In this document: positions 1 to 51,302 of the stretch, piece after piece
How positions within the stretch are numbered: position 1 is the first letter of the stretch
Layout of the letters: each line of letters opens with the position of its first letter
The notes under the pieces: generated by a model
The model's input: the letters and a program-made list of their open reading frames with translations, nothing else
The model's database searches: none
What the model was told of the DNA's origin: nothing
Virus record (IMG/VR): IMGVR_UViG_3300032284_000788
Coordinates: 1 to 51,302 of that record
From: a virus
Length of the DNA stretch: 51,302 bases
Direction: 5' to 3' (one strand)
Position numbers and translations under genes: made by a program

Positions 1-2947
1 CCGCACCATTGTTTAACCAGTAGAAACCGTTAGCATACACATTAGTATTTGCTACCAAGTTACCAGCAACAACATAACCGCTGCCAGTTAAGTTACCAGT
101 AGTGCCAGTTGTTGTAATATTTCCAACATTGAATGTGTTAGTTGCAGTTACGTTAGTTGCATAAACGTTACCAATAGTATTGATATTACCCTGAATTGTA
201 ATATTACTTGTGATCACATTGCTGTTTAAGTAGTAACCAACATTTGAGTTAGAATATGTTGAACCACTTGTAATACCTGTTAGATAATAACCATTACCTG
301 TAAAGAATGCGGCATTTGAGTTACCACTATAAGTTACAAGATAACTTGCAACATTGCTATTGCTATATGTTCCGCCAATACCTGTGAGAATAGATGTTCC
401 ATTTGGATAATAATAATTCTGTGAATAGATATTTGATACAAACGCATTGCCAAAGAATGAACTTATACCACCAATATTGCCAACATTGCTTGTTCCACCA
501 TTTACTATTGCGGTTGATGAACTATTATAAATGTTTATGAATGGAACGCCAAATTGTCCGTTAACTGAATTATAATTTAATGTGGCATTTCTTGAACCAT
601 TTGCAGCTAATAAGTATCCGCTACCACCAATTACAACACCTGCAGTAGCACTTGCAGTAGTATTTGGAACAAGTGTAATAGTTCCAGTTCCTTGAGATTC
701 GTTTATAACACCACCAGTTGGCAGTCTCAAATTACCATTGTTTAAGATTTGGACATTGCTTGTTGCAACAGTGTTAGCAACATAGTAAGCACTTACTTGT
801 GTATTACCGTATGCACTTGTTAGTGCACTCACACCGTTTGACCAATATAATCCACCAGTTGTGATAACATTAGCAAGTGTTGTTGTGCCACCAACAATAC
901 CACCAAGATTACTTGCTTGTGTTGCAGCATTGCTGTAAAGTGTAGAAATATCACTTGCCTGACTTGCGGCATTTGTAGTTAAAGATGCAAGATTACTTGC
1001 TTGTGTTGCAGCATTGCTTGCAAGAGTTCCAAGATTACTGTAAATATCTGTAATTGTCGGACTTGTGATTGCACCAGTTTGAATAGCATCGTATACTGCA
1101 TTAGTAAAATCTATTGTATTTCCTGGTTCCGCAGTCACATTGCTGAATAATTTCCAAACATTGCTGCTTGCTTGGCGAACGAGACCAGTATGCTGATATG
1201 TTCCAGCCGTAAAGTGCCCAGCAAATCCAATATCTAAGATATAACTTGGATTAGCATTTGCCATATAAATGATGTTGTCATTTATAATTAAATTAGTTGC
1301 ACTTATTGTAGTTGTATTACCGTTAACGGTTAAGTTGCCACCAATAACTACGTTACCAGCAGTTAGATTACCTGTATAAGTTGTCAAATATGCTGCAGTA
1401 TTTGCATTTGCACCACTTGCTAAACTTGTAAGGGAAGTTCCCTGTGATGCTGCGTTCGTTGTGAGTGATGCTAAGTTACTTGCTTGACTTGCTGCATTGC
1501 TGAATAAACTAATTATAGTAGAATTAATTGGCAAATATGCAGCAATCGCTGCGTTACTATATGCAGTTGCCTGTATAGTGGTATCAGGAAACGTCAAATT
1601 GCCAATAGTATCAAATGTCCATAGCGGAGTACTGCCACCGATTGTATTAGTATAAAGATATATATTACCCGCTGTATACAGTTGTGCCGCTGAATATGTT
1701 CCCTCAACTATTGAAAAACCATTTATATCGTTGTTAATATTAGCAGTTACAGTAATAGAATTGTTACCAACCGTATCAGTAGTGTATATGCGTTGACGAC
1801 CACCAAAATTAAGATTTTTATTTAATGAAATATTTCCGTTTACGACCAATCCATTGCCGTTTTTAAAACGACCAATTTCGTTGCTGTAATCTTGACCGCC
1901 TATACTAAAAATAATATCTTTAGGACCAAATGTTGCAATTGATAAATTACCACCAACTCCAGATTGTGGCGGAGCAACATATATATAACCATCATTTGCT
2001 CGTGACAAACCAAATCCAGCTTGATTATATGTACTACTATTAATTCCAACGTCAATGTATGCATAGTTATCATTGCCATTGTCAGCAGTAGCAACCAAGT
2101 CTGCACTTGCTGTAGTAGAAGAACTTTTGTTTTGAATTAGTAATTGTGCAAATGTATTAACAGAATCAGCATATGTAAGTTTTGCATTTTGTGGAGTAAA
2201 ATTTAAACTTTGACCGAGCGCAACTGTACCAGATATTTGAGCATTTCCAGCAAGCCACAAATTTTTCCACTGATTAGTTTGACTACCAAGACTGTATGTT
2301 ACGTTTGCGCTTGGGATTAAATCTGCTTCAATTATAACAGGAGCATCAATTATATTCGTGCTAATAGTAGTATCATCAATACTTAAGTTACCAACGTATG
2401 TGCTAGGTGGTGGAATAATAGTAGGGTTTGCATCAACCCAATTATTATCATATCGTGTATACAATCTGCCATATGTTGTGCTATACCATAATTGACCGTC
2501 CCCTACTGGAAACTCTGGCGGAGATACACTTACATTTGCAGCACGTTGTGTCCAAGCAGTTGATTGTAAAGTATTATCTGGAAATTGAAATGTTCCGTCG
2601 CCTTTGAATACCCAATTATAACTTCCACCAGTTATGTATAAATTACCATTGGATACAGTTAAAGTTGCATTATTTAAAACTAGGGAATTAGAAAGATGAA
2701 GGTCACTCCATTGATTACTTGTATTGCCCAGTGAATAATAATTGTTTAATGAAGGAATAATATTTGCATTAATATGCTGTAAATCTTGTTGTAGGGCATA
2801 ACCATCAAATATTTTGTATCCACCTGGGGTAATCCCATCCATAATATAAACACTATTATCATGTTCATCGATGACTAATTCACCATTGTGTCCAATTAGA
2901 TTGCCAATTAGTATTGGGCTGATTTTGCCAAAATAACGACGCAGCAT
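1..2947 (-). CDS. Phage tail fibre-like structural protein (partial, C-terminus off the left edge)
   Basis: An uninterrupted minus-strand reading frame runs from ATG 2947-2945 to the window edge (about 982 codons, no stop). AGGAAAAA lies just upstream of the ATG as ribosome site. The product begins MLRRYFGKISPILIGNLIG and is rich in N, G, T, S and I. It has many short beta-type repeats and several stretches of the NGNTTTISATNLIINDNI type, which are typical of T4-like marine phage fibres. Around 890-1060 and 1420-1510 it has Ala/Ser/Asn heptad-like segments (such as TNAASQASNLASL) that look like trimeric coiled coil. A role as a virion fibre that binds the host surface is inferred from composition and from its position next to the capsid cluster. 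The receptor-binding end lies outside the window. Confidence 0.8.
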   Translation of the reverse strand, partial: MLRRYFGKISPILIGNLIGHNGELVIDEHDNSVYIMDGITPGGYKIFDGYALQQDLQHINANIIPSLNNYYSLGNTSNQWSDLHLSNSLVLNNATLTVSNGNLYITGGSYNWVFKGDGTFQFPDNTLQSTAWTQRAANVSVSPPEFPVGDGQLWYSTTYGRLYTRYDNNWVDANPTIIPPPSTYVGNLSIDDTTISTNIIDAPVIIEADLIPSANVTYSLGSQTNQWKNLWLAGNAQISGTVALGQSLNFTPQNAKLTYADSVNTFAQLLIQNKSSSTTASADLVATADNGNDNYAYIDVGINSSTYNQAGFGLSRANDGYIYVAPPQSGVGGNLSIATFGPKDIIFSIGGQDYSNEIGRFKNGNGLVVNGNISLNKNLNFGGRQRIYTTDTVGNNSITVTANINNDINGFSIVEGTYSAAQLYTAGNIYLYTNTIGGSTPLWTFDTIGNLTFPDTTIQATAYSNAAIAAYLPINSTIISLFSNAASQASNLASLTTNAASQGTSLTSLASGANANTAAYLTTYTGNLTAGNVVIGGNLTVNGNTTTISATNLIINDNIIYMANANPSYILDIGFAGHFTAGTYQHTGLVRQASSNVWKLFSNVTAEPGNTIDFTNAVYDAIQTGAITSPTITDIYSNLGTLASNAATQASNLASLTTNAASQASDISTLYSNAATQASNLGGIVGGTTTLANVITTGGLYWSNGVSALTSAYGNTQVSAYYVANTVATSNVQILNNGNLRLPTGGVINESQGTGTITLVPNTTASATAGVVIGGSGYLLAANGSRNATLNYNSVNGQFGVPFINIYNSSSTAIVNGGTSNVGNIGGISSFFGNAFVSNIYSQNYYYPNGTSILTGIGGTYSNSNVASYLVTYSGNSNAAFFTGNGYYLTGITSGSTYSNSNVGYYLNSNVITSNITIQGNINTIGNVYATNVTATNTFNVGNITTTGTTGNLTGSGYVVAGNLVANTNVYANGFYWLNNGA
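904..1018 (-). repeat. 31-bp direct repeat encoding coiled-coil-like segments of the fibre
   Basis: A 31-bp sequence beginning caagattacttgc occurs at 904-934 and again, identical, at 988-1018, an 84-bp period (28 codons, four heptads). A diverged third copy lies near 1460-1500. The translated unit is of the SNAATQASNL type and lies inside the partial fibre gene. Confidence 0.75.
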
Positions 2948-3048
2948 TTATTTTTCCTGTGTTACATTATATTTACCCATATTTGATTGATTATGTAGTC
3001 ATGCCCCCATCGCATAATAGCTTTTACAGAATTGCATGTAGATTTATG

Positions 3049-3077
3049 TTGCATTGCACCTAAATAGGTGGTATAAA
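3049..3077 (+). promoter_or_regulatory. Promoter-like element with palindromic operator candidate
   Basis: TATAAA at 3072-3077 is a good -10 box. It is preceded at 17 bp by a weak -35 (TTGCAT, 3049-3054). The spacer holds a perfect 14-bp inverted repeat, CACCTA-AA-TAGGTG, at 3057-3070, which is well placed for a repressor or activator. Transcription would start near 3084, after the upstream in-frame ATG at 3079, which fits the chosen start of the DUF1127 gene at 3103. Inference from sequence only. Confidence 0.4.
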
Positions 3078-3102
3078 AATGCATAACTTACGGAGAAATA
3101 TT

Positions 3103-3282
3103 ATGGAAGTATTAGCAAAACGCATAAAGAATATGGCAAAGAAGATGGAACGTTATGGTCGTTATCGCACTACCATGCGTGAATTGTCATCACTTACTGA
3201 TCGTGACCTAGCAGATATTGGTATCAATCGTGGCATGATTCACCAAGTAGCACTTGAAGAAGCAGTTCTAAAAGTTAAGTAA
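3103..3282 (+). CDS. DUF1127 (YjiS-like) small protein
   Basis: This is a 59-residue basic protein starting MEVLAKRIKNMAKKM. Its C-terminal half matches the DUF1127 pattern: R-x-T-x-x-E-L-x-x-L-x-D-R-x-L-x-D-I-G-I-x-R. The start at 3103 is preferred over the in-frame ATG at 3079 because GGAGA (3092-3096) sits at good spacing before it and the likely transcript begins after 3079. DUF1127 proteins are common in alphaproteobacteria. Some are linked to RNA turnover or stress and nutrient responses, but the molecular role is unsettled. Here it is a lone plus-strand gene wedged between minus-strand structural genes with its own promoter-like site, like a moron. Possible host-derived regulator; function in the phage unknown. 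Confidence 0.8.
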   Translation: MEVLAKRIKNMAKKMERYGRYRTTMRELSSLTDRDLADIGINRGMIHQVALEEAVLKVK

Positions 3283-3308
3283 TCAAATAAAAAATTTAGT
3301 TAATAAAA

Positions 3309-3331
3309 AAGGCGGGGAAAATCCCCGCCTT
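3309..3331 (-). terminator. Intrinsic terminator at the end of the capsid operon
   Basis: A GC-rich stem, GGCGGGG (3311-3317) with CCCCGCC (3323-3329), closes a 5-nt loop and is extended by A-T pairs. Read on the minus strand it is followed by TTTTTTATT, a strong U-tract, so it should stop transcription after the major capsid gene (stop at 3355). On the plus strand the following TTAATTATT is weaker, but the hairpin could also end the convergent DUF1127 transcript. Confidence 0.85.
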
Positions 3332-3354
3332 AATTATTACATATCCAATAAATC

Positions 3355-4554
3355 TTACTGGAATGAAAGATTACTTACAGTAATTTCCGATAGGTAATCG
3401 GCTGCGTTGCCGAACGAAGAGGCAACGTTTGTCAATTCTATATACCCGTAGCGGGTCATAAAGCCAACAACTGGCTCGAATGTAGTTGGGTCAAGGATGA
3501 CACCAGATGACATTAGAGGGATGTATGGGCAATAGAAAGCTGCTGCGTCGGCTTCTGAAGAACCCTTATAACCAACGAGAACTGGAATAGTGTCGTCAGC
3601 ATATGAGTCAACGTAAATACGCATTGCACCGTTGAGAGTACCAACGAACTTAGTGTTTGTTGGAGCTTCAAAAGCACCTTCAGTAGTACGTGCGAACGCA
3701 GAAGTAGTTGCAGACTGAAGAACAGTCAATGCAGCACTGGAAACAACTGCCCAGTTACCTGCACCACGACGAGTGCGCTGAGCAATTAGGTTAGCAGCAC
3801 GGTTGATAAGAACAGCTAGAGCAGCGTGTTCGTCACCAACGAATGTTGCAGTACCACTTACAGTAGCCTGATTGAATGTGAATTCATTTGCAGCTAGTGA
3901 ACGTAGGCTGTAAAGGATTTCTTGATCGATTTCAGCAGTGATTTCTTGTGCGAGAGCAGCCATAATTTCTGCTTCGATATCAAGACCATGCATTGCCTGT
4001 GCGTCCTGTGCAGCTTCGAAAGTCCAACGTGCTGAGAGCTTACGAGTCTTAGCTTCAACTGGTTGCTTTAGAATCTGGACGTTCAAACGACGACCTGGTG
4101 TGCCTTCAAGAGCAGCAGTGTAACCAGCCTTGCCATCAGTGCTATTAACACCAGAGGCAGTTCCAGAATATCCACTTGCAATCTTGAATGGTGAAAGTGC
4201 TTCATCACCTGCATTAGCATCAGTACCAGCCTGACCGCTTGCAGTTGATGTGAAGTTATCTGCATAACGAACACGTAGAGTGTGAATCTGTGCTACAGGT
4301 CCAGTCATTGGCTGAACACCAACGATTTCGTTGGCGATAACAGTCGGCATAACACGACGGATAACAGGTAGAATCACACGGTTTAGGGTAGCAACGTTAC
4401 CTGCAGATGTTGCACCAGATGATGCGTTTTCTGCAAGGTACTTCTTGGTATTTTCTAATACCATGGACATTGTAGTGCGACGATTACCAGAGAGACCTTC
4501 CAACAGGGCTGCTTTGGTTTCGTTCCAACGTCCTTCAAGTAGTTCTTGTGTCAT
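3355..4554 (-). CDS. 23: Major capsid protein, T4 gp23-like
   Basis: The protein forms the hexamers of the head shell. The segment VMPTVIANEIVGVQPMTGPV followed by LRVRYADN is the T4 gp23 signature. An ATG also exists at 4569, but GGAG lies inside that extension, 9 nt before ATG 4554, and nothing like a Shine-Dalgarno precedes 4569. The 399-residue form starting MTQELLEG is therefore preferred. It is shorter than T4 gp23 (521 aa). A LAE site after residue 42 (KKYLAE) fits the (I/L)xE cleavage rule of gp21-type proteases, so an N-terminal propeptide of about 42 residues is plausible. It is the last gene of the minus-strand head block and is followed by a strong terminator. Confidence 0.95.
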   Translation of the reverse strand: MTQELLEGRWNETKAALLEGLSGNRRTTMSMVLENTKKYLAENASSGATSAGNVATLNRVILPVIRRVMPTVIANEIVGVQPMTGPVAQIHTLRVRYADNFTSTASGQAGTDANAGDEALSPFKIASGYSGTASGVNSTDGKAGYTAALEGTPGRRLNVQILKQPVEAKTRKLSARWTFEAAQDAQAMHGLDIEAEIMAALAQEITAEIDQEILYSLRSLAANEFTFNQATVSGTATFVGDEHAALAVLINRAANLIAQRTRRGAGNWAVVSSAALTVLQSATTSAFARTTEGAFEAPTNTKFVGTLNGAMRIYVDSYADDTIPVLVGYKGSSEADAAAFYCPYIPLMSSGVILDPTTFEPVVGFMTRYGYIELTNVASSFGNAADYLSEITVSNLSFQ

Positions 4555-4572
4555 TGTTTTATTCTCCAAAAT

Positions 4573-5676
4573 TTAGTTTCTTAGTAGTCCAGCCAGACGC
4601 TTCATTTCAATAATGTTGCTGTTCTGAACAGTTTCTGATTTAGAAGTACGATCACCAGTTACTTCAACACGGCTTTCTGCAATAACTTGCTTTCCAGCAG
4701 GTGCTTCGACAGGTGCGCCTTCCATAACATGGTTGAGATACTTCTTAAATGCTGCGTCTAGTTTGTCTGTTGGGACTGATTCCAGCAGTGTTGACATCAC
4801 AGCGGCTTTGTCTTTACTCAATGCCTTGAGTAAATCGTTGAGTTTACCGTTTCTTTCCATGCTTTCATTGATGCGACGGATTTCTTGGTTTTTTGCCTTA
4901 ACTTCAGTCATAGCACGTTCTGCTTCTTCACGAGCTTCGCTAACTTGGCGAGACATTGCCTCGATTTTGCTAGTAAGTTTCTTGATATCAGCACGTTCGT
5001 TAAGGTAGCTTGCACCGAACTCAGTAGAAAATGCTTCAAAAATCTTGCGACCGAAGTTATTTTCTTTTGCTTCTTGAATATCGGTTTTGAGTTGATTTAG
5101 TTCTGAACGTAGGTGATTAGTGACAGTTCCTTCTACAAGTGAACTTGCTTTCTTTACGAAAGATTCACGTAGTGCTTCAAGCTGCTTGCGTCCTTCGGTA
5201 ACAACTGCTACCTTAGTGCGAGCAAGGTCTGCCTTATCCTGTGCAAATTCTGCAATTTCAGCTTGTAGGTTTTCAGCAACGAATGCTTCCAACTTCTTTA
5301 CTGATGACTGCATTGCCATACGATCATTGCGAAGTTCAGCAATTTCATTAGCAAGAGATTCTGATAGATAACCATCAAAACTTTTTGCCTTATACATCAT
5401 TTGCTTTGTAAACTTAACACGATCTTCGGAGATTGCTTCACGTTCTGCTTTAATTTTTTCAACTTCGGCAGTCAGTGATTCATTCACCATTTTATCCAGA
5501 GCCTCAACCATAACGGTGCGGTCGTGTTCATAACGAGCCGCCATCTCTTCACGGATTTCTGTACGAATCTGCCCACGAGCCTCGTCAAGTTTAGCATTCC
5601 ATGCTTCCTCTAGAGTCTTACGGGTTTCCTCGTTCAGGATTCCGCTTTCCAGTAATGGTTTTAGAGCTTCGAACAT
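4573..5676 (-). CDS. 22: Prohead core scaffolding protein, T4 gp22-like
   Basis: This 367-residue, highly charged, almost entirely helical protein starts MFEALKPLLESGILNEETRK. Long Glu/Lys/Arg/Ala heptad segments indicate coiled coil over most of its length. T4 gp22 forms the inner core around which gp23 assembles and is then digested by gp21. Several LxE/IxE tripeptides here would suit such digestion. The strong site AGGAGAAATATTA precedes the ATG. It lies between the protease and capsid genes, exactly as in T4 (21-22-23). It is longer than T4 gp22 (about 270 aa). Confidence 0.92.
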   Translation of the reverse strand: MFEALKPLLESGILNEETRKTLEEAWNAKLDEARGQIRTEIREEMAARYEHDRTVMVEALDKMVNESLTAEVEKIKAEREAISEDRVKFTKQMMYKAKSFDGYLSESLANEIAELRNDRMAMQSSVKKLEAFVAENLQAEIAEFAQDKADLARTKVAVVTEGRKQLEALRESFVKKASSLVEGTVTNHLRSELNQLKTDIQEAKENNFGRKIFEAFSTEFGASYLNERADIKKLTSKIEAMSRQVSEAREEAERAMTEVKAKNQEIRRINESMERNGKLNDLLKALSKDKAAVMSTLLESVPTDKLDAAFKKYLNHVMEGAPVEAPAGKQVIAESRVEVTGDRTSKSETVQNSNIIEMKRLAGLLRN

Positions 5677-5694
5677 TAATATTTCTCCTGAACT

Positions 5695-6321
5695 TTATAA
5701 TTTTAATTCAGTAATGAACTTACGGACTTCTTCCTGTAAGTATTTCTGAACTCGTTGATCTTTGTTTAAATCTTTAGCCATATCCAACACACGATGACCA
5801 CCCTTCATATTCATTAGTCCTTCATAGACTGCAGTTGGGTATGCATTAGGTGCACTGGGTTGTGCTACAATATCTACAGTAACGATATCAAAATCACTTA
5901 CTGCGCCGTCACGGTCATTAACATTACCTGATCCACGACTGCTTACGCCTAGTTTTACACCACTTGTTAACATGGTGCTAACCAAATTGCCCATTGGCGT
6001 GGGCAAAATCTTCATTTTACCATAACCGTTTGCTCCATCTAACCACATATCTGTGATCATATGACTTACACGGTCAAGGTTAATACGTAGGTTGGTTGGG
6101 TGATCTACTTCACCCAACACACTATAACCTGTTTTAATCTGCTTATTAAGAGACTCAATTGCACGACTAATTTCACTAATAGGATATACACGTTGGTTGG
6201 CGTTCTTAACACCACCCTGAATGCAGATGCCTTTCAAGTAAAGGTCTTTACCCTCTGGGCCATGAGACATTTCTATCTTGGCCTGATCGTAACTGAGATG
6301 CTCTACTAGAAAGTTATTCAT
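5695..6321 (-). CDS. 21: Prohead core protease, T4 gp21-like
   Basis: This is a 208-residue serine protease of the herpesvirus-assemblin-like phage protease group. GEVDHP (His74) and LGVSSRGSG (Ser127/Ser128) carry the expected catalytic His and Ser. IQGGVKNANQRVYP near residues 34-47 is the conserved N-terminal strand region. The family matures proheads by cutting scaffold, core and capsid proteins. The gene precedes gp22 by about 18 nt and is co-oriented with it. Family and position agree; which serine is the nucleophile is inferred. Confidence 0.93.
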   Translation of the reverse strand: MNNFLVEHLSYDQAKIEMSHGPEGKDLYLKGICIQGGVKNANQRVYPISEISRAIESLNKQIKTGYSVLGEVDHPTNLRINLDRVSHMITDMWLDGANGYGKMKILPTPMGNLVSTMLTSGVKLGVSSRGSGNVNDRDGAVSDFDIVTVDIVAQPSAPNAYPTAVYEGLMNMKGGHRVLDMAKDLNKDQRVQKYLQEEVRKFITELKL

Positions 6322-6335
6322 CTTACTTTATCCTA

Positions 6336-7142
6336 TTAACGTGGTAATACGTTTTTCTTGTTTACGTTTGGACCACCGCCAGTTGAGAACTTTCCTTCTG
6401 AACTCTGTGGCTTCTTAGCATTTGAGAAAGCCTTACCAGCGTTTGCACCTGGAACGTTTTCAAAACTACCTGCACCCTTTAGTTTGCCTTCGCCCTTGCT
6501 ATATTCATTGCTTGGACCCTTGTAAGCCTTGCCATCTGGGTCTTCATTAGTGGACTTCTGTGCAATATTCTTTGCAGTTCCGCCCATGTCGTTCTTGCTA
6601 GCAACTACACTCTTCTTCTGAGTTGAAGACTTGAAGCTATTAACTGCACCAACTGGTAGACCTTCAGTATTGCCTGGACTTGCAACCTTTTCTACGTATT
6701 CACGAACCATGCCTTCTGGCATTTCTTCGTTACCAAAATCTGGATCATCAACACCATCATTGTGCTCTGGTTCATGCTGTTCGTCAGCCATTAGAGCTTC
6801 AAATTCTGCCTTGAGTTCATCAAGTGCGTCTTCAAGGTCCATTACACGATCTTCAATTTCTGCTTCTTCGTGTTCTTCGCCATGCTCTTCACCTTCGTGA
6901 TCACCGAAATCATCTTCGTCGCCCATATCATCGTGTGAGTCAACACCTTCATGATCTGCTTCAATATCGTGCATCATGTCATCTGTCTGATCCATGCTGC
7001 CTTCTTCACCAAAATCTTCAGCAACTAGCTCGTTGTAAAGATCACGGCTCTTTTCGACAACAAGACTATGGAATAGTTCCTTGGCCTTGTCGGTTTCATC
7101 ATTAATGATATATTCAATAAGTTGTTCGTAACGACTACGCAT
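6336..7142 (-). CDS. Acidic prohead core protein in the gp68 position
   Basis: The protein has 268 residues. The N-terminus (MRSRYEQLIEYIINDETDKA, then KELFHSLVVEKSRDLYNEL) is a helical module found in core proteins of T4-like phages. Residues 45-125 are extremely acidic and rich in His, Asp and Glu (DDMGDEDDFGDHEGEEHGEE). The last 120 residues are Gly/Ser/Lys/Asn-rich and look disordered. It sits between the portal and protease genes, where T4 encodes the small core proteins gp67 and gp68. A role in the scaffold core is inferred. The acidic tract could also bind metal or mimic nucleic acid; there is no direct evidence for that. AGGAG lies before the ATG. Confidence 0.75.
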   Translation of the reverse strand: MRSRYEQLIEYIINDETDKAKELFHSLVVEKSRDLYNELVAEDFGEEGSMDQTDDMMHDIEADHEGVDSHDDMGDEDDFGDHEGEEHGEEHEEAEIEDRVMDLEDALDELKAEFEALMADEQHEPEHNDGVDDPDFGNEEMPEGMVREYVEKVASPGNTEGLPVGAVNSFKSSTQKKSVVASKNDMGGTAKNIAQKSTNEDPDGKAYKGPSNEYSKGEGKLKGAGSFENVPGANAGKAFSNAKKPQSSEGKFSTGGGPNVNKKNVLPR

Positions 7143-7171
7143 ATGTTAAACTCCTGTTGGATTTTGTCCTA

Positions 7172-7179
7172 TGTTTATA
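7172..7179 (-). promoter_or_regulatory. Possible late promoter ahead of the acidic core gene
   Basis: On the minus strand TATAAACA (7 of 8 to the T4 late box TATAAATA) lies 30 nt before ATG 7142. In the same 97-nt gap a small hairpin, TACCC (7199-7203) with GGGTA (7213-7217), could attenuate read-through from the preceding gene, but it lacks a clear U-tract. Confidence 0.35.
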
Positions 7180-7239
7180 TTTAATAGGTAAATGTAAATA
7201 CCCCGTCAAATAGGGTAATTTTCGAGAAAAACGCTATTT

Positions 7240-7461
7240 TTAAGCAACGGGTGCGGCTGGCGGTGCAGCATATTGTTTACGCACTCTTTGAATTTCTTCT
7301 TGATACTCTACGTTTCTTTGGTCATTCATCTTTCTAAGCTGATTAATTTGAGCTAATGTAAGACGTGTTTTACGTAAGTCAGTAATTTTATTACGACTGT
7401 CGTCTTGACTAACATCTTGATAGTCTTTTACATCTTCGTTAAACATTTCAGTTAGTAACAT
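7240..7461 (-). CDS. Small conserved head-core region protein (gp67 position)
   Basis: This is a 73-residue charged helical protein. The central segment DLRKTRLTLAQINQLRKMND followed by YQEEIQRVRKQY is a recurrent pattern in small proteins encoded just after the portal gene in marine T4-like phages. The C-terminus is an Ala/Pro tail (AAPPAAPVA). GGAG precedes the ATG and a late-promoter-like box lies at 7479-7486. A function in prohead core or portal-associated assembly is inferred only from position. Confidence 0.75.
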   Translation of the reverse strand: MLLTEMFNEDVKDYQDVSQDDSRNKITDLRKTRLTLAQINQLRKMNDQRNVEYQEEIQRVRKQYAAPPAAPVA

Positions 7462-7478
7462 TAATAACTCCAGTCAAC

Positions 7479-7486
7479 TATTTATT
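7479..7486 (-). promoter_or_regulatory. Late promoter candidate AATAAATA before the small head gene
   Basis: On the minus strand AATAAATA overlaps the portal stop codon and ends 17 nt before ATG 7461. A start about 6 nt downstream would give a very short leader carrying GGAG. It matches the NATAAATA form described for marine T4-like phages and fits the presence of a gp55-type sigma factor in this window. Confidence 0.5.
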
Positions 7487-9278
7487 AGCCGCCAGCTAAA
7501 CCAGCACCAGCAGTAGCGCCACCTTGTCCGCCACCTGCTCCGCCAGTTCCACTTGCTTGTCCACCAGCACCAACTTCTCCTCCTGGTGCCTGTGGAACTC
7601 CCATTTCGCCACCTTGACCTTCTGTTCCTTGTTGACCAGCTTCAATATCACTCATTGTTTCAAGATCGGTATTCAATCCGCCTGGAGTTACGCCTACGTT
7701 ACGTAGATCGCTACCCTGCATTTGCTGTTGTGGAGTATCAGTATCACGTTCTTCGTGCCACATCTTGTCGTTTTCTGCCATTTCAATTTCACTAAGACCA
7801 AGATATTTCTTAAGCATAAAACGTTTTGATAGGTAATCTACACCAGCTACCTGCATGAATGATGCAATGCGCCCTGTATTCAATTCAACATCACGATATG
7901 CTGCAAAGTTTTGTGGCTCATTGAAACGCAATTCAAATATACTATTATCAAGGTTGAAACCACGATGTTTAAGAAATAGCTTAAACTCTGTATCAAACTT
8001 AGGTGAAATATACTTCTGTAAACGTTTGCAATACTCATTGAAACGATATTCTTGAATAAGAGCAGTTGTTACTTTACCATCTGTAAATGCACGTTCACTA
8101 TCTTCTGGTCCTGTTGGTAGATAAGAACTTGGAATACGTAGCGCACGATACATCTTATTAGTAAAGAAGCGCAAATCATCAATTTCACCAAGGTTTTGAC
8201 CGCCTGGAAGAACTTCTACACTGCTACCACGACCTTCAGCAGTTTGTGGAAAGAAGAAATCTTCGTTCATACTCATAGGATTATAAGAAGCATCCATTAA
8301 GTTTGATCCACCACCACTCTGAGTTGGGATACGACGTTGATTAATTTCGTTTTTAACACGTTCAACAAACTGCATTGCAAGATGCGCTGGCATATTACCA
8401 ACGTCAATCTTAAACATACGACGTTCTGGCGCACGGGATATGCGATAGATTAGGATAGCATCTTCAAGTAGTTCTTTTTGCTTGAATACTTTAAAGATAG
8501 ACTCAAAAATACTGACACCGAAAGGCCAGTTAACATCAAGACCTTCGGTTAAACTAAGATGAACAATGTGTTCTGCTGCTACTGGAAACTCATTATTACC
8601 AGCACCAAAGCGTGTATTTGGTGAGAATAACTCACCACCAGCAGTGTAAGAACGTGAGCCACCCATATAAGGAGCAAATGCATAACTGTCATTTGGACCT
8701 GGTGGACGTGTAATAGTATTATTTTGTAGGTTTGGATTTAAGTCACGGATATAATAAATCTCTGGTTCTTTACCTTTTGATTCATTAACAATAATCTTAC
8801 TAACACGATTCATTTCACTCCAGAACCACTTATAGGTTTCTGGGTCACGAACGAATACTTGGTCACCGTATTTTAGGGTATTGCGGAAAATCTTGAATAC
8901 ACGTTGGTTAAACTCATTTAAGTTATACCACTTAATAAGCTGTTCTTTTAAGATTGTAATTTCATTTTCCGTAGCATCTTCATGAAAATTAATCTCAAAT
9001 GCGGTTCGTGTTTCTTCATTAGTTTGGGTGCAGAACTCGGCAAGAATATCAAGTGCAGCATTAACTTCACTATCTAAATCCATGTTTTCATACTGTGTAT
9101 AACGATCAATACGATTAGGGTGACCACTATACACGTCTGGTAACATACTCTGATAGTTACGATAAGCAGCATTTGCCTGACTACCGAGATAATTATAGCT
9201 GCTATAATCTGTTACGCTACCGTTAACGGGACTATATGCTCCGTCACTTACGATACGCCAATGTTTCTTCCAACCCAT
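7485..9278 (-). CDS. 20: Portal vertex protein, T4 gp20-like
   Basis: This 597-residue protein (T4 gp20 is 524) forms the dodecameric DNA-entry ring at one capsid vertex. Recognisable gp20 segments include MDLDSEVNAALDILAEFCTQ near residue 65, KILPG-equivalent EVLPGGQNLGEIDDLRFF, and RALRIPSSYL. The last 80 residues are an unusual Gly/Ala/Gln-rich tail (GGQASGTGGAGGGQGGATAG) that extends beyond the T4 protein and is probably flexible. AAGGAT precedes the ATG. It starts the portal, core, protease, scaffold and capsid series. Confidence 0.95.
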   Translation of the reverse strand: MGWKKHWRIVSDGAYSPVNGSVTDYSSYNYLGSQANAAYRNYQSMLPDVYSGHPNRIDRYTQYENMDLDSEVNAALDILAEFCTQTNEETRTAFEINFHEDATENEITILKEQLIKWYNLNEFNQRVFKIFRNTLKYGDQVFVRDPETYKWFWSEMNRVSKIIVNESKGKEPEIYYIRDLNPNLQNNTITRPPGPNDSYAFAPYMGGSRSYTAGGELFSPNTRFGAGNNEFPVAAEHIVHLSLTEGLDVNWPFGVSIFESIFKVFKQKELLEDAILIYRISRAPERRMFKIDVGNMPAHLAMQFVERVKNEINQRRIPTQSGGGSNLMDASYNPMSMNEDFFFPQTAEGRGSSVEVLPGGQNLGEIDDLRFFTNKMYRALRIPSSYLPTGPEDSERAFTDGKVTTALIQEYRFNEYCKRLQKYISPKFDTEFKLFLKHRGFNLDNSIFELRFNEPQNFAAYRDVELNTGRIASFMQVAGVDYLSKRFMLKKYLGLSEIEMAENDKMWHEERDTDTPQQQMQGSDLRNVGVTPGGLNTDLETMSDIEAGQQGTEGQGGEMGVPQAPGGEVGAGGQASGTGGAGGGQGGATAGAGLAGG

Positions 9279-9318
9279 GTTTAAATCCTTATAGGATATT
9301 TACCATTCTATCCGCACA

Positions 9319-11640
9319 TTACGCAATTCTTCTGGCGGTCTTATCTGTGTTATTTGCTACATCTAGCGTAGCTTGAAGAACTGACATCATAATATTTGAT
9401 AATTTTTCAATTGCATTTAGTGTTTCTGCATTGAAATCTTTACCAGATGAATTATTATCCATACCCATGAACTGCATTGCTCTAACGATGTCTGAGTCAG
9501 GTTGAAGACCTGCAGCCGTAGAATCTATTAATTCTTTTAGTAAATCAGCAAATTGCCCATCACGCATATTTTCTGGTAGTGGAATAACAGCCTCTGTTCC
9601 ATGTAGAAGTGCACTATACCCGTCAGTAGAACCACTTACAATACCACCACGTGCAAATCCTCTTGCATTCATACCAGCAGTTTGACGTTGCGAATCTTGT
9701 AAATCTTTAAGTTCCTGCTGTAACTGAGCAATAATTCTAGAATTATCCATAACTTGTTGAGGGTCCGAAGCACTAGCCGAAGATAAGTCCGCTATGTTAT
9801 TCTGTATTGCTTCCATTCTTGCTTGAGTGCGATTGTCTGGTTCTTGGTGTCCTATTATTGGAGAAACAATATTATTGAATGCACTTGCTGCTGTATTTGC
9901 AGATGCTATGTTAAGACCAGCAAGCCATTTTAATACTTCACTTTCAACAAACGCTTTTTGAATTGATATTTTTGCATCTTGGCTAGCAGATGCCATATCT
10001 ACAAGTGCTTGAGTTTCGTCAGCTTGTGCTTTTTTTTGTTTTTCAATATTTGCTTTTGCATCAGCAACTCCTTCTGGAGTTAAGTTTGTTGCAGCAAGCA
10101 TATTTCCATAAACATTATTAATTGTTTCAACAATGGCACTGTTTACTCCCAATCTACCTGCCTGTGCTAATCTAGTAGCCCAGTTTAAGTTTTCAGGTTT
10201 GGTAAGTTCTTCACGAAGTTTTCCCATAGCTGTCACGGTTTGTGAAGTTGCATCTTCTAACTTAATAGTAGGGTCTAATGTAGCATTGCTAGCAGTTTGC
10301 AATTGCTCAACAACTGCAGGGATTTCCATAAGAGAACGAACGCCTGGGTCTGCAGATTGTATACCAGAAACTTGAGCCATATAGGCATCGGCCATTTTAC
10401 CACTTGGGTCTTGTTGTTGAAATAATATAAGTTGATCTTGAAACTTTTTCATTGCTTCTGGACCAGATTCTGATAATTTTGCATAAACGTCAGCTTGGAA
10501 TCCAGCACGTCTATTTTTTTCTTCTGCTTTTTTAGCGTCTTGTCCTGTTATAGAACTTAACAATTTCAAATTAGTAGCATAATCTGATGTAGTTTGAGCA
10601 AGTTGTTGTTCTGATGCACCACGCAGTTTTCCAGTTGCTGCGTAGGTTGACATAACTTCAGCCATTAATCCAGCTTGCTCTTTGTATCCGATACCAAGTC
10701 TGTACATCTGGGCATCAAGACCAGTATCCTTAATAACTTTACCAACCTTGCCCATTCGTTCAAGTGCAGCAGTCATACCAACTCCACTTTGAGTTAGAGA
10801 ATCTGCATTTTGTTTAATAACGTCAGCAAGTTGTGGCATAGTTAAGTTAACTGCAGCACTTGCATCACTCATACCTTTGAGACCATTGGCAAATATAGCA
10901 CCACTGCTACTAATATCCATAAATGATTTGTAGTTATTTTCTAATTCTGCATTTAATGGTGCCATTCCTTTTTGTAAAAGATCGATACCGCCGCCAGCTA
11001 ACTTAGCGCCAATACCAAGAATCTCTGCATATTTTTTATATTTGCCACCACTACCACTTAAATCTTTACCGAACTTTTCAAGAGCATTTCCACCAGCTTT
11101 AAATGCACCGCTAAGCGCCTCCGCACCTGTTTTTGATGCTTCAATAGCAAAACTAATGTCACTACCGCCGCCCTGATAACTTTTTATTAATCCGCCAGCA
11201 GCGCCACCGACTAACCCAAGAGTTGTACTAGCTGCACCTAGACCAACATCAAATCTTTTCATAATATTGGTAAGCGACTTTATTTGATTATATTGCTGCG
11301 TTAATGCAGCAATACTTTCTTGAGCAGCACGTTGAGATTCTTCATCTTTTCCAGCAGCCATTTCAATGGCTTTTGTCATTTGTCTGAATGCTATCTCAGC
11401 ATCACCACTAGACATTGAGCCTCTACGTACAGCATCACTAAAATCACGTAATTCTTGTGTACCACGTTTTTTAACAGCAGAAAACAATCTTTCATTATTT
11501 TCTGCACGTTCTGTTGCATTCATTGTTTGGTTAGCACTTTGCTGTAGTGCTCGCAGCACAGATTCAAACCCACCAAATCGACTACGCAATGATCGTAGTG
11601 TATCTTCTAATTTCTGACGTTCGATATCTGAATCTGCCAT
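9319..11640 (-). CDS. Tail tape measure protein
   Basis: The protein has 773 residues. The N-terminal 130 residues are a charged helix-rich region. Next come a hydrophobic Gly/Ala segment (AASTTLGLVGGAAGGLIKSY, near 137-156) and long Ala/Gln/Ser helical stretches. The C-terminal motif ARGGIVSGSTDGYSALLHGT followed by EAVIPLPENM is characteristic of tape measure proteins of many tailed phages. It would set tail length and take part in DNA injection, like T4 gp29. It diverges from the plus-strand gp26/gp51-like pair, so tape measure and assembly-chaperone candidates are neighbours but on opposite strands. A CATAAATA late box lies 44 nt upstream. Confidence 0.85.
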   Translation of the reverse strand: MADSDIERQKLEDTLRSLRSRFGGFESVLRALQQSANQTMNATERAENNERLFSAVKKRGTQELRDFSDAVRRGSMSSGDAEIAFRQMTKAIEMAAGKDEESQRAAQESIAALTQQYNQIKSLTNIMKRFDVGLGAASTTLGLVGGAAGGLIKSYQGGGSDISFAIEASKTGAEALSGAFKAGGNALEKFGKDLSGSGGKYKKYAEILGIGAKLAGGGIDLLQKGMAPLNAELENNYKSFMDISSSGAIFANGLKGMSDASAAVNLTMPQLADVIKQNADSLTQSGVGMTAALERMGKVGKVIKDTGLDAQMYRLGIGYKEQAGLMAEVMSTYAATGKLRGASEQQLAQTTSDYATNLKLLSSITGQDAKKAEEKNRRAGFQADVYAKLSESGPEAMKKFQDQLILFQQQDPSGKMADAYMAQVSGIQSADPGVRSLMEIPAVVEQLQTASNATLDPTIKLEDATSQTVTAMGKLREELTKPENLNWATRLAQAGRLGVNSAIVETINNVYGNMLAATNLTPEGVADAKANIEKQKKAQADETQALVDMASASQDAKISIQKAFVESEVLKWLAGLNIASANTAASAFNNIVSPIIGHQEPDNRTQARMEAIQNNIADLSSASASDPQQVMDNSRIIAQLQQELKDLQDSQRQTAGMNARGFARGGIVSGSTDGYSALLHGTEAVIPLPENMRDGQFADLLKELIDSTAAGLQPDSDIVRAMQFMGMDNNSSGKDFNAETLNAIEKLSNIMMSVLQATLDVANNTDKTARRIA

Positions 11641-11660
11641 GCTATTTTTCCAGTGTTAAA

Positions 11661-11668
11661 TATAAATG
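11661..11668 (+). promoter_or_regulatory. Late-promoter-like box ahead of the gp26-type gene
   Basis: TATAAATG (7 of 8 to TATAAATA) lies 37 nt before ATG 11705 in the short divergent gap. It is inside a GTTA...TAAC palindrome (gttaaatataaatgtaac). Modest evidence. Confidence 0.35.
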
Positions 11669-11683
11669 TAACAACATTTCAAT

Positions 11684-11691
11684 TATTTATG
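11684..11691 (-). promoter_or_regulatory. Late promoter candidate CATAAATA for the tape measure gene
   Basis: On the minus strand CATAAATA lies 44 nt before ATG 11640. It faces away from the plus-strand box at 11661-11668, so the 64-nt gap could hold two overlapping divergent late promoters. Confidence 0.45.
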
Positions 11692-11704
11692 GAAGTAAAA
11701 ATCA

Positions 11705-12547
11705 ATGCAAAATCCTAATCCATTAGCCTCACATTTTAGACAACCAGCAGTTTACTTAAAATTGCCAAGCGGTGGAAGATATTGGACAAACAATAGTCTT
11801 AATCTTCCAGCTAACGGTGAAGTTGGAATTATGCCAATGACTGCTAAAGATGAAATTATGTTGCGTACACCTGACGCACTTATGAACGGTCAGAGTATTA
11901 TCGACGTAATTCAAAGTTGTTGTCCAAATATCGTAGATGCTTGGGGTATGCCAACAATTGATGTAGATGCAATATTGATTGCTATTCGTATTGCTACATA
12001 TGGCAATGAAATGGATATTGATAGTAAATGTCAGCACTGTGACCATGACAATAGACATAAACTTGAACTAGGTTCTATTTTATTAAAGATTAAATCTCCA
12101 GATTATAATCAAGTTTTAGTTATTGATGGGCTTAAAATTAAGTTTAAACCAATGAATTACATGCAGAGTAACAAAAACAATATCATTAATTTTGAAGAAC
12201 AGAAGCTAATTCAGGTAATAACAAACGATTCACTTGATGAACAAACACGTAAATCACAGTTTGATATGCATCTACAGAGAATAATTGACAGTAATATTAA
12301 AATGTTAACAATGGGAACAGAAAGTATTACTACTGATACAGGTGAAATAGTAACAGAACCACACTACATTGCAGAGTTTTATAATAACGCAACAAATAAA
12401 ATTATTAAAGCTGTGCAGGGAAAACTTCGTGAAATTGCAGAAGTATCAAACCTACCACCAGCACGTGTTCAGTGTGAAGCATGTGAAAAAGAATATAATG
12501 TGGGGGTTACATTTGATTACGCAAATTTTTTCGAGCCACTATCCTAA
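11705..12547 (+). CDS. 26: T4 gp26-type baseplate hub/tail assembly protein with zinc ribbon
   Basis: The protein has 280 residues. The N-terminal LPSGGRYW, IMPMTAKDEIMLRTPDALMN and IAIRIATYG segments are the signature of the T4 baseplate protein family (gp26 type). Two CxxC pairs, Cys109/Cys112 (CQHC) and Cys257/Cys260 (CEAC), probably bind one zinc ion; their spacing suggests a zinc ribbon interrupted by a helical domain. In T4, gp26 acts in hub assembly and gene 51 follows it. The last codons (AAT TTT TTC) contain a -1 slippery heptamer. Because the following ORF is open in the -1 frame back through this site, a longer fusion product of about 352 residues is possible. Confidence 0.8.
   Translation: MQNPNPLASHFRQPAVYLKLPSGGRYWTNNSLNLPANGEVGIMPMTAKDEIMLRTPDALMNGQSIIDVIQSCCPNIVDAWGMPTIDVDAILIAIRIATYGNEMDIDSKCQHCDHDNRHKLELGSILLKIKSPDYNQVLVIDGLKIKFKPMNYMQSNKNNIINFEEQKLIQVITNDSLDEQTRKSQFDMHLQRIIDSNIKMLTMGTESITTDTGEIVTEPHYIAEFYNNATNKIIKAVQGKLREIAEVSNLPPARVQCEACEKEYNVGVTFDYANFFEPLS
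12526..12532 (+). promoter_or_regulatory. Candidate -1 programmed ribosomal frameshift site
   Basis: T TTT TTC, read in the gp26 frame as F275-F276 (codons 12527-12532), is a canonical X XXY YYZ heptamer. It lies 12 nt before the gp26 stop (12545-12547). After a -1 shift the frame reads RATILTLTQDEL and joins Met1 of the next ORF (12568) without a stop. A second overlapping heptamer, A AAT TTT, is at 12523-12529. A weak stem, ctatcc (12539-12544) with ggatag (12579-12584), begins 6 nt downstream. Confidence 0.55.
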
Positions 12548-12567
12548 CACTTACACAAGATGAGTTA

Positions 12568-12762
12568 ATGGCACTAGTGGATAGATATGAAAAAGAAGTA
12601 AGGTCTATTAAGAAAAATATCTTACAGATGTGTTGGCATATGCGTGGTGGTATTACGTATAATGAAGCTATGGATATGGGCCAAGCAGAACGTGACATTA
12701 TTGCTGGAATTATCAAAGAAAACCTTGAGACTACTAAGAAGACTGGTCTTAATTACTTCTGA
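12568..12762 (+). CDS. Small gp51-position protein, possibly made as a -1 frameshift extension
   Basis: The 64 residues from the first ATG are MALVDRYEKEVRSIKKNILQ then MCWHMRGGITYNEAMDMGQA, a strongly conserved helical pattern (W-x-MRGG-x-x-Y) in the ORF that follows gp26 in T4-like phages. In T4 this place holds gene 51, a hub assembly catalyst. No Shine-Dalgarno precedes ATG 12568. The frame is open upstream, and the preceding codons (LTLTQDEL) read like a natural helix N-terminus. Either initiation is coupled to gp26 termination or this is the C-terminal part of a frameshift product. Function as a tail/hub assembly chaperone is inferred. Confidence 0.7.
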   Translation: MALVDRYEKEVRSIKKNILQMCWHMRGGITYNEAMDMGQAERDIIAGIIKENLETTKKTGLNYF

Positions 12763-12770
12763 CATTATAT

Positions 12771-12788
12771 GATGACCTTACGGTCATC
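12771..12788. other. Perfect hairpin after the small ORF
   Basis: GATGACC (12771-12777), loop TTAC, GGTCATC (12782-12788): a 7-bp perfect stem 8 nt after the stop at 12762. No U-tract follows, so it may protect the mRNA 3' end or be a processing site rather than a terminator. Confidence 0.5.
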
Positions 12789-12836
12789 AGTTCGTTCGCT
12801 ATTCGCTCACTCACATCTTTTAATCAATCATAATCA

Positions 12837-12853
12837 GAAGGCTTTAGCCTTTT
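12837..12853 (+). terminator. Weak intrinsic terminator
   Basis: AAGGC (12838-12842), TTTA loop, GCCTT (12847-12851), followed by TTATATATT on the plus strand. It is a short stem with a modest U-tract, placed 75 nt after the gp26/gp51-like operon. On the minus strand the stem is followed by CTGATT, so it should act mainly on plus-strand transcripts. Confidence 0.5.
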
Positions 12854-12878
12854 ATATATTCATCTAGATTGACGTTTT

Positions 12879-13150
12879 CATATAGATTCCCTTAAGCAGG
12901 AAATCTATATGGATTACTGTCTTCATCTGAGTATCGGTAATCACACTAACAAAAAGAACTCTTATTGAGCGGGGCGGTTAGCCTGTACCCCCTTACGTCT
13001 AGTAGATTGTTCTAGCGGTTTCGTCAATTCCCTTGTTAGCGAAAATTGATCGATTGTAGTTGCTTATTCTCATAGCTACGTCATTTAGCCTATCGCAAGC
13101 CGTGCGGTGTCCAATACAGCAATGTCGGGGTGCTGACAACCTTCAGGGGT
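12879..13150. other. Gene-free, highly structured segment; candidate noncoding RNA
   Basis: There is no plausible ORF between 12763 and 13196. Within 12879-13150 I find a 10-bp perfect stem (12879-12888 with 12902-12911). A directly stacked 8-bp stem follows (12912-12919 with 12935-12942, one G-U pair). There is a long-range 7-bp pairing, CTAACAA (12946-12952) with TTGTTAG (13033-13039), enclosing a GGGG/CCCC hairpin (12971-12974 with 12988-12992). CAGCA/TGCTG (13117-13121 with 13131-13135) lies inside GGTGTC/GACAACC. The segment looks more GC-rich than its neighbours. No tRNA T-arm, tmRNA tag or group I core was recognised. The coding strand is undetermined. Confidence 0.45.
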
Positions 13151-13196
13151 ATTCTGATAAATGGACTATGCTGCCAGTGATGAGCCAAATGAGCCG

Positions 13197-14315
13197 TTAA
13201 AGGGTTCTATCTTTGATGTAATATTGTTTGCTAATTAATGTTTTATCAGCCAATTTGCCAGAGGAGCCAGAGTCGTATGTTCGAGCCAGTTGTAATCCAC
13301 TATTATATATGTTAAAAGCCAACGTGTCATTATTTTTTATGTGTTCGTAAATCTTAATATTATCAAGACTTGTTTCGTCGTTCAAATGAAAGTTTTTAAT
13401 ATATCCATTGATAGACCATATGTGTCCTGTTTTTAATTTTTCTCTGCCCATTGCCAAGTTCCATCTTTCATAAAAACTTATGTTACTTGCAAACTCGGCT
13501 CGTCCCTTTCCCTGCACATCGTGAACTAATTCTTCATCTAACTCTGGTAATGAATTAAACCAATCAACTACCATATGGCATTGCTTGATATGAAGTTCTG
13601 GCAATTCATTGCTAAAATAGAAGTTTTCTTGGTTGGCACCAATATAATCTACTGCAACGTCCACCATGAATCCATACCACTTACCATCACGTAGTAGCAC
13701 TTTGGGTTTATCTACACCCATAATATTACCACGATTTGATATGTTTTTGCTAGTTAATAAGAAATCATCCATGATATTTGTTGCAAAATATCGACTTGTT
13801 TTTGTTATCTTTAATCCAGAACCTGGATGGAATACCCAATCTGAATCTTGATTCTCATAAAACTTCAGTAGAACTTTATAATCTATTCTTACAACGTTTA
13901 TTTTTAAGTCTGGATAGTATAACTTCTTAACTAATTCTGCATGATTGATTGCGATTTCAACTTCAGGGTCGTTGAAAAAATCTCTCTTATCATAGATTAA
14001 TATCTCATCTAATAGAATATTATTGTCAATGAATGCTTTTAATATAGTATAGCTATCATACCCGCCACTATACCACAGTGCGATATAGGGATATTTGTCT
14101 CGTATTTGTTGGCACCGTATCTTCAACAGTGTTTTCCAACTGTCTTTTGGTTCATCAGTCCAATCGGTATTGTCCCACGTATCTTCCATCCAATGAAACT
14201 TTATCAGGGATAAATCACCACGTGCCTTATGAACAGCATCAACTTTACTGTGCGTTTTGATACCATTGACAGTAAAAAACGTATCTGTGTTATTATAGGG
14301 TTTAAACTTAAGCAT
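13197..14315 (-). CDS. PP-loop ATP-pyrophosphatase (asparagine synthetase-like C-domain)
   Basis: The protein has 372 residues. IALWYSGGYDSYTILKAF contains the PP-loop motif SGGYDS at residues 83-88, which binds ATP pyrophosphate in N-type enzymes that adenylate a carboxyl or carbonyl group (asparagine synthetase, QueC, TilS and relatives). No N-terminal glutaminase domain (Cys2 nucleophile) is present. The following strands (LLDEILIYDKRDFFNDPEVE) resemble the asparagine synthetase-type fold. It is the last gene of the transporter/oxygenase operon, 10 nt after the 2OG gene. Substrate unknown. It could amidate or ligate a small molecule, or modify a nucleotide or protein; no Zn motif of QueC was seen. 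Confidence 0.65.
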   Translation of the reverse strand: MLKFKPYNNTDTFFTVNGIKTHSKVDAVHKARGDLSLIKFHWMEDTWDNTDWTDEPKDSWKTLLKIRCQQIRDKYPYIALWYSGGYDSYTILKAFIDNNILLDEILIYDKRDFFNDPEVEIAINHAELVKKLYYPDLKINVVRIDYKVLLKFYENQDSDWVFHPGSGLKITKTSRYFATNIMDDFLLTSKNISNRGNIMGVDKPKVLLRDGKWYGFMVDVAVDYIGANQENFYFSNELPELHIKQCHMVVDWFNSLPELDEELVHDVQGKGRAEFASNISFYERWNLAMGREKLKTGHIWSINGYIKNFHLNDETSLDNIKIYEHIKNNDTLAFNIYNSGLQLARTYDSGSSGKLADKTLISKQYYIKDRTL

Positions 14316-14325
14316 TGAATTGCGG

Positions 14326-14925
14326 TTATTCTATCCCTAATCCACGTAGGCTATCAAGTCCAACTTGTATACTGACACGACGACTATTCAGATTACGAAC
14401 ACCATGCATGACACGAACATTAAGCAAACACCATGTTCTTGGTGGAATACTGATACTATCAAGTTCAGTTAGTTTGCTATGGTCATTGCAACGTGCAGCT
14501 TTTTCACGTATGATAGTCTGACCGTCTTCACGATAGAACACTGTTCTATTATTTGGTCCACCATCCTCAATGACGTAGAGCAATGCGTATTCTCGTGCAC
14601 GGTCTACGTGTGCGCCGCACGTATCATGCTCATCATCGGCCTTGATTGCACTAATTCTCACATGTGCTACATCAACATCAGTGATATTTTCATATGCCCA
14701 ACGTTTTAATTCCTCATCTACGTGCCATGCCAGTGCAGGACGATTGCGTTTTTCTTTACCATCAACAATAATTTGTAGATTCTTAGTCATATTCCAATCA
14801 ATCTGAATCCTATCAGGAGAATGTTGGAAGTTTTCCTCACTATCAATGCTGCCATAGGCAAGCTGAATGAGTTCCTCTGGAATGTGTGGCAGTTCAGGTA
14901 ATAATTTATAATACCAATCGGTCAT
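14326..14925 (-). CDS. 2-oxoglutarate/Fe(II)-dependent oxygenase
   Basis: The protein has 199 residues. The facial triad H-x-D...H is visible as His106-x-Asp108 (GAHVDRAREY) and His174 (RVMHGVRNL). Arg183-x-Ser185 (RRVSIQV) is the expected 2-oxoglutarate-binding RxS. The family hydroxylates or oxidatively cleaves small molecules, proteins or nucleic acids. Its ATG overlaps the permease stop (ATGA) and AAGGAA precedes it, so it is translationally coupled to the importer. The arrangement binding protein-ATPase-permease-oxygenase copies the tauABCD order. However, the protein is shorter than TauD (about 280 aa) and looks more like the prolyl-hydroxylase-like oxygenases common in marine phages. 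Substrate not determined. Confidence 0.75.
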   Translation of the reverse strand: MTDWYYKLLPELPHIPEELIQLAYGSIDSEENFQHSPDRIQIDWNMTKNLQIIVDGKEKRNRPALAWHVDEELKRWAYENITDVDVAHVRISAIKADDEHDTCGAHVDRAREYALLYVIEDGGPNNRTVFYREDGQTIIREKAARCNDHSKLTELDSISIPPRTWCLLNVRVMHGVRNLNSRRVSIQVGLDSLRGLGIE

Positions 14926-15674
14926 TTTAATTCCTTTAATACATTGAATAAACTGTTGATGGCAACGCCTGTCACTGCTATTACTATTAATATAACATAC
15001 ATTACATCAACATCTAATTTGTTTTTAACGTCTATTAGGTAACTACCTAATCCAAAATATCCACCAATAGCACCATATGCTATCTCTAGTGTGATAAGTG
15101 TTCGCCATATGTAGGTCCACGCAACACTGTTTAACGAGAACATCGTAGGTGCGGCTGCTGGCAAGTATACATGAATAAATGTCTTCCAATATCCCCAACG
15201 TAGGTTGTGAATATGCTTGCTCCATGTCAGCCTAACAGTGTCTATGGCAGCAAGTGTTTGATAACTCATGAACCAATACACAGATAATACCATAACAATA
15301 AGCATGGTTGTTTTACTCAGCCCAAAGAATAGTGTAACAAATGGTATCATTGCAAAGCTGGGTAGTGGCATAAAAAATGCACAGTATCGCTCAAATACTG
15401 CACGAACTGGCTTAGATAGTAAACATAGTGATACGGTTATACTAACTGCAAGTATACTCAGTGCCCATGCTTCTACTAATGTTATTAGGGTATGATAGTA
15501 TGTTTCCCAAAAGATTTCTTTCTGGAATACACCATAAGCAGCAGTTATAACTGACCAAAGACTTGGAAATATAAGAGATTCATTGGTGATTGTATAAGAT
15601 AATTGCCAAAAGACTGCCAATAGAACAATGGCAATACTATTAATTACCCAGTTCTTTGATAAAAGATTTCTCAT
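14922..15674 (-). CDS. ABC transporter permease, NitT/TauT (SsuC/TauC) type
   Basis: The inner-membrane protein has 250 residues and about six hydrophobic segments, the first at residues 10-30 (WVINSIAIVLLAVFWQLSY). The cytoplasmic EAA-type loop that docks on the ATPase is seen as HNLRWGYWKTFIHVYLPAAA near 155-175. Length and topology fit SsuC/TauC/ThiX-type permeases, which work as homodimers. AAGGAA precedes the ATG. The start lies inside the end of the ATPase gene (35-nt overlap). It is intact, with no frameshift. Confidence 0.9.
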   Translation of the reverse strand: MRNLLSKNWVINSIAIVLLAVFWQLSYTITNESLIFPSLWSVITAAYGVFQKEIFWETYYHTLITLVEAWALSILAVSITVSLCLLSKPVRAVFERYCAFFMPLPSFAMIPFVTLFFGLSKTTMLIVMVLSVYWFMSYQTLAAIDTVRLTWSKHIHNLRWGYWKTFIHVYLPAAAPTMFSLNSVAWTYIWRTLITLEIAYGAIGGYFGLGSYLIDVKNKLDVDVMYVILIVIAVTGVAINSLFNVLKELK

Positions 15675-16233
15675 TTATGTTCCTTGGCATCGCCTTTAGT
15701 CCCCATGCATCTAGTAATGATATCTCATCTCCTACTAACTTTGCTTCATTTAGGTCATGTGTTACCCAAATACTAGATAACCCTAACTCTTGTACTTTCT
15801 TTTTGAAATCACGTGCGACCTTGCGGCGTATTACTAGGTCAAGTCCACTTAGCGGTTCATCACATAGCAATACTTTAGCACCGCTGCACATGGCACGAAT
15901 AAGTGTAAACCGTTGACGTTGACCACCACTAACATCGTTAGGTTTATGGTCTAAAAGGTCATGTAGTTCCCACTCACAAACCATAGCAGTATAATCTTGC
16001 TTGCATACTAGGTCTAGGTTTTTACGAACACTATACCACGGCAGCAACTGATGACTATCTTGAAACACAGTAAAACTACTGGCATATTCAGCAACAGTAG
16101 CTAGTAAACTAGTCTTACCAACGCCGCTGTTGCCCATAATAACTGTGACCTGTCCACGTGGAACACTCATACTGATGGGAGAGAATAACTCTCTCCCACC
16201 TGCACGAACTGTAAGATTATCAATGCTTAGCAT
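15640..16233 (-). CDS. ABC transporter ATP-binding protein, NitT/TauT (SsuB/TauB) type
   Basis: The protein has 197 residues with every ATPase motif in order: Walker A GNSGVGKT (34-41), Q-loop Gln58 (VFQDSHQLLPW), signature VSGGQ (101-105), Walker B VLLCDE (121-126), D-loop SGLD and switch His159 (WVTHD). It is short for TauB/SsuB (about 250 aa), lacking most of the C-terminal extension, but should be catalytically competent. The gene overlaps the end of the binding-protein gene by 14 nt and has no strong ribosome site of its own, so coupled translation is likely. It would power import through the adjacent permease. Confidence 0.92.
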   Translation of the reverse strand: MLSIDNLTVRAGGRELFSPISMSVPRGQVTVIMGNSGVGKTSLLATVAEYASSFTVFQDSHQLLPWYSVRKNLDLVCKQDYTAMVCEWELHDLLDHKPNDVSGGQRQRFTLIRAMCSGAKVLLCDEPLSGLDLVIRRKVARDFKKKVQELGLSSIWVTHDLNEAKLVGDEISLLDAWGLKAMPRNINEKSFIKELGN

Positions 16234-17194
16234 GATAGGTCATCTCGCTGTCAGGAAGACTGCTATTTGGACCTTCAATCATTCCTGTTGCATACATTAG
16301 CTTTAGCGTAGCGTATGATGGAACAAGCGTGGTGATATAGGAATCGTTATTTTCCTTCTTCATCTTTGCAACTTCTTCGGCAGTGACATTGGTTAGACCA
16401 TCACGCTTAATAAAATCTTCAAGTGTAGGAATAGGATTCTTGTTGTATTCTTCAATTGCTAGCTTCTCTGCTTCAAGTAGTGCAGCAACTAACTTTGGAT
16501 TAGCATCTGCCCACTTAGCGGTAGTGTAAATTGAATTAGCAAATCCGTAGACTTTCTTGTTGTCTGGACGTGCTACAATGTGTGCCTTGCCACTGTTAAC
16601 AAGTTGGTTTTGGTATGGTGAACCAATAATACCACAATCAACTGTTGGTTTATCTGCACTATGTAGTGCAAATGCTTGGTCACGTGGTACGATTACGATA
16701 TTACTATTAAGTTTTTCGCTTTCTTTTGGTCCATATGCAGCAATTGAATACTGACGAAGCATCATATGGTCACCACTATTAAGACCCTTGATAGTAATCT
16801 TTGTGTCTGGCTTAATATCTGCCATTGTCTTGATATTTGGATTGCTACATACCAACCACATATCAAATGTTTCGGCACCAGCCAATAGTTTTACTTTACT
16901 TGGGTCTTTGTTCCAAGCATATGCAAAGCTACTAACCCCGCCATAGATAACATCTACGTTACCAGCTAGCATTTCTTGTACAGCCACTGGGTCTTCTTGG
17001 ATATCTACAAAGCTAATCTTTAGGTCTTTAATACCATGCTTTTCAGCAATCTTTGGTAGAATATCAGTCATCTTATACAGTAGTGGCTCGGTTGTAGTAT
17101 ACTTAAGATGACGATTAAACTTAATTTCAGTTGCGTTAGCAACCGTGGTTACAGCTAAAATAACTGCAATAGTCGATAATATTCTGTTAAACAT
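16220..17194 (-). CDS. Periplasmic substrate-binding protein, NitT/TauT/NMT1 type
   Basis: The start is ATG 17194 (MFNRILSTIAVILAV), preceded by AAGGAG at ideal spacing. A longer frame from 17212 would begin upstream of that site. Residues 1-21 are a Sec signal peptide ending in VANA before TEIKF. The mature domain (about 300 residues) has the TauA/SsuA/NMT1 pattern: AGNVDVIYGGVSSFAYAWN, then LLAGAETFDMWLVCSNP, then a second lobe with DCGIIGSPYQNQLV. The family captures taurine, alkanesulfonates, nitrate or thiamine-precursor pyrimidines for the cognate importer; ligand specificity cannot be read here. It has no Cys lipobox, so it would be soluble in the periplasm. Confidence 0.9.
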   Translation of the reverse strand: MFNRILSTIAVILAVTTVANATEIKFNRHLKYTTTEPLLYKMTDILPKIAEKHGIKDLKISFVDIQEDPVAVQEMLAGNVDVIYGGVSSFAYAWNKDPSKVKLLAGAETFDMWLVCSNPNIKTMADIKPDTKITIKGLNSGDHMMLRQYSIAAYGPKESEKLNSNIVIVPRDQAFALHSADKPTVDCGIIGSPYQNQLVNSGKAHIVARPDNKKVYGFANSIYTTAKWADANPKLVAALLEAEKLAIEEYNKNPIPTLEDFIKRDGLTNVTAEEVAKMKKENNDSYITTLVPSYATLKLMYATGMIEGPNSSLPDSEMTYHAKH

Positions 17195-17212
17195 GTGTAT
17201 TCTCCTTCTCAT

Positions 17213-17241
17213 AATATAACAGAGTTATTGTAAAATAACAA
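17213..17241 (-). promoter_or_regulatory. Sigma-70-like promoter of the transporter operon
   Basis: On the minus strand TTGTTA (17241-17236) and TATATT (17218-17213) are separated by exactly 17 bp. Transcription would start near 17206, a few bases before AAGGAG and ATG 17194. The spacer contains ACAAT facing ATTGT (attgttattttacaat), a small inverted repeat that could be an operator. It is a host-type promoter, unlike the NATAAATA boxes near structural genes, which suggests early or host-controlled expression. Confidence 0.55.
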
Positions 17242-17252
17242 TTTTAATGAAA

Positions 17253-17363
17253 AGGAGCTTGCAATATTATTGCTACGGTCGGCGTTCTGTGATTTACAGT
17301 AAAGAACTTGCGTTCAGGCGTCGAGGTGGGTTTCCGAGGTCACTGGATTGTGGCCTTGCTCCA
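17253..17363. other. Structured segment upstream of the transporter promoter
   Basis: The segment is bounded by GGAGC (17254-17258) and GCTCC near 17362, which can pair as a closing stem. On the minus strand it contains GAAC-GCAA-GTTC (a stem with a GNRA tetraloop, 17306-17317), CTGT-AAATC-ACAG and GCAAT-AAT-ATTGC. It lies between the nuclease stop (17371) and the operon promoter, so it is at the 3' end of the upstream transcript. No known riboswitch or tRNA pattern was recognised. Confidence 0.35.
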
Positions 17364-17370
17364 AAATTAT

Positions 17371-17862
17371 TTATGCACACCGTTTAGCAACCGCATCTTT
17401 ATTAAGTTTCCAAAAAGTATCGTACTCCATTATTTCCCAATCTTTATAGGTCATATGATTGGCAAGTTCAAACTTTTCATGTGCCTGAACTGCGATATAT
17501 TTGCCTTTACGATTGAACTTCATAATAAGAATATTGAAATCTGCCTCATCTGCGGCTTGCATTAACTGGTCTAACCAACTATCAAGCTGCTTTACACTGC
17601 CATCGAAAAGTTGATGAAATGGGAAATCGGCATAGCTTTTACATTCTGCATTAAACTTAGGGAAACTTTGACCAGGAATAATATCGCCCTTAAAAGAACG
17701 AATCTGACCCTCATGTAGGAATTGCTTACGCTTAGTATTACTTCCTCCCACGTATGCACCACTCCCAGGCGCTCTAATAAATGTCTCGTTATAAATGGAA
17801 GTAAGATGTTTTGCAACATCTCGCTCCCAACTATTACCTTTGTTTTTACTTTTACTTGTCAT
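17371..17862 (-). CDS. Putative PD-(D/E)xK nuclease (Holliday-junction-resolvase-like)
   Basis: The protein has 163 residues. KGNSWERDVAKHL (Glu13) near the N-terminus, then GDIIPGQ, then FNAECKSY give the E...D...ExK constellation of restriction-endonuclease-fold nucleases. The RAPGSGAYVGG segment resembles phage resolvase or RecB-like enzymes. Its ATG overlaps the radical SAM stop codon (TAATG), with AAAGG upstream. As the last gene of the gp47-gp46 operon it could process recombination or replication intermediates. The specific substrate (Holliday junction, flap or host DNA) is not shown by the sequence. Confidence 0.6.
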   Translation of the reverse strand: MTSKSKNKGNSWERDVAKHLTSIYNETFIRAPGSGAYVGGSNTKRKQFLHEGQIRSFKGDIIPGQSFPKFNAECKSYADFPFHQLFDGSVKQLDSWLDQLMQAADEADFNILIMKFNRKGKYIAVQAHEKFELANHMTYKDWEIMEYDTFWKLNKDAVAKRCA

Positions 17863-19277
17863 TAATATGCCTTTTTCGAAAGTTCTTCGATGAATTGTAG
17901 ATAAGAATGGCTTCTTGGCATCTTATATCCTAATTTTTGAGCAATTTCTTGTAATTCTAATCTTCGCAATATTCTTGTCTTTAATTTATTATCGGGAGTT
18001 TCCCAATCAAATATATTAGTCGATGAATCATCCAATATAGAAATATCTAATTCTTCCAGCATGTGCATCATTGGTGTATTATGCAATAGATGCATAGTAA
18101 ACCCTAATCCTATCATAAAAATAGTATTACTATAAACATATTTTTGATATTTGTATAAACTTTTTATGTTTTCTTGATGATCTTCTTCTGTTTCCGTAGG
18201 ATACCCAGTAATCATTAGAAATATATTAGGTATACTCCAGTATGCAGACTGTTCCAAATGATAATCTATATCAGCGTTAGAAAATTTCTTTTTCATATGA
18301 TTTCTTACAGATTCACTAAAACTTTCAATACCGATTATTATTTGATTACATCCAGCATAATGCATTACTTCGTAGTGTTCTGGTGGCATTTGTTTTTCAG
18401 GCCGACAAATAAATTGTCCGCTGTATGTTACATCCGCAAATGTGCTATCTGTTGCTTTAAGGTGTGCCAATTTTTGATTAAACTTATAAAAGTTTGTGAT
18501 GTTACCATTAATCAAACTATCAGTAAACTCAAAGTGTGTAGTGCCAGTTTCCAATACGTGTTTTTTAATTTCATCAATTAGCAGGTCTGCGTCACGATAT
18601 CTAAACTGAGGCCAATAGTTTGCTACATCACAAAATGTGCATTTTCTTACACAACCACGACTGCCAGTAATAAAAACCTTATTCCAACTATAATTACTTT
18701 TAGGAAATCGTGCATAATCTGGTAGAGGATAATTGTTTAAATCTCTATCATTGCTAAACTGAACAATCTTTGTAGCTGTTTGGTTTTTTAAAATCATATC
18801 AAAGCTAATTTCACCATCGCCTAACACTATATGATCTACAGATTTTTCAATTGATTTATAATATGGTTCATTATTGATTACAGATTCTAGTCCAATGCCG
18901 CCCACTATTATAGGTATATCAAAGTTTTCAAGGCATTTAATTAGTATGTTAGCAGAAATTATGCTTTCAAATGTAAAAACACTGACAGCAATAAACTTTG
19001 TTTTTTCTGTGATTGCATTAGTTAAGTTAGTTAGAAATACTGTTTTGATTTTTTCTTCTAAATCTAATTCTAATTCTGGGATATTATTACCAAGAGCAGA
19101 TTTTTTATCTAGATTGTCCCAGTCTGTGCTATCAAGTTCTCTTACTAACTCTTGGTTTAAATCTAATATTACTGGTTCAAAATTATTTTCTATGCAAATT
19201 GCACTGAGTATGCCCAGCGCAGCAGGTGGATTATTCAAATCTTGTTTTGGTATACTGATAAGAAGGATATTATCCAT
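17862..19277 (-). CDS. B12-binding-type radical SAM protein
   Basis: The protein has 471 residues. The N-terminal 160 residues have the cobalamin-binding-like Rossmann pattern (NPPAALGILSAICIENNFEP, then IIVGGIGLESVI and VLGDGEISFD), though no clear DxHxxG is seen. The radical SAM cluster motif C-x3-C-x2-C is Cys209, Cys213 and Cys216 (GCVRKCTFCDVANYWPQFRY). IIIGIESFSESVRNHMKKKF and ITGYPTETEEDH are typical later strands of the barrel. Such enzymes methylate, cyclise or rearrange unactivated carbons. The target is unknown. It overlaps the upstream 128-aa ORF by 8 nt and the nuclease gene by 1 nt, so the three are co-translated. Confidence 0.85.
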   Translation of the reverse strand: MDNILLISIPKQDLNNPPAALGILSAICIENNFEPVILDLNQELVRELDSTDWDNLDKKSALGNNIPELELDLEEKIKTVFLTNLTNAITEKTKFIAVSVFTFESIISANILIKCLENFDIPIIVGGIGLESVINNEPYYKSIEKSVDHIVLGDGEISFDMILKNQTATKIVQFSNDRDLNNYPLPDYARFPKSNYSWNKVFITGSRGCVRKCTFCDVANYWPQFRYRDADLLIDEIKKHVLETGTTHFEFTDSLINGNITNFYKFNQKLAHLKATDSTFADVTYSGQFICRPEKQMPPEHYEVMHYAGCNQIIIGIESFSESVRNHMKKKFSNADIDYHLEQSAYWSIPNIFLMITGYPTETEEDHQENIKSLYKYQKYVYSNTIFMIGLGFTMHLLHNTPMMHMLEELDISILDDSSTNIFDWETPDNKLKTRILRRLELQEIAQKLGYKMPRSHSYLQFIEELSKKAY

Positions 19278-19656
19278 TTAATCTTTTTCTTATTCTTGCT
19301 ATTATCTCGCTTGAATCTGAAATACCAACATACTTGTCTACGGCCATAGGATCATTTGCGTGATTTAGCTTTGCAAAATTAATCTGACTTTCAGTTTCTT
19401 TATTGTAATATTTAATCCAGAAATCATCTGATATTGGAAGTTCTAGCATGTGATCGTATTGAATAACGTTTGCTAACCAATAGTTTATTAGTATGTTGTC
19501 TATTCTCAATAACGGTTTGATTTTAAATGGTTCAAAGTATATGTTAACAACAGTTAAATCAATCGGCAACAATACTGCCGATTGATTAATAAACGTTTGC
19601 TCTCCAGAAACTATTTTATAATTTTCTAATTCTGGATGAGATACCGATATGATCAT
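19270..19656 (-). CDS. Unrecognised 128-aa protein coupled to gp46 and the radical SAM gene
   Basis: I do not recognise this family. The start ATG overlaps the gp46 stop (ATGA). The end overlaps the radical SAM start by 8 nt, so it is a real, tightly coupled gene. Visible features are a beta-rich N-terminal half (VLLPIDLTVVNIYFEPFKIK) and a central segment, LLRIDNILINYWLANVIQYD, that reads as a conserved helix, then a basic C-terminus (ARIRKRLNG). There is no signal peptide or membrane helix. Because of its position it may be the substrate or partner of the radical SAM enzyme; that is speculation. Confidence 0.65.
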   Translation of the reverse strand: MIISVSHPELENYKIVSGEQTFINQSAVLLPIDLTVVNIYFEPFKIKPLLRIDNILINYWLANVIQYDHMLELPISDDFWIKYYNKETESQINFAKLNHANDPMAVDKYVGISDSSEIIARIRKRLNG

Positions 19657-21764
19657 GTCATTTCCACATCATTACTGTAACTGGTAAACCCATTTTCCTT
19701 TGTTACAGTAAGGATGTTATTTACACGACCTGAAAGTTCGTCCTTGTGAGAAACAAGGAAGATGCTCTTGTTACGTTCACGAGCCATGCGCTTTAGAATA
19801 CCAAGAGCGTTTTCAACACCGCTAGTATCCATGCCACTATCAATCAACTCGTCAATGAAGAGTAGGTTGATATGCTTATACAATGACTCCCAAACGTCAC
19901 GGAATGCCCACGACAATGATAAGATAAGACGATTACGTTCGCCACGACTCAAGTTGTCAAAGTCGAGATCACGACCAAGTTCTGTAATCTCAACAGTTAG
20001 ATCATTTTGGAATTGGACCTGATGTGGTAACCCAATGGCACTTAGGTAAGCACCAAGCCGACTGTTAAGATAAGCAAGGTTCTGATCAATGATTTTCTTA
20101 CGAACAAAACTATCTTTACTCGTGAGCATTTTCAACAAAAACTCCTGATGTTCTTGCATCTGTGTAAGTTTATTAATGCTGTCCCAACTAATTTCTTGAA
20201 TAGCATTGGTTTCCATTTCTGAAATCTGCTCAGCATATGGATCGGGTTCTGCCTGTTTTTCAATCAGTACGTTAGCAAGCTGTTCAAGGGTATTACGGTG
20301 ATTAAGCGCATCCTCTAGGGTATCATAATAAAATGCTGCAATTTTATCTTTGTCAACGTAATTCTTCTCTAGTTCACTACGAAGTTCAGCGATTTGTTCA
20401 CCATACGGATTAACTTCACTGCGACGTGTGTCTAAGTCACGCATCTTACCATCAAGCGTAGAACGATGATTCAATGCCTTTTCAAGCGCAGGATAGTATG
20501 GTTTAGGAGGAGCAACCAGTTCTCCAATTTCTTTAAGAGTATCGTCATGCTCAAATTGCTGTGTTTGTAGTGCCATCCACTGCAATCCGCTTTCACGAAG
20601 TTGATTTTCTTTATTTGCAAGAATAGTTTCATGTTGTGCATCATGCAGTTCACTACCGCAAGCATAACACTTGTGGTCTCTGAGATCAGCAATTTCTTTA
20701 GATAACTTAGTTTGTATGGTTTCTTCACGTGCCATATCTGACACAATGCTCTTAAGCCAACGCTTTGCTTCATCACGGCGTTTTACAGCATTGTTGTAAT
20801 CTGTAATACTATGATGAATAGCAATTTCTGCATCAATATCAATGTTTGATAGCTTTTCAATGTCAGCTTTTAGGGAAATGCAATCGTCTGATTGTTTCTT
20901 AATCCAAAGATTTTGACGTGCAACAATAGAATTGATCTGATCTTCAATCTTATTATTTGCTACAATTTGATTATGGATGCGATGATTTTCAATCTCTGTA
21001 TCAATATCAATATCAGAAAGACTAATCAGATTCTTTTCAATTTTTGATACGTCTTCATCGTGTTTTACTAACCAGAGTCGCTGACGTTTTTTAAGATTCT
21101 CAACCTGTTCAATAATGCGGGAGTTGGCATCCTGTACTGCTTTAATACGAATCTTTTCTTCAGTAATATTATCTTTGGTAATTTTAATTTGATTTTTAAG
21201 CTGTTCAGATTTCTCACTCAGAATCGTAATACCAAGAAGCTGTTCAATGATTTCACGTTGCTTGGCTGCACTCATTGATAGGAATGGTTCGGTATATGTG
21301 TTTAGTGCAACAACATGCCTAAACATTTCCAAACTCATGCCAATAAGTTTGACGATATCATCCTGTGTCTCACGACTGTCGCCCTGAGAACTATCAGTAT
21401 ATTCTGTTTGTTCGTTACCATCAATGAACAGCTTCGTAATATTAGGTTTACGACCACGCTCAATACGATAGTTACGACCACCAACCTCAAAATCAACAGT
21501 AACCATCATGTTTTTACCATTGGTCTTATTGATAAGGTTGTCTTTCTTGATATTAGTCAGGGCTTGACCGTAGAGACCATAGCTCAAGGCATTGATGATT
21601 GTGGTCTTACCCGTGCCATTTCTAGCACCAGTGTCATCACCTCCTAAATCTAAGTTTTCACCTAAAACGAGAGTTAGGTCTCTACGGTCAAAGTTCACGG
21701 CTTGGGTCGCATTGCCCACGCTCATGAAGTTCTTAACAGTCAATGAGTTTATTTTTAAAGACAT
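19653..21764 (-). CDS. 46: Recombination endonuclease large subunit, T4 gp46 (SbcC/Rad50-like)
   Basis: The protein has 703 residues (T4 gp46 is 560). N-terminal Walker A is GARNGTGKT (46-54). Two long coiled-coil arms (about 190-340 and 390-560) flank a zinc hook, CYAC, at Cys366/Cys369. The C-terminal half holds the ABC signature NLSRGERNRLIL and Walker B LLFIDELIDSGMD. With gp47 it forms the Mre11/Rad50-type complex that resects DNA ends for recombination-dependent replication and helps degrade host DNA. It starts 18 nt after the gp47 stop. Confidence 0.95.
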   Translation of the reverse strand: MSLKINSLTVKNFMSVGNATQAVNFDRRDLTLVLGENLDLGGDDTGARNGTGKTTIINALSYGLYGQALTNIKKDNLINKTNGKNMMVTVDFEVGGRNYRIERGRKPNITKLFIDGNEQTEYTDSSQGDSRETQDDIVKLIGMSLEMFRHVVALNTYTEPFLSMSAAKQREIIEQLLGITILSEKSEQLKNQIKITKDNITEEKIRIKAVQDANSRIIEQVENLKKRQRLWLVKHDEDVSKIEKNLISLSDIDIDTEIENHRIHNQIVANNKIEDQINSIVARQNLWIKKQSDDCISLKADIEKLSNIDIDAEIAIHHSITDYNNAVKRRDEAKRWLKSIVSDMAREETIQTKLSKEIADLRDHKCYACGSELHDAQHETILANKENQLRESGLQWMALQTQQFEHDDTLKEIGELVAPPKPYYPALEKALNHRSTLDGKMRDLDTRRSEVNPYGEQIAELRSELEKNYVDKDKIAAFYYDTLEDALNHRNTLEQLANVLIEKQAEPDPYAEQISEMETNAIQEISWDSINKLTQMQEHQEFLLKMLTSKDSFVRKKIIDQNLAYLNSRLGAYLSAIGLPHQVQFQNDLTVEITELGRDLDFDNLSRGERNRLILSLSWAFRDVWESLYKHINLLFIDELIDSGMDTSGVENALGILKRMARERNKSIFLVSHKDELSGRVNNILTVTKENGFTSYSNDVEMT

Positions 21765-21782
21765 AATATTATTATACTCTGA

Positions 21783-22796
21783 TTAAAGGCTATTGTAAAT
21801 TTCCATCAGCAAACGTGTATCGTAATGCTGAGTATCAAGTCCACCAATTTGGCTTAGTACAATCTGGTCAACGCTTTCAAATTGAACATCACCGATTGCA
21901 TTTTCGTTTAAGACCTCATTCTTACTTGGAATAAGGCTAAGTTCACGCACACCGTATGTTTTTTGCATTTCTTCTTTAATAAAGTTAGCTTCCTCATATG
22001 AGATACTAACATCAAGCTGCACACGTGCGTAGGTGCGATTATCCAAGTGATTTTGTGGAGCATCAAGCATTTGTACAAGATTTAGTGTCCTATATCGTGG
22101 ACCTTCACTCCAATTATGGTAAACTGGTTCCTCGCCCCACGTAAGAATCATAGCACCACGGTCATCGTCCCACGCATCTGCGTAGTTATGTGGGAAAGCA
22201 TTACCAATATAGTGAACATTGTCTTTAATCTGACGTTTGTGGAAATGACCAGTGAATACTGTTCCAACATTGTCAAAGTCATTGCGTTGCAGTCCACCAT
22301 GGTCAGGCATTTCTACCATTGCGTTCATCTTAAAAGATGGTAATTCAAAGTGACCCATGACATAACGTGAGTTAATCTTCTTCATGCTCTTGTATTCCTC
22401 GCCAATAAGCCAAGGAACAAAGGTTACGTCACCTTCGGTATACTGGTTGTTAACCAATTCAATGTTTTTAAACTTCTCAATATACTTGATGCTGGTAATA
22501 GTTCTACGGTCTTTATGGTAGAGGTCATGGTTTCCAGGAATAAACATTACACGCAATCCAAGGTCGTTAAGACGCTCAAGTTGACGTAGGCTAGTATCCA
22601 TAGTGTTGACGTTTAGACTATTACGGGTATCATGGAAATCTCCCAAAAAGAGAACGGTGTCGCAGTTCTCTGCCTTAACGAGGTTAATAAACCACGTCAT
22701 ATAATTCTCACAGTCTGTGAGAAACTGTTGGCTGTTGCTCTTATAACCTAAGTGTAGGTCGGTGAATAGTGCAGCTTTTTTGAACAGGTTTGACAT
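21783..22796 (-). CDS. 47: Recombination endonuclease small subunit, T4 gp47 (SbcD/Mre11-like)
   Basis: This is a 337-residue metallophosphoesterase. Metal-binding motifs are in order: DLHLG (Asp13, His15), GDFHD (52-56), GNHD (88-91), GHFELP and GHFHKR. Length equals T4 gp47 (339). It is the nuclease partner of gp46, encoded immediately downstream. The adjacent upstream gene on the same strand is a GIY-YIG endonuclease, a common neighbour of conserved replication genes in T4-like phages. Confidence 0.95.
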   Translation of the reverse strand: MSNLFKKAALFTDLHLGYKSNSQQFLTDCENYMTWFINLVKAENCDTVLFLGDFHDTRNSLNVNTMDTSLRQLERLNDLGLRVMFIPGNHDLYHKDRRTITSIKYIEKFKNIELVNNQYTEGDVTFVPWLIGEEYKSMKKINSRYVMGHFELPSFKMNAMVEMPDHGGLQRNDFDNVGTVFTGHFHKRQIKDNVHYIGNAFPHNYADAWDDDRGAMILTWGEEPVYHNWSEGPRYRTLNLVQMLDAPQNHLDNRTYARVQLDVSISYEEANFIKEEMQKTYGVRELSLIPSKNEVLNENAIGDVQFESVDQIVLSQIGGLDTQHYDTRLLMEIYNSL

Positions 22797-22827
22797 AGTT
22801 TTAATATATCAAACTGGTATTACTATG

Positions 22828-23394
22828 TCAATATTTTTTACGGTTGTGTCCTGCATCTCGTCTTATAGACGACCAAGGTTTTCCTTTTTTAACAGTTGAT
22901 AAAGCCAACTTGTGGGCATCGCTTAATGGTTTTCCTTTTTTAGCTGCCGATATAGCGGCAGCTTTTTCTGGTGTGCAGATAACCGTTTTTCCCTGTTTAG
23001 ATAAACTCATTTTTATTTTTGTTTCTAACGTATGTGTTTTGTTATAAAAGCCATTGTCCTTGCCAACACATTTGCCTTTTCTATTATTTGATATTTTAAT
23101 CTTTGTTTGTTCAGAGACATTTGTTAACCCGTCTCCCCCGTCTGTTTTATTAAGTAAAATACCATTTCCTAAATCTTTTCGTCCATACCATCGAATCATT
23201 TGTCGTTCTATCGCTAACGCACCTATTTCAGTTAGATTTTGCTCAAGTATTATAATTTTTGATTTGTCTTTTGGAACTCCAATTCCAACATGTTTTTGGT
23301 AAAGCCTATCTCCTTTTCCCTTGCCTATGTAAAATGGAGTTAATGTATCCTTACGCAAATATGCATAAACATAAAAATCTTCTGGTAAATACAT
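22828..23394 (-). CDS. GIY-YIG homing endonuclease with NUMOD3 repeats
   Basis: The protein has 188 residues. N-terminal FYVYAYLR...[11 protein letters not shown] is the GIY-YIG catalytic motif (residues 7-30), with Arg30, the [10 protein letters not shown] helix and Asn82 ([10 protein letters not shown]). The C-terminal part carries about four NUMOD3-like DNA-binding repeats, each ending in RKGKC/KQGKT/KKGKP. It is free-standing, between gp55 and gp47, with no intron visible in either neighbour. AAGGAA lies before the ATG. It would cut cognate intron- or gene-less alleles near its own site to spread itself. Confidence 0.9.
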
Positions 23395-23453
23395 CGCTGT
23401 TGTTCCTTATAAACAATAGAGTAGGTAGGGTTGCAGCCCGTGACCTACAATAT

Positions 23454-23461
23454 TATTTATA
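23454..23461 (-). promoter_or_regulatory. Perfect T4-type late promoter box before the homing endonuclease
   Basis: On the minus strand TATAAATA overlaps the gp55 stop codon and lies 60 nt before ATG 23394. This is the exact T4 gp55-dependent -10 consensus. Late expression is usual for free-standing phage homing endonucleases. Confidence 0.55.
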
Positions 23462-24308
23462 TAGTTTCAGAGCCAGGTGGCGGAGGAGCACTTGCATCAG
23501 CCGCTGCCTTTATTGCATTATCTGTTTGGCGAGTATAGCTTGGATTAAGTGAGTTCATTTCCAATATGTCGTCACGTAGGTGTTGATTCCGTTTTTCAAC
23601 GTTAAGCACACGTGTGAAGCTATTAGTAATGGTAGCAGTATAATAAGCAAAGGGATTATTACTCTTACTTTCATCAAATTGTAATCCTACCTGCGATAAT
23701 TGAAGTAATGCTTGGCTACGCATTTCATCGTTATATGTATAACCACGCCAGTTACCTTTACTACCGTAACGTTCACATAGCTTGATAAACATTCTGGCAA
23801 GCATTGCAGTCATCTTACCATGATCTTTGTTAAACCAACCATTGCCAACCCCACCTTCCCAATGACTTTTACCAACACATATTAATTCATCTTGGTCATT
23901 GAATCTATAGTGTTGAAAAGGCGGGAAATTAATCTTGGTGTGATGATCGGCAGTTGCCTTTGGAGATTTTTTACGACCTGGGGCCAATGGAATATGGTCC
24001 CATGTTATGATTCTAAATACCAAGTCAGTTTTTGGAATCTTGTGCCAATCAATGGCATGATCGTCTAACTTAGTTTTTACACCAGCAAGCTGACTTGCTT
24101 CCCATGCTAATTTTGCAGTTCTATCTGCACGTGCACGTTTAGCTTCAGCAATTGTTCGTTGATTGATTTTTGATAAACTCGGAAGAATAATGTCATATGT
24201 GCTATCTTCGGGCGTTAAGAAGGAGCAATAACTATTCTTGCTTTTATGAATTTCTCTTAGTAGTTCTTTGTTTGTGAGATATGGGGTTCGTTTTGTTGCT
24301 ATTGTCAT
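23457..24308 (-). CDS. 55: Late transcription sigma factor, T4 gp55-like
   Basis: The protein has 283 residues (T4 gp55 is 185). The N-terminus YLTNKELLREI matches the start of T4 gp55. The C-terminal half, NWRGYTYNDEMRSQALLQLS then FDESKSNNPFAYYTATITNSFTRVLNVEKR (in segments), is the sigma region-2-like core that recognises the late -10 box with host RNA polymerase. A central insertion (about residues 80-180, with TWDHIPLAPGRKK and SHWEGGVGNGW) is absent from T4. The C-terminal tail ends APPPPGSETI. It is divergent from the baseplate operon it presumably activates. TATAAT lies 10-15 nt upstream of its ATG, a host-type -10 with a weak -35. Confidence 0.85.
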   Translation of the reverse strand: MTIATKRTPYLTNKELLREIHKSKNSYCSFLTPEDSTYDIILPSLSKINQRTIAEAKRARADRTAKLAWEASQLAGVKTKLDDHAIDWHKIPKTDLVFRIITWDHIPLAPGRKKSPKATADHHTKINFPPFQHYRFNDQDELICVGKSHWEGGVGNGWFNKDHGKMTAMLARMFIKLCERYGSKGNWRGYTYNDEMRSQALLQLSQVGLQFDESKSNNPFAYYTATITNSFTRVLNVEKRNQHLRDDILEMNSLNPSYTRQTDNAIKAAADASAPPPPGSETI

Positions 24309-24337
24309 CTTACTATTATATATGAATATAATCCAAC

Positions 24338-24345
24338 AATAAATA
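24338..24345 (+). promoter_or_regulatory. Late promoter candidate AATAAATA for the baseplate operon
   Basis: AATAAATA lies 16 nt before ATG 24362 in the 53-nt divergent gap opposite gp55. It faces the long plus-strand baseplate block. Agrees with the NATAAATA consensus. Confidence 0.5.
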
Positions 24346-24361
24346 TTTAATTGGAATAATA

Positions 24362-25408
24362 ATGGTACAATTTACATATACACCTAGTCAATATTATGCT
24401 AAGACTCCTGTTGGCAATCAGCCAACGGATAACTTTTATAATAATCTTGTTCAGAGCACCCAAAACTCAGGAAATCAGAGTCCTAATAGAGCGGCATTGA
24501 CAGCATACGACCCAAAAAATCCAGTACCAGGAACGGTTGGATACAGCTTACCCGCACAGACATACTATAATTATGGTGTAAATAATCCGTCTAATTATGG
24601 CGTTCAAACTCTTAAAACTGCACTAGTCAACACCGCAATCAACGTAGCAGCCACTTCAATTGCTGGTTTGCTAACAGGCAGTGATGATCCCGTTACAAAC
24701 AGATTAATTGGCAGTGGATTAAATCTTGGAGCAACAAACCGAGATATACTAACGGCTTCACAGCGTGGAAGTAATACTGCCTTCCAAGACGATAGTGAAG
24801 ATCGTGTTATAATATATGATCAAACTGGTAAGTTTATAGGTCAAAGTGAAATATTTGCTCCATTAAATAACATAAACGGCGTATTGTTTCCATATACGCC
24901 AACTATCCAAGTAAGTCATCGTGCATCATATGACGCAGTTTCACTTGTCCATACAAATTATGTAACCCCCCAATATCAACACAGTCAAATTGACAATATT
25001 AGTATTAGTGGGATTTTTACTGCAAATTATCCAGCAGAAGCTGAATACATTATTGCAATGATGCATTTCTTTAAAACAGCAACAAAGATGTTTTATGGTC
25101 AAGATCAGATAGCTGGAACACCACCGCCTGTTCTATTTCTAGATGCACATGGACCATTTGCATTTGACCACATACCAGTTGTTATTACAAGTTTTGATTA
25201 TACAATGCCAAACGATGTTGATTATATTAGTTGTACTGTTAGAACACAAAAACAAAAAGTGCCAACAAGTCTACAAGTTAGCTTAAGCATGATGCCAACA
25301 TACAGCAGAAATAATATTAGTAATAACTTTGGATTAACTAGTTTTAGTCAAGGAAAATTAATAACTGGCGCAATGGGTAATAGAACTCGCACAGGAGGAT
25401 GGATTTAA
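24362..25408 (+). CDS. 48: Baseplate tail-tube cap/initiator, T4 gp48/gp54-like
   Basis: The protein has 348 residues. The first 130 are Asn/Gln/Tyr-rich with an Ala-rich helix (TALVNTAINVAATSIAGLL). The C-terminal domain has VLFPYTPTIQVSHRASYDAV, HFFKTATKMFYGQDQIAG, TPPPVLFLDAHGPF and ITSFDYTMPNDVDYI, the pattern of the gp48/gp54 tube-initiation family, which caps the baseplate and starts polymerisation of the inner tube. gp48 is preferred from length and from its place just before gp53; gp54 remains possible. Its stop overlaps the gp53 start (TAATG). Confidence 0.75.
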   Translation: MVQFTYTPSQYYAKTPVGNQPTDNFYNNLVQSTQNSGNQSPNRAALTAYDPKNPVPGTVGYSLPAQTYYNYGVNNPSNYGVQTLKTALVNTAINVAATSIAGLLTGSDDPVTNRLIGSGLNLGATNRDILTASQRGSNTAFQDDSEDRVIIYDQTGKFIGQSEIFAPLNNINGVLFPYTPTIQVSHRASYDAVSLVHTNYVTPQYQHSQIDNISISGIFTANYPAEAEYIIAMMHFFKTATKMFYGQDQIAGTPPPVLFLDAHGPFAFDHIPVVITSFDYTMPNDVDYISCTVRTQKQKVPTSLQVSLSMMPTYSRNNISNNFGLTSFSQGKLITGAMGNRTRTGGWI

Positions 25409-25722
25409 TGGCATTAGGTAGTCCCACATATAGTCAAACTAGTCCATACTATGGAACTCCACTATTTGATAAAAAGTTTCTAGATATTTTAATATATCGT
25501 CCAATACCAAAACTTGCGGATGATCAACTAGTATCAATAAGCACAATTTATAATTTACGTCCTGATCTAATGGCCTACGATTTGTATGGTGATGCAAGTT
25601 TATGGTGGGTATTTGCGGCAAGAAATCCAAATACACTACTTGATCCTCTATGGGATTTTACTGCTGGTAAGGTGATTTATCTTCCACAAAAACAAGCATT
25701 AATTACAGCGTTGGGTGCATAA
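25408..25722 (+). CDS. 53: Baseplate wedge protein, T4 gp53-like
   Basis: The start is ATG 25408. AGGAGG directly abuts an earlier in-frame ATG at 25399 and is correctly spaced (9 nt) only for 25408. The 104-residue product has a gp53/LysM-like pattern: YDLYGDASLWWVFAARNPNT then DPLWDFTAGKVIYLPQ. In T4, gp53 is a wedge component that locks wedges around the hub. The protein is short compared with T4 gp53 (196 aa), covering mainly the conserved LysM-like part. Confidence 0.85.
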   Translation: MALGSPTYSQTSPYYGTPLFDKKFLDILIYRPIPKLADDQLVSISTIYNLRPDLMAYDLYGDASLWWVFAARNPNTLLDPLWDFTAGKVIYLPQKQALITALGA

Positions 25723-25723
25723 T

Positions 25724-27988
25724 ATGGTAGATATACTACAACAAATACAATCTGGACAAACTCCGCCTTCATCTAATGGAATATCTGAAGACAGTGGACA
25801 AACTGCCGCTGTAAATCCAAATACTGTTAGTCAGGGAGTTCAAACAACTCCATCCGATTCTACAAACAACACTGTTGGTGATGTGCCAACTAGGGCAAAT
25901 GCAATCGGTGCACAGACTGGTACTGGAAGTGGATTAAGCTCAACAGTAATTAATAATGGTCCAGCAGCAACATTAAACAACGGCGGTGGTGTAACAAGTT
26001 CTTCTGGCGGAGGATCAGGCGGTCATTCTAATATTCGTCCAAATCCACTACATGCATATACAAATCATACATATAAGTTTTCTTTATATGCAGTGCCTAC
26101 TAGTATTAGTAACAGGATTTATGACGGCGTAGTTCCTGGTGGTGAGCAAGCGTTACTAAGTGGTGCACAATTTATGTTAAGCGATGGTGGCCATGGCGCT
26201 GATACTACCCCTAGAACGTATTTTACTAATGACATTGCGATTGATAACGTTGAAATAGAAAATGTAATAGGAATAAATCAACGAACTCGTGGCACAGATA
26301 TCTATAATTTGAAGTTTGACATTATTGAACCATATACAACAAACTTTTTCACAAACCTATACAATGTTTGTCAGGCGGTAAATCCAAATGCTAACTGGAA
26401 TAATTCATTCTTTCTTATGAAAATTGAGTTTTTAGGATATGATGATTTGGGAGTACCAAAAAAGATTCCAAATACAACAAAATATATACCATTTACATTT
26501 GTTAATATTGGTATGAAAATAACAAGTGGTGGCGCAGTATATAGTTGTCAAGCAATGCCACTATCTAGTATAGGTGCTACTGTTCTTGACAATCAGATTC
26601 CTGGTCACGTTGAACTTCGTGGTGCCACAGTTCAAGATATTTTTAAAGCAAACGGTAATTCTCTGAGTTCAAAAGATTTGGTAACTGCACTTGAAAATAA
26701 CGAAGAATTAAAGAAAAATATACAGAGAAATGGAACAGTTGAATATCCTACAAAATATGAGTTTCTATTTGATCCTGCTATTGGCAATGCAAGTATACTT
26801 GACTTAACTAAAAACTTTAAAGAAGCTGGTATACCGATGCCAGATGGTTCTGATGATAATGCTAAAAAACAAGGAATAGCTGGAAAAATCCAAGTAGATT
26901 TTTCAACCAACACATTTCACGCACAAGCTGGTACTAAAATTACAGATTTTATCAATGCTGTTGTTAATAATAGCATATATATGACATACCAATATGATAG
27001 TTCTGGTAAAATGCCGCCAAATAAACCTATCAATATTATTAAAGTAACACCAGTAGTGAAGTTTGGTAGATGGGATAGTAAAACAAATTACTATGAAAGA
27101 ACAGTAAAATATATTGTTTCAACGGCAGTTAAAAAAGGTTATATTTCTGAAGGTTTTGGACAACAGCAGGTTCAACCATCTGACATTATAAAAGAATATG
27201 ATTACATCTATACTGGAAATAGTAGAGACGTATTGGATGTTAACTTAAGCTATCAAATGATGTTTTTCAATTTGAAAAATGGTGTACCATCAAACTATAC
27301 AAAAACTTCAGACAACACTGTTCCAAAAGATGAACCTGAGAGCAACGGAAAAACCGATAATAAAACTTTTTTCAATTGGTCAACGTTGAATACCTCTGGA
27401 CTGGCTCATAGACAGCACACTGGACAAACAACTGTAAGTAAAGCAGCAATTGCTGTTCAAGATTTAATGTCTTCGTTAATGGATAATGATCAAAGTATTG
27501 CAAATTTAGATTTTACTATAATTGGAGACCCAGATTGGATTGTTCAAGATATGGCATTGTATACGCCTATTCAAAGCGGTCCATCAACCGATTTATATTG
27601 GGGAGGAAATTACGGTATCAACTTTAGTTCACCACGATATTTTAATTTTTATTTTGGAACACCGCAGACAGATTATAATGACACAACTGGACTGTTTGGT
27701 ACTAATGTTAAGTACAATGAGTTTAGTGGTATATTTGAAGCTGTATCAGTTAAAAGTATGTTTAATGGTGGCAAGTTTACGCAAAAGATAACAAACGTTA
27801 GAGTATGGAATCAGGGTGCACCAACTGGTCCAGCAATGCGAAGTGATACTGCGGGATCACAACCTGCTATATCTAAAGGTTCTGCAAACAATACGGTGAC
27901 TGCACCAACTGCTTCAACGCCACCAACCGCTATGACACCCGCTGCTACAGGAACGGCTGCTGAAGATTCGGCAGCATCTAGAAGATAA
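25724..27988 (+). CDS. Baseplate hub-type structural protein (gp27 position)
   Basis: Start at 25724 (MVDILQQI), two codons after the gp53 stop; an ATG at 25715 inside gp53 is possible but has no better ribosome site. About 754 residues: a Gly/Ser/Asn/Thr-rich flexible N-terminus (1-105); then PNPLHAYTNHTYKFSLYAVP; a central beta-rich domain with FDIIEPYTTNFFTNLY; and near 620 the segment LDFTIIGDPDWIVQDM, common in hub proteins of contractile-tailed marine phages. It lies where a gp27-like hub would be expected, immediately before gp5, though it is much longer than T4 gp27 (391 aa). The Thr/Pro/Ala-rich C-terminus looks disordered. The hub role is inferred. Confidence 0.6.
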   Translation: MVDILQQIQSGQTPPSSNGISEDSGQTAAVNPNTVSQGVQTTPSDSTNNTVGDVPTRANAIGAQTGTGSGLSSTVINNGPAATLNNGGGVTSSSGGGSGGHSNIRPNPLHAYTNHTYKFSLYAVPTSISNRIYDGVVPGGEQALLSGAQFMLSDGGHGADTTPRTYFTNDIAIDNVEIENVIGINQRTRGTDIYNLKFDIIEPYTTNFFTNLYNVCQAVNPNANWNNSFFLMKIEFLGYDDLGVPKKIPNTTKYIPFTFVNIGMKITSGGAVYSCQAMPLSSIGATVLDNQIPGHVELRGATVQDIFKANGNSLSSKDLVTALENNEELKKNIQRNGTVEYPTKYEFLFDPAIGNASILDLTKNFKEAGIPMPDGSDDNAKKQGIAGKIQVDFSTNTFHAQAGTKITDFINAVVNNSIYMTYQYDSSGKMPPNKPINIIKVTPVVKFGRWDSKTNYYERTVKYIVSTAVKKGYISEGFGQQQVQPSDIIKEYDYIYTGNSRDVLDVNLSYQMMFFNLKNGVPSNYTKTSDNTVPKDEPESNGKTDNKTFFNWSTLNTSGLAHRQHTGQTTVSKAAIAVQDLMSSLMDNDQSIANLDFTIIGDPDWIVQDMALYTPIQSGPSTDLYWGGNYGINFSSPRYFNFYFGTPQTDYNDTTGLFGTNVKYNEFSGIFEAVSVKSMFNGGKFTQKITNVRVWNQGAPTGPAMRSDTAGSQPAISKGSANNTVTAPTASTPPTAMTPAATGTAAEDSAASRR

Positions 27989-27997
27989 GGAATAATA

Positions 27998-30900
27998 ATG
28001 GGTCAGGATATAGGTTATACAGAGTCTAGTAAAGCACCAAAGTGGAGTAGTAATACTACTGCAGATGGTGTTAATCGTGGTCCTGGACCGTATATAGGAT
28101 ATGTTAAATCAAACACTGATCCTATGCGTAGCGGTCGTTTACAGGTTTGGATTCCTGAACTTAGCAGTGACTCATCGGATGATGCAAGCTGGAGAACCGT
28201 TAGTTACCTAACTCCATTTTGGGGAGAAACTAATGGACCAGCAGGAACAGCAAAAAATAGTTATGGTATGTGGTTCGTTCCGCCTGATGTAGGTGGACGT
28301 GTACTATGTATGTTTGTTAATGGTGACCCGCATCGTGGATATTGGATGGGTTGTGTTCCAGATTGGCCAAATTCTCACATGGTTCCTGGTATCAGTGCAT
28401 CATTAACTCACAATAGTCCTGCTCCTGTTGTAGAACATGTAGGCTCGCCAACTGAAGGTGACCCATCTGATTTCGTTAGTTTATCACGCCAACCTCATCC
28501 AGTTCAAAATCAAATATGGACTAAACAAGGAATTATCCAAGACCCAGATCGTGGGCCAGGAACAAGCAGTGCATATCGTGAAACACCAAGCATGGTTTTT
28601 GGTATAAGCACACCAGGCCAACCAGTAAAGCCTCCAACTCCAACCCCAGACCCAAACCAAACTGGTAGTGGTAAAACAACAACTACAGAATCTGTTGTAA
28701 CCGCACGTAAGGGTGGCCACACGTTTGTAATGGACGATGGTGATTCAAGTGGTAAAAATGCAATGGTACGTTTACGTACTAGTGCTGGTCACATGCTAAT
28801 GATGAATGACACCAAGGATTTCATTTATCTTATTAACAGCAAAGGCACAGCTTGGCTTGAAATGACAAGTCAGGGTGATATATTCGTATACAATGAAAGT
28901 AATATGAAAATAACAGCTAAGGCTGGATTCAATTTAGAAACAGACGGTGAATTATATCTACACGCAAAAAAAGATATCAATATTAAAAGCGATGCTAATA
29001 TTAATTTAGAAGGCAAAGACATTAACATTAATGCTAGTGGATCAGCCAAAGTAACAGGAAAAAAAGAATTACACCTAAAAGGAGAAAAAACTTATCTGAC
29101 AGGTGATTCTTGTTTGCAAATTAAGAGTAACGGACATATTGATCTAAGAGGAACTTGTACTACACTTAATACAGGACAAGCATCTCCAGCAAAACCTGCT
29201 GGTAGTGCAAAAGCACCACAAAAAATGCCTACTAAAGAACCATATAATCGTGGAGGCGGGGCTTCAACGCCAGTCAGTTCTCCTGGTGCTGCGGAAAATA
29301 GATCATCGTCAAACCAACCACCAACTGATGCAGTTGCTGGAGCACAGGTTGATAATAAAGGAGTAGTCCTACAAGATGGTTCTGTAGTTTATCCACAGGA
29401 CAGTGGAACTCAGGCAACTCCAAATCCACAGGCACAGCCAAGTTACAATGCAACTGCGGGTATGCCAAGCGGAGCAAGTGGAATATGGGGTCTCATAGGT
29501 GGATTTGGAAATCCAAACTCTCCTATACACGGATATGGTCCATTGACAAATAATATTGGCCCAATGGCATTTAATGCTGGTATGCAGGGAAGCTATGGCG
29601 GTCAGAGTAATGATTATGCAAGTTATGTTCCAAGTTTAGGTGGTTCATTAGGCAGCGTTGCTGGCACGGTCGCTGGTGTAGTTGCTGGAGTAGCAACATT
29701 TAATGCAATAACTGGCGGCGGCTCTGGAACAACTTCAAAATCTAATAATGTAGATGGATCAAACTATATCTATGGCAGTGGTCAAAGTTACACGGTTGGT
29801 AGTAGTTTACAAAATATTACATACGGCACTGGTGCTGCGGTCGTAATTGACACTACTAGTGGTACGATTGATATTGATAACCCAGAACAATATACGCAGG
29901 GAGAACGTCAAAATAATCCTGGCAATCTACAATACGATACAAATGATCGATGGGCAATTGGCTTTGCTAATAATATTGCAGTGTATGCAAGTCCACAAGA
30001 GGGTATTGCTGCACTTATGAATCTATTTGATTCATACGCTGGAGGTCAAGCAATAACATCTGCTCAGCTAATATCTACGTATTTGCAAACTACAACTAAA
30101 GATAACGCAGTTGCGTCTTTTGCTAGATTAGTTCAACATATTACTGGTATAGGCCCAGGAGATTATGTGATGCTCGGCGATGCAAAAACTCGTATAGCAT
30201 GGGCAAGTGCAACAATTCAATATATTCAAGACAGAATTATATACTCTTATGATCAGGTATTACTTGGTTGTGCGCTTAGTGTTAATATGGATGCACTGGA
30301 TTATGCTCGCCTAGTTCAGAGTAATACACAGCCATGGCAAAATGGTTATGGAGTTAATGGCGGCGGTCTTACTAATACAGGTAATAATGGTGGATTTGTA
30401 AGCCCAACAAACCCACAACTACAAAGCGGTGGCAGCAGCCTATTAAACCAAATTGGCGGAATTGCCGCTGGTGTGGTAGTCGGTGGTGCAGTAAGCAAAT
30501 ATGTTAGTGATCTATTCAACGGTGGAAGCTCACAGCCAGCAAGTGGCAGTTTTGGTTTTGCTGATAGCGGATCAGGAAGCAGTAGTGCATCTTCATATGG
30601 AGGATATAGTGGCATTCCATCAAGCACTAGCAGTAGCGCAATTAGTGGTGCTAGCACATACTATTCTACAAATGGAACTGGCGCAACAATTGATGGTGGA
30701 ATCCTTCAAAATGGTGTATCCTATGGTAATCAAGAATGTGCTGCCGTTGCACAAGCAACTATTCCAAACTTTGGAACAATGAATACTATTCAACAAGGCG
30801 ATCAGGTTTTAGGAAATCAAAATCTCCAACCAGGAACGATTATCACAACGTTTAACTTTACTAATTCTTCTGGACAACCAGCATATGCTCCAGATGGCAG

Positions 30901-32173
30901 CGGTGGAGTCAGTGGTCAATCACACACAGCGATATATCTTGGTCAATCATATGATAGTAATGGTCAACCAAACGGTATCATCGTTCAAGATCAGTGGGCA
31001 GGACATCCATGCGGTGTTAGAACAATTTATGATAACGGTAACCCAGAAGGAGCAGCCAATTTCTATGTTGCAAAATCACAGGCTAACGGATACGATCCTG
31101 CTGGTGTTCGTGTTCCAGGATCTGATGGATATACTGCATCGCAAGGTAATCAATATAACCCAGAATCTACTGGCACGGGCGAATCTCTACCACCAGTTAA
31201 TGCAACACCATATGCAGATTCGGCAAATCCTGCAGGTGGAGCACCAACTGTTGATCCTAATAATCCTTATTATGGTTCGCCAGCAACATATGCAGATTCT
31301 GGATTAACGTATGGTGGATATAATGGCTTAGATGCTACTGGAACTCTTACTATAGGTTCTTCTAACCAATATGGTGGGTATAGTGGTATTCCCGCATCGG
31401 TTGATGTGTCAAATCAAGTTAATAATGGTGTCCCATCATTTGGAGATTCAACATATGTCGGAACTACGCCTGAATTGACAGGAACTTCATATTATGATCC
31501 ATTAACTGGAACTAGTACTATAGGTTCAAGTTTCATACCACAACCAACGGCTTCTGTAGATATGGGTTATACCAATATTGGTTCACTCCAAGGAGCAGGA
31601 ACCACTATGGGATTTGGAGATTATTATCCATTAAATGATACATCAACTTCACTCACTAGTTATGGCAGACAAGATATGCCTATTGCGGACTATTCTCCAC
31701 TTGCAAGCACTGGTAGACAAGATATGCCTATTGCGGATTATTCTCCACTTGCAAGCACTGGTAGACAAAATATGCCTATTGATACACAATATGCTCGTGA
31801 TGGATATCAAATGGTTTCACCAACGGATCAATTTGCTGGTGGCACAACTCAACCTGGATTTACATATTCAAGTGATGGAACTGTAACTCCTGTCCAAGAT
31901 ACCAGCAGTTATAATTATGCTGGTAGTGAGTTGGCAGATCATACTACTTCACCATTAAGCACTACATATAATCCGCTTACTGGACAGAACGAATCTGTAA
32001 GTGCTCCGTTAACTACTACATATAATCCAATTACTGGACAAACACAAGTCGTCGGTGGTGGTCCAATTACTGGACAACCACAGGCACCAGGAACAAGTGG
32101 AGCAGCAACAAACGGTGGACAAACAACACCAAAAGGCACTGCTGCAACTAGTCCAAAAGCAGCCTCATGTTAA
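27998..32173 (+). CDS. 5: gp5-like central spike/hub protein with two peptidoglycan-degrading domains
   Basis: The protein has 1391 residues (T4 gp5 is 575). Residues 30-140 form a gp5/VgrG-type OB-fold (GYVKSNTDPMRSGRLQVWIP, VPPDVGGRVLCMFVNGDPHR). Residues 235-395 are a spike-type beta-helix with short repeats (INIKSDANINLEGKDIN). About 620-760 is a lysozyme/transglycosylase-like domain beginning GERQNNPGNLQ. About 900-1030 resembles an NlpC/P60 or BPSL0067-type amidase, with Cys914 (NQECAAVAQ), His976 (SHTAIYLGQ) and VQDQWAG. Long Gly/Ser/Tyr linkers and a repeat-rich C-terminus follow. It would pierce the envelope and digest the cell wall. The amidase assignment is the least certain part. 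Confidence 0.8.
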   Translation: MGQDIGYTESSKAPKWSSNTTADGVNRGPGPYIGYVKSNTDPMRSGRLQVWIPELSSDSSDDASWRTVSYLTPFWGETNGPAGTAKNSYGMWFVPPDVGGRVLCMFVNGDPHRGYWMGCVPDWPNSHMVPGISASLTHNSPAPVVEHVGSPTEGDPSDFVSLSRQPHPVQNQIWTKQGIIQDPDRGPGTSSAYRETPSMVFGISTPGQPVKPPTPTPDPNQTGSGKTTTTESVVTARKGGHTFVMDDGDSSGKNAMVRLRTSAGHMLMMNDTKDFIYLINSKGTAWLEMTSQGDIFVYNESNMKITAKAGFNLETDGELYLHAKKDINIKSDANINLEGKDININASGSAKVTGKKELHLKGEKTYLTGDSCLQIKSNGHIDLRGTCTTLNTGQASPAKPAGSAKAPQKMPTKEPYNRGGGASTPVSSPGAAENRSSSNQPPTDAVAGAQVDNKGVVLQDGSVVYPQDSGTQATPNPQAQPSYNATAGMPSGASGIWGLIGGFGNPNSPIHGYGPLTNNIGPMAFNAGMQGSYGGQSNDYASYVPSLGGSLGSVAGTVAGVVAGVATFNAITGGGSGTTSKSNNVDGSNYIYGSGQSYTVGSSLQNITYGTGAAVVIDTTSGTIDIDNPEQYTQGERQNNPGNLQYDTNDRWAIGFANNIAVYASPQEGIAALMNLFDSYAGGQAITSAQLISTYLQTTTKDNAVASFARLVQHITGIGPGDYVMLGDAKTRIAWASATIQYIQDRIIYSYDQVLLGCALSVNMDALDYARLVQSNTQPWQNGYGVNGGGLTNTGNNGGFVSPTNPQLQSGGSSLLNQIGGIAAGVVVGGAVSKYVSDLFNGGSSQPASGSFGFADSGSGSSSASSYGGYSGIPSSTSSSAISGASTYYSTNGTGATIDGGILQNGVSYGNQECAAVAQATIPNFGTMNTIQQGDQVLGNQNLQPGTIITTFNFTNSSGQPAYAPDGSGGVSGQSHTAIYLGQSYDSNGQPNGIIVQDQWAGHPCGVRTIYDNGNPEGAANFYVAKSQANGYDPAGVRVPGSDGYTASQGNQYNPESTGTGESLPPVNATPYADSANPAGGAPTVDPNNPYYGSPATYADSGLTYGGYNGLDATGTLTIGSSNQYGGYSGIPASVDVSNQVNNGVPSFGDSTYVGTTPELTGTSYYDPLTGTSTIGSSFIPQPTASVDMGYTNIGSLQGAGTTMGFGDYYPLNDTSTSLTSYGRQDMPIADYSPLASTGRQDMPIADYSPLASTGRQNMPIDTQYARDGYQMVSPTDQFAGGTTQPGFTYSSDGTVTPVQDTSSYNYAGSELADHTTSPLSTTYNPLTGQNESVSAPLTTTYNPITGQTQVVGGGPITGQPQAPGTSGAATNGGQTTPKGTAATSPKAASC
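31664..31780 (+). repeat. 48-bp tandem repeat in the spike gene
   Basis: Units start at 31664, 31712 and 31760. Two full 48-bp copies and a partial third encode GRQDMPIADYSPLAST repeated every 16 residues. They lie in the disordered C-terminal part of the gp5-like protein. Copies one and two differ at very few bases, so the duplication is recent or actively homogenised. Confidence 0.9.
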
Positions 32174-32188
32174 CAAGGTAAATATAGT

Positions 32189-32575
32189 ATGGCATTATAT
32201 AAGGGATACAGTAGCGTTAACAGAACTTTTGGACCATATGGTATTAGCGATAATGACCTTATAGTCCAAGACTTGCTTAATCATTTGCAGATTCGCAAAG
32301 GTGAAAAACTTATGAATCCAGAGTTTGGTTGTATTATCTGGAATCGTATGTTTGATCCGCTTACGCCAGCATTAAAAAGTGAAATTAAGCAAGATATTGA
32401 CAGAATCATTGCATATGATCCAAGATTTGATGTTGTAAGCCAAACGATTGTTCAAGAATCTCCAGATGGTCATGGGCTTGTGTTAAATTTTCAATTACGG
32501 TTTGCAACAGATAATAAAATTGCTGAATTAAACGTATTATTTGATAATAAAACCAACAAACTTTACGTCCTTTAA
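32189..32575 (+). CDS. 25: Baseplate wedge protein, T4 gp25-like
   Basis: This 128-residue protein matches T4 gp25 (132 aa) in length. RKGEKLMNPEFGCIIWNRMF is the gp25/W-family core, with the conserved N-P-x-F-G and the C-terminal FDNKTNKLYVL strand. gp25 sits where wedges meet the sheath and starts sheath assembly. AAGGTAAATATAGT precedes the ATG, 15 nt after the spike gene. Confidence 0.92.
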   Translation: MALYKGYSSVNRTFGPYGISDNDLIVQDLLNHLQIRKGEKLMNPEFGCIIWNRMFDPLTPALKSEIKQDIDRIIAYDPRFDVVSQTIVQESPDGHGLVLNFQLRFATDNKIAELNVLFDNKTNKLYVL

Positions 32576-32595
32576 TATACGTATATTATTTTAAA

Positions 32596-32603
32596 AATAA
32601 ATA
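32596..32603 (+). promoter_or_regulatory. Late promoter candidate AATAAATA before gp6
   Basis: AATAAATA ends 17 nt before ATG 32621; TATAAATT overlaps it at 32602-32609. A start just downstream would leave GAGG as ribosome site. It lies in the only sizeable gap (45 nt) inside the baseplate block. Confidence 0.5.
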
Positions 32604-32620
32604 TAAATTAGAGGATTATC

Positions 32621-35600
32621 ATGGCGACCAATATTCGACAAACTAATATCTTTGCTGCTGAAGATTGGAAAAAAATCTACACGACTTTTAGCAATGCAGA
32701 TTTTCAAAGTTATGACTTTGAAACGCTTCGCAAAGTTATGGTTGATTACCTAAAAACATATTATGCAGAAGATTTTAATGACTTTATTGAAAGCAGTGAA
32801 TATGTTGCCCTACTTGATCTTATTGCGTTTACTGCCCAAAGTGTAGCTTTTCGATCAGACCTTAATGCACGTGAAAACTTTTTAGAAACTGCAGAACGCC
32901 GTGACAGTGTTCTTAAGTTAGTTAAGCAATTAAATTATATTCCAAATCGTAATCGTAGTGCCAGTGGATTCTTAAAAATTACTTCAGTTAATACTACTGA
33001 AAACATTTTTGATATTAACGGGCAGAACCTAAGTCGTGTTAATATTTCATGGAACGACGCAAACAATCCAAGTTGGGTAAGCCAATTTACACAAATAATG
33101 AATGCAGCTTTTAATAGCAGCCAAAAGGTTGGTAAGCCGTATGCAAGCAAAACAATTAACGGTATTAAAACTGAACAGTATAATATCGCTATTCCAGATA
33201 CAGTGTTGCCAATATTTGGATTTACTGCCAATATTGCACAGGCAACAACAGATTTTGAAGTTGTAAGTGCAAACATTCTCAATACTGACACAATTACTGA
33301 GTATGATCCAGGAAACCGTGGTCAATTTGGTATTGTGTATCAAAATGATAGCCGTGGCAATGCTAGCGGAAGCACTGGGTTCTTTTTATTCTTTAAGCAG
33401 GGAACACTAAACAGTATTGATTTTAGTATTACTGAAAAAGTTGCCAATCGTGTATTCAGTATCAATAGTGAAAACATTAACAACAGTGACGTTTGGTTAT
33501 ATGAAATTGCAAACGGAACTATTGGAAACGAGTGGACTCAAGTTCCAAATACTAACGGCAGCAATGCGATTTATAATAGTGTTGCACGTGGTATTCGCAC
33601 TCTCTATAGTGTTAGCACACGTATTAATGATCAAATTGATTTGATTTTTGGTGATGGAAGTTTTAGTGACATTCCTCTTGGAAATTATCGTTCATATTAT
33701 CGTGTGTCTAACGGACAAACTTATCGCATTCCACCAAGCAATATGTCAAATATCAATGTTTCTATACCATATATCAATCGCAATGGTAATACAGAAACAC
33801 TCACTATTACTGCAAGTTTACAGTATACTGTAAGCAATAGTAGCCGTCGTGATTTAACAAACGAAATTAAACAAAAAGCACCACAGGCTTATTACACACA
33901 AAATCGTATGGTCAATGGTGAAGATTATAACATTCTTCCATACACTACATACAGCGACATTGTTAAAGTTAAGAGCGTAAATCGTTTTGCTAGTGGTGTA
34001 AGTCGTGGTCTTGATATAACCGATCCAACTGGAAAATACACAAGCACCGATTTGTATGCCAAAGATGGTGTATTTTACAAAAACGAACACCTTGAAAGTT
34101 TTAACTTTACATTCAATAGCCGCAACGATATATTAAATGTAATTAATAATCAAATCATGCCTATTATGGCTGATTATCCAATGCGTCATTTTTACTATGA
34201 AAACTTTCCATCAATTGGTCTGACTAGTGGTTCAAGTTTAAATGCAGGTGTTTTAACATATAGCGGCAACAGACCTACATTGTGGTCACGTGCAACAGAC
34301 GATACTATAACAAGCACGGGATTTTTTGTTGATCCAGCCGATACAGCAACGCCAATTCCTATCGGATTGAGTGTTACAATAGGTAGCGATTATAGAAAAT
34401 ATTTGCGTGTAGGAAGTCTTATAAAGTTTTCTGCTCCTAGTGGATACTATTTCAATGCAAACAATGCTCTTATTGCAGGAACACCAACTTTATCAAATGA
34501 CAAGACAATAATATGGGCAAGTGTTCAAAGTGTAACTGGTACAGGTGCTAGCACAGTTTTGATTGCTGGACGTAAGATTGGTGCTGTGACTATTAGTGAA
34601 AGTATACCAAGTGGCGCTATAGTAAGCGAAGTATATCCAACATTTGCGACTATTTTACAATATACTACTGTTAATCTGATGGTTGGGTACATTCTGAATA
34701 AGAATGATTTTGCAATATACTATGATTATACAAAAACAGCAACTGTAAATGATCCTTGGCAATTTAAATCTATCGACCAAGTTGATACAACAAATCCGTT
34801 TAGTCTGGGCAGTGATAACACAGGTGCCAATAGTAAAACTGGATGGCTCATACTATTCACTACAGATGGTGTAAAGTATACAGTCACATATCGTCAACTT
34901 GATTATATTTTTGGAAGTTCAAATCAGGTAAGTTTCATTAATACTAATCCACACAGTGTCTATGATGCTGCAACCAACACGTTTGTAAAAGATAATGTTC
35001 GTGTATTAGACATTAACAGTGGTCTATCATCAGACGTAAATCTCAATATATTTCAGAATGTTATTGAAAGTGATGGATATAATGACAGCACACGTGTTCA
35101 GGTAACTTACCCTGTTAGTATTACTAGCGGACTGCCATCTGATCCATACATTTATCGTGAGATTATTAAAGATTCAAGTTATGTATACTATAAAAAGTTT
35201 GTCGATGCCGACAATCTTATCAGATATGCACTATTAAGTCTTGGCACAGTTACATCACTGTATTCTACTAAAGCTGACATAAATTATGTTCGTAATAATT
35301 TTCCAATTGGAAGTTTATTTTATGCTACTAGCGATGCTGCATTTTATCAAACACAAAGTATTAATGGTGTAACTACTGTTGTAGATGTTTCTACAAATTA
35401 TCTTGCATTTAATGGTCGTCAAAACTTAGCATTTGAATATCAACATAATGCTGAAAATACACGTCGCATTGATCCAGCGGCCACTAACCTAATTGATACA
35501 TATATTCTTACTCGTAGCTACGATGAAGGCTATAGAAATTACGTATATGACAACACAAACACTATTGCTAAACCTGTAGATTTAGATAGCGTTACTCTTA

Positions 35601-36064
35601 ATAACAGTTATGGAGAACTTTTCCAGTATAAAATGTTAAGTGACGAAATGATTTTAAATCCAGGAATCTATAAACTATTATTTGGAGCAAAAGCAACAGC
35701 AAAACTTCAAGCTAATTTTCAAGTTATTAAAAGTCCAAGCACAACTATAAGCGATACAGAAGTAAAAAGTCGTGTTATAGATGCTATAAACATTTATTTT
35801 GCACTTGAAAATTGGGATTTTGGTGAAACTTTCTATTTCAGTGAGTTAAGTGCATATCTCCACGACAAACTACAAGGTATTATTAGCAGTATCATTTTAG
35901 TTCCTGCTGATACTACTGCTAACTTTGGTAGTCTTTATGAAATCCGTTGCTTACCAAATGAAATTTTCTTGAGTGCAGCAACCGTTGATAATGTTCAAGT
36001 TGTAAATGGCGTATTAAGCGGAATTAACAATGCTGGAATTAACCTATCTACTGTGACTTATTAA
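32621..36064 (+). CDS. 6: Baseplate wedge protein, T4 gp6-like (large)
   Basis: The protein has 1147 residues (T4 gp6 is 660). The first 130 residues (DFETLRKVMVDYLKTYYAED, SEYVALLDLIAFTAQSVAFR, SDLNARENFLETAERR) are the strongly conserved gp6 N-terminus. The C-terminal 200 residues (VKSRVIDAINIYFALENWDF, GETFYFSELSAYLHDKLQGI) match the baseplate-J-like end that dimerises to make the inner baseplate ring. The middle (about 530-900) is an Asn/Thr/Ser-rich beta region expanded relative to T4 and probably surface exposed. It is followed after 13 nt by the giant gene. Confidence 0.92.
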   Translation: MATNIRQTNIFAAEDWKKIYTTFSNADFQSYDFETLRKVMVDYLKTYYAEDFNDFIESSEYVALLDLIAFTAQSVAFRSDLNARENFLETAERRDSVLKLVKQLNYIPNRNRSASGFLKITSVNTTENIFDINGQNLSRVNISWNDANNPSWVSQFTQIMNAAFNSSQKVGKPYASKTINGIKTEQYNIAIPDTVLPIFGFTANIAQATTDFEVVSANILNTDTITEYDPGNRGQFGIVYQNDSRGNASGSTGFFLFFKQGTLNSIDFSITEKVANRVFSINSENINNSDVWLYEIANGTIGNEWTQVPNTNGSNAIYNSVARGIRTLYSVSTRINDQIDLIFGDGSFSDIPLGNYRSYYRVSNGQTYRIPPSNMSNINVSIPYINRNGNTETLTITASLQYTVSNSSRRDLTNEIKQKAPQAYYTQNRMVNGEDYNILPYTTYSDIVKVKSVNRFASGVSRGLDITDPTGKYTSTDLYAKDGVFYKNEHLESFNFTFNSRNDILNVINNQIMPIMADYPMRHFYYENFPSIGLTSGSSLNAGVLTYSGNRPTLWSRATDDTITSTGFFVDPADTATPIPIGLSVTIGSDYRKYLRVGSLIKFSAPSGYYFNANNALIAGTPTLSNDKTIIWASVQSVTGTGASTVLIAGRKIGAVTISESIPSGAIVSEVYPTFATILQYTTVNLMVGYILNKNDFAIYYDYTKTATVNDPWQFKSIDQVDTTNPFSLGSDNTGANSKTGWLILFTTDGVKYTVTYRQLDYIFGSSNQVSFINTNPHSVYDAATNTFVKDNVRVLDINSGLSSDVNLNIFQNVIESDGYNDSTRVQVTYPVSITSGLPSDPYIYREIIKDSSYVYYKKFVDADNLIRYALLSLGTVTSLYSTKADINYVRNNFPIGSLFYATSDAAFYQTQSINGVTTVVDVSTNYLAFNGRQNLAFEYQHNAENTRRIDPAATNLIDTYILTRSYDEGYRNYVYDNTNTIAKPVDLDSVTLNNSYGELFQYKMLSDEMILNPGIYKLLFGAKATAKLQANFQVIKSPSTTISDTEVKSRVIDAINIYFALENWDFGETFYFSELSAYLHDKLQGIISSIILVPADTTANFGSLYEIRCLPNEIFLSAATVDNVQVVNGVLSGINNAGINLSTVTY

Positions 36065-36077
36065 GGTATTATAATAA

Positions 36078-39000
36078 ATGGCAAAGCGTAAAAGTCTTGA
36101 TTTTCTACCATCAGTTTTTAAAACACCGTCTAATCAACGTTTTTTAAATGCAACGATAGATCAATTAATTCAAGAACCATCACTAAAAAAGATTTATGGG
36201 TATATTGGTCAGCAAGATCAAAGTTCTGTATTTCAACCTACTGATTACTACATCAGTGAATCAGACAAATACGCACAGTTTTATCAGCTTGAGCCAGGTG
36301 TTGTTATTAAGAAAAGAGATTTTAATAGTAACACATATAAAGTGCACAATGTTTATGGTTATCAAGATTTATTGAATCAATTTGTCAATGACGGCGGATT
36401 AAATAATAATCACGACAGACTCTTCAAGAACACTTATTATAACTACAATGGATTTGTTGACTTAGATAAACTAACAAATTATCGTCAGTACTACTGGGCA
36501 CCAAATGGTCCATTAACTGTTGACGTTACTGCTGGTGGTGTTCCACTTGAAAAAGAGTTTTTCATACACCGCACTAGTTATATTTCAAACAATCAAACAG
36601 AAATCCAAAGTGCAAGTCTAGGTAAAACTGGATATACTATCGATGGGTATAACAAGGGTGTCAACCCAACGTTAATATTGCGCCGTGGTGGTCAATATAC
36701 ATTTAATGTTGGACAAGCTGGTCATAAGTTTTGGATTCAAACTGAAACTGGAACTAGCGGAGTAAGCAGCTTACAGTCAAACATAAGCACTCGTGATATT
36801 CTTGGCGTTCAAAATAATGGTTCTGATGTTGGAAATGTTACTTTCAGTGTTCCATTAAAGACAGCACAAGATTCATTGATTAACTTGCCTAGCATACAAG
36901 ACATTGACATGATTGTTCATGCTCCGTATGATGCTATTCAAGGTCAAAATTATGATAATTTTATTAAATCATTTAGCTTAGATGGTGTTCGTAGTTTTGA
37001 TACTAAACTTATTAATATTATTTGGCCAAATGATTCGACGTGGGGCGATGTTCCGCTAACTCAACGTGGCGGTATCTGGCAAGTTACGGTTGATAATAAT
37101 GAAATTATACCTGGTAATCTAGCAGCAACTACTAATGCAACATTTAATATTAATAGTAATTCTATAATCGTAGATAATGTAACAAATATTGGAATAGGCC
37201 AATTTATAGTATGTTCAACTATTTCTGGTATACCATATGGCACAGTTGTAACTGCTATAAACGGAAATGCAATCACGCTCAGTAATGTTGTTAATATTAA
37301 TAATCTTACTGCGCCTGTATATTTTTACAATCCAGTTCAAAATACAAATTACAGAAATATGAAATTGCAATATGTTTCTGATTGGAACAATGGCTATAAA
37401 GTTTTCGTAAAACAGGGTGACCAATATGGACACACATACTCATATAAAGACGCATTTGGACAAATTGTAAAATATCCAACAATTACTGCGCCACTTGATA
37501 CTTTATATTATGTTGATGCAGACAACCCATTAATTTATGGCGAAATCCGCATTGTTGACCCTGATCCAGCAAGTGTTTTAAACGTTGACAATATTATTGG
37601 ACGTGATTATTACACAAGCCCCAACGGCGTTGAGTTTACCAGTGGTTTAAAAATCAAGTTTACTGGCATTATTAATCCTTCAACATACCAAGATCGTGAA
37701 TACGTTGTTGAAAATGTTGGTAAAAGTATTCGACTGATAGCTTGGGATGATCTCGCTACTCCAGAAAATATTAATCAAAATCTAACAGAACTTTTCAGTG
37801 CAGATAATATTGGATACGACACCGAATTATTTGATCAATCGCTTAATGCACCAGAACAAAAAGACTACATAACCATCAATCGAAGCAGTGTTGATGGAAA
37901 TGCGTGGAGTCGTAACAATCGTTGGTTCCATCGTGATGTACTGCAATATGCAGCAACATTTACTGGTCAAACTTATATTTTTGATAGTAACCTTCAAGCA
38001 AAACGTCCTATCGTAGAGTTTTTCCCAGACCTTAAACTTTTTAATTATGGCACAAATTATGCAGGAAGTGTAAGTGCAGTTGATAGTATTACTACAAATG
38101 CATTCTTGCAGGTAGAAGGCCAAAATGAATATGCAATTAAAGTTTCTACTCACGCAAAAGATGTAGAAAATTATACCAGTGATGGGGTGCTATTACAAAA
38201 TGGGCTTACTGTTATCTTTACAAACGATGCTGATCCAATTGTAAGAAGTACAATATATCAGGTTGAAACTATTCGCCCTCGCACCGATGCAGCAACATAT
38301 TATCCAACTACTACTCAAAGTTCTTCTATCGGAAGTAATACATTATACATTTCTGACCTAACAGGATTACAGGTTGGCATGAAAGTTGCAGGGACAAATA
38401 TTGCTGCTGGAACTGTTATCACATCTTTTAATTACAATGATATCAATAGTAAAACTGACCATGGTGGTATTGTTTATATTAATAACTCGGTTCTTGCAAC
38501 TGTTGCACAGGGTACAGTTATAACTTTTGATAATACTACACTAGACCCAGTTACTCGTGCATATGCTAATTTTTATGCTTCAACTTATAAAACATCTGTT
38601 ACTAATAGCAATGCCCTTTATATTAATAATATCAATAGTTTAACTATTGGTCAAGCTGTATTCGGCGCTGGTATCCCAACTAATACTACTATTACCTCAG
38701 TAGATAAAACAAATGGCATCATTTATATAAGCAATGATGTTACACAAGATATACCAGCATTCACAAGCATTGGTTTCAACAATGGTGCAACGCAGGTTCA
38801 TTTAGTTCCAGTAAAGACTGTAAGCAATGGTGATAACGTATTAATAACAAATGGTATAACTAAAAAAGGTTATATGTATTATTACGTTGACGGTGTGTGG
38901 TATAGTGCACAACAACGAGATAGTCGTCCACAATTTCCACTATTTGATATGGTAGATAATAATGGTATTAGTTTTACCGATACCGCACGTTATCCAAGTA

Positions 39001-42000
39001 CTACGTTTTCTGGTAGTAAACTTTTTGGCTATGCTATTGGAAATGGAAAGCGTGACAGCGAATTAGGATTTCCACTACAATATAAGACAATTGGTAATAT
39101 AGGTGACATTGTTTTCCAAAACTATTATTCAACGGACACCTTTACATATAGTGAAGTTACAACTCCTGTTAATATTGGATATGTTCCTGTAATTGTTGGA
39201 TGGAATGACTATACATTTGCAAATGGTTGGAGCCGTGTAAATGATAAAAGCAAACAATATATTTGTTTAACGTTTACTGCATCAACATCTACATATAATA
39301 ATTTTGATCTAGGAGTAGTTTACGAAAACAGTTATTTTGAAAATAATCTATTTGTTTACGTAAATGGTGTTCTTCAAGATAAGAAGGTTTATACTCTCAA
39401 AATTAATGAAACAACGAGTATATTGTCATTTAATAATGATTTAGTAGTCAATGACAGATTGTTTATAAAGATTTATGGCACAAGTTCAGCATATAAACAA
39501 ACTTATACTATGCCTAGAAATATAACCAATAATAGTGATAATACTGATTTTACTACTATTACTCTTGGTCAGATTCGCAATCATGTTATTGAACTCGGAG
39601 ATAATACACTAGATTTGGTTGGATTACCTGCTGGTGAAAATAATTTTAGAGACATTGACTACACTAAAATTGGTGGAAAACTAATTCAACATAGTGCGAG
39701 TGCACGACCTGCCGCACTTATGTTCTCTAATCCAGACGTTGATCCTATTCGTGCACTAACGTTAGCAAGTGAACAATATCGTGTGTTTAAAGCACAGTTA
39801 TTTGATTTAATAAGCAATCGCCAATTTACTAATTCGTCAAACTATCGTGAATGTTTAGACATTATACTCAATGAGTTTGCTCAAACATCAAATAGTGGAA
39901 GTAATTTTTATTACAGTGATATGATCGCTGGTGGAAAAAATTATATTCTAAACACATATACTATCCAAGATACGTCTTACAAAACATTTAATACAGTGAC
40001 GAGCTATGATAATGTTCTTAGCACATACAAATCAGTATTAATTTATCTCAATAACATGCTATTGATAAATGGCATTGATTATACACTCAGTGGGTTAACA
40101 ATAACATTGTCGAATAACCTAAAGGTTAATCGTCTTGACACACTAAGTGTGTATGAGTATAGTAGCACACTCGGATGCAATATTCCATCTACACCAAGTA
40201 AACTTGGCCTGTATCCAAAGTTTGTTCCAGAAATTACAGTTGATGACACCTACTTAGATTCTCAAAATGTTATTATTGGTCATGACGGAAGTGTAATTAT
40301 CGCATGGGGTGACTATCGTGATAATATTCTTCTAGAATATGAAAAAAGAGTCTATAATAATATTTCGATTGAATATGATAATAATTCAGATTACAGCTTA
40401 GTAAGTGTACAACCTGGCGCATTTCGTAGCACTGGATATGATCTTAACGAATGGACACAGCTATTAAGTTCTAGCTATCTCTCGTGGAGTGGTGTGAACA
40501 ACATAGATATTTTCACTAATACTACTACAAACGACAACCTTTTCAGTTTCAATTACAGTCAGGGAACTGATCGTGTATTTGGCAAAAACGTTCCTGGTTA
40601 CTGGCGTGGTATATACAATTATTTTTATGATACAGATCGTCCACATACAAATCCATGGGAAATGCTTGGATTTACAGTGAAGCCAACTTGGTGGGAATAT
40701 CGTTATGGACCAGCGCCATACAGTAGTGAAAACTTAACTCTCTGGAATGATCTTGAGCTTGGTCTCATTTATAATGGATCACCTAAAAAGAGTTACATCA
40801 ATTCCAAGTATGCACGTCCAGGTTTAAGTAAAATTATACCAGTTGATGAGCATGGTGTACTATTGCCACCAATACTAGCAACACTTGAATCTTATGATGT
40901 TAATACTGCTAGCGATAACTGGCGTATTGGTGATTGCTCTCCGCAGGAAACTTCATGGCGTAGAAGTAGCATGTACCCATTTGCAGTGCAAATTGCTTGG
41001 TGTCTTGCAAGACCTGCAGAATATTGTGCACTAAAATATAATACACGTGACGTTCAATATAATGCAAAATTAGATCAGATACTAAACGTAAAAACTAATA
41101 GTCGTGTATTTAATTATAGCGTTACGGGCGATTCAGAATATATTCCAGGTCTAAACGTATTCATTCGTGAATTATTAGTTTATAATAATTTAGATGTGAA
41201 TGCAAATTGGATTGAGGTTGCTGCTAACAGCACGTTTAATTTAGTATACAAAATGTCTGGTTATAGCGATAAGAGTTATTTGACAATCGTCGCCGATCAA
41301 GTAAGTCCACAGAGTACAAATGTCAGTGTTCTTGTGCCACAAGAAAACTACCAGCTTAAAGTAACAAAGAGTGCACCAGTAGCACGTGCTGTTTATAGTG
41401 CAGTCATTGTTCAAAAAACTACTACGGGATATCAAATAAATGGATTTGATAAATCTCGTCCATATTTCTTAACTATCCCTAGTCGTGTCAACGCAAATAA
41501 TTATGGCATCACTGTTGGAAACGACACTGGTGTAATATATCGTGACGCAGAAGATACTGTTACTAGTTACCCATATGGTACTATATTCAACAACAAACAA
41601 CAAGTTGTAGATTTTTTAGTAAGCTATGGCCGTTATCTAGAGGGTCAGGGTTTCGTTTTCAACACAGTGCTAGCAGATAACGTAACTGTTTCCGATTGGA
41701 CACTTTCAGTAAAAGAGTTTTTATTTTGGGAACAGCAACAGTGGGGCAACGATACCGTCATTGGACTGACACCTGCTGGGACAAGTCTGACATATAATAA
41801 TGTGTATGGCGTAGTTGATACAATTTCTAACGATCATAATTACACTAAAGTTGTTGACAGTGATGGAACAACACTTAACGGAAATGATTACCGTGTTTAT
41901 CGTGAAGACAACACATTTAGTATTGAGTTAAAAAACAATCAAAAAGGTATACACATATTAGACTTGTCCATTGTTCAGTACGAACACACTATTATATTTG

Positions 42001-45000
42001 ATAACGTAACTGTTTTCAATGATATACTTTATGATGAGCAAATTGGTAGTCGCCAATTCCGTCTACGCCTTGATGGTGCAAAAACACAAGGGTGGAATGG
42101 AAGTCTATATGCTCCAGGATTTATTATCAATTACAGTGATATTTCAAATTGGAATAGTTATACTGATTATTATAAGGGAGATATAGTTCTTTATAAAAAA
42201 CAATACTATTCGGCGCAAAACTTCATACCAGGAACTGCTAAGTTTAACACAAATGACTGGTATAAAATAAATGGCGATTTACTAAAGAAACAACTTATTC
42301 CAAATATGGCAAGTGGGGCTGCACAGTTTGTAGATTTCTACAATCCAGATTCAGCAGACCTTAATACTGCTGCAGATATTCAAAGCAAACACGCAGTTGG
42401 ATTCCAAGACCGTCAGTATTTCACCGATCTTGGGCTTGATCGTGTAAGCCAATACAAGTTCTACCTTGGCATGATTAATCAAAAAGGTTCACAGGCCGTA
42501 ATCAATGCTTTCTTGCGTAATCAACAAAATCGTATTGATAGTGACATTCGTTTAAATGAACAGTGGGCAGTTAAACTTGGAAGTTATGGTGGAACAGAAC
42601 ACACTGATAAGTTAGAGTTTAACATTGGCGGCACTACCACCATTAATAACCAATACTTGTTTGAGTTTATTGACAATCAAGACCCACGCAGTCCAAAATA
42701 TAATAGTATTAAGCAGAGTGATTTGCTAATCTCTCCAAGAAATTATACTACAGATATATTTGCACAGACTGATTATAATAAGCAAATTGTTGCAACTACT
42801 GGTCCAGTGTTGATTGCAAATACTAATGCTACGGTGTATGACATTAGTAAGATTTATAATATTAGTAAAGTAAATGCTTATCTTGGTGAAAGTAGTACTA
42901 TATGGATTGCAGCAGACGGTGATAATCAGTGGGGTGTATATCGCCTATCTCAAACTGACAAGATATTTGTTACCAATGTGCATCAATCGTCTCCAAGTGA
43001 ATTAACATTTACAACTAATATACCACATCATCTTTCTAAACTTGATTATATCATGCTTAAGAATGCAAAGATTACGACTTCAAGTCGTAGTACTGGCATA
43101 CTTGACATTGGTGGATTCTACCGTGTCAGTGATGTAAGTGGAAATACATTCAGTGTTAAAATTACACAAGATACTACTATTGCAAGTGGTACTTTAAATG
43201 CAGTATTACTAAAACTAATTAACATTCGTTTTGATACTGTTCGTGATTTTGGTGCATTTACACCAGCACGTGGTTGGCAAAATAATGAAATTGTTTATAT
43301 TGACAACGGGCCAAATGGTTACGATGTTAAGAAAAACACTGACAGTTGGTCATACTTTGAAACTCGCAGTCCAGTGTTCAGTACTCCTGCAGATCAATTT
43401 GGAACTAGTATTAGCATAAGCAATAAGCAAAATCTTGCAGTTGTTGGCGCTACAGGTAAAGGATCAACTGGTCAAGTATATGTATTTGAAAGTGAGCAGG
43501 ATAATACTTGGCATGAGTTTATTAGACTTACACCAGACAGCCGTGACGTGGGATTTGGTAGTACAGTTCAATTCAATGACAATAATATTGTTGCTATTTC
43601 TGCACCTAATACTAATAATAAAGGTTCAGTATATATTGCAAGTGTCAGTAGTCAACGACTTGCTCTTGATCAAGTAATACATTATGACAATCTGTATGTG
43701 ACTACCAGTATTGCATCTAGTAATAGCAACGTTTACGTGAGTGGCACAGGCCAATCTCTATCTAACTTTGCTATCGGTATGACAGTTGTCGGTGCTGGTA
43801 TTCCAAACGGAACAAAAATTGCCAATCTAAAAACTACTGGTTCAACATACAACATTATTGGATTAACAAAGCCAGTGAACGTTTCTGGTTCAGAGTCAAT
43901 TGCAATATATCCAAATCTTGTTCCAGGAAGTACATTTGGCACCAGTGTATGCACTAGCAAAGATGGAAATTGGCTATTTGTTGGGGAACCAACTGTTGGT
44001 AAAGTATTTGTTTACAAATATAAAAAGGTTGATACAGATACGAATACCGTTATCGGTGACAATAACAACACGATATTTGGTTTTCCAAATAGTGCTCAGC
44101 TTAAGGGATTAAGTCATCACGATGTAAGTGTTCGTGTAAACGGTGTTCTAAAGATGGCAGACCTTGACTATATTAAAACACCTAGCCAAGATAGTATTAC
44201 CTTTGTAACTGCACCTGCCCTTGGTGCAAATGTTTCAGTAACGTATGAGAATTATTTTCAAGAAGTTACTAGCTTTACAACCGATGATCCAGAAGTAATT
44301 GGATTTGGATCAAGCGTAAGTTGTAGTGCAGATGGTCGTCATGTTGTTGTAGGTGCCAAATCAAGCAATGCTACATTAGACGTTACATATACTAATGCTG
44401 GTAAAGCATATATCTTTGAACGTGCCATAGAAAACTTTGTGGCAAATGGACAAGCAAACTCATTTACTACAACAACAACATTCAATAACCCAAGTATTAC
44501 AATAGATGGTGTTGCGGCTTCTGGAACTTTCTATAATGCAAACAACACTGTTGTATTGAATAGCTACCCAATTTCTGATAGCATTGTTGCAGTAGAAACT
44601 AACGCATTTATTCCAACTAAAATATTGACATCTGATTACGGTCAAACTGATTCTAATTTTGGAGCAACTGTAAAGTTGTGTCCAATAGATTGCAGTGTAT
44701 ATGTATCTGCCACTGGCTGGAATTACAACAGTAAAAAGAATGGTGCAGTATTTCGTTTTGTAAATGTTCCTAAACTATATGGTGTTGCAACAGGAACAGT
44801 TGCTGGATTTACTATGCCAGCAGGATTAAAGTTGTACATCAATGATTTCTTAGTGACGTTTATTGGCGGCGGCGCACAACAGTGCGTAAACGACATCAAC
44901 CGTGTAAAAATACCTGGTGTAACCGCATCTCTGTTGCCAACTGGTGAAATACAAATAGTAAGCGACATTAATATCGCTGATAATAAACTACGTTTCCGTA

Positions 45001-48000
45001 ACGGTTACGGTAACCCACTCAATTCATTAGGTATTGATCCTTGGCAACTTACACAGAAGATTTTTAGTCCAATTCTTCAAGATACAGAAGAGTTTGGTAA
45101 TAAAATTGACGTAAGTCCAGATGCAGGAACTCTTGTTATCGGTGCAACTTTAAGTAATAATAAAACAGTTACTACAATTGATGGTGGCAAAACTTCATTT
45201 GATGCAAAAACTGTCAGATTTGTTGATATTGTCTATCGTAGCGGTGCTGCACATGTTTATGAATATCAGAGCAGTGCTACTGAAACCCCAGACGATCAGG
45301 GAACATTTGTATTTGCAAAACTGTTGAGTCAGAATACTATATCTAGCTATGATAAGTTTGCTACTGGCGTTGCTATTAGTAAAAACTTTATCTTAATTGG
45401 TGCACCTAACGGAAAAGTTTTAGGTAACCCTGCTGGTGTAATGCACGTTTATTACAACAAAAATGGTGATCGAGTTTGGAATACTATACGTGAGGGCGGA
45501 ACTAATTACGACAGTCGAATGGCCGAACGTGTTTACCTATACAACTCAACCACAAGTAAATTGATCGCAGATTTACCAATAATTGATTTGCAACATAATA
45601 GACTTCCTGGCAGTGCTGAAAGTTATATCGATTACACAATCAATTATGACCCTGCAGTTTATAATAAAGTTCCAACAACAGTTAGCTTCAGTTATGATAC
45701 AAAAAATAATTGGGGAAAAGAAAAAGTAGGAACACTGTGGTGGGATACTAATACTATAAAGTATTATGATAATAGTCAAGGAACTACATTAGACCAGTTT
45801 AATAACTGGGGTCTTGCATTCCCAGGAAGTAAAGTATCCATATACGAATGGATTGAAAGTAATCTTTCACCTAAAGACTATGCTGCAGTTAATCCAAATC
45901 ATTTACCACTTTATACAGTAAATGATGTATACAGTGTTCGCTCAGAAATAGATCAATCAACTGGTCTAGCCGTATCTAAGTATTATTTTTGGATACGCAA
46001 CAGTGTTTCTGTGCCAGCGGACAATTCACGTCCTAGTGCATTTGAATTGCAGAATAATATATCTTCTCCACGTAACTTTGGAGAACCATTTGCAGCAATT
46101 ATTAATAAAAAAGCAATTGCAATTTATAATTGCCAAACGCTGGTTGGAGATGACACAAATCTAGTAATTGAATATAAGAATCAGATAAAGCCACAGTTGA
46201 CACACACTGAATGGACAATGTTCGATGATGGAACTGATTTAGGCGTTGCTGAAGATTTCATCAACAAGATTCGTGATAGTATGGCACTGCAGGATGGTAG
46301 CGGACGCACTGTTCCTGATCCTAAACTACCAATTGGACAACGTTATGGAACAAGTATACGTCCACGTCAAAGTGTTTTCTCTGCACCATTCGCTGCAAGA
46401 AAACTATTTGTTTCTGAGTTAAATTACATTTGCTCTGTCTACCCAATGGCTCTAGTAAGAAGCCAATCAATTAAAGAACTAAACAATGCTGAGCCAGAAC
46501 CAACTGTAGATTTATATGATATAAAGGTTGATACCAACATAGAATTGGGATACCTTGACAAAATATTATATAAGGCAAATACACGAGTATTGGTAAAAAA
46601 TGATACATCAATCGGTGGTGGTTGGGCATTATATTACCTTAATGTAAATGTTGCAAATGAAAATATAAGAACTTGGAATCTATATCGTGTTCAAAAATAT
46701 GACATTACAAAGTATTGGAACTATACAGACTGGTTTAGTACAAAATATAATGCAAAAATACCGCCAACTTATACTGTTGACACAGAAAGCCAGATTAGTA
46801 GCTTGTCTCTTAACATCAATGACATAATTTATGTTAAAAATAGTAATGAAGGTGGATGGAAACTTGTTCTAGTTAACTCTGATAATTTAGAGTTATTGGC
46901 ACAACAAAATGCTACTATATCTTTCAATAGTAAACTATACAGTCAATCTGCATCTGGTCAAGGATTTGAATCTAGTGCATTTGAAATAACTGGTTACGCA
47001 ACCGATTGTAACCTAGAGTTTGCAGCAATATTTGATATTGTTACTAATTCAATGTTAACAAATGAATATCGCACAGAGTTTAAAACCCTTATTAAGCTCA
47101 TGATTGACACTATTGCAAATCAACATCTGCAGACAGATTGGTTGATGAAAACTAGCTTTATTGACCTATATCACCGTGTTCGTGGTCTTGATCCGCTGCC
47201 CGTGTATCTACCTCAACCAGAAAAGGTTGTGACTGATTTCTTTGCAGAAGTTAAACCATATCATACAAAGTTGAAGCAGTATGTTGCTAGATACGACAAC
47301 TCAAATAACGTTGACGTTGCAAATACAGGCGTATCAGATTTTGATCTACAGCCATATTATAATGCAGGTTTGAAAAAGTATCGCAGTCCACAACTTGGAA
47401 ATATATTAGATTCTGATCAGCTAGCAAATCAATCAATTTATCAACCATGGGTTAATCATCACACTTATCAGATTAACAGAATCGACATTTATAATGGTGG
47501 TAGCGGTTACACTGCTGCAACTACTGTTACGATTGTCGGAGATGGTAATGGTGCAACAGCTAAAGCACTTGTGCTAGGCGGAACAATTTATAGCATAATT
47601 ATTACAAATCCTGGATCTGGCTATACATATGCAACTGTTCAAATTCGTGGTCTTGGTCAAGGTGCAATGGCATATGCTATTTTAAATGATGGTCTTGTTA
47701 GAAATATTAATACTATTGTAAAGTTTGATCGCTATACATATTTTAATAATATACAAGATTGGTCACCAAATACTCACTATGCAATTGACACTGTAGTAGT
47801 AAACAATGCAGAACCGTATCGTGTAATTATTGATCACACCAGCGGCGACATATTTGATTTTGTAAAGTTTTTACCACTTATTGTAAAAGTATGGTATCCA
47901 AATACCGAGTACACTCAGTATGATATTATAATTTATAAGAACACTAGTTATATTGCAAATGCTAATTTTACTAGTAATACTGTATTTGACACCAATAATC

Positions 48001-50513
48001 TAAGTGTTTACAACGGTTTATGGTTAGATAATGCCGCTGACCGTGTGTGGGCATACTATAGCCCACTTAGTGGAATGGCTGGACGTGATCTTGCTCAAGT
48101 AATGGTAGGAATGGAATATAGCGGTGTTGGAGTTATTGGTCAAGATTTCAACCAAACTCCTGGTTTTGATATCGGAAATTATGATTCTTTAGTTTATGAT
48201 TTGACTTCGACCGTAGATGAAAATGGTATTCTTGATGTTTATGGTATTCAGGCACTTGATTCTAAGATTAGTAGCAGCTTTACTGATACTGGTTTAGGAA
48301 TACGTCCTGAAGATATCAACATTGACGGTGGTAAGTTTGTTGATCAATACAATAGCCATGCTCCCGAAGAATTAATACCAGGTATTATCCAAGATACTCT
48401 TGATATTACGGTAAGAACATTACCGCAATCAACGGGTAACCCAGATATTAAAGTGTTTACTGCAAAATATAATTCAGAAGCAACAATTAGTTTTGACCCT
48501 AAAAATACGGGAGTGACATGGCCTATTGGTGGAATTGAAAAGTTTATCGTCGTTGATCGTATCACTGGTACATTAACAGAAAGCACAGACTATGTTGTAG
48601 ACTGGCAAGATTTGGTTATAAAACTAGTTAATACTCCAAATCCATTAACATCATATTACATTATTATGTTAGGAAGCACTGGTTTAAGTTCCGTGTTTGA
48701 TGGAGAATACGTTGCCACAGGAACCGAAACTGATTTTGATATACCAAACAGTACATTAAACTCAGTTGAACAGGCATACGTTAAGGTAAACGGAAAAGTT
48801 GTTAGTAACTGGATGTTAGTTAATAAGCAATTAAATGGCAGAGGTATATTATCAGTAAGATTTGACACTCCACCAAATGCTAACGATTATGTTCAAGTGC
48901 ACCTATATGCAATTCCGTTAGGCATAAGAGCTTATATGGAAGCTACAGAACAATCGTTTAAGGTCAGTAGTACTCCTACATATCCAGCAGATTATAGTTT
49001 TGTGTTGGACAATACTGCAGAATATATTGAACCTATTAGTTCGTTTGCAATTGTTCGTCTTAATAATTCTGATTTGATTCCCCCACAACAAAGCTACTAT
49101 GTTGGTGACGGTATTACTTCAAGCTATAATTTAACTAGTTCGCTTAATAAGAATATTTCAATAATTTCTGATGCCGAATTGTTGGTTATTTTGAATGGAG
49201 TAATACAAATTAACGGTGTGGATTATACTGTTACCCGTGACCCAGCAAACTTAGTAATGCCCGTTATTAACTTTACTAAGATTCCTCCTTATAATAGTCG
49301 TATTGTGTTCAGCGATAGTAGTAGTGCAGATTTTAAAATCTATAGCACTGTTGATGACTCTGGAAAATATACTAAATCGTCACTGTGGTTAAACTCAGCA
49401 CTGACAATTCCGCCTAATAGTACTATTTCTGTATTAGTAATGGGTAACCACGATACTACTGATCTGTATACAAAAATGTTTAGTGGATCAAGTGTTCCGC
49501 TTACAATCGTGGGTGATACTGGATTTGAAAGTTTCGGATTTGAAGTAAAAGCGTTTGACAACGAAATCACTAGTAATATCATAACGACAGCTACGTTTAG
49601 TTCAGGTAGTCCATATATTACCGTTGCTAGTTCAACTGGTATTTTAATTGGGCAAGAAGTTTCTGGTGATGGCATTCAGGATACTTCAAAGGTCGTAGCA
49701 ATCAATGGAACAGCAATTTCGTTGAGTCTTCCAACCACTAGCAATGGTTCTGGAGTCACGGTGACATTCGCAGGAACTAGTATTGTCACTCCAACATATA
49801 TTTTACCACGTGCGATTAATAATATTAATCAGATTTATGTTACAGTAAAAGACCCAGGAACCATCGGCGGTAGACCACTGATACCATATCAAGATTATAT
49901 TCTACAAAACTCAACTACTATAGTATTGAGTGCTGCATTGAATATAAATCCTAATAGTATTATTACTGTTCGCATGTTTGGTAATAGCATTCGCCAAAAT
50001 GCTGCTACATTCAGAATATTCAAGGACATCAGAGATAATACTAGATATTATTCAATTAAACCTAGTAAAACTACACGTCTTGTTAAAGATTTGGTTCTCT
50101 CTGATTCTTGGATATATTGTGAAGATGTGACCAAGTTACAAGTTCCTGATCCAAAGAACAATCGTGCTGGTGTAGTATTGATAAATGGTGAAAGAATAAC
50201 CTATGGTTATGTTGACGTAGAAGGTAACAGACTTGGAAATCTTCGCCGTGGAACTGCTGGAACTGGTGCTGCAACTGTTCATCAAAGTGGAACAGATGTA
50301 TACGATAGTAGTTTTGCACTTGAGATACCAAATAGTGCCGATACTATTGTAACATTGCCAGCTAACAAAGATGCATATATAACAAATAGTTATAATGCAA
50401 CTATACATGTTGCTGCGGGTGGAACAATTAAGCAAGGAAAACTGTTTACTAACATCGGTGAAAGCATACAGGTAAGTAATACAGCACAAGCTCAGTTTAT
50501 TAGAGAGTCATAA
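36078..50513 (+). CDS. Giant 4811-residue modular baseplate/fibre protein (gp7 position)
   Basis: A single open frame of 14.4 kb lies directly after gp6, where T4 has gp7 (1032 aa). The N-terminus (MAKRKSLDFLPSVFKTPSNQ, RFLNATIDQLIQEPSLKKIY) is the conserved start of the large protein after gp6 in marine T4-like phages. Modules seen: five copies of a VGM-x-V-x-G-x-x-I-x-x-GT beta module (near 350, 745, 840, 2541 and 4505); at least six NG-x(6)-DYT beta modules; CBM5/12-like segments near 2018, 3890 and 3937; and seven FG-GAP-like blades at about 2430-3130. The C-terminus has VLINGERITYGYV and LRRGTAGTGA. Likely a baseplate periphery or fibre-network protein with carbohydrate contacts. No signal peptide or enzymatic motif was noted. 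Confidence 0.85.
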   Translation: MAKRKSLDFLPSVFKTPSNQRFLNATIDQLIQEPSLKKIYGYIGQQDQSSVFQPTDYYISESDKYAQFYQLEPGVVIKKRDFNSNTYKVHNVYGYQDLLNQFVNDGGLNNNHDRLFKNTYYNYNGFVDLDKLTNYRQYYWAPNGPLTVDVTAGGVPLEKEFFIHRTSYISNNQTEIQSASLGKTGYTIDGYNKGVNPTLILRRGGQYTFNVGQAGHKFWIQTETGTSGVSSLQSNISTRDILGVQNNGSDVGNVTFSVPLKTAQDSLINLPSIQDIDMIVHAPYDAIQGQNYDNFIKSFSLDGVRSFDTKLINIIWPNDSTWGDVPLTQRGGIWQVTVDNNEIIPGNLAATTNATFNINSNSIIVDNVTNIGIGQFIVCSTISGIPYGTVVTAINGNAITLSNVVNINNLTAPVYFYNPVQNTNYRNMKLQYVSDWNNGYKVFVKQGDQYGHTYSYKDAFGQIVKYPTITAPLDTLYYVDADNPLIYGEIRIVDPDPASVLNVDNIIGRDYYTSPNGVEFTSGLKIKFTGIINPSTYQDREYVVENVGKSIRLIAWDDLATPENINQNLTELFSADNIGYDTELFDQSLNAPEQKDYITINRSSVDGNAWSRNNRWFHRDVLQYAATFTGQTYIFDSNLQAKRPIVEFFPDLKLFNYGTNYAGSVSAVDSITTNAFLQVEGQNEYAIKVSTHAKDVENYTSDGVLLQNGLTVIFTNDADPIVRSTIYQVETIRPRTDAATYYPTTTQSSSIGSNTLYISDLTGLQVGMKVAGTNIAAGTVITSFNYNDINSKTDHGGIVYINNSVLATVAQGTVITFDNTTLDPVTRAYANFYASTYKTSVTNSNALYINNINSLTIGQAVFGAGIPTNTTITSVDKTNGIIYISNDVTQDIPAFTSIGFNNGATQVHLVPVKTVSNGDNVLITNGITKKGYMYYYVDGVWYSAQQRDSRPQFPLFDMVDNNGISFTDTARYPSTTFSGSKLFGYAIGNGKRDSELGFPLQYKTIGNIGDIVFQNYYSTDTFTYSEVTTPVNIGYVPVIVGWNDYTFANGWSRVNDKSKQYICLTFTASTSTYNNFDLGVVYENSYFENNLFVYVNGVLQDKKVYTLKINETTSILSFNNDLVVNDRLFIKIYGTSSAYKQTYTMPRNITNNSDNTDFTTITLGQIRNHVIELGDNTLDLVGLPAGENNFRDIDYTKIGGKLIQHSASARPAALMFSNPDVDPIRALTLASEQYRVFKAQLFDLISNRQFTNSSNYRECLDIILNEFAQTSNSGSNFYYSDMIAGGKNYILNTYTIQDTSYKTFNTVTSYDNVLSTYKSVLIYLNNMLLINGIDYTLSGLTITLSNNLKVNRLDTLSVYEYSSTLGCNIPSTPSKLGLYPKFVPEITVDDTYLDSQNVIIGHDGSVIIAWGDYRDNILLEYEKRVYNNISIEYDNNSDYSLVSVQPGAFRSTGYDLNEWTQLLSSSYLSWSGVNNIDIFTNTTTNDNLFSFNYSQGTDRVFGKNVPGYWRGIYNYFYDTDRPHTNPWEMLGFTVKPTWWEYRYGPAPYSSENLTLWNDLELGLIYNGSPKKSYINSKYARPGLSKIIPVDEHGVLLPPILATLESYDVNTASDNWRIGDCSPQETSWRRSSMYPFAVQIAWCLARPAEYCALKYNTRDVQYNAKLDQILNVKTNSRVFNYSVTGDSEYIPGLNVFIRELLVYNNLDVNANWIEVAANSTFNLVYKMSGYSDKSYLTIVADQVSPQSTNVSVLVPQENYQLKVTKSAPVARAVYSAVIVQKTTTGYQINGFDKSRPYFLTIPSRVNANNYGITVGNDTGVIYRDAEDTVTSYPYGTIFNNKQQVVDFLVSYGRYLEGQGFVFNTVLADNVTVSDWTLSVKEFLFWEQQQWGNDTVIGLTPAGTSLTYNNVYGVVDTISNDHNYTKVVDSDGTTLNGNDYRVYREDNTFSIELKNNQKGIHILDLSIVQYEHTIIFDNVTVFNDILYDEQIGSRQFRLRLDGAKTQGWNGSLYAPGFIINYSDISNWNSYTDYYKGDIVLYKKQYYSAQNFIPGTAKFNTNDWYKINGDLLKKQLIPNMASGAAQFVDFYNPDSADLNTAADIQSKHAVGFQDRQYFTDLGLDRVSQYKFYLGMINQKGSQAVINAFLRNQQNRIDSDIRLNEQWAVKLGSYGGTEHTDKLEFNIGGTTTINNQYLFEFIDNQDPRSPKYNSIKQSDLLISPRNYTTDIFAQTDYNKQIVATTGPVLIANTNATVYDISKIYNISKVNAYLGESSTIWIAADGDNQWGVYRLSQTDKIFVTNVHQSSPSELTFTTNIPHHLSKLDYIMLKNAKITTSSRSTGILDIGGFYRVSDVSGNTFSVKITQDTTIASGTLNAVLLKLINIRFDTVRDFGAFTPARGWQNNEIVYIDNGPNGYDVKKNTDSWSYFETRSPVFSTPADQFGTSISISNKQNLAVVGATGKGSTGQVYVFESEQDNTWHEFIRLTPDSRDVGFGSTVQFNDNNIVAISAPNTNNKGSVYIASVSSQRLALDQVIHYDNLYVTTSIASSNSNVYVSGTGQSLSNFAIGMTVVGAGIPNGTKIANLKTTGSTYNIIGLTKPVNVSGSESIAIYPNLVPGSTFGTSVCTSKDGNWLFVGEPTVGKVFVYKYKKVDTDTNTVIGDNNNTIFGFPNSAQLKGLSHHDVSVRVNGVLKMADLDYIKTPSQDSITFVTAPALGANVSVTYENYFQEVTSFTTDDPEVIGFGSSVSCSADGRHVVVGAKSSNATLDVTYTNAGKAYIFERAIENFVANGQANSFTTTTTFNNPSITIDGVAASGTFYNANNTVVLNSYPISDSIVAVETNAFIPTKILTSDYGQTDSNFGATVKLCPIDCSVYVSATGWNYNSKKNGAVFRFVNVPKLYGVATGTVAGFTMPAGLKLYINDFLVTFIGGGAQQCVNDINRVKIPGVTASLLPTGEIQIVSDINIADNKLRFRNGYGNPLNSLGIDPWQLTQKIFSPILQDTEEFGNKIDVSPDAGTLVIGATLSNNKTVTTIDGGKTSFDAKTVRFVDIVYRSGAAHVYEYQSSATETPDDQGTFVFAKLLSQNTISSYDKFATGVAISKNFILIGAPNGKVLGNPAGVMHVYYNKNGDRVWNTIREGGTNYDSRMAERVYLYNSTTSKLIADLPIIDLQHNRLPGSAESYIDYTINYDPAVYNKVPTTVSFSYDTKNNWGKEKVGTLWWDTNTIKYYDNSQGTTLDQFNNWGLAFPGSKVSIYEWIESNLSPKDYAAVNPNHLPLYTVNDVYSVRSEIDQSTGLAVSKYYFWIRNSVSVPADNSRPSAFELQNNISSPRNFGEPFAAIINKKAIAIYNCQTLVGDDTNLVIEYKNQIKPQLTHTEWTMFDDGTDLGVAEDFINKIRDSMALQDGSGRTVPDPKLPIGQRYGTSIRPRQSVFSAPFAARKLFVSELNYICSVYPMALVRSQSIKELNNAEPEPTVDLYDIKVDTNIELGYLDKILYKANTRVLVKNDTSIGGGWALYYLNVNVANENIRTWNLYRVQKYDITKYWNYTDWFSTKYNAKIPPTYTVDTESQISSLSLNINDIIYVKNSNEGGWKLVLVNSDNLELLAQQNATISFNSKLYSQSASGQGFESSAFEITGYATDCNLEFAAIFDIVTNSMLTNEYRTEFKTLIKLMIDTIANQHLQTDWLMKTSFIDLYHRVRGLDPLPVYLPQPEKVVTDFFAEVKPYHTKLKQYVARYDNSNNVDVANTGVSDFDLQPYYNAGLKKYRSPQLGNILDSDQLANQSIYQPWVNHHTYQINRIDIYNGGSGYTAATTVTIVGDGNGATAKALVLGGTIYSIIITNPGSGYTYATVQIRGLGQGAMAYAILNDGLVRNINTIVKFDRYTYFNNIQDWSPNTHYAIDTVVVNNAEPYRVIIDHTSGDIFDFVKFLPLIVKVWYPNTEYTQYDIIIYKNTSYIANANFTSNTVFDTNNLSVYNGLWLDNAADRVWAYYSPLSGMAGRDLAQVMVGMEYSGVGVIGQDFNQTPGFDIGNYDSLVYDLTSTVDENGILDVYGIQALDSKISSSFTDTGLGIRPEDINIDGGKFVDQYNSHAPEELIPGIIQDTLDITVRTLPQSTGNPDIKVFTAKYNSEATISFDPKNTGVTWPIGGIEKFIVVDRITGTLTESTDYVVDWQDLVIKLVNTPNPLTSYYIIMLGSTGLSSVFDGEYVATGTETDFDIPNSTLNSVEQAYVKVNGKVVSNWMLVNKQLNGRGILSVRFDTPPNANDYVQVHLYAIPLGIRAYMEATEQSFKVSSTPTYPADYSFVLDNTAEYIEPISSFAIVRLNNSDLIPPQQSYYVGDGITSSYNLTSSLNKNISIISDAELLVILNGVIQINGVDYTVTRDPANLVMPVINFTKIPPYNSRIVFSDSSSADFKIYSTVDDSGKYTKSSLWLNSALTIPPNSTISVLVMGNHDTTDLYTKMFSGSSVPLTIVGDTGFESFGFEVKAFDNEITSNIITTATFSSGSPYITVASSTGILIGQEVSGDGIQDTSKVVAINGTAISLSLPTTSNGSGVTVTFAGTSIVTPTYILPRAINNINQIYVTVKDPGTIGGRPLIPYQDYILQNSTTIVLSAALNINPNSIITVRMFGNSIRQNAATFRIFKDIRDNTRYYSIKPSKTTRLVKDLVLSDSWIYCEDVTKLQVPDPKNNRAGVVLINGERITYGYVDVEGNRLGNLRRGTAGTGAATVHQSGTDVYDSSFALEIPNSADTIVTLPANKDAYITNSYNATIHVAAGGTIKQGKLFTNIGESIQVSNTAQAQFIRES

Positions 50514-51196
50514 TGAATAAAACAGTGAATGAAAAACCAATAAATACTAAAACTAAACTTTCTAGGGAACCACAGATGACCAAGCCAAATGAGAATAGCG
50601 GTATTTTATTACAGGGACACATCAAGATTTTCGATCCCAACAGCGGTGAGGTGTTCGTAGATAAAAGAAATGCTATTCATTATGAAAACTTTTCTCTTGC
50701 ACTAGCGCAGAGTTTGTCTAATAGTGGGCAAGGATTTGTTAGTGAAATGGCTTTTGGAAATGGCGGTACAAGTGTTGACAGTACTGGTGTAATCACCTAT
50801 TTGCCTACTAATACCAGTGGCAGCAATAGTAGTTTGTATAATCAAACATATTATAAAGTCGTTGACAACAATAGCACTTATAATCTGGACCCAACCAGAA
50901 ATAAAATGGAAGTTCGTCACATACAGGGAACCGTTTATAGTGATATTTTTGTTACTTGTACCCTTGATTACGGCGAACCAAGTAATCAACAGGCATTTGA
51001 TAATACTACAAACTTTAATGACACGTTCGTATTTGACGAATTGGGCTTGCGTGTGTGGAACGGAAGTACCGTTAACAGTGGAAATTTAATCACTCATGTT
51101 ATTTTTCACCCAATTCAAAAGAGTCTTAACCGTTTGATTCAAGTAGACTATACTGTTCGTGTTCAAACATTAACCAATTTAACGAGTCAGGTGTAA
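50513..51196 (+). CDS. Conserved phage structural protein following the giant gene
   Basis: The protein has 227 residues if it starts at 50513 (TAATG overlap with the giant gene). An alternative start is ATG 50576 (MTKPNENSG), 206 residues, with GGGA at 8-nt spacing and AATAAATA at 50539-50546. The 21 residues in between are low-complexity and polar. GHIKIFDPNSGEVFVDKRNA then IHYENFSLALAQSLSN is a recognisable N-terminal pattern of baseplate-proximal proteins in marine T4-like phages. The rest is beta-rich with LDYGEPSN and LIQVDYTVRV near the C-terminus. The exact T4 counterpart is unclear (gp8 position). Confidence 0.7.
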   Translation: MNKTVNEKPINTKTKLSREPQMTKPNENSGILLQGHIKIFDPNSGEVFVDKRNAIHYENFSLALAQSLSNSGQGFVSEMAFGNGGTSVDSTGVITYLPTNTSGSNSSLYNQTYYKVVDNNSTYNLDPTRNKMEVRHIQGTVYSDIFVTCTLDYGEPSNQQAFDNTTNFNDTFVFDELGLRVWNGSTVNSGNLITHVIFHPIQKSLNRLIQVDYTVRVQTLTNLTSQV

Positions 51197-51200
51197 TTAG

Positions 51201-51302
51201 ATGACGTTTTATGTAAACTTAACCAATGGAAATCAACTTACAACCGTTGCTGACGGTGTGGTAGATACTACCACTACTAGCATCACGCTTATTGGCAAAA
51301 AC
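51201..51302 (+). CDS. Start of another structural gene (partial at right edge)
   Basis: ATG 51201, 4 nt after the preceding stop, with AGGTG upstream, opens a frame that stays open to the edge: MTFYVNLTNGNQLTTVADGV then VDTTTTSITLIGKN. This N-terminal pattern is common in baseplate/fibre-type virion proteins of marine T4-like phages. Only 34 codons are visible, so nothing more can be said. Confidence 0.7.
   Translation, partial: MTFYVNLTNGNQLTTVADGVVDTTTTSITLIGKN

Follow-up and report, generated by a model that had tools for sequence, protein, structure and literature searches.

We propose that the five genes studied here probably form a metabolic cassette with which a large T4-like phage imports and modifies a solute (an import-and-modify cassette), the transporter being exchangeable. 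The window, that is, the whole stretch of viral DNA analysed (51,302 nt), contains intact genes for a binding protein, an ATPase, a permease, an oxygenase and a PP-loop protein. The proposal is based on the integrity of these genes, their order, their conservation and purifying selection on them, the swap of the transporter at one locus and a statistical linkage between PP-loop and substrate-binding protein (SBP) genes, all of which were observed. Among related phages the uptake machine is swapped and the two enzymes are kept, which suggests uptake of a small molecule into infected cells and its alteration on behalf of the virus.

All five genes lie on the minus strand and span positions 13197-17212. 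They encode a periplasmic NMT1/SsuA-like SBP (16220-17212), an ABC transporter ATPase (15640-16233), a Tau/Ssu/SaoP-like ABC importer permease (14922-15674), a 2OG-Fe(II)-oxygenase-like protein (14326-14925) and a protein of a large phage-borne family with the PP-loop motif SGGYDS (13197-14315). Counted from the SBP gene, the first four genes overlap by 14, 35 and 4 bp, and 10 bp separate the last two; the operon-like block described in the initial annotation is real. The cargo site is bordered on one side by a convergent gp26-like T4 baseplate gene on the plus strand (11705-12547; PF12322, 7.9e-21) and on the other, in relatives, by a minus-strand PDDEXK nuclease gene (17371-17862; PF24608, 6.4e-28), both borders being defined by synteny. 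A B12-type radical-SAM gene follows upstream (17862-19277, minus strand; PF04055, 3.6e-13). It is variable cargo of the region, where different radical-SAM genes occupy this position in relatives, and it is possibly part of the module. The gp46/47-like genes earlier named as flanks are indeed nearby, but they stand beyond the nuclease and radical-SAM genes, which together with the gp26-like gene are the direct neighbours. The sigma-70-like promoter earlier placed in front of the block is within chance expectation, because the region has 16 such sites in comparison to 21.4 expected from shuffles, and the named site scores 9/12. Searches of the window for tRNAs and Rfam families gave no match.

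Judged from its sequence, the predicted importer is an ABC system distantly related to the NMT1/Ssu type, in which an SBP with a signal peptide, a BPD_transp_1 permease and an ATPase with the full set of motifs are encoded together. The SBP matches NMT1 weakly (PF09084, 9.4e-5, 22.8 bits at a cut-off of 20.5) and the SsuA family model TIGR01728 with 7.2e-10 and 38.6 bits, far under the cut-off of 163.5. It is 23.5% identical to E. coli SsuA over 319 amino acids (BLASTP) and about 25% identical to the closest bacterial relatives found, and the solved structures searched offered no usable template for an SBP of the window type. Its signal peptide, already noted in the initial annotation, is retained as a prediction, but the start at 17212 is less likely than one at 17194, where an AAGGAG ribosome site is located and which gives a clean signal peptide (MFNRILSTIAVILAVTTVANA, cut before TE). 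The ATPase (PF00005, ABC_tran, 3.1e-19) is 29% identical to TauB (3.6e-24) and carries Walker A (GNSGVGKTS), Q-loop, signature (SGGQRQR), Walker B (LLCDEP) and H-loop (TH) motifs; these are kept in 6 phage copies, and the gene is under purifying selection. The permease (PF00528, BPD_transp_1, 1.7e-16), which is conserved in relatives, matches NF040733 (2e-12) and the TauC model (8.4e-10), both under cut-off.

The fourth gene product is predicted to be a member of the 2OG-Fe(II) oxygenase superfamily on the basis of its metal triad, distal arginine and modelled double-stranded beta-helix fold. The residues concerned (H106, D108, H174 and R183) are invariant over 9 copies, and the AlphaFold model (pLDDT 87.7) retrieved double-stranded beta-helix oxygenases with Foldseek (best E 2e-4, TM 0.4-0.5), ribosomal and nucleic-acid oxygenases among them. 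No Pfam, NCBIfam or PHROG model matched the protein, and it has no functional homologue. Related cassettes contain 1-3 paralogues of it; those of the window clade have 1-3 oxygenases each, often together with an SDR.

The same model collections (Pfam, NCBIfam and PHROG) gave no match for the PP-loop protein, for which at least 404 relatives were detected among viral contigs. SGG.DS, D102, KP and KQ are invariant across 13 diverse members; one relative elsewhere (L004) reads SSGYDS. No GenBank phage matched two PP-loop queries, and a first scan of bacterial genomes found no match. A second scan of 84,980 species genomes found a single one, on a 3.1 kb MAG contig with the order PP-DctP-PP-PP that is probably phage. 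Its tentative placement in the PP-loop superfamily of N-type ATP pyrophosphatases (LarE, NadE, AsnB, QueC, TilS) is based on the motif SGGxDS and on weak core-fold matches from a low-confidence model; the phage family differs by its own invariant KP and KQ and by its near restriction to phages. Identification as QueC, AsnB, TilS/TtcA or NadE was rejected, since no Pfam or NCBIfam model matched above cut-off and the profiles align around the motif only, over 19-57 columns. Foldseek matches to the LarE, NadE, TtuA and AsnB cores can serve as a lead only, because the underlying AlphaFold model, built from 5 sequences, is poor (pLDDT 47). A functional homologue of the PP-loop protein was not found either.

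Support for a link between transport and the two enzymes comes from other phages. In two members of the window clade (L033 and L037, gp47 78-79% identical) the same locus contains PP-loop, TctA, SBP-like protein and oxygenase genes instead, the TctA proteins matching PF01970 with 1.8e-56 and 4.5e-54, respectively. Locus L281, on a contig of 343.6 kb that also encodes a terminase, has the order porin (PF13609, 6e-37), TctA, TctC-like SBP, PP-loop, oxygenase, SDR, oxygenase, and L282 has porin-like, TctA, TctC, PP-loop. With TctA and a secreted SBP, these four sets resemble the TctABC tripartite tricarboxylate transporters; they differ in that no TctB was seen beside them and in the accompanying PP-loop and oxygenase genes, in places a porin, within phage genomes. 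TctB-TctA pairs occur elsewhere. The PP-loop family is strongly linked to SBPs of TctC, DctP or NMT1 type, sometimes with TctA and a porin. Of 248 genes at a distance of up to 3 genes from a PP-loop gene, 53 encode SBPs, in comparison to 1 of 400 genes more than 5 away (Fisher 6e-23, a value inflated by training of the SBP models on near neighbours of PP-loop genes) and 0 of 820 genes in control loci. A curated TctC model matches 21 of 24 large PP-loop-bearing contigs, and TctA is present in 5 of the 24. GenBank phages gave no match to the window SBP or oxygenase and few to TctA, DctP or permease, all of them in records that lack annotation, are poorly described or look bacterial. Since the enzyme pair is accompanied by an ABC importer or a TctA-type permease, and PP-loop genes of other phages by further SBP types and sometimes a porin, the transporter appears to be an exchangeable front end.

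Alternatively, two unrelated cargos might merely share an insertion site, with the transporter feeding the host cell and the PP-loop protein and oxygenase modifying a macromolecule such as tRNA, DNA or a ribosomal protein. Known PP-loop enzymes frequently modify tRNA or nucleobases, and the ribosomal and nucleic-acid oxygenases among the Foldseek relatives point in the same direction. Furthermore, 10 of 37 dereplicated PP-loop loci have no SBP of the modelled types, so the PP-loop protein may also function independently. We nevertheless consider this explanation rather unlikely, because the transporter is exchanged while the enzyme pair is retained, because three SBP-PP pairs apiece are found within single genomes (L134 and L155), and because transporter type tracks the PP-loop tree (16 changes in comparison to 33 when shuffled, with 0 of 200 shuffles as good), in which the ABC-adjoining PP-loop proteins form one clade (99/90).

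The initial annotation compared the cassette with the Tau and Ssu systems, and this label holds in part. The importer is of the distant NMT1/Ssu type, and the order SBP, ATPase, permease, oxygenase is that of E. coli tauABCD, at identities to Tau/Ssu of 29% for the ATPase (TauB), 21-25% for the permease and 24% for the SBP (SsuA). However, the cassette is phage-encoded and adds a PP-loop gene, and its oxygenase is unrelated to TauD: no match to PF02668 was found up to E 1, the hhalign probability was 0.6% and the BLASTP E-value 2.4. TauA contacts taurine through Gln30, Glu106, Thr132 and Asp205 (PMC6906117). In an alignment of about 20-24% identity, in which residue mapping is approximate, the cassette SBPs have Lys, Arg or Glu for Gln30, Asn or Thr for Asp205, Ser, Ala or Gly for Thr132 and Asp or Glu for Glu106, and Trp176 is likewise lost. 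Membership in the TauABCD taurine system was therefore rejected. A functional analogue, importing a sulfonate from which the oxygenase frees sulfite as sulfur source during infection, is improbable. The gene order and the SsuA family as nearest to the SBP favor it, as do two of six bacterial SBP relatives, one adjoining a TauD gene and one a luciferase-type (SsuD-like) monooxygenase gene. Against it stand the missing TauD relationship, the altered sulfonate contacts, other bacterial relatives, which neighbor carboxylate enzymes (BKACE, IlvD), and the PP-loop protein, the constant element, which desulfonation would leave without a role. The candidate substrate is a sulfonate or a carboxylate.

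It is very improbable that the SBPs and porins serve at the surface or in the periplasm as decoys, receptors or sinks for metabolites instead of in uptake. In the neighborhood of many PP-linked SBPs no phage permease is encoded, and the DctP-like ones have no signal peptide, which fits poorly with periplasmic capture. In favor of the import-and-modify reading, 18 of 23 DctP-like proteins keep the conserved ligand-site arginine. In the window clade, however, permease and ATPase are complete, the ATPase motifs are intact under purifying selection, and other phages encode TctA permeases.

The portal protein of the window phage, a T4-like phage, is nearest to those of jumbo phages, e.g. PA5oct and Atu_ph07 (~50% identity). 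Related phage contigs share the arrangement: the five-gene order recurs at one syntenic site in 17 other IMG/VR contigs from many metagenomes (about 10 after removal of near-copies; 2 of the 17 are cut by the contig end, and the contigs compared are fragments). The whole importer in a lytic-type phage is complete and conserved in related contigs. Together with empty cargo sites in two clade-mates and a uniform GC content (37.8% in the cassette, 37.1% in the rest of the window), this recurrence refutes in practice a chimeric assembly in which phage DNA was joined to bacterial DNA, a possibility that is practically negligible and for which no supporting point was found. Cassette dN/dS is ~0.05-0.08 in close pairs, similar to core genes. 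With metabolic genes between syntenic phage flanks and under purifying selection, the locus is in location and conservation an auxiliary metabolic gene cassette.

The initial annotation suggested that the importer may feed the adjacent enzymes, and for a conserved block of importer and enzymes this would be the simplest reading. In the import-and-modify cassette, the SBP would bind a small and probably anionic organic solute in the periplasm of a Gram-negative host, from where the ABC proteins of the phage (permease and ATPase) would move it into the infected cell. By analogy to its superfamily, the PP-loop protein may carry out an ATP-dependent activation and, judged from fold and motif, the oxygenase a hydroxylation; both could convert the solute or employ it in the modification of a different molecule. 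Elsewhere, a permease of TctA type and the SBP encoded with it would serve the same enzyme pair, and in other phages a TctC- or DctP-type SBP, sometimes with a phage porin, accompanies the PP-loop gene. We infer that the solute is taken up and that the enzymes share its pathway, as we infer their reactions and the benefit to the phage. More tentatively, large aquatic phages may share a modular pathway in which mostly phage-confined PP-loop enzymes and 2OG oxygenases act on solutes from exchangeable phage uptake systems (of ABC or TctA/TctC type, locally with a DctP-like binding protein, an SSS-like symporter and an outer-membrane porin), as a complete viral route from the cell exterior to a new cytoplasmic product.

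Metabolic genes of phages mostly encode individual enzymes that resemble those of the host or a binding protein on its own, and cyanophage pstS is a phage-borne transport-related gene. A single tctA was found on a SUP05 phage contig (PMC4164917), and soil vOTUs have ABC transporter genes, several with drug-efflux domains (PMC10746233). In contrast to these single or efflux-type genes, whole importers occur here with a conserved enzyme pair in many large phages; the open-access papers searched held no earlier description of the cassette or pathway. Here, complete inner-membrane importers, locally with outer-membrane porins, stand beside an almost phage-only enzyme family. If our proposal is true, these viruses alter what the infected cell takes up from the surrounding water and produce their own compound or modification, and the ligands of the SBPs would be a handle on the chemistry of a PP-loop family with no known function.

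The five intact minus-strand genes of the initial annotation were confirmed in this IMG/VR virus record of 51,302 bases. A substrate-binding protein (SBP, 16220–17212), an ATPase (15640–16233), a permease (14922–15674), a 2OG-Fe(II)-oxygenase-like protein (14326–14925) and a PP-loop protein (13197–14315) follow each other; the first four genes overlap by 14, 35 and 4 bp, and a 10-bp gap precedes the last. The permease matches Pfam BPD_transp_1 (1.7e-16), the ATPase the Pfam ABC ATPase family (3.1e-19) and the SBP, weakly, an NMT1-type family (9.4e-5); the last two proteins of the cassette have no family match in Pfam, NCBIfam or PHROG. The SBP very probably starts at 17194, where AAGGAG lies ahead of the start codon, a start that gives the protein a normal signal peptide. 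Upstream, the proposed sigma-70-like promoter is a site within chance expectation. The cassette is flanked by phage genes, on one side by a PDDEXK nuclease, then a radical-SAM gene and gp46/gp47-like genes, and on the opposite side by a gp26-like baseplate gene; the portal protein is closest to those of jumbo T4-like phages (~50% identity). The radical-SAM genes near gp46/gp47/PDDEXK differ between clade members (window 17862–19277; contigs L003:4263–5216 and L006:5448–6338). The PP-loop and baseplate genes converge on a 430-bp non-coding stretch (12763–13190) with short inverted repeats TGATGACC...GGTCATCA, for which Rfam and tRNA searches gave no match. Elsewhere, one uninterrupted reading frame encoding 4,811 aa (36078–50513, plus strand; 14.4 kb) occupies more than a quarter of the window.

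The identical gene order was found at the identical site in 17 further IMG/VR contigs (about 10 once near-copies are removed; two are cut by a contig end), many of which, judged by their IMG sample numbers, presumably derive from bog or freshwater lakes. Identity to the window is about 76–90% for core genes (gp47, gp55, portal) and mostly 42–62% for cassette genes. Two contigs of the window's clade, L030 (gp47 84%) and L036 (gp47 73%), have an empty site, the distance from the nuclease to the next small gene being 462 and 431 bp versus 4,608 bp in the window. Chimeric assembly is rejected by the 17 syntenic contigs, the empty sites within the clade and the equal GC content inside and outside the cassette (37.8% vs 37.1%). 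In the closest pairs, dN/dS is about 0.05–0.08 for SBP, ATPase, permease and oxygenase; the best PP-loop pair gives 0.085. These values are like those of core genes, and the cassette genes are maintained by selection.

The strongest sign that transporter, PP-loop protein and oxygenase work together is the exchange of a whole cassette at one site. At the window's cassette site, two other clade members (L033 and L037) carry a PP-loop protein, a TctA-type permease of the tripartite tricarboxylate transporters (PF01970; 1.8e-56 and 4.5e-54), a different secreted SBP-like protein and an oxygenase. Because the PP-loop and oxygenase of L033 and L037 share only some 23–32% identity with the window counterparts, and their PP-loops group in the tree with TctC/TctA-linked ones outside the window clade, the site holds an entire different cassette of the same make-up, in which the transporter type is exchanged and the pairing of PP-loop protein and oxygenase is kept.

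Searched with a deeper PP-loop alignment, viral contigs yielded at least 404 relatives; PP-loop-bearing records reach 374 kb, and 9 of 24 large ones contain a terminase. GenBank phages gave no match, and 84,980 species genomes gave a single one, a Methylococcaceae MAG contig of 3,156 bases (L179) with PP-loop and DctP (TRAP-type SBP) genes only. Since L179 probably comes from a large phage and ended up in a bacterial bin, the Methylococcaceae bin is a possible hint to the host. In L004:4193–5320 the motif is SSGYDS instead of SGGYDS, which possibly affects ATP binding.

An SBP is present at 27 of 37 dereplicated PP-loop loci. Of 248 genes lying at most three genes away from a PP-loop gene, 53 encode SBPs, versus 1/400 farther off and 0/820 in control loci taken from other T4-like phages, a ratio inflated by SBP models trained on near neighbours of PP-loop genes; the curated Pfam TctC model alone is positive in 21 of 24 PP-bearing contigs (TctA: 5/24). 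Some genomes (L134, L155) have three SBP-PP pairs each. ABC-importer-linked PP-loops form one clade (support 99/90), and the transporter label tracks the PP-loop tree (16 changes, 33 in shuffles). Signal peptides occur in 37/47 TctC-type SBPs near PP-loop genes and, by a simple test, in 0/33 DctP-type ones (e.g. L165:12192–13148, L130:11308–12279), which are apparently cytoplasmic binding proteins.

Contig L281 has the order radical SAM, 190-aa protein, porin, TctA, TctC-like SBP, PP-loop, oxygenase, SDR-like gene and oxygenase, L282 the order porin-like gene, TctA, TctC, 303-aa protein and PP-loop, and L113 contains a porin, a TctC SBP, a PP-loop and three oxygenase-like genes. The Gram-negative porin genes (PF13609) of large phage contigs (L281:5934–7118, L249:242–1426, L113:7351–8310) are neighbours of TctA/TctC, oxygenase and PP-loop genes. 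In the window clade, too, cassettes frequently include an SDR along with one to three oxygenases and one or two PP-loop genes, but the SDRs of the window clade and of the L281-type group resemble each other only remotely (22%, E 0.009). Immediately ahead of one PP-loop gene, L156:8631–9980 encodes 450 aa with some 12 predicted membrane segments; the protein looks by eye like a sodium:solute symporter, has no Pfam match, and has an amidohydrolase, a TctC and a DctP protein nearby. A gene for about 220–244 aa (L170:9213–9938, L155, L119, L283:5391–6053) also recurs next to PP-loop and TctC/TctA genes; its product shows oxygenase-like HxD...H...R spacing and has no Pfam match.

The window oxygenase model is confident (pLDDT 87.7), HxD, H and R are invariant, and its structural matches are double-stranded beta-helix oxygenases (E 2e-4 and weaker, TM about 0.5), among them ribosomal and JmjC-type hydroxylases, AviO1 and prolyl hydroxylases. 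The PP-loop protein has SGGxDS plus its own invariant KP and KQ. A role in ATP-dependent activation would be an analogy only, because its profile aligns with the QueC, AsnB, NadE and TilS families in the motif alone and its structure model is poor. The main rival reading, a transporter and a macromolecule-modifying enzyme pair merely sharing an insertion site, could accommodate the ribosomal and JmjC-type matches; with the transporter exchanged and the enzyme pair kept at one site, we regard it as unlikely. We consider it fairly probable that the window locus is an import-and-modify cassette.

The Tau/Ssu-like assignment of the window SBP held in that it is nearest to SsuA-type proteins, but the taurine-holding residues known from TauA (PMC6906117) are not conserved in it. 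Its closest relatives in 299 Pseudomonadota genomes (about 25% identity) neighbour a TauD gene in one case, a luciferase-type SsuD-like monooxygenase in another, and BKACE or IlvD enzymes in others. True sulfonate scavenging, to which the first two neighbours would be congenial and the taurine-site residues less so, seems a little less likely still than a shared insertion site. The TctC-type SBPs are similar to Bug27 and to terephthalate-binding proteins. In TRAP binding proteins a conserved arginine belongs to the carboxylate site, and 18 of 23 DctP-type proteins retain the aligned arginine. Judged from these resemblances, the substrate common to the SBP types is probably a small organic anion, either a carboxylate or a sulfonate.

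The open-access literature searched gave no description of such a module, which is weak evidence given that scope. Among the closest published cases are SUP05 phage contigs with tctA as a single gene and with a 2OG oxygenase (PMC4164917) and soil viruses with ABC transporter genes, several of them with efflux domains (PMC10746233). Phage uptake genes are known in kind, but the literature searched gave no case of complete, exchangeable importers linked to an enzyme family carried by phages. The cassette would transport a compound into a pathway shared with its enzymes, whose chemistry may modify it to the benefit of the phage.
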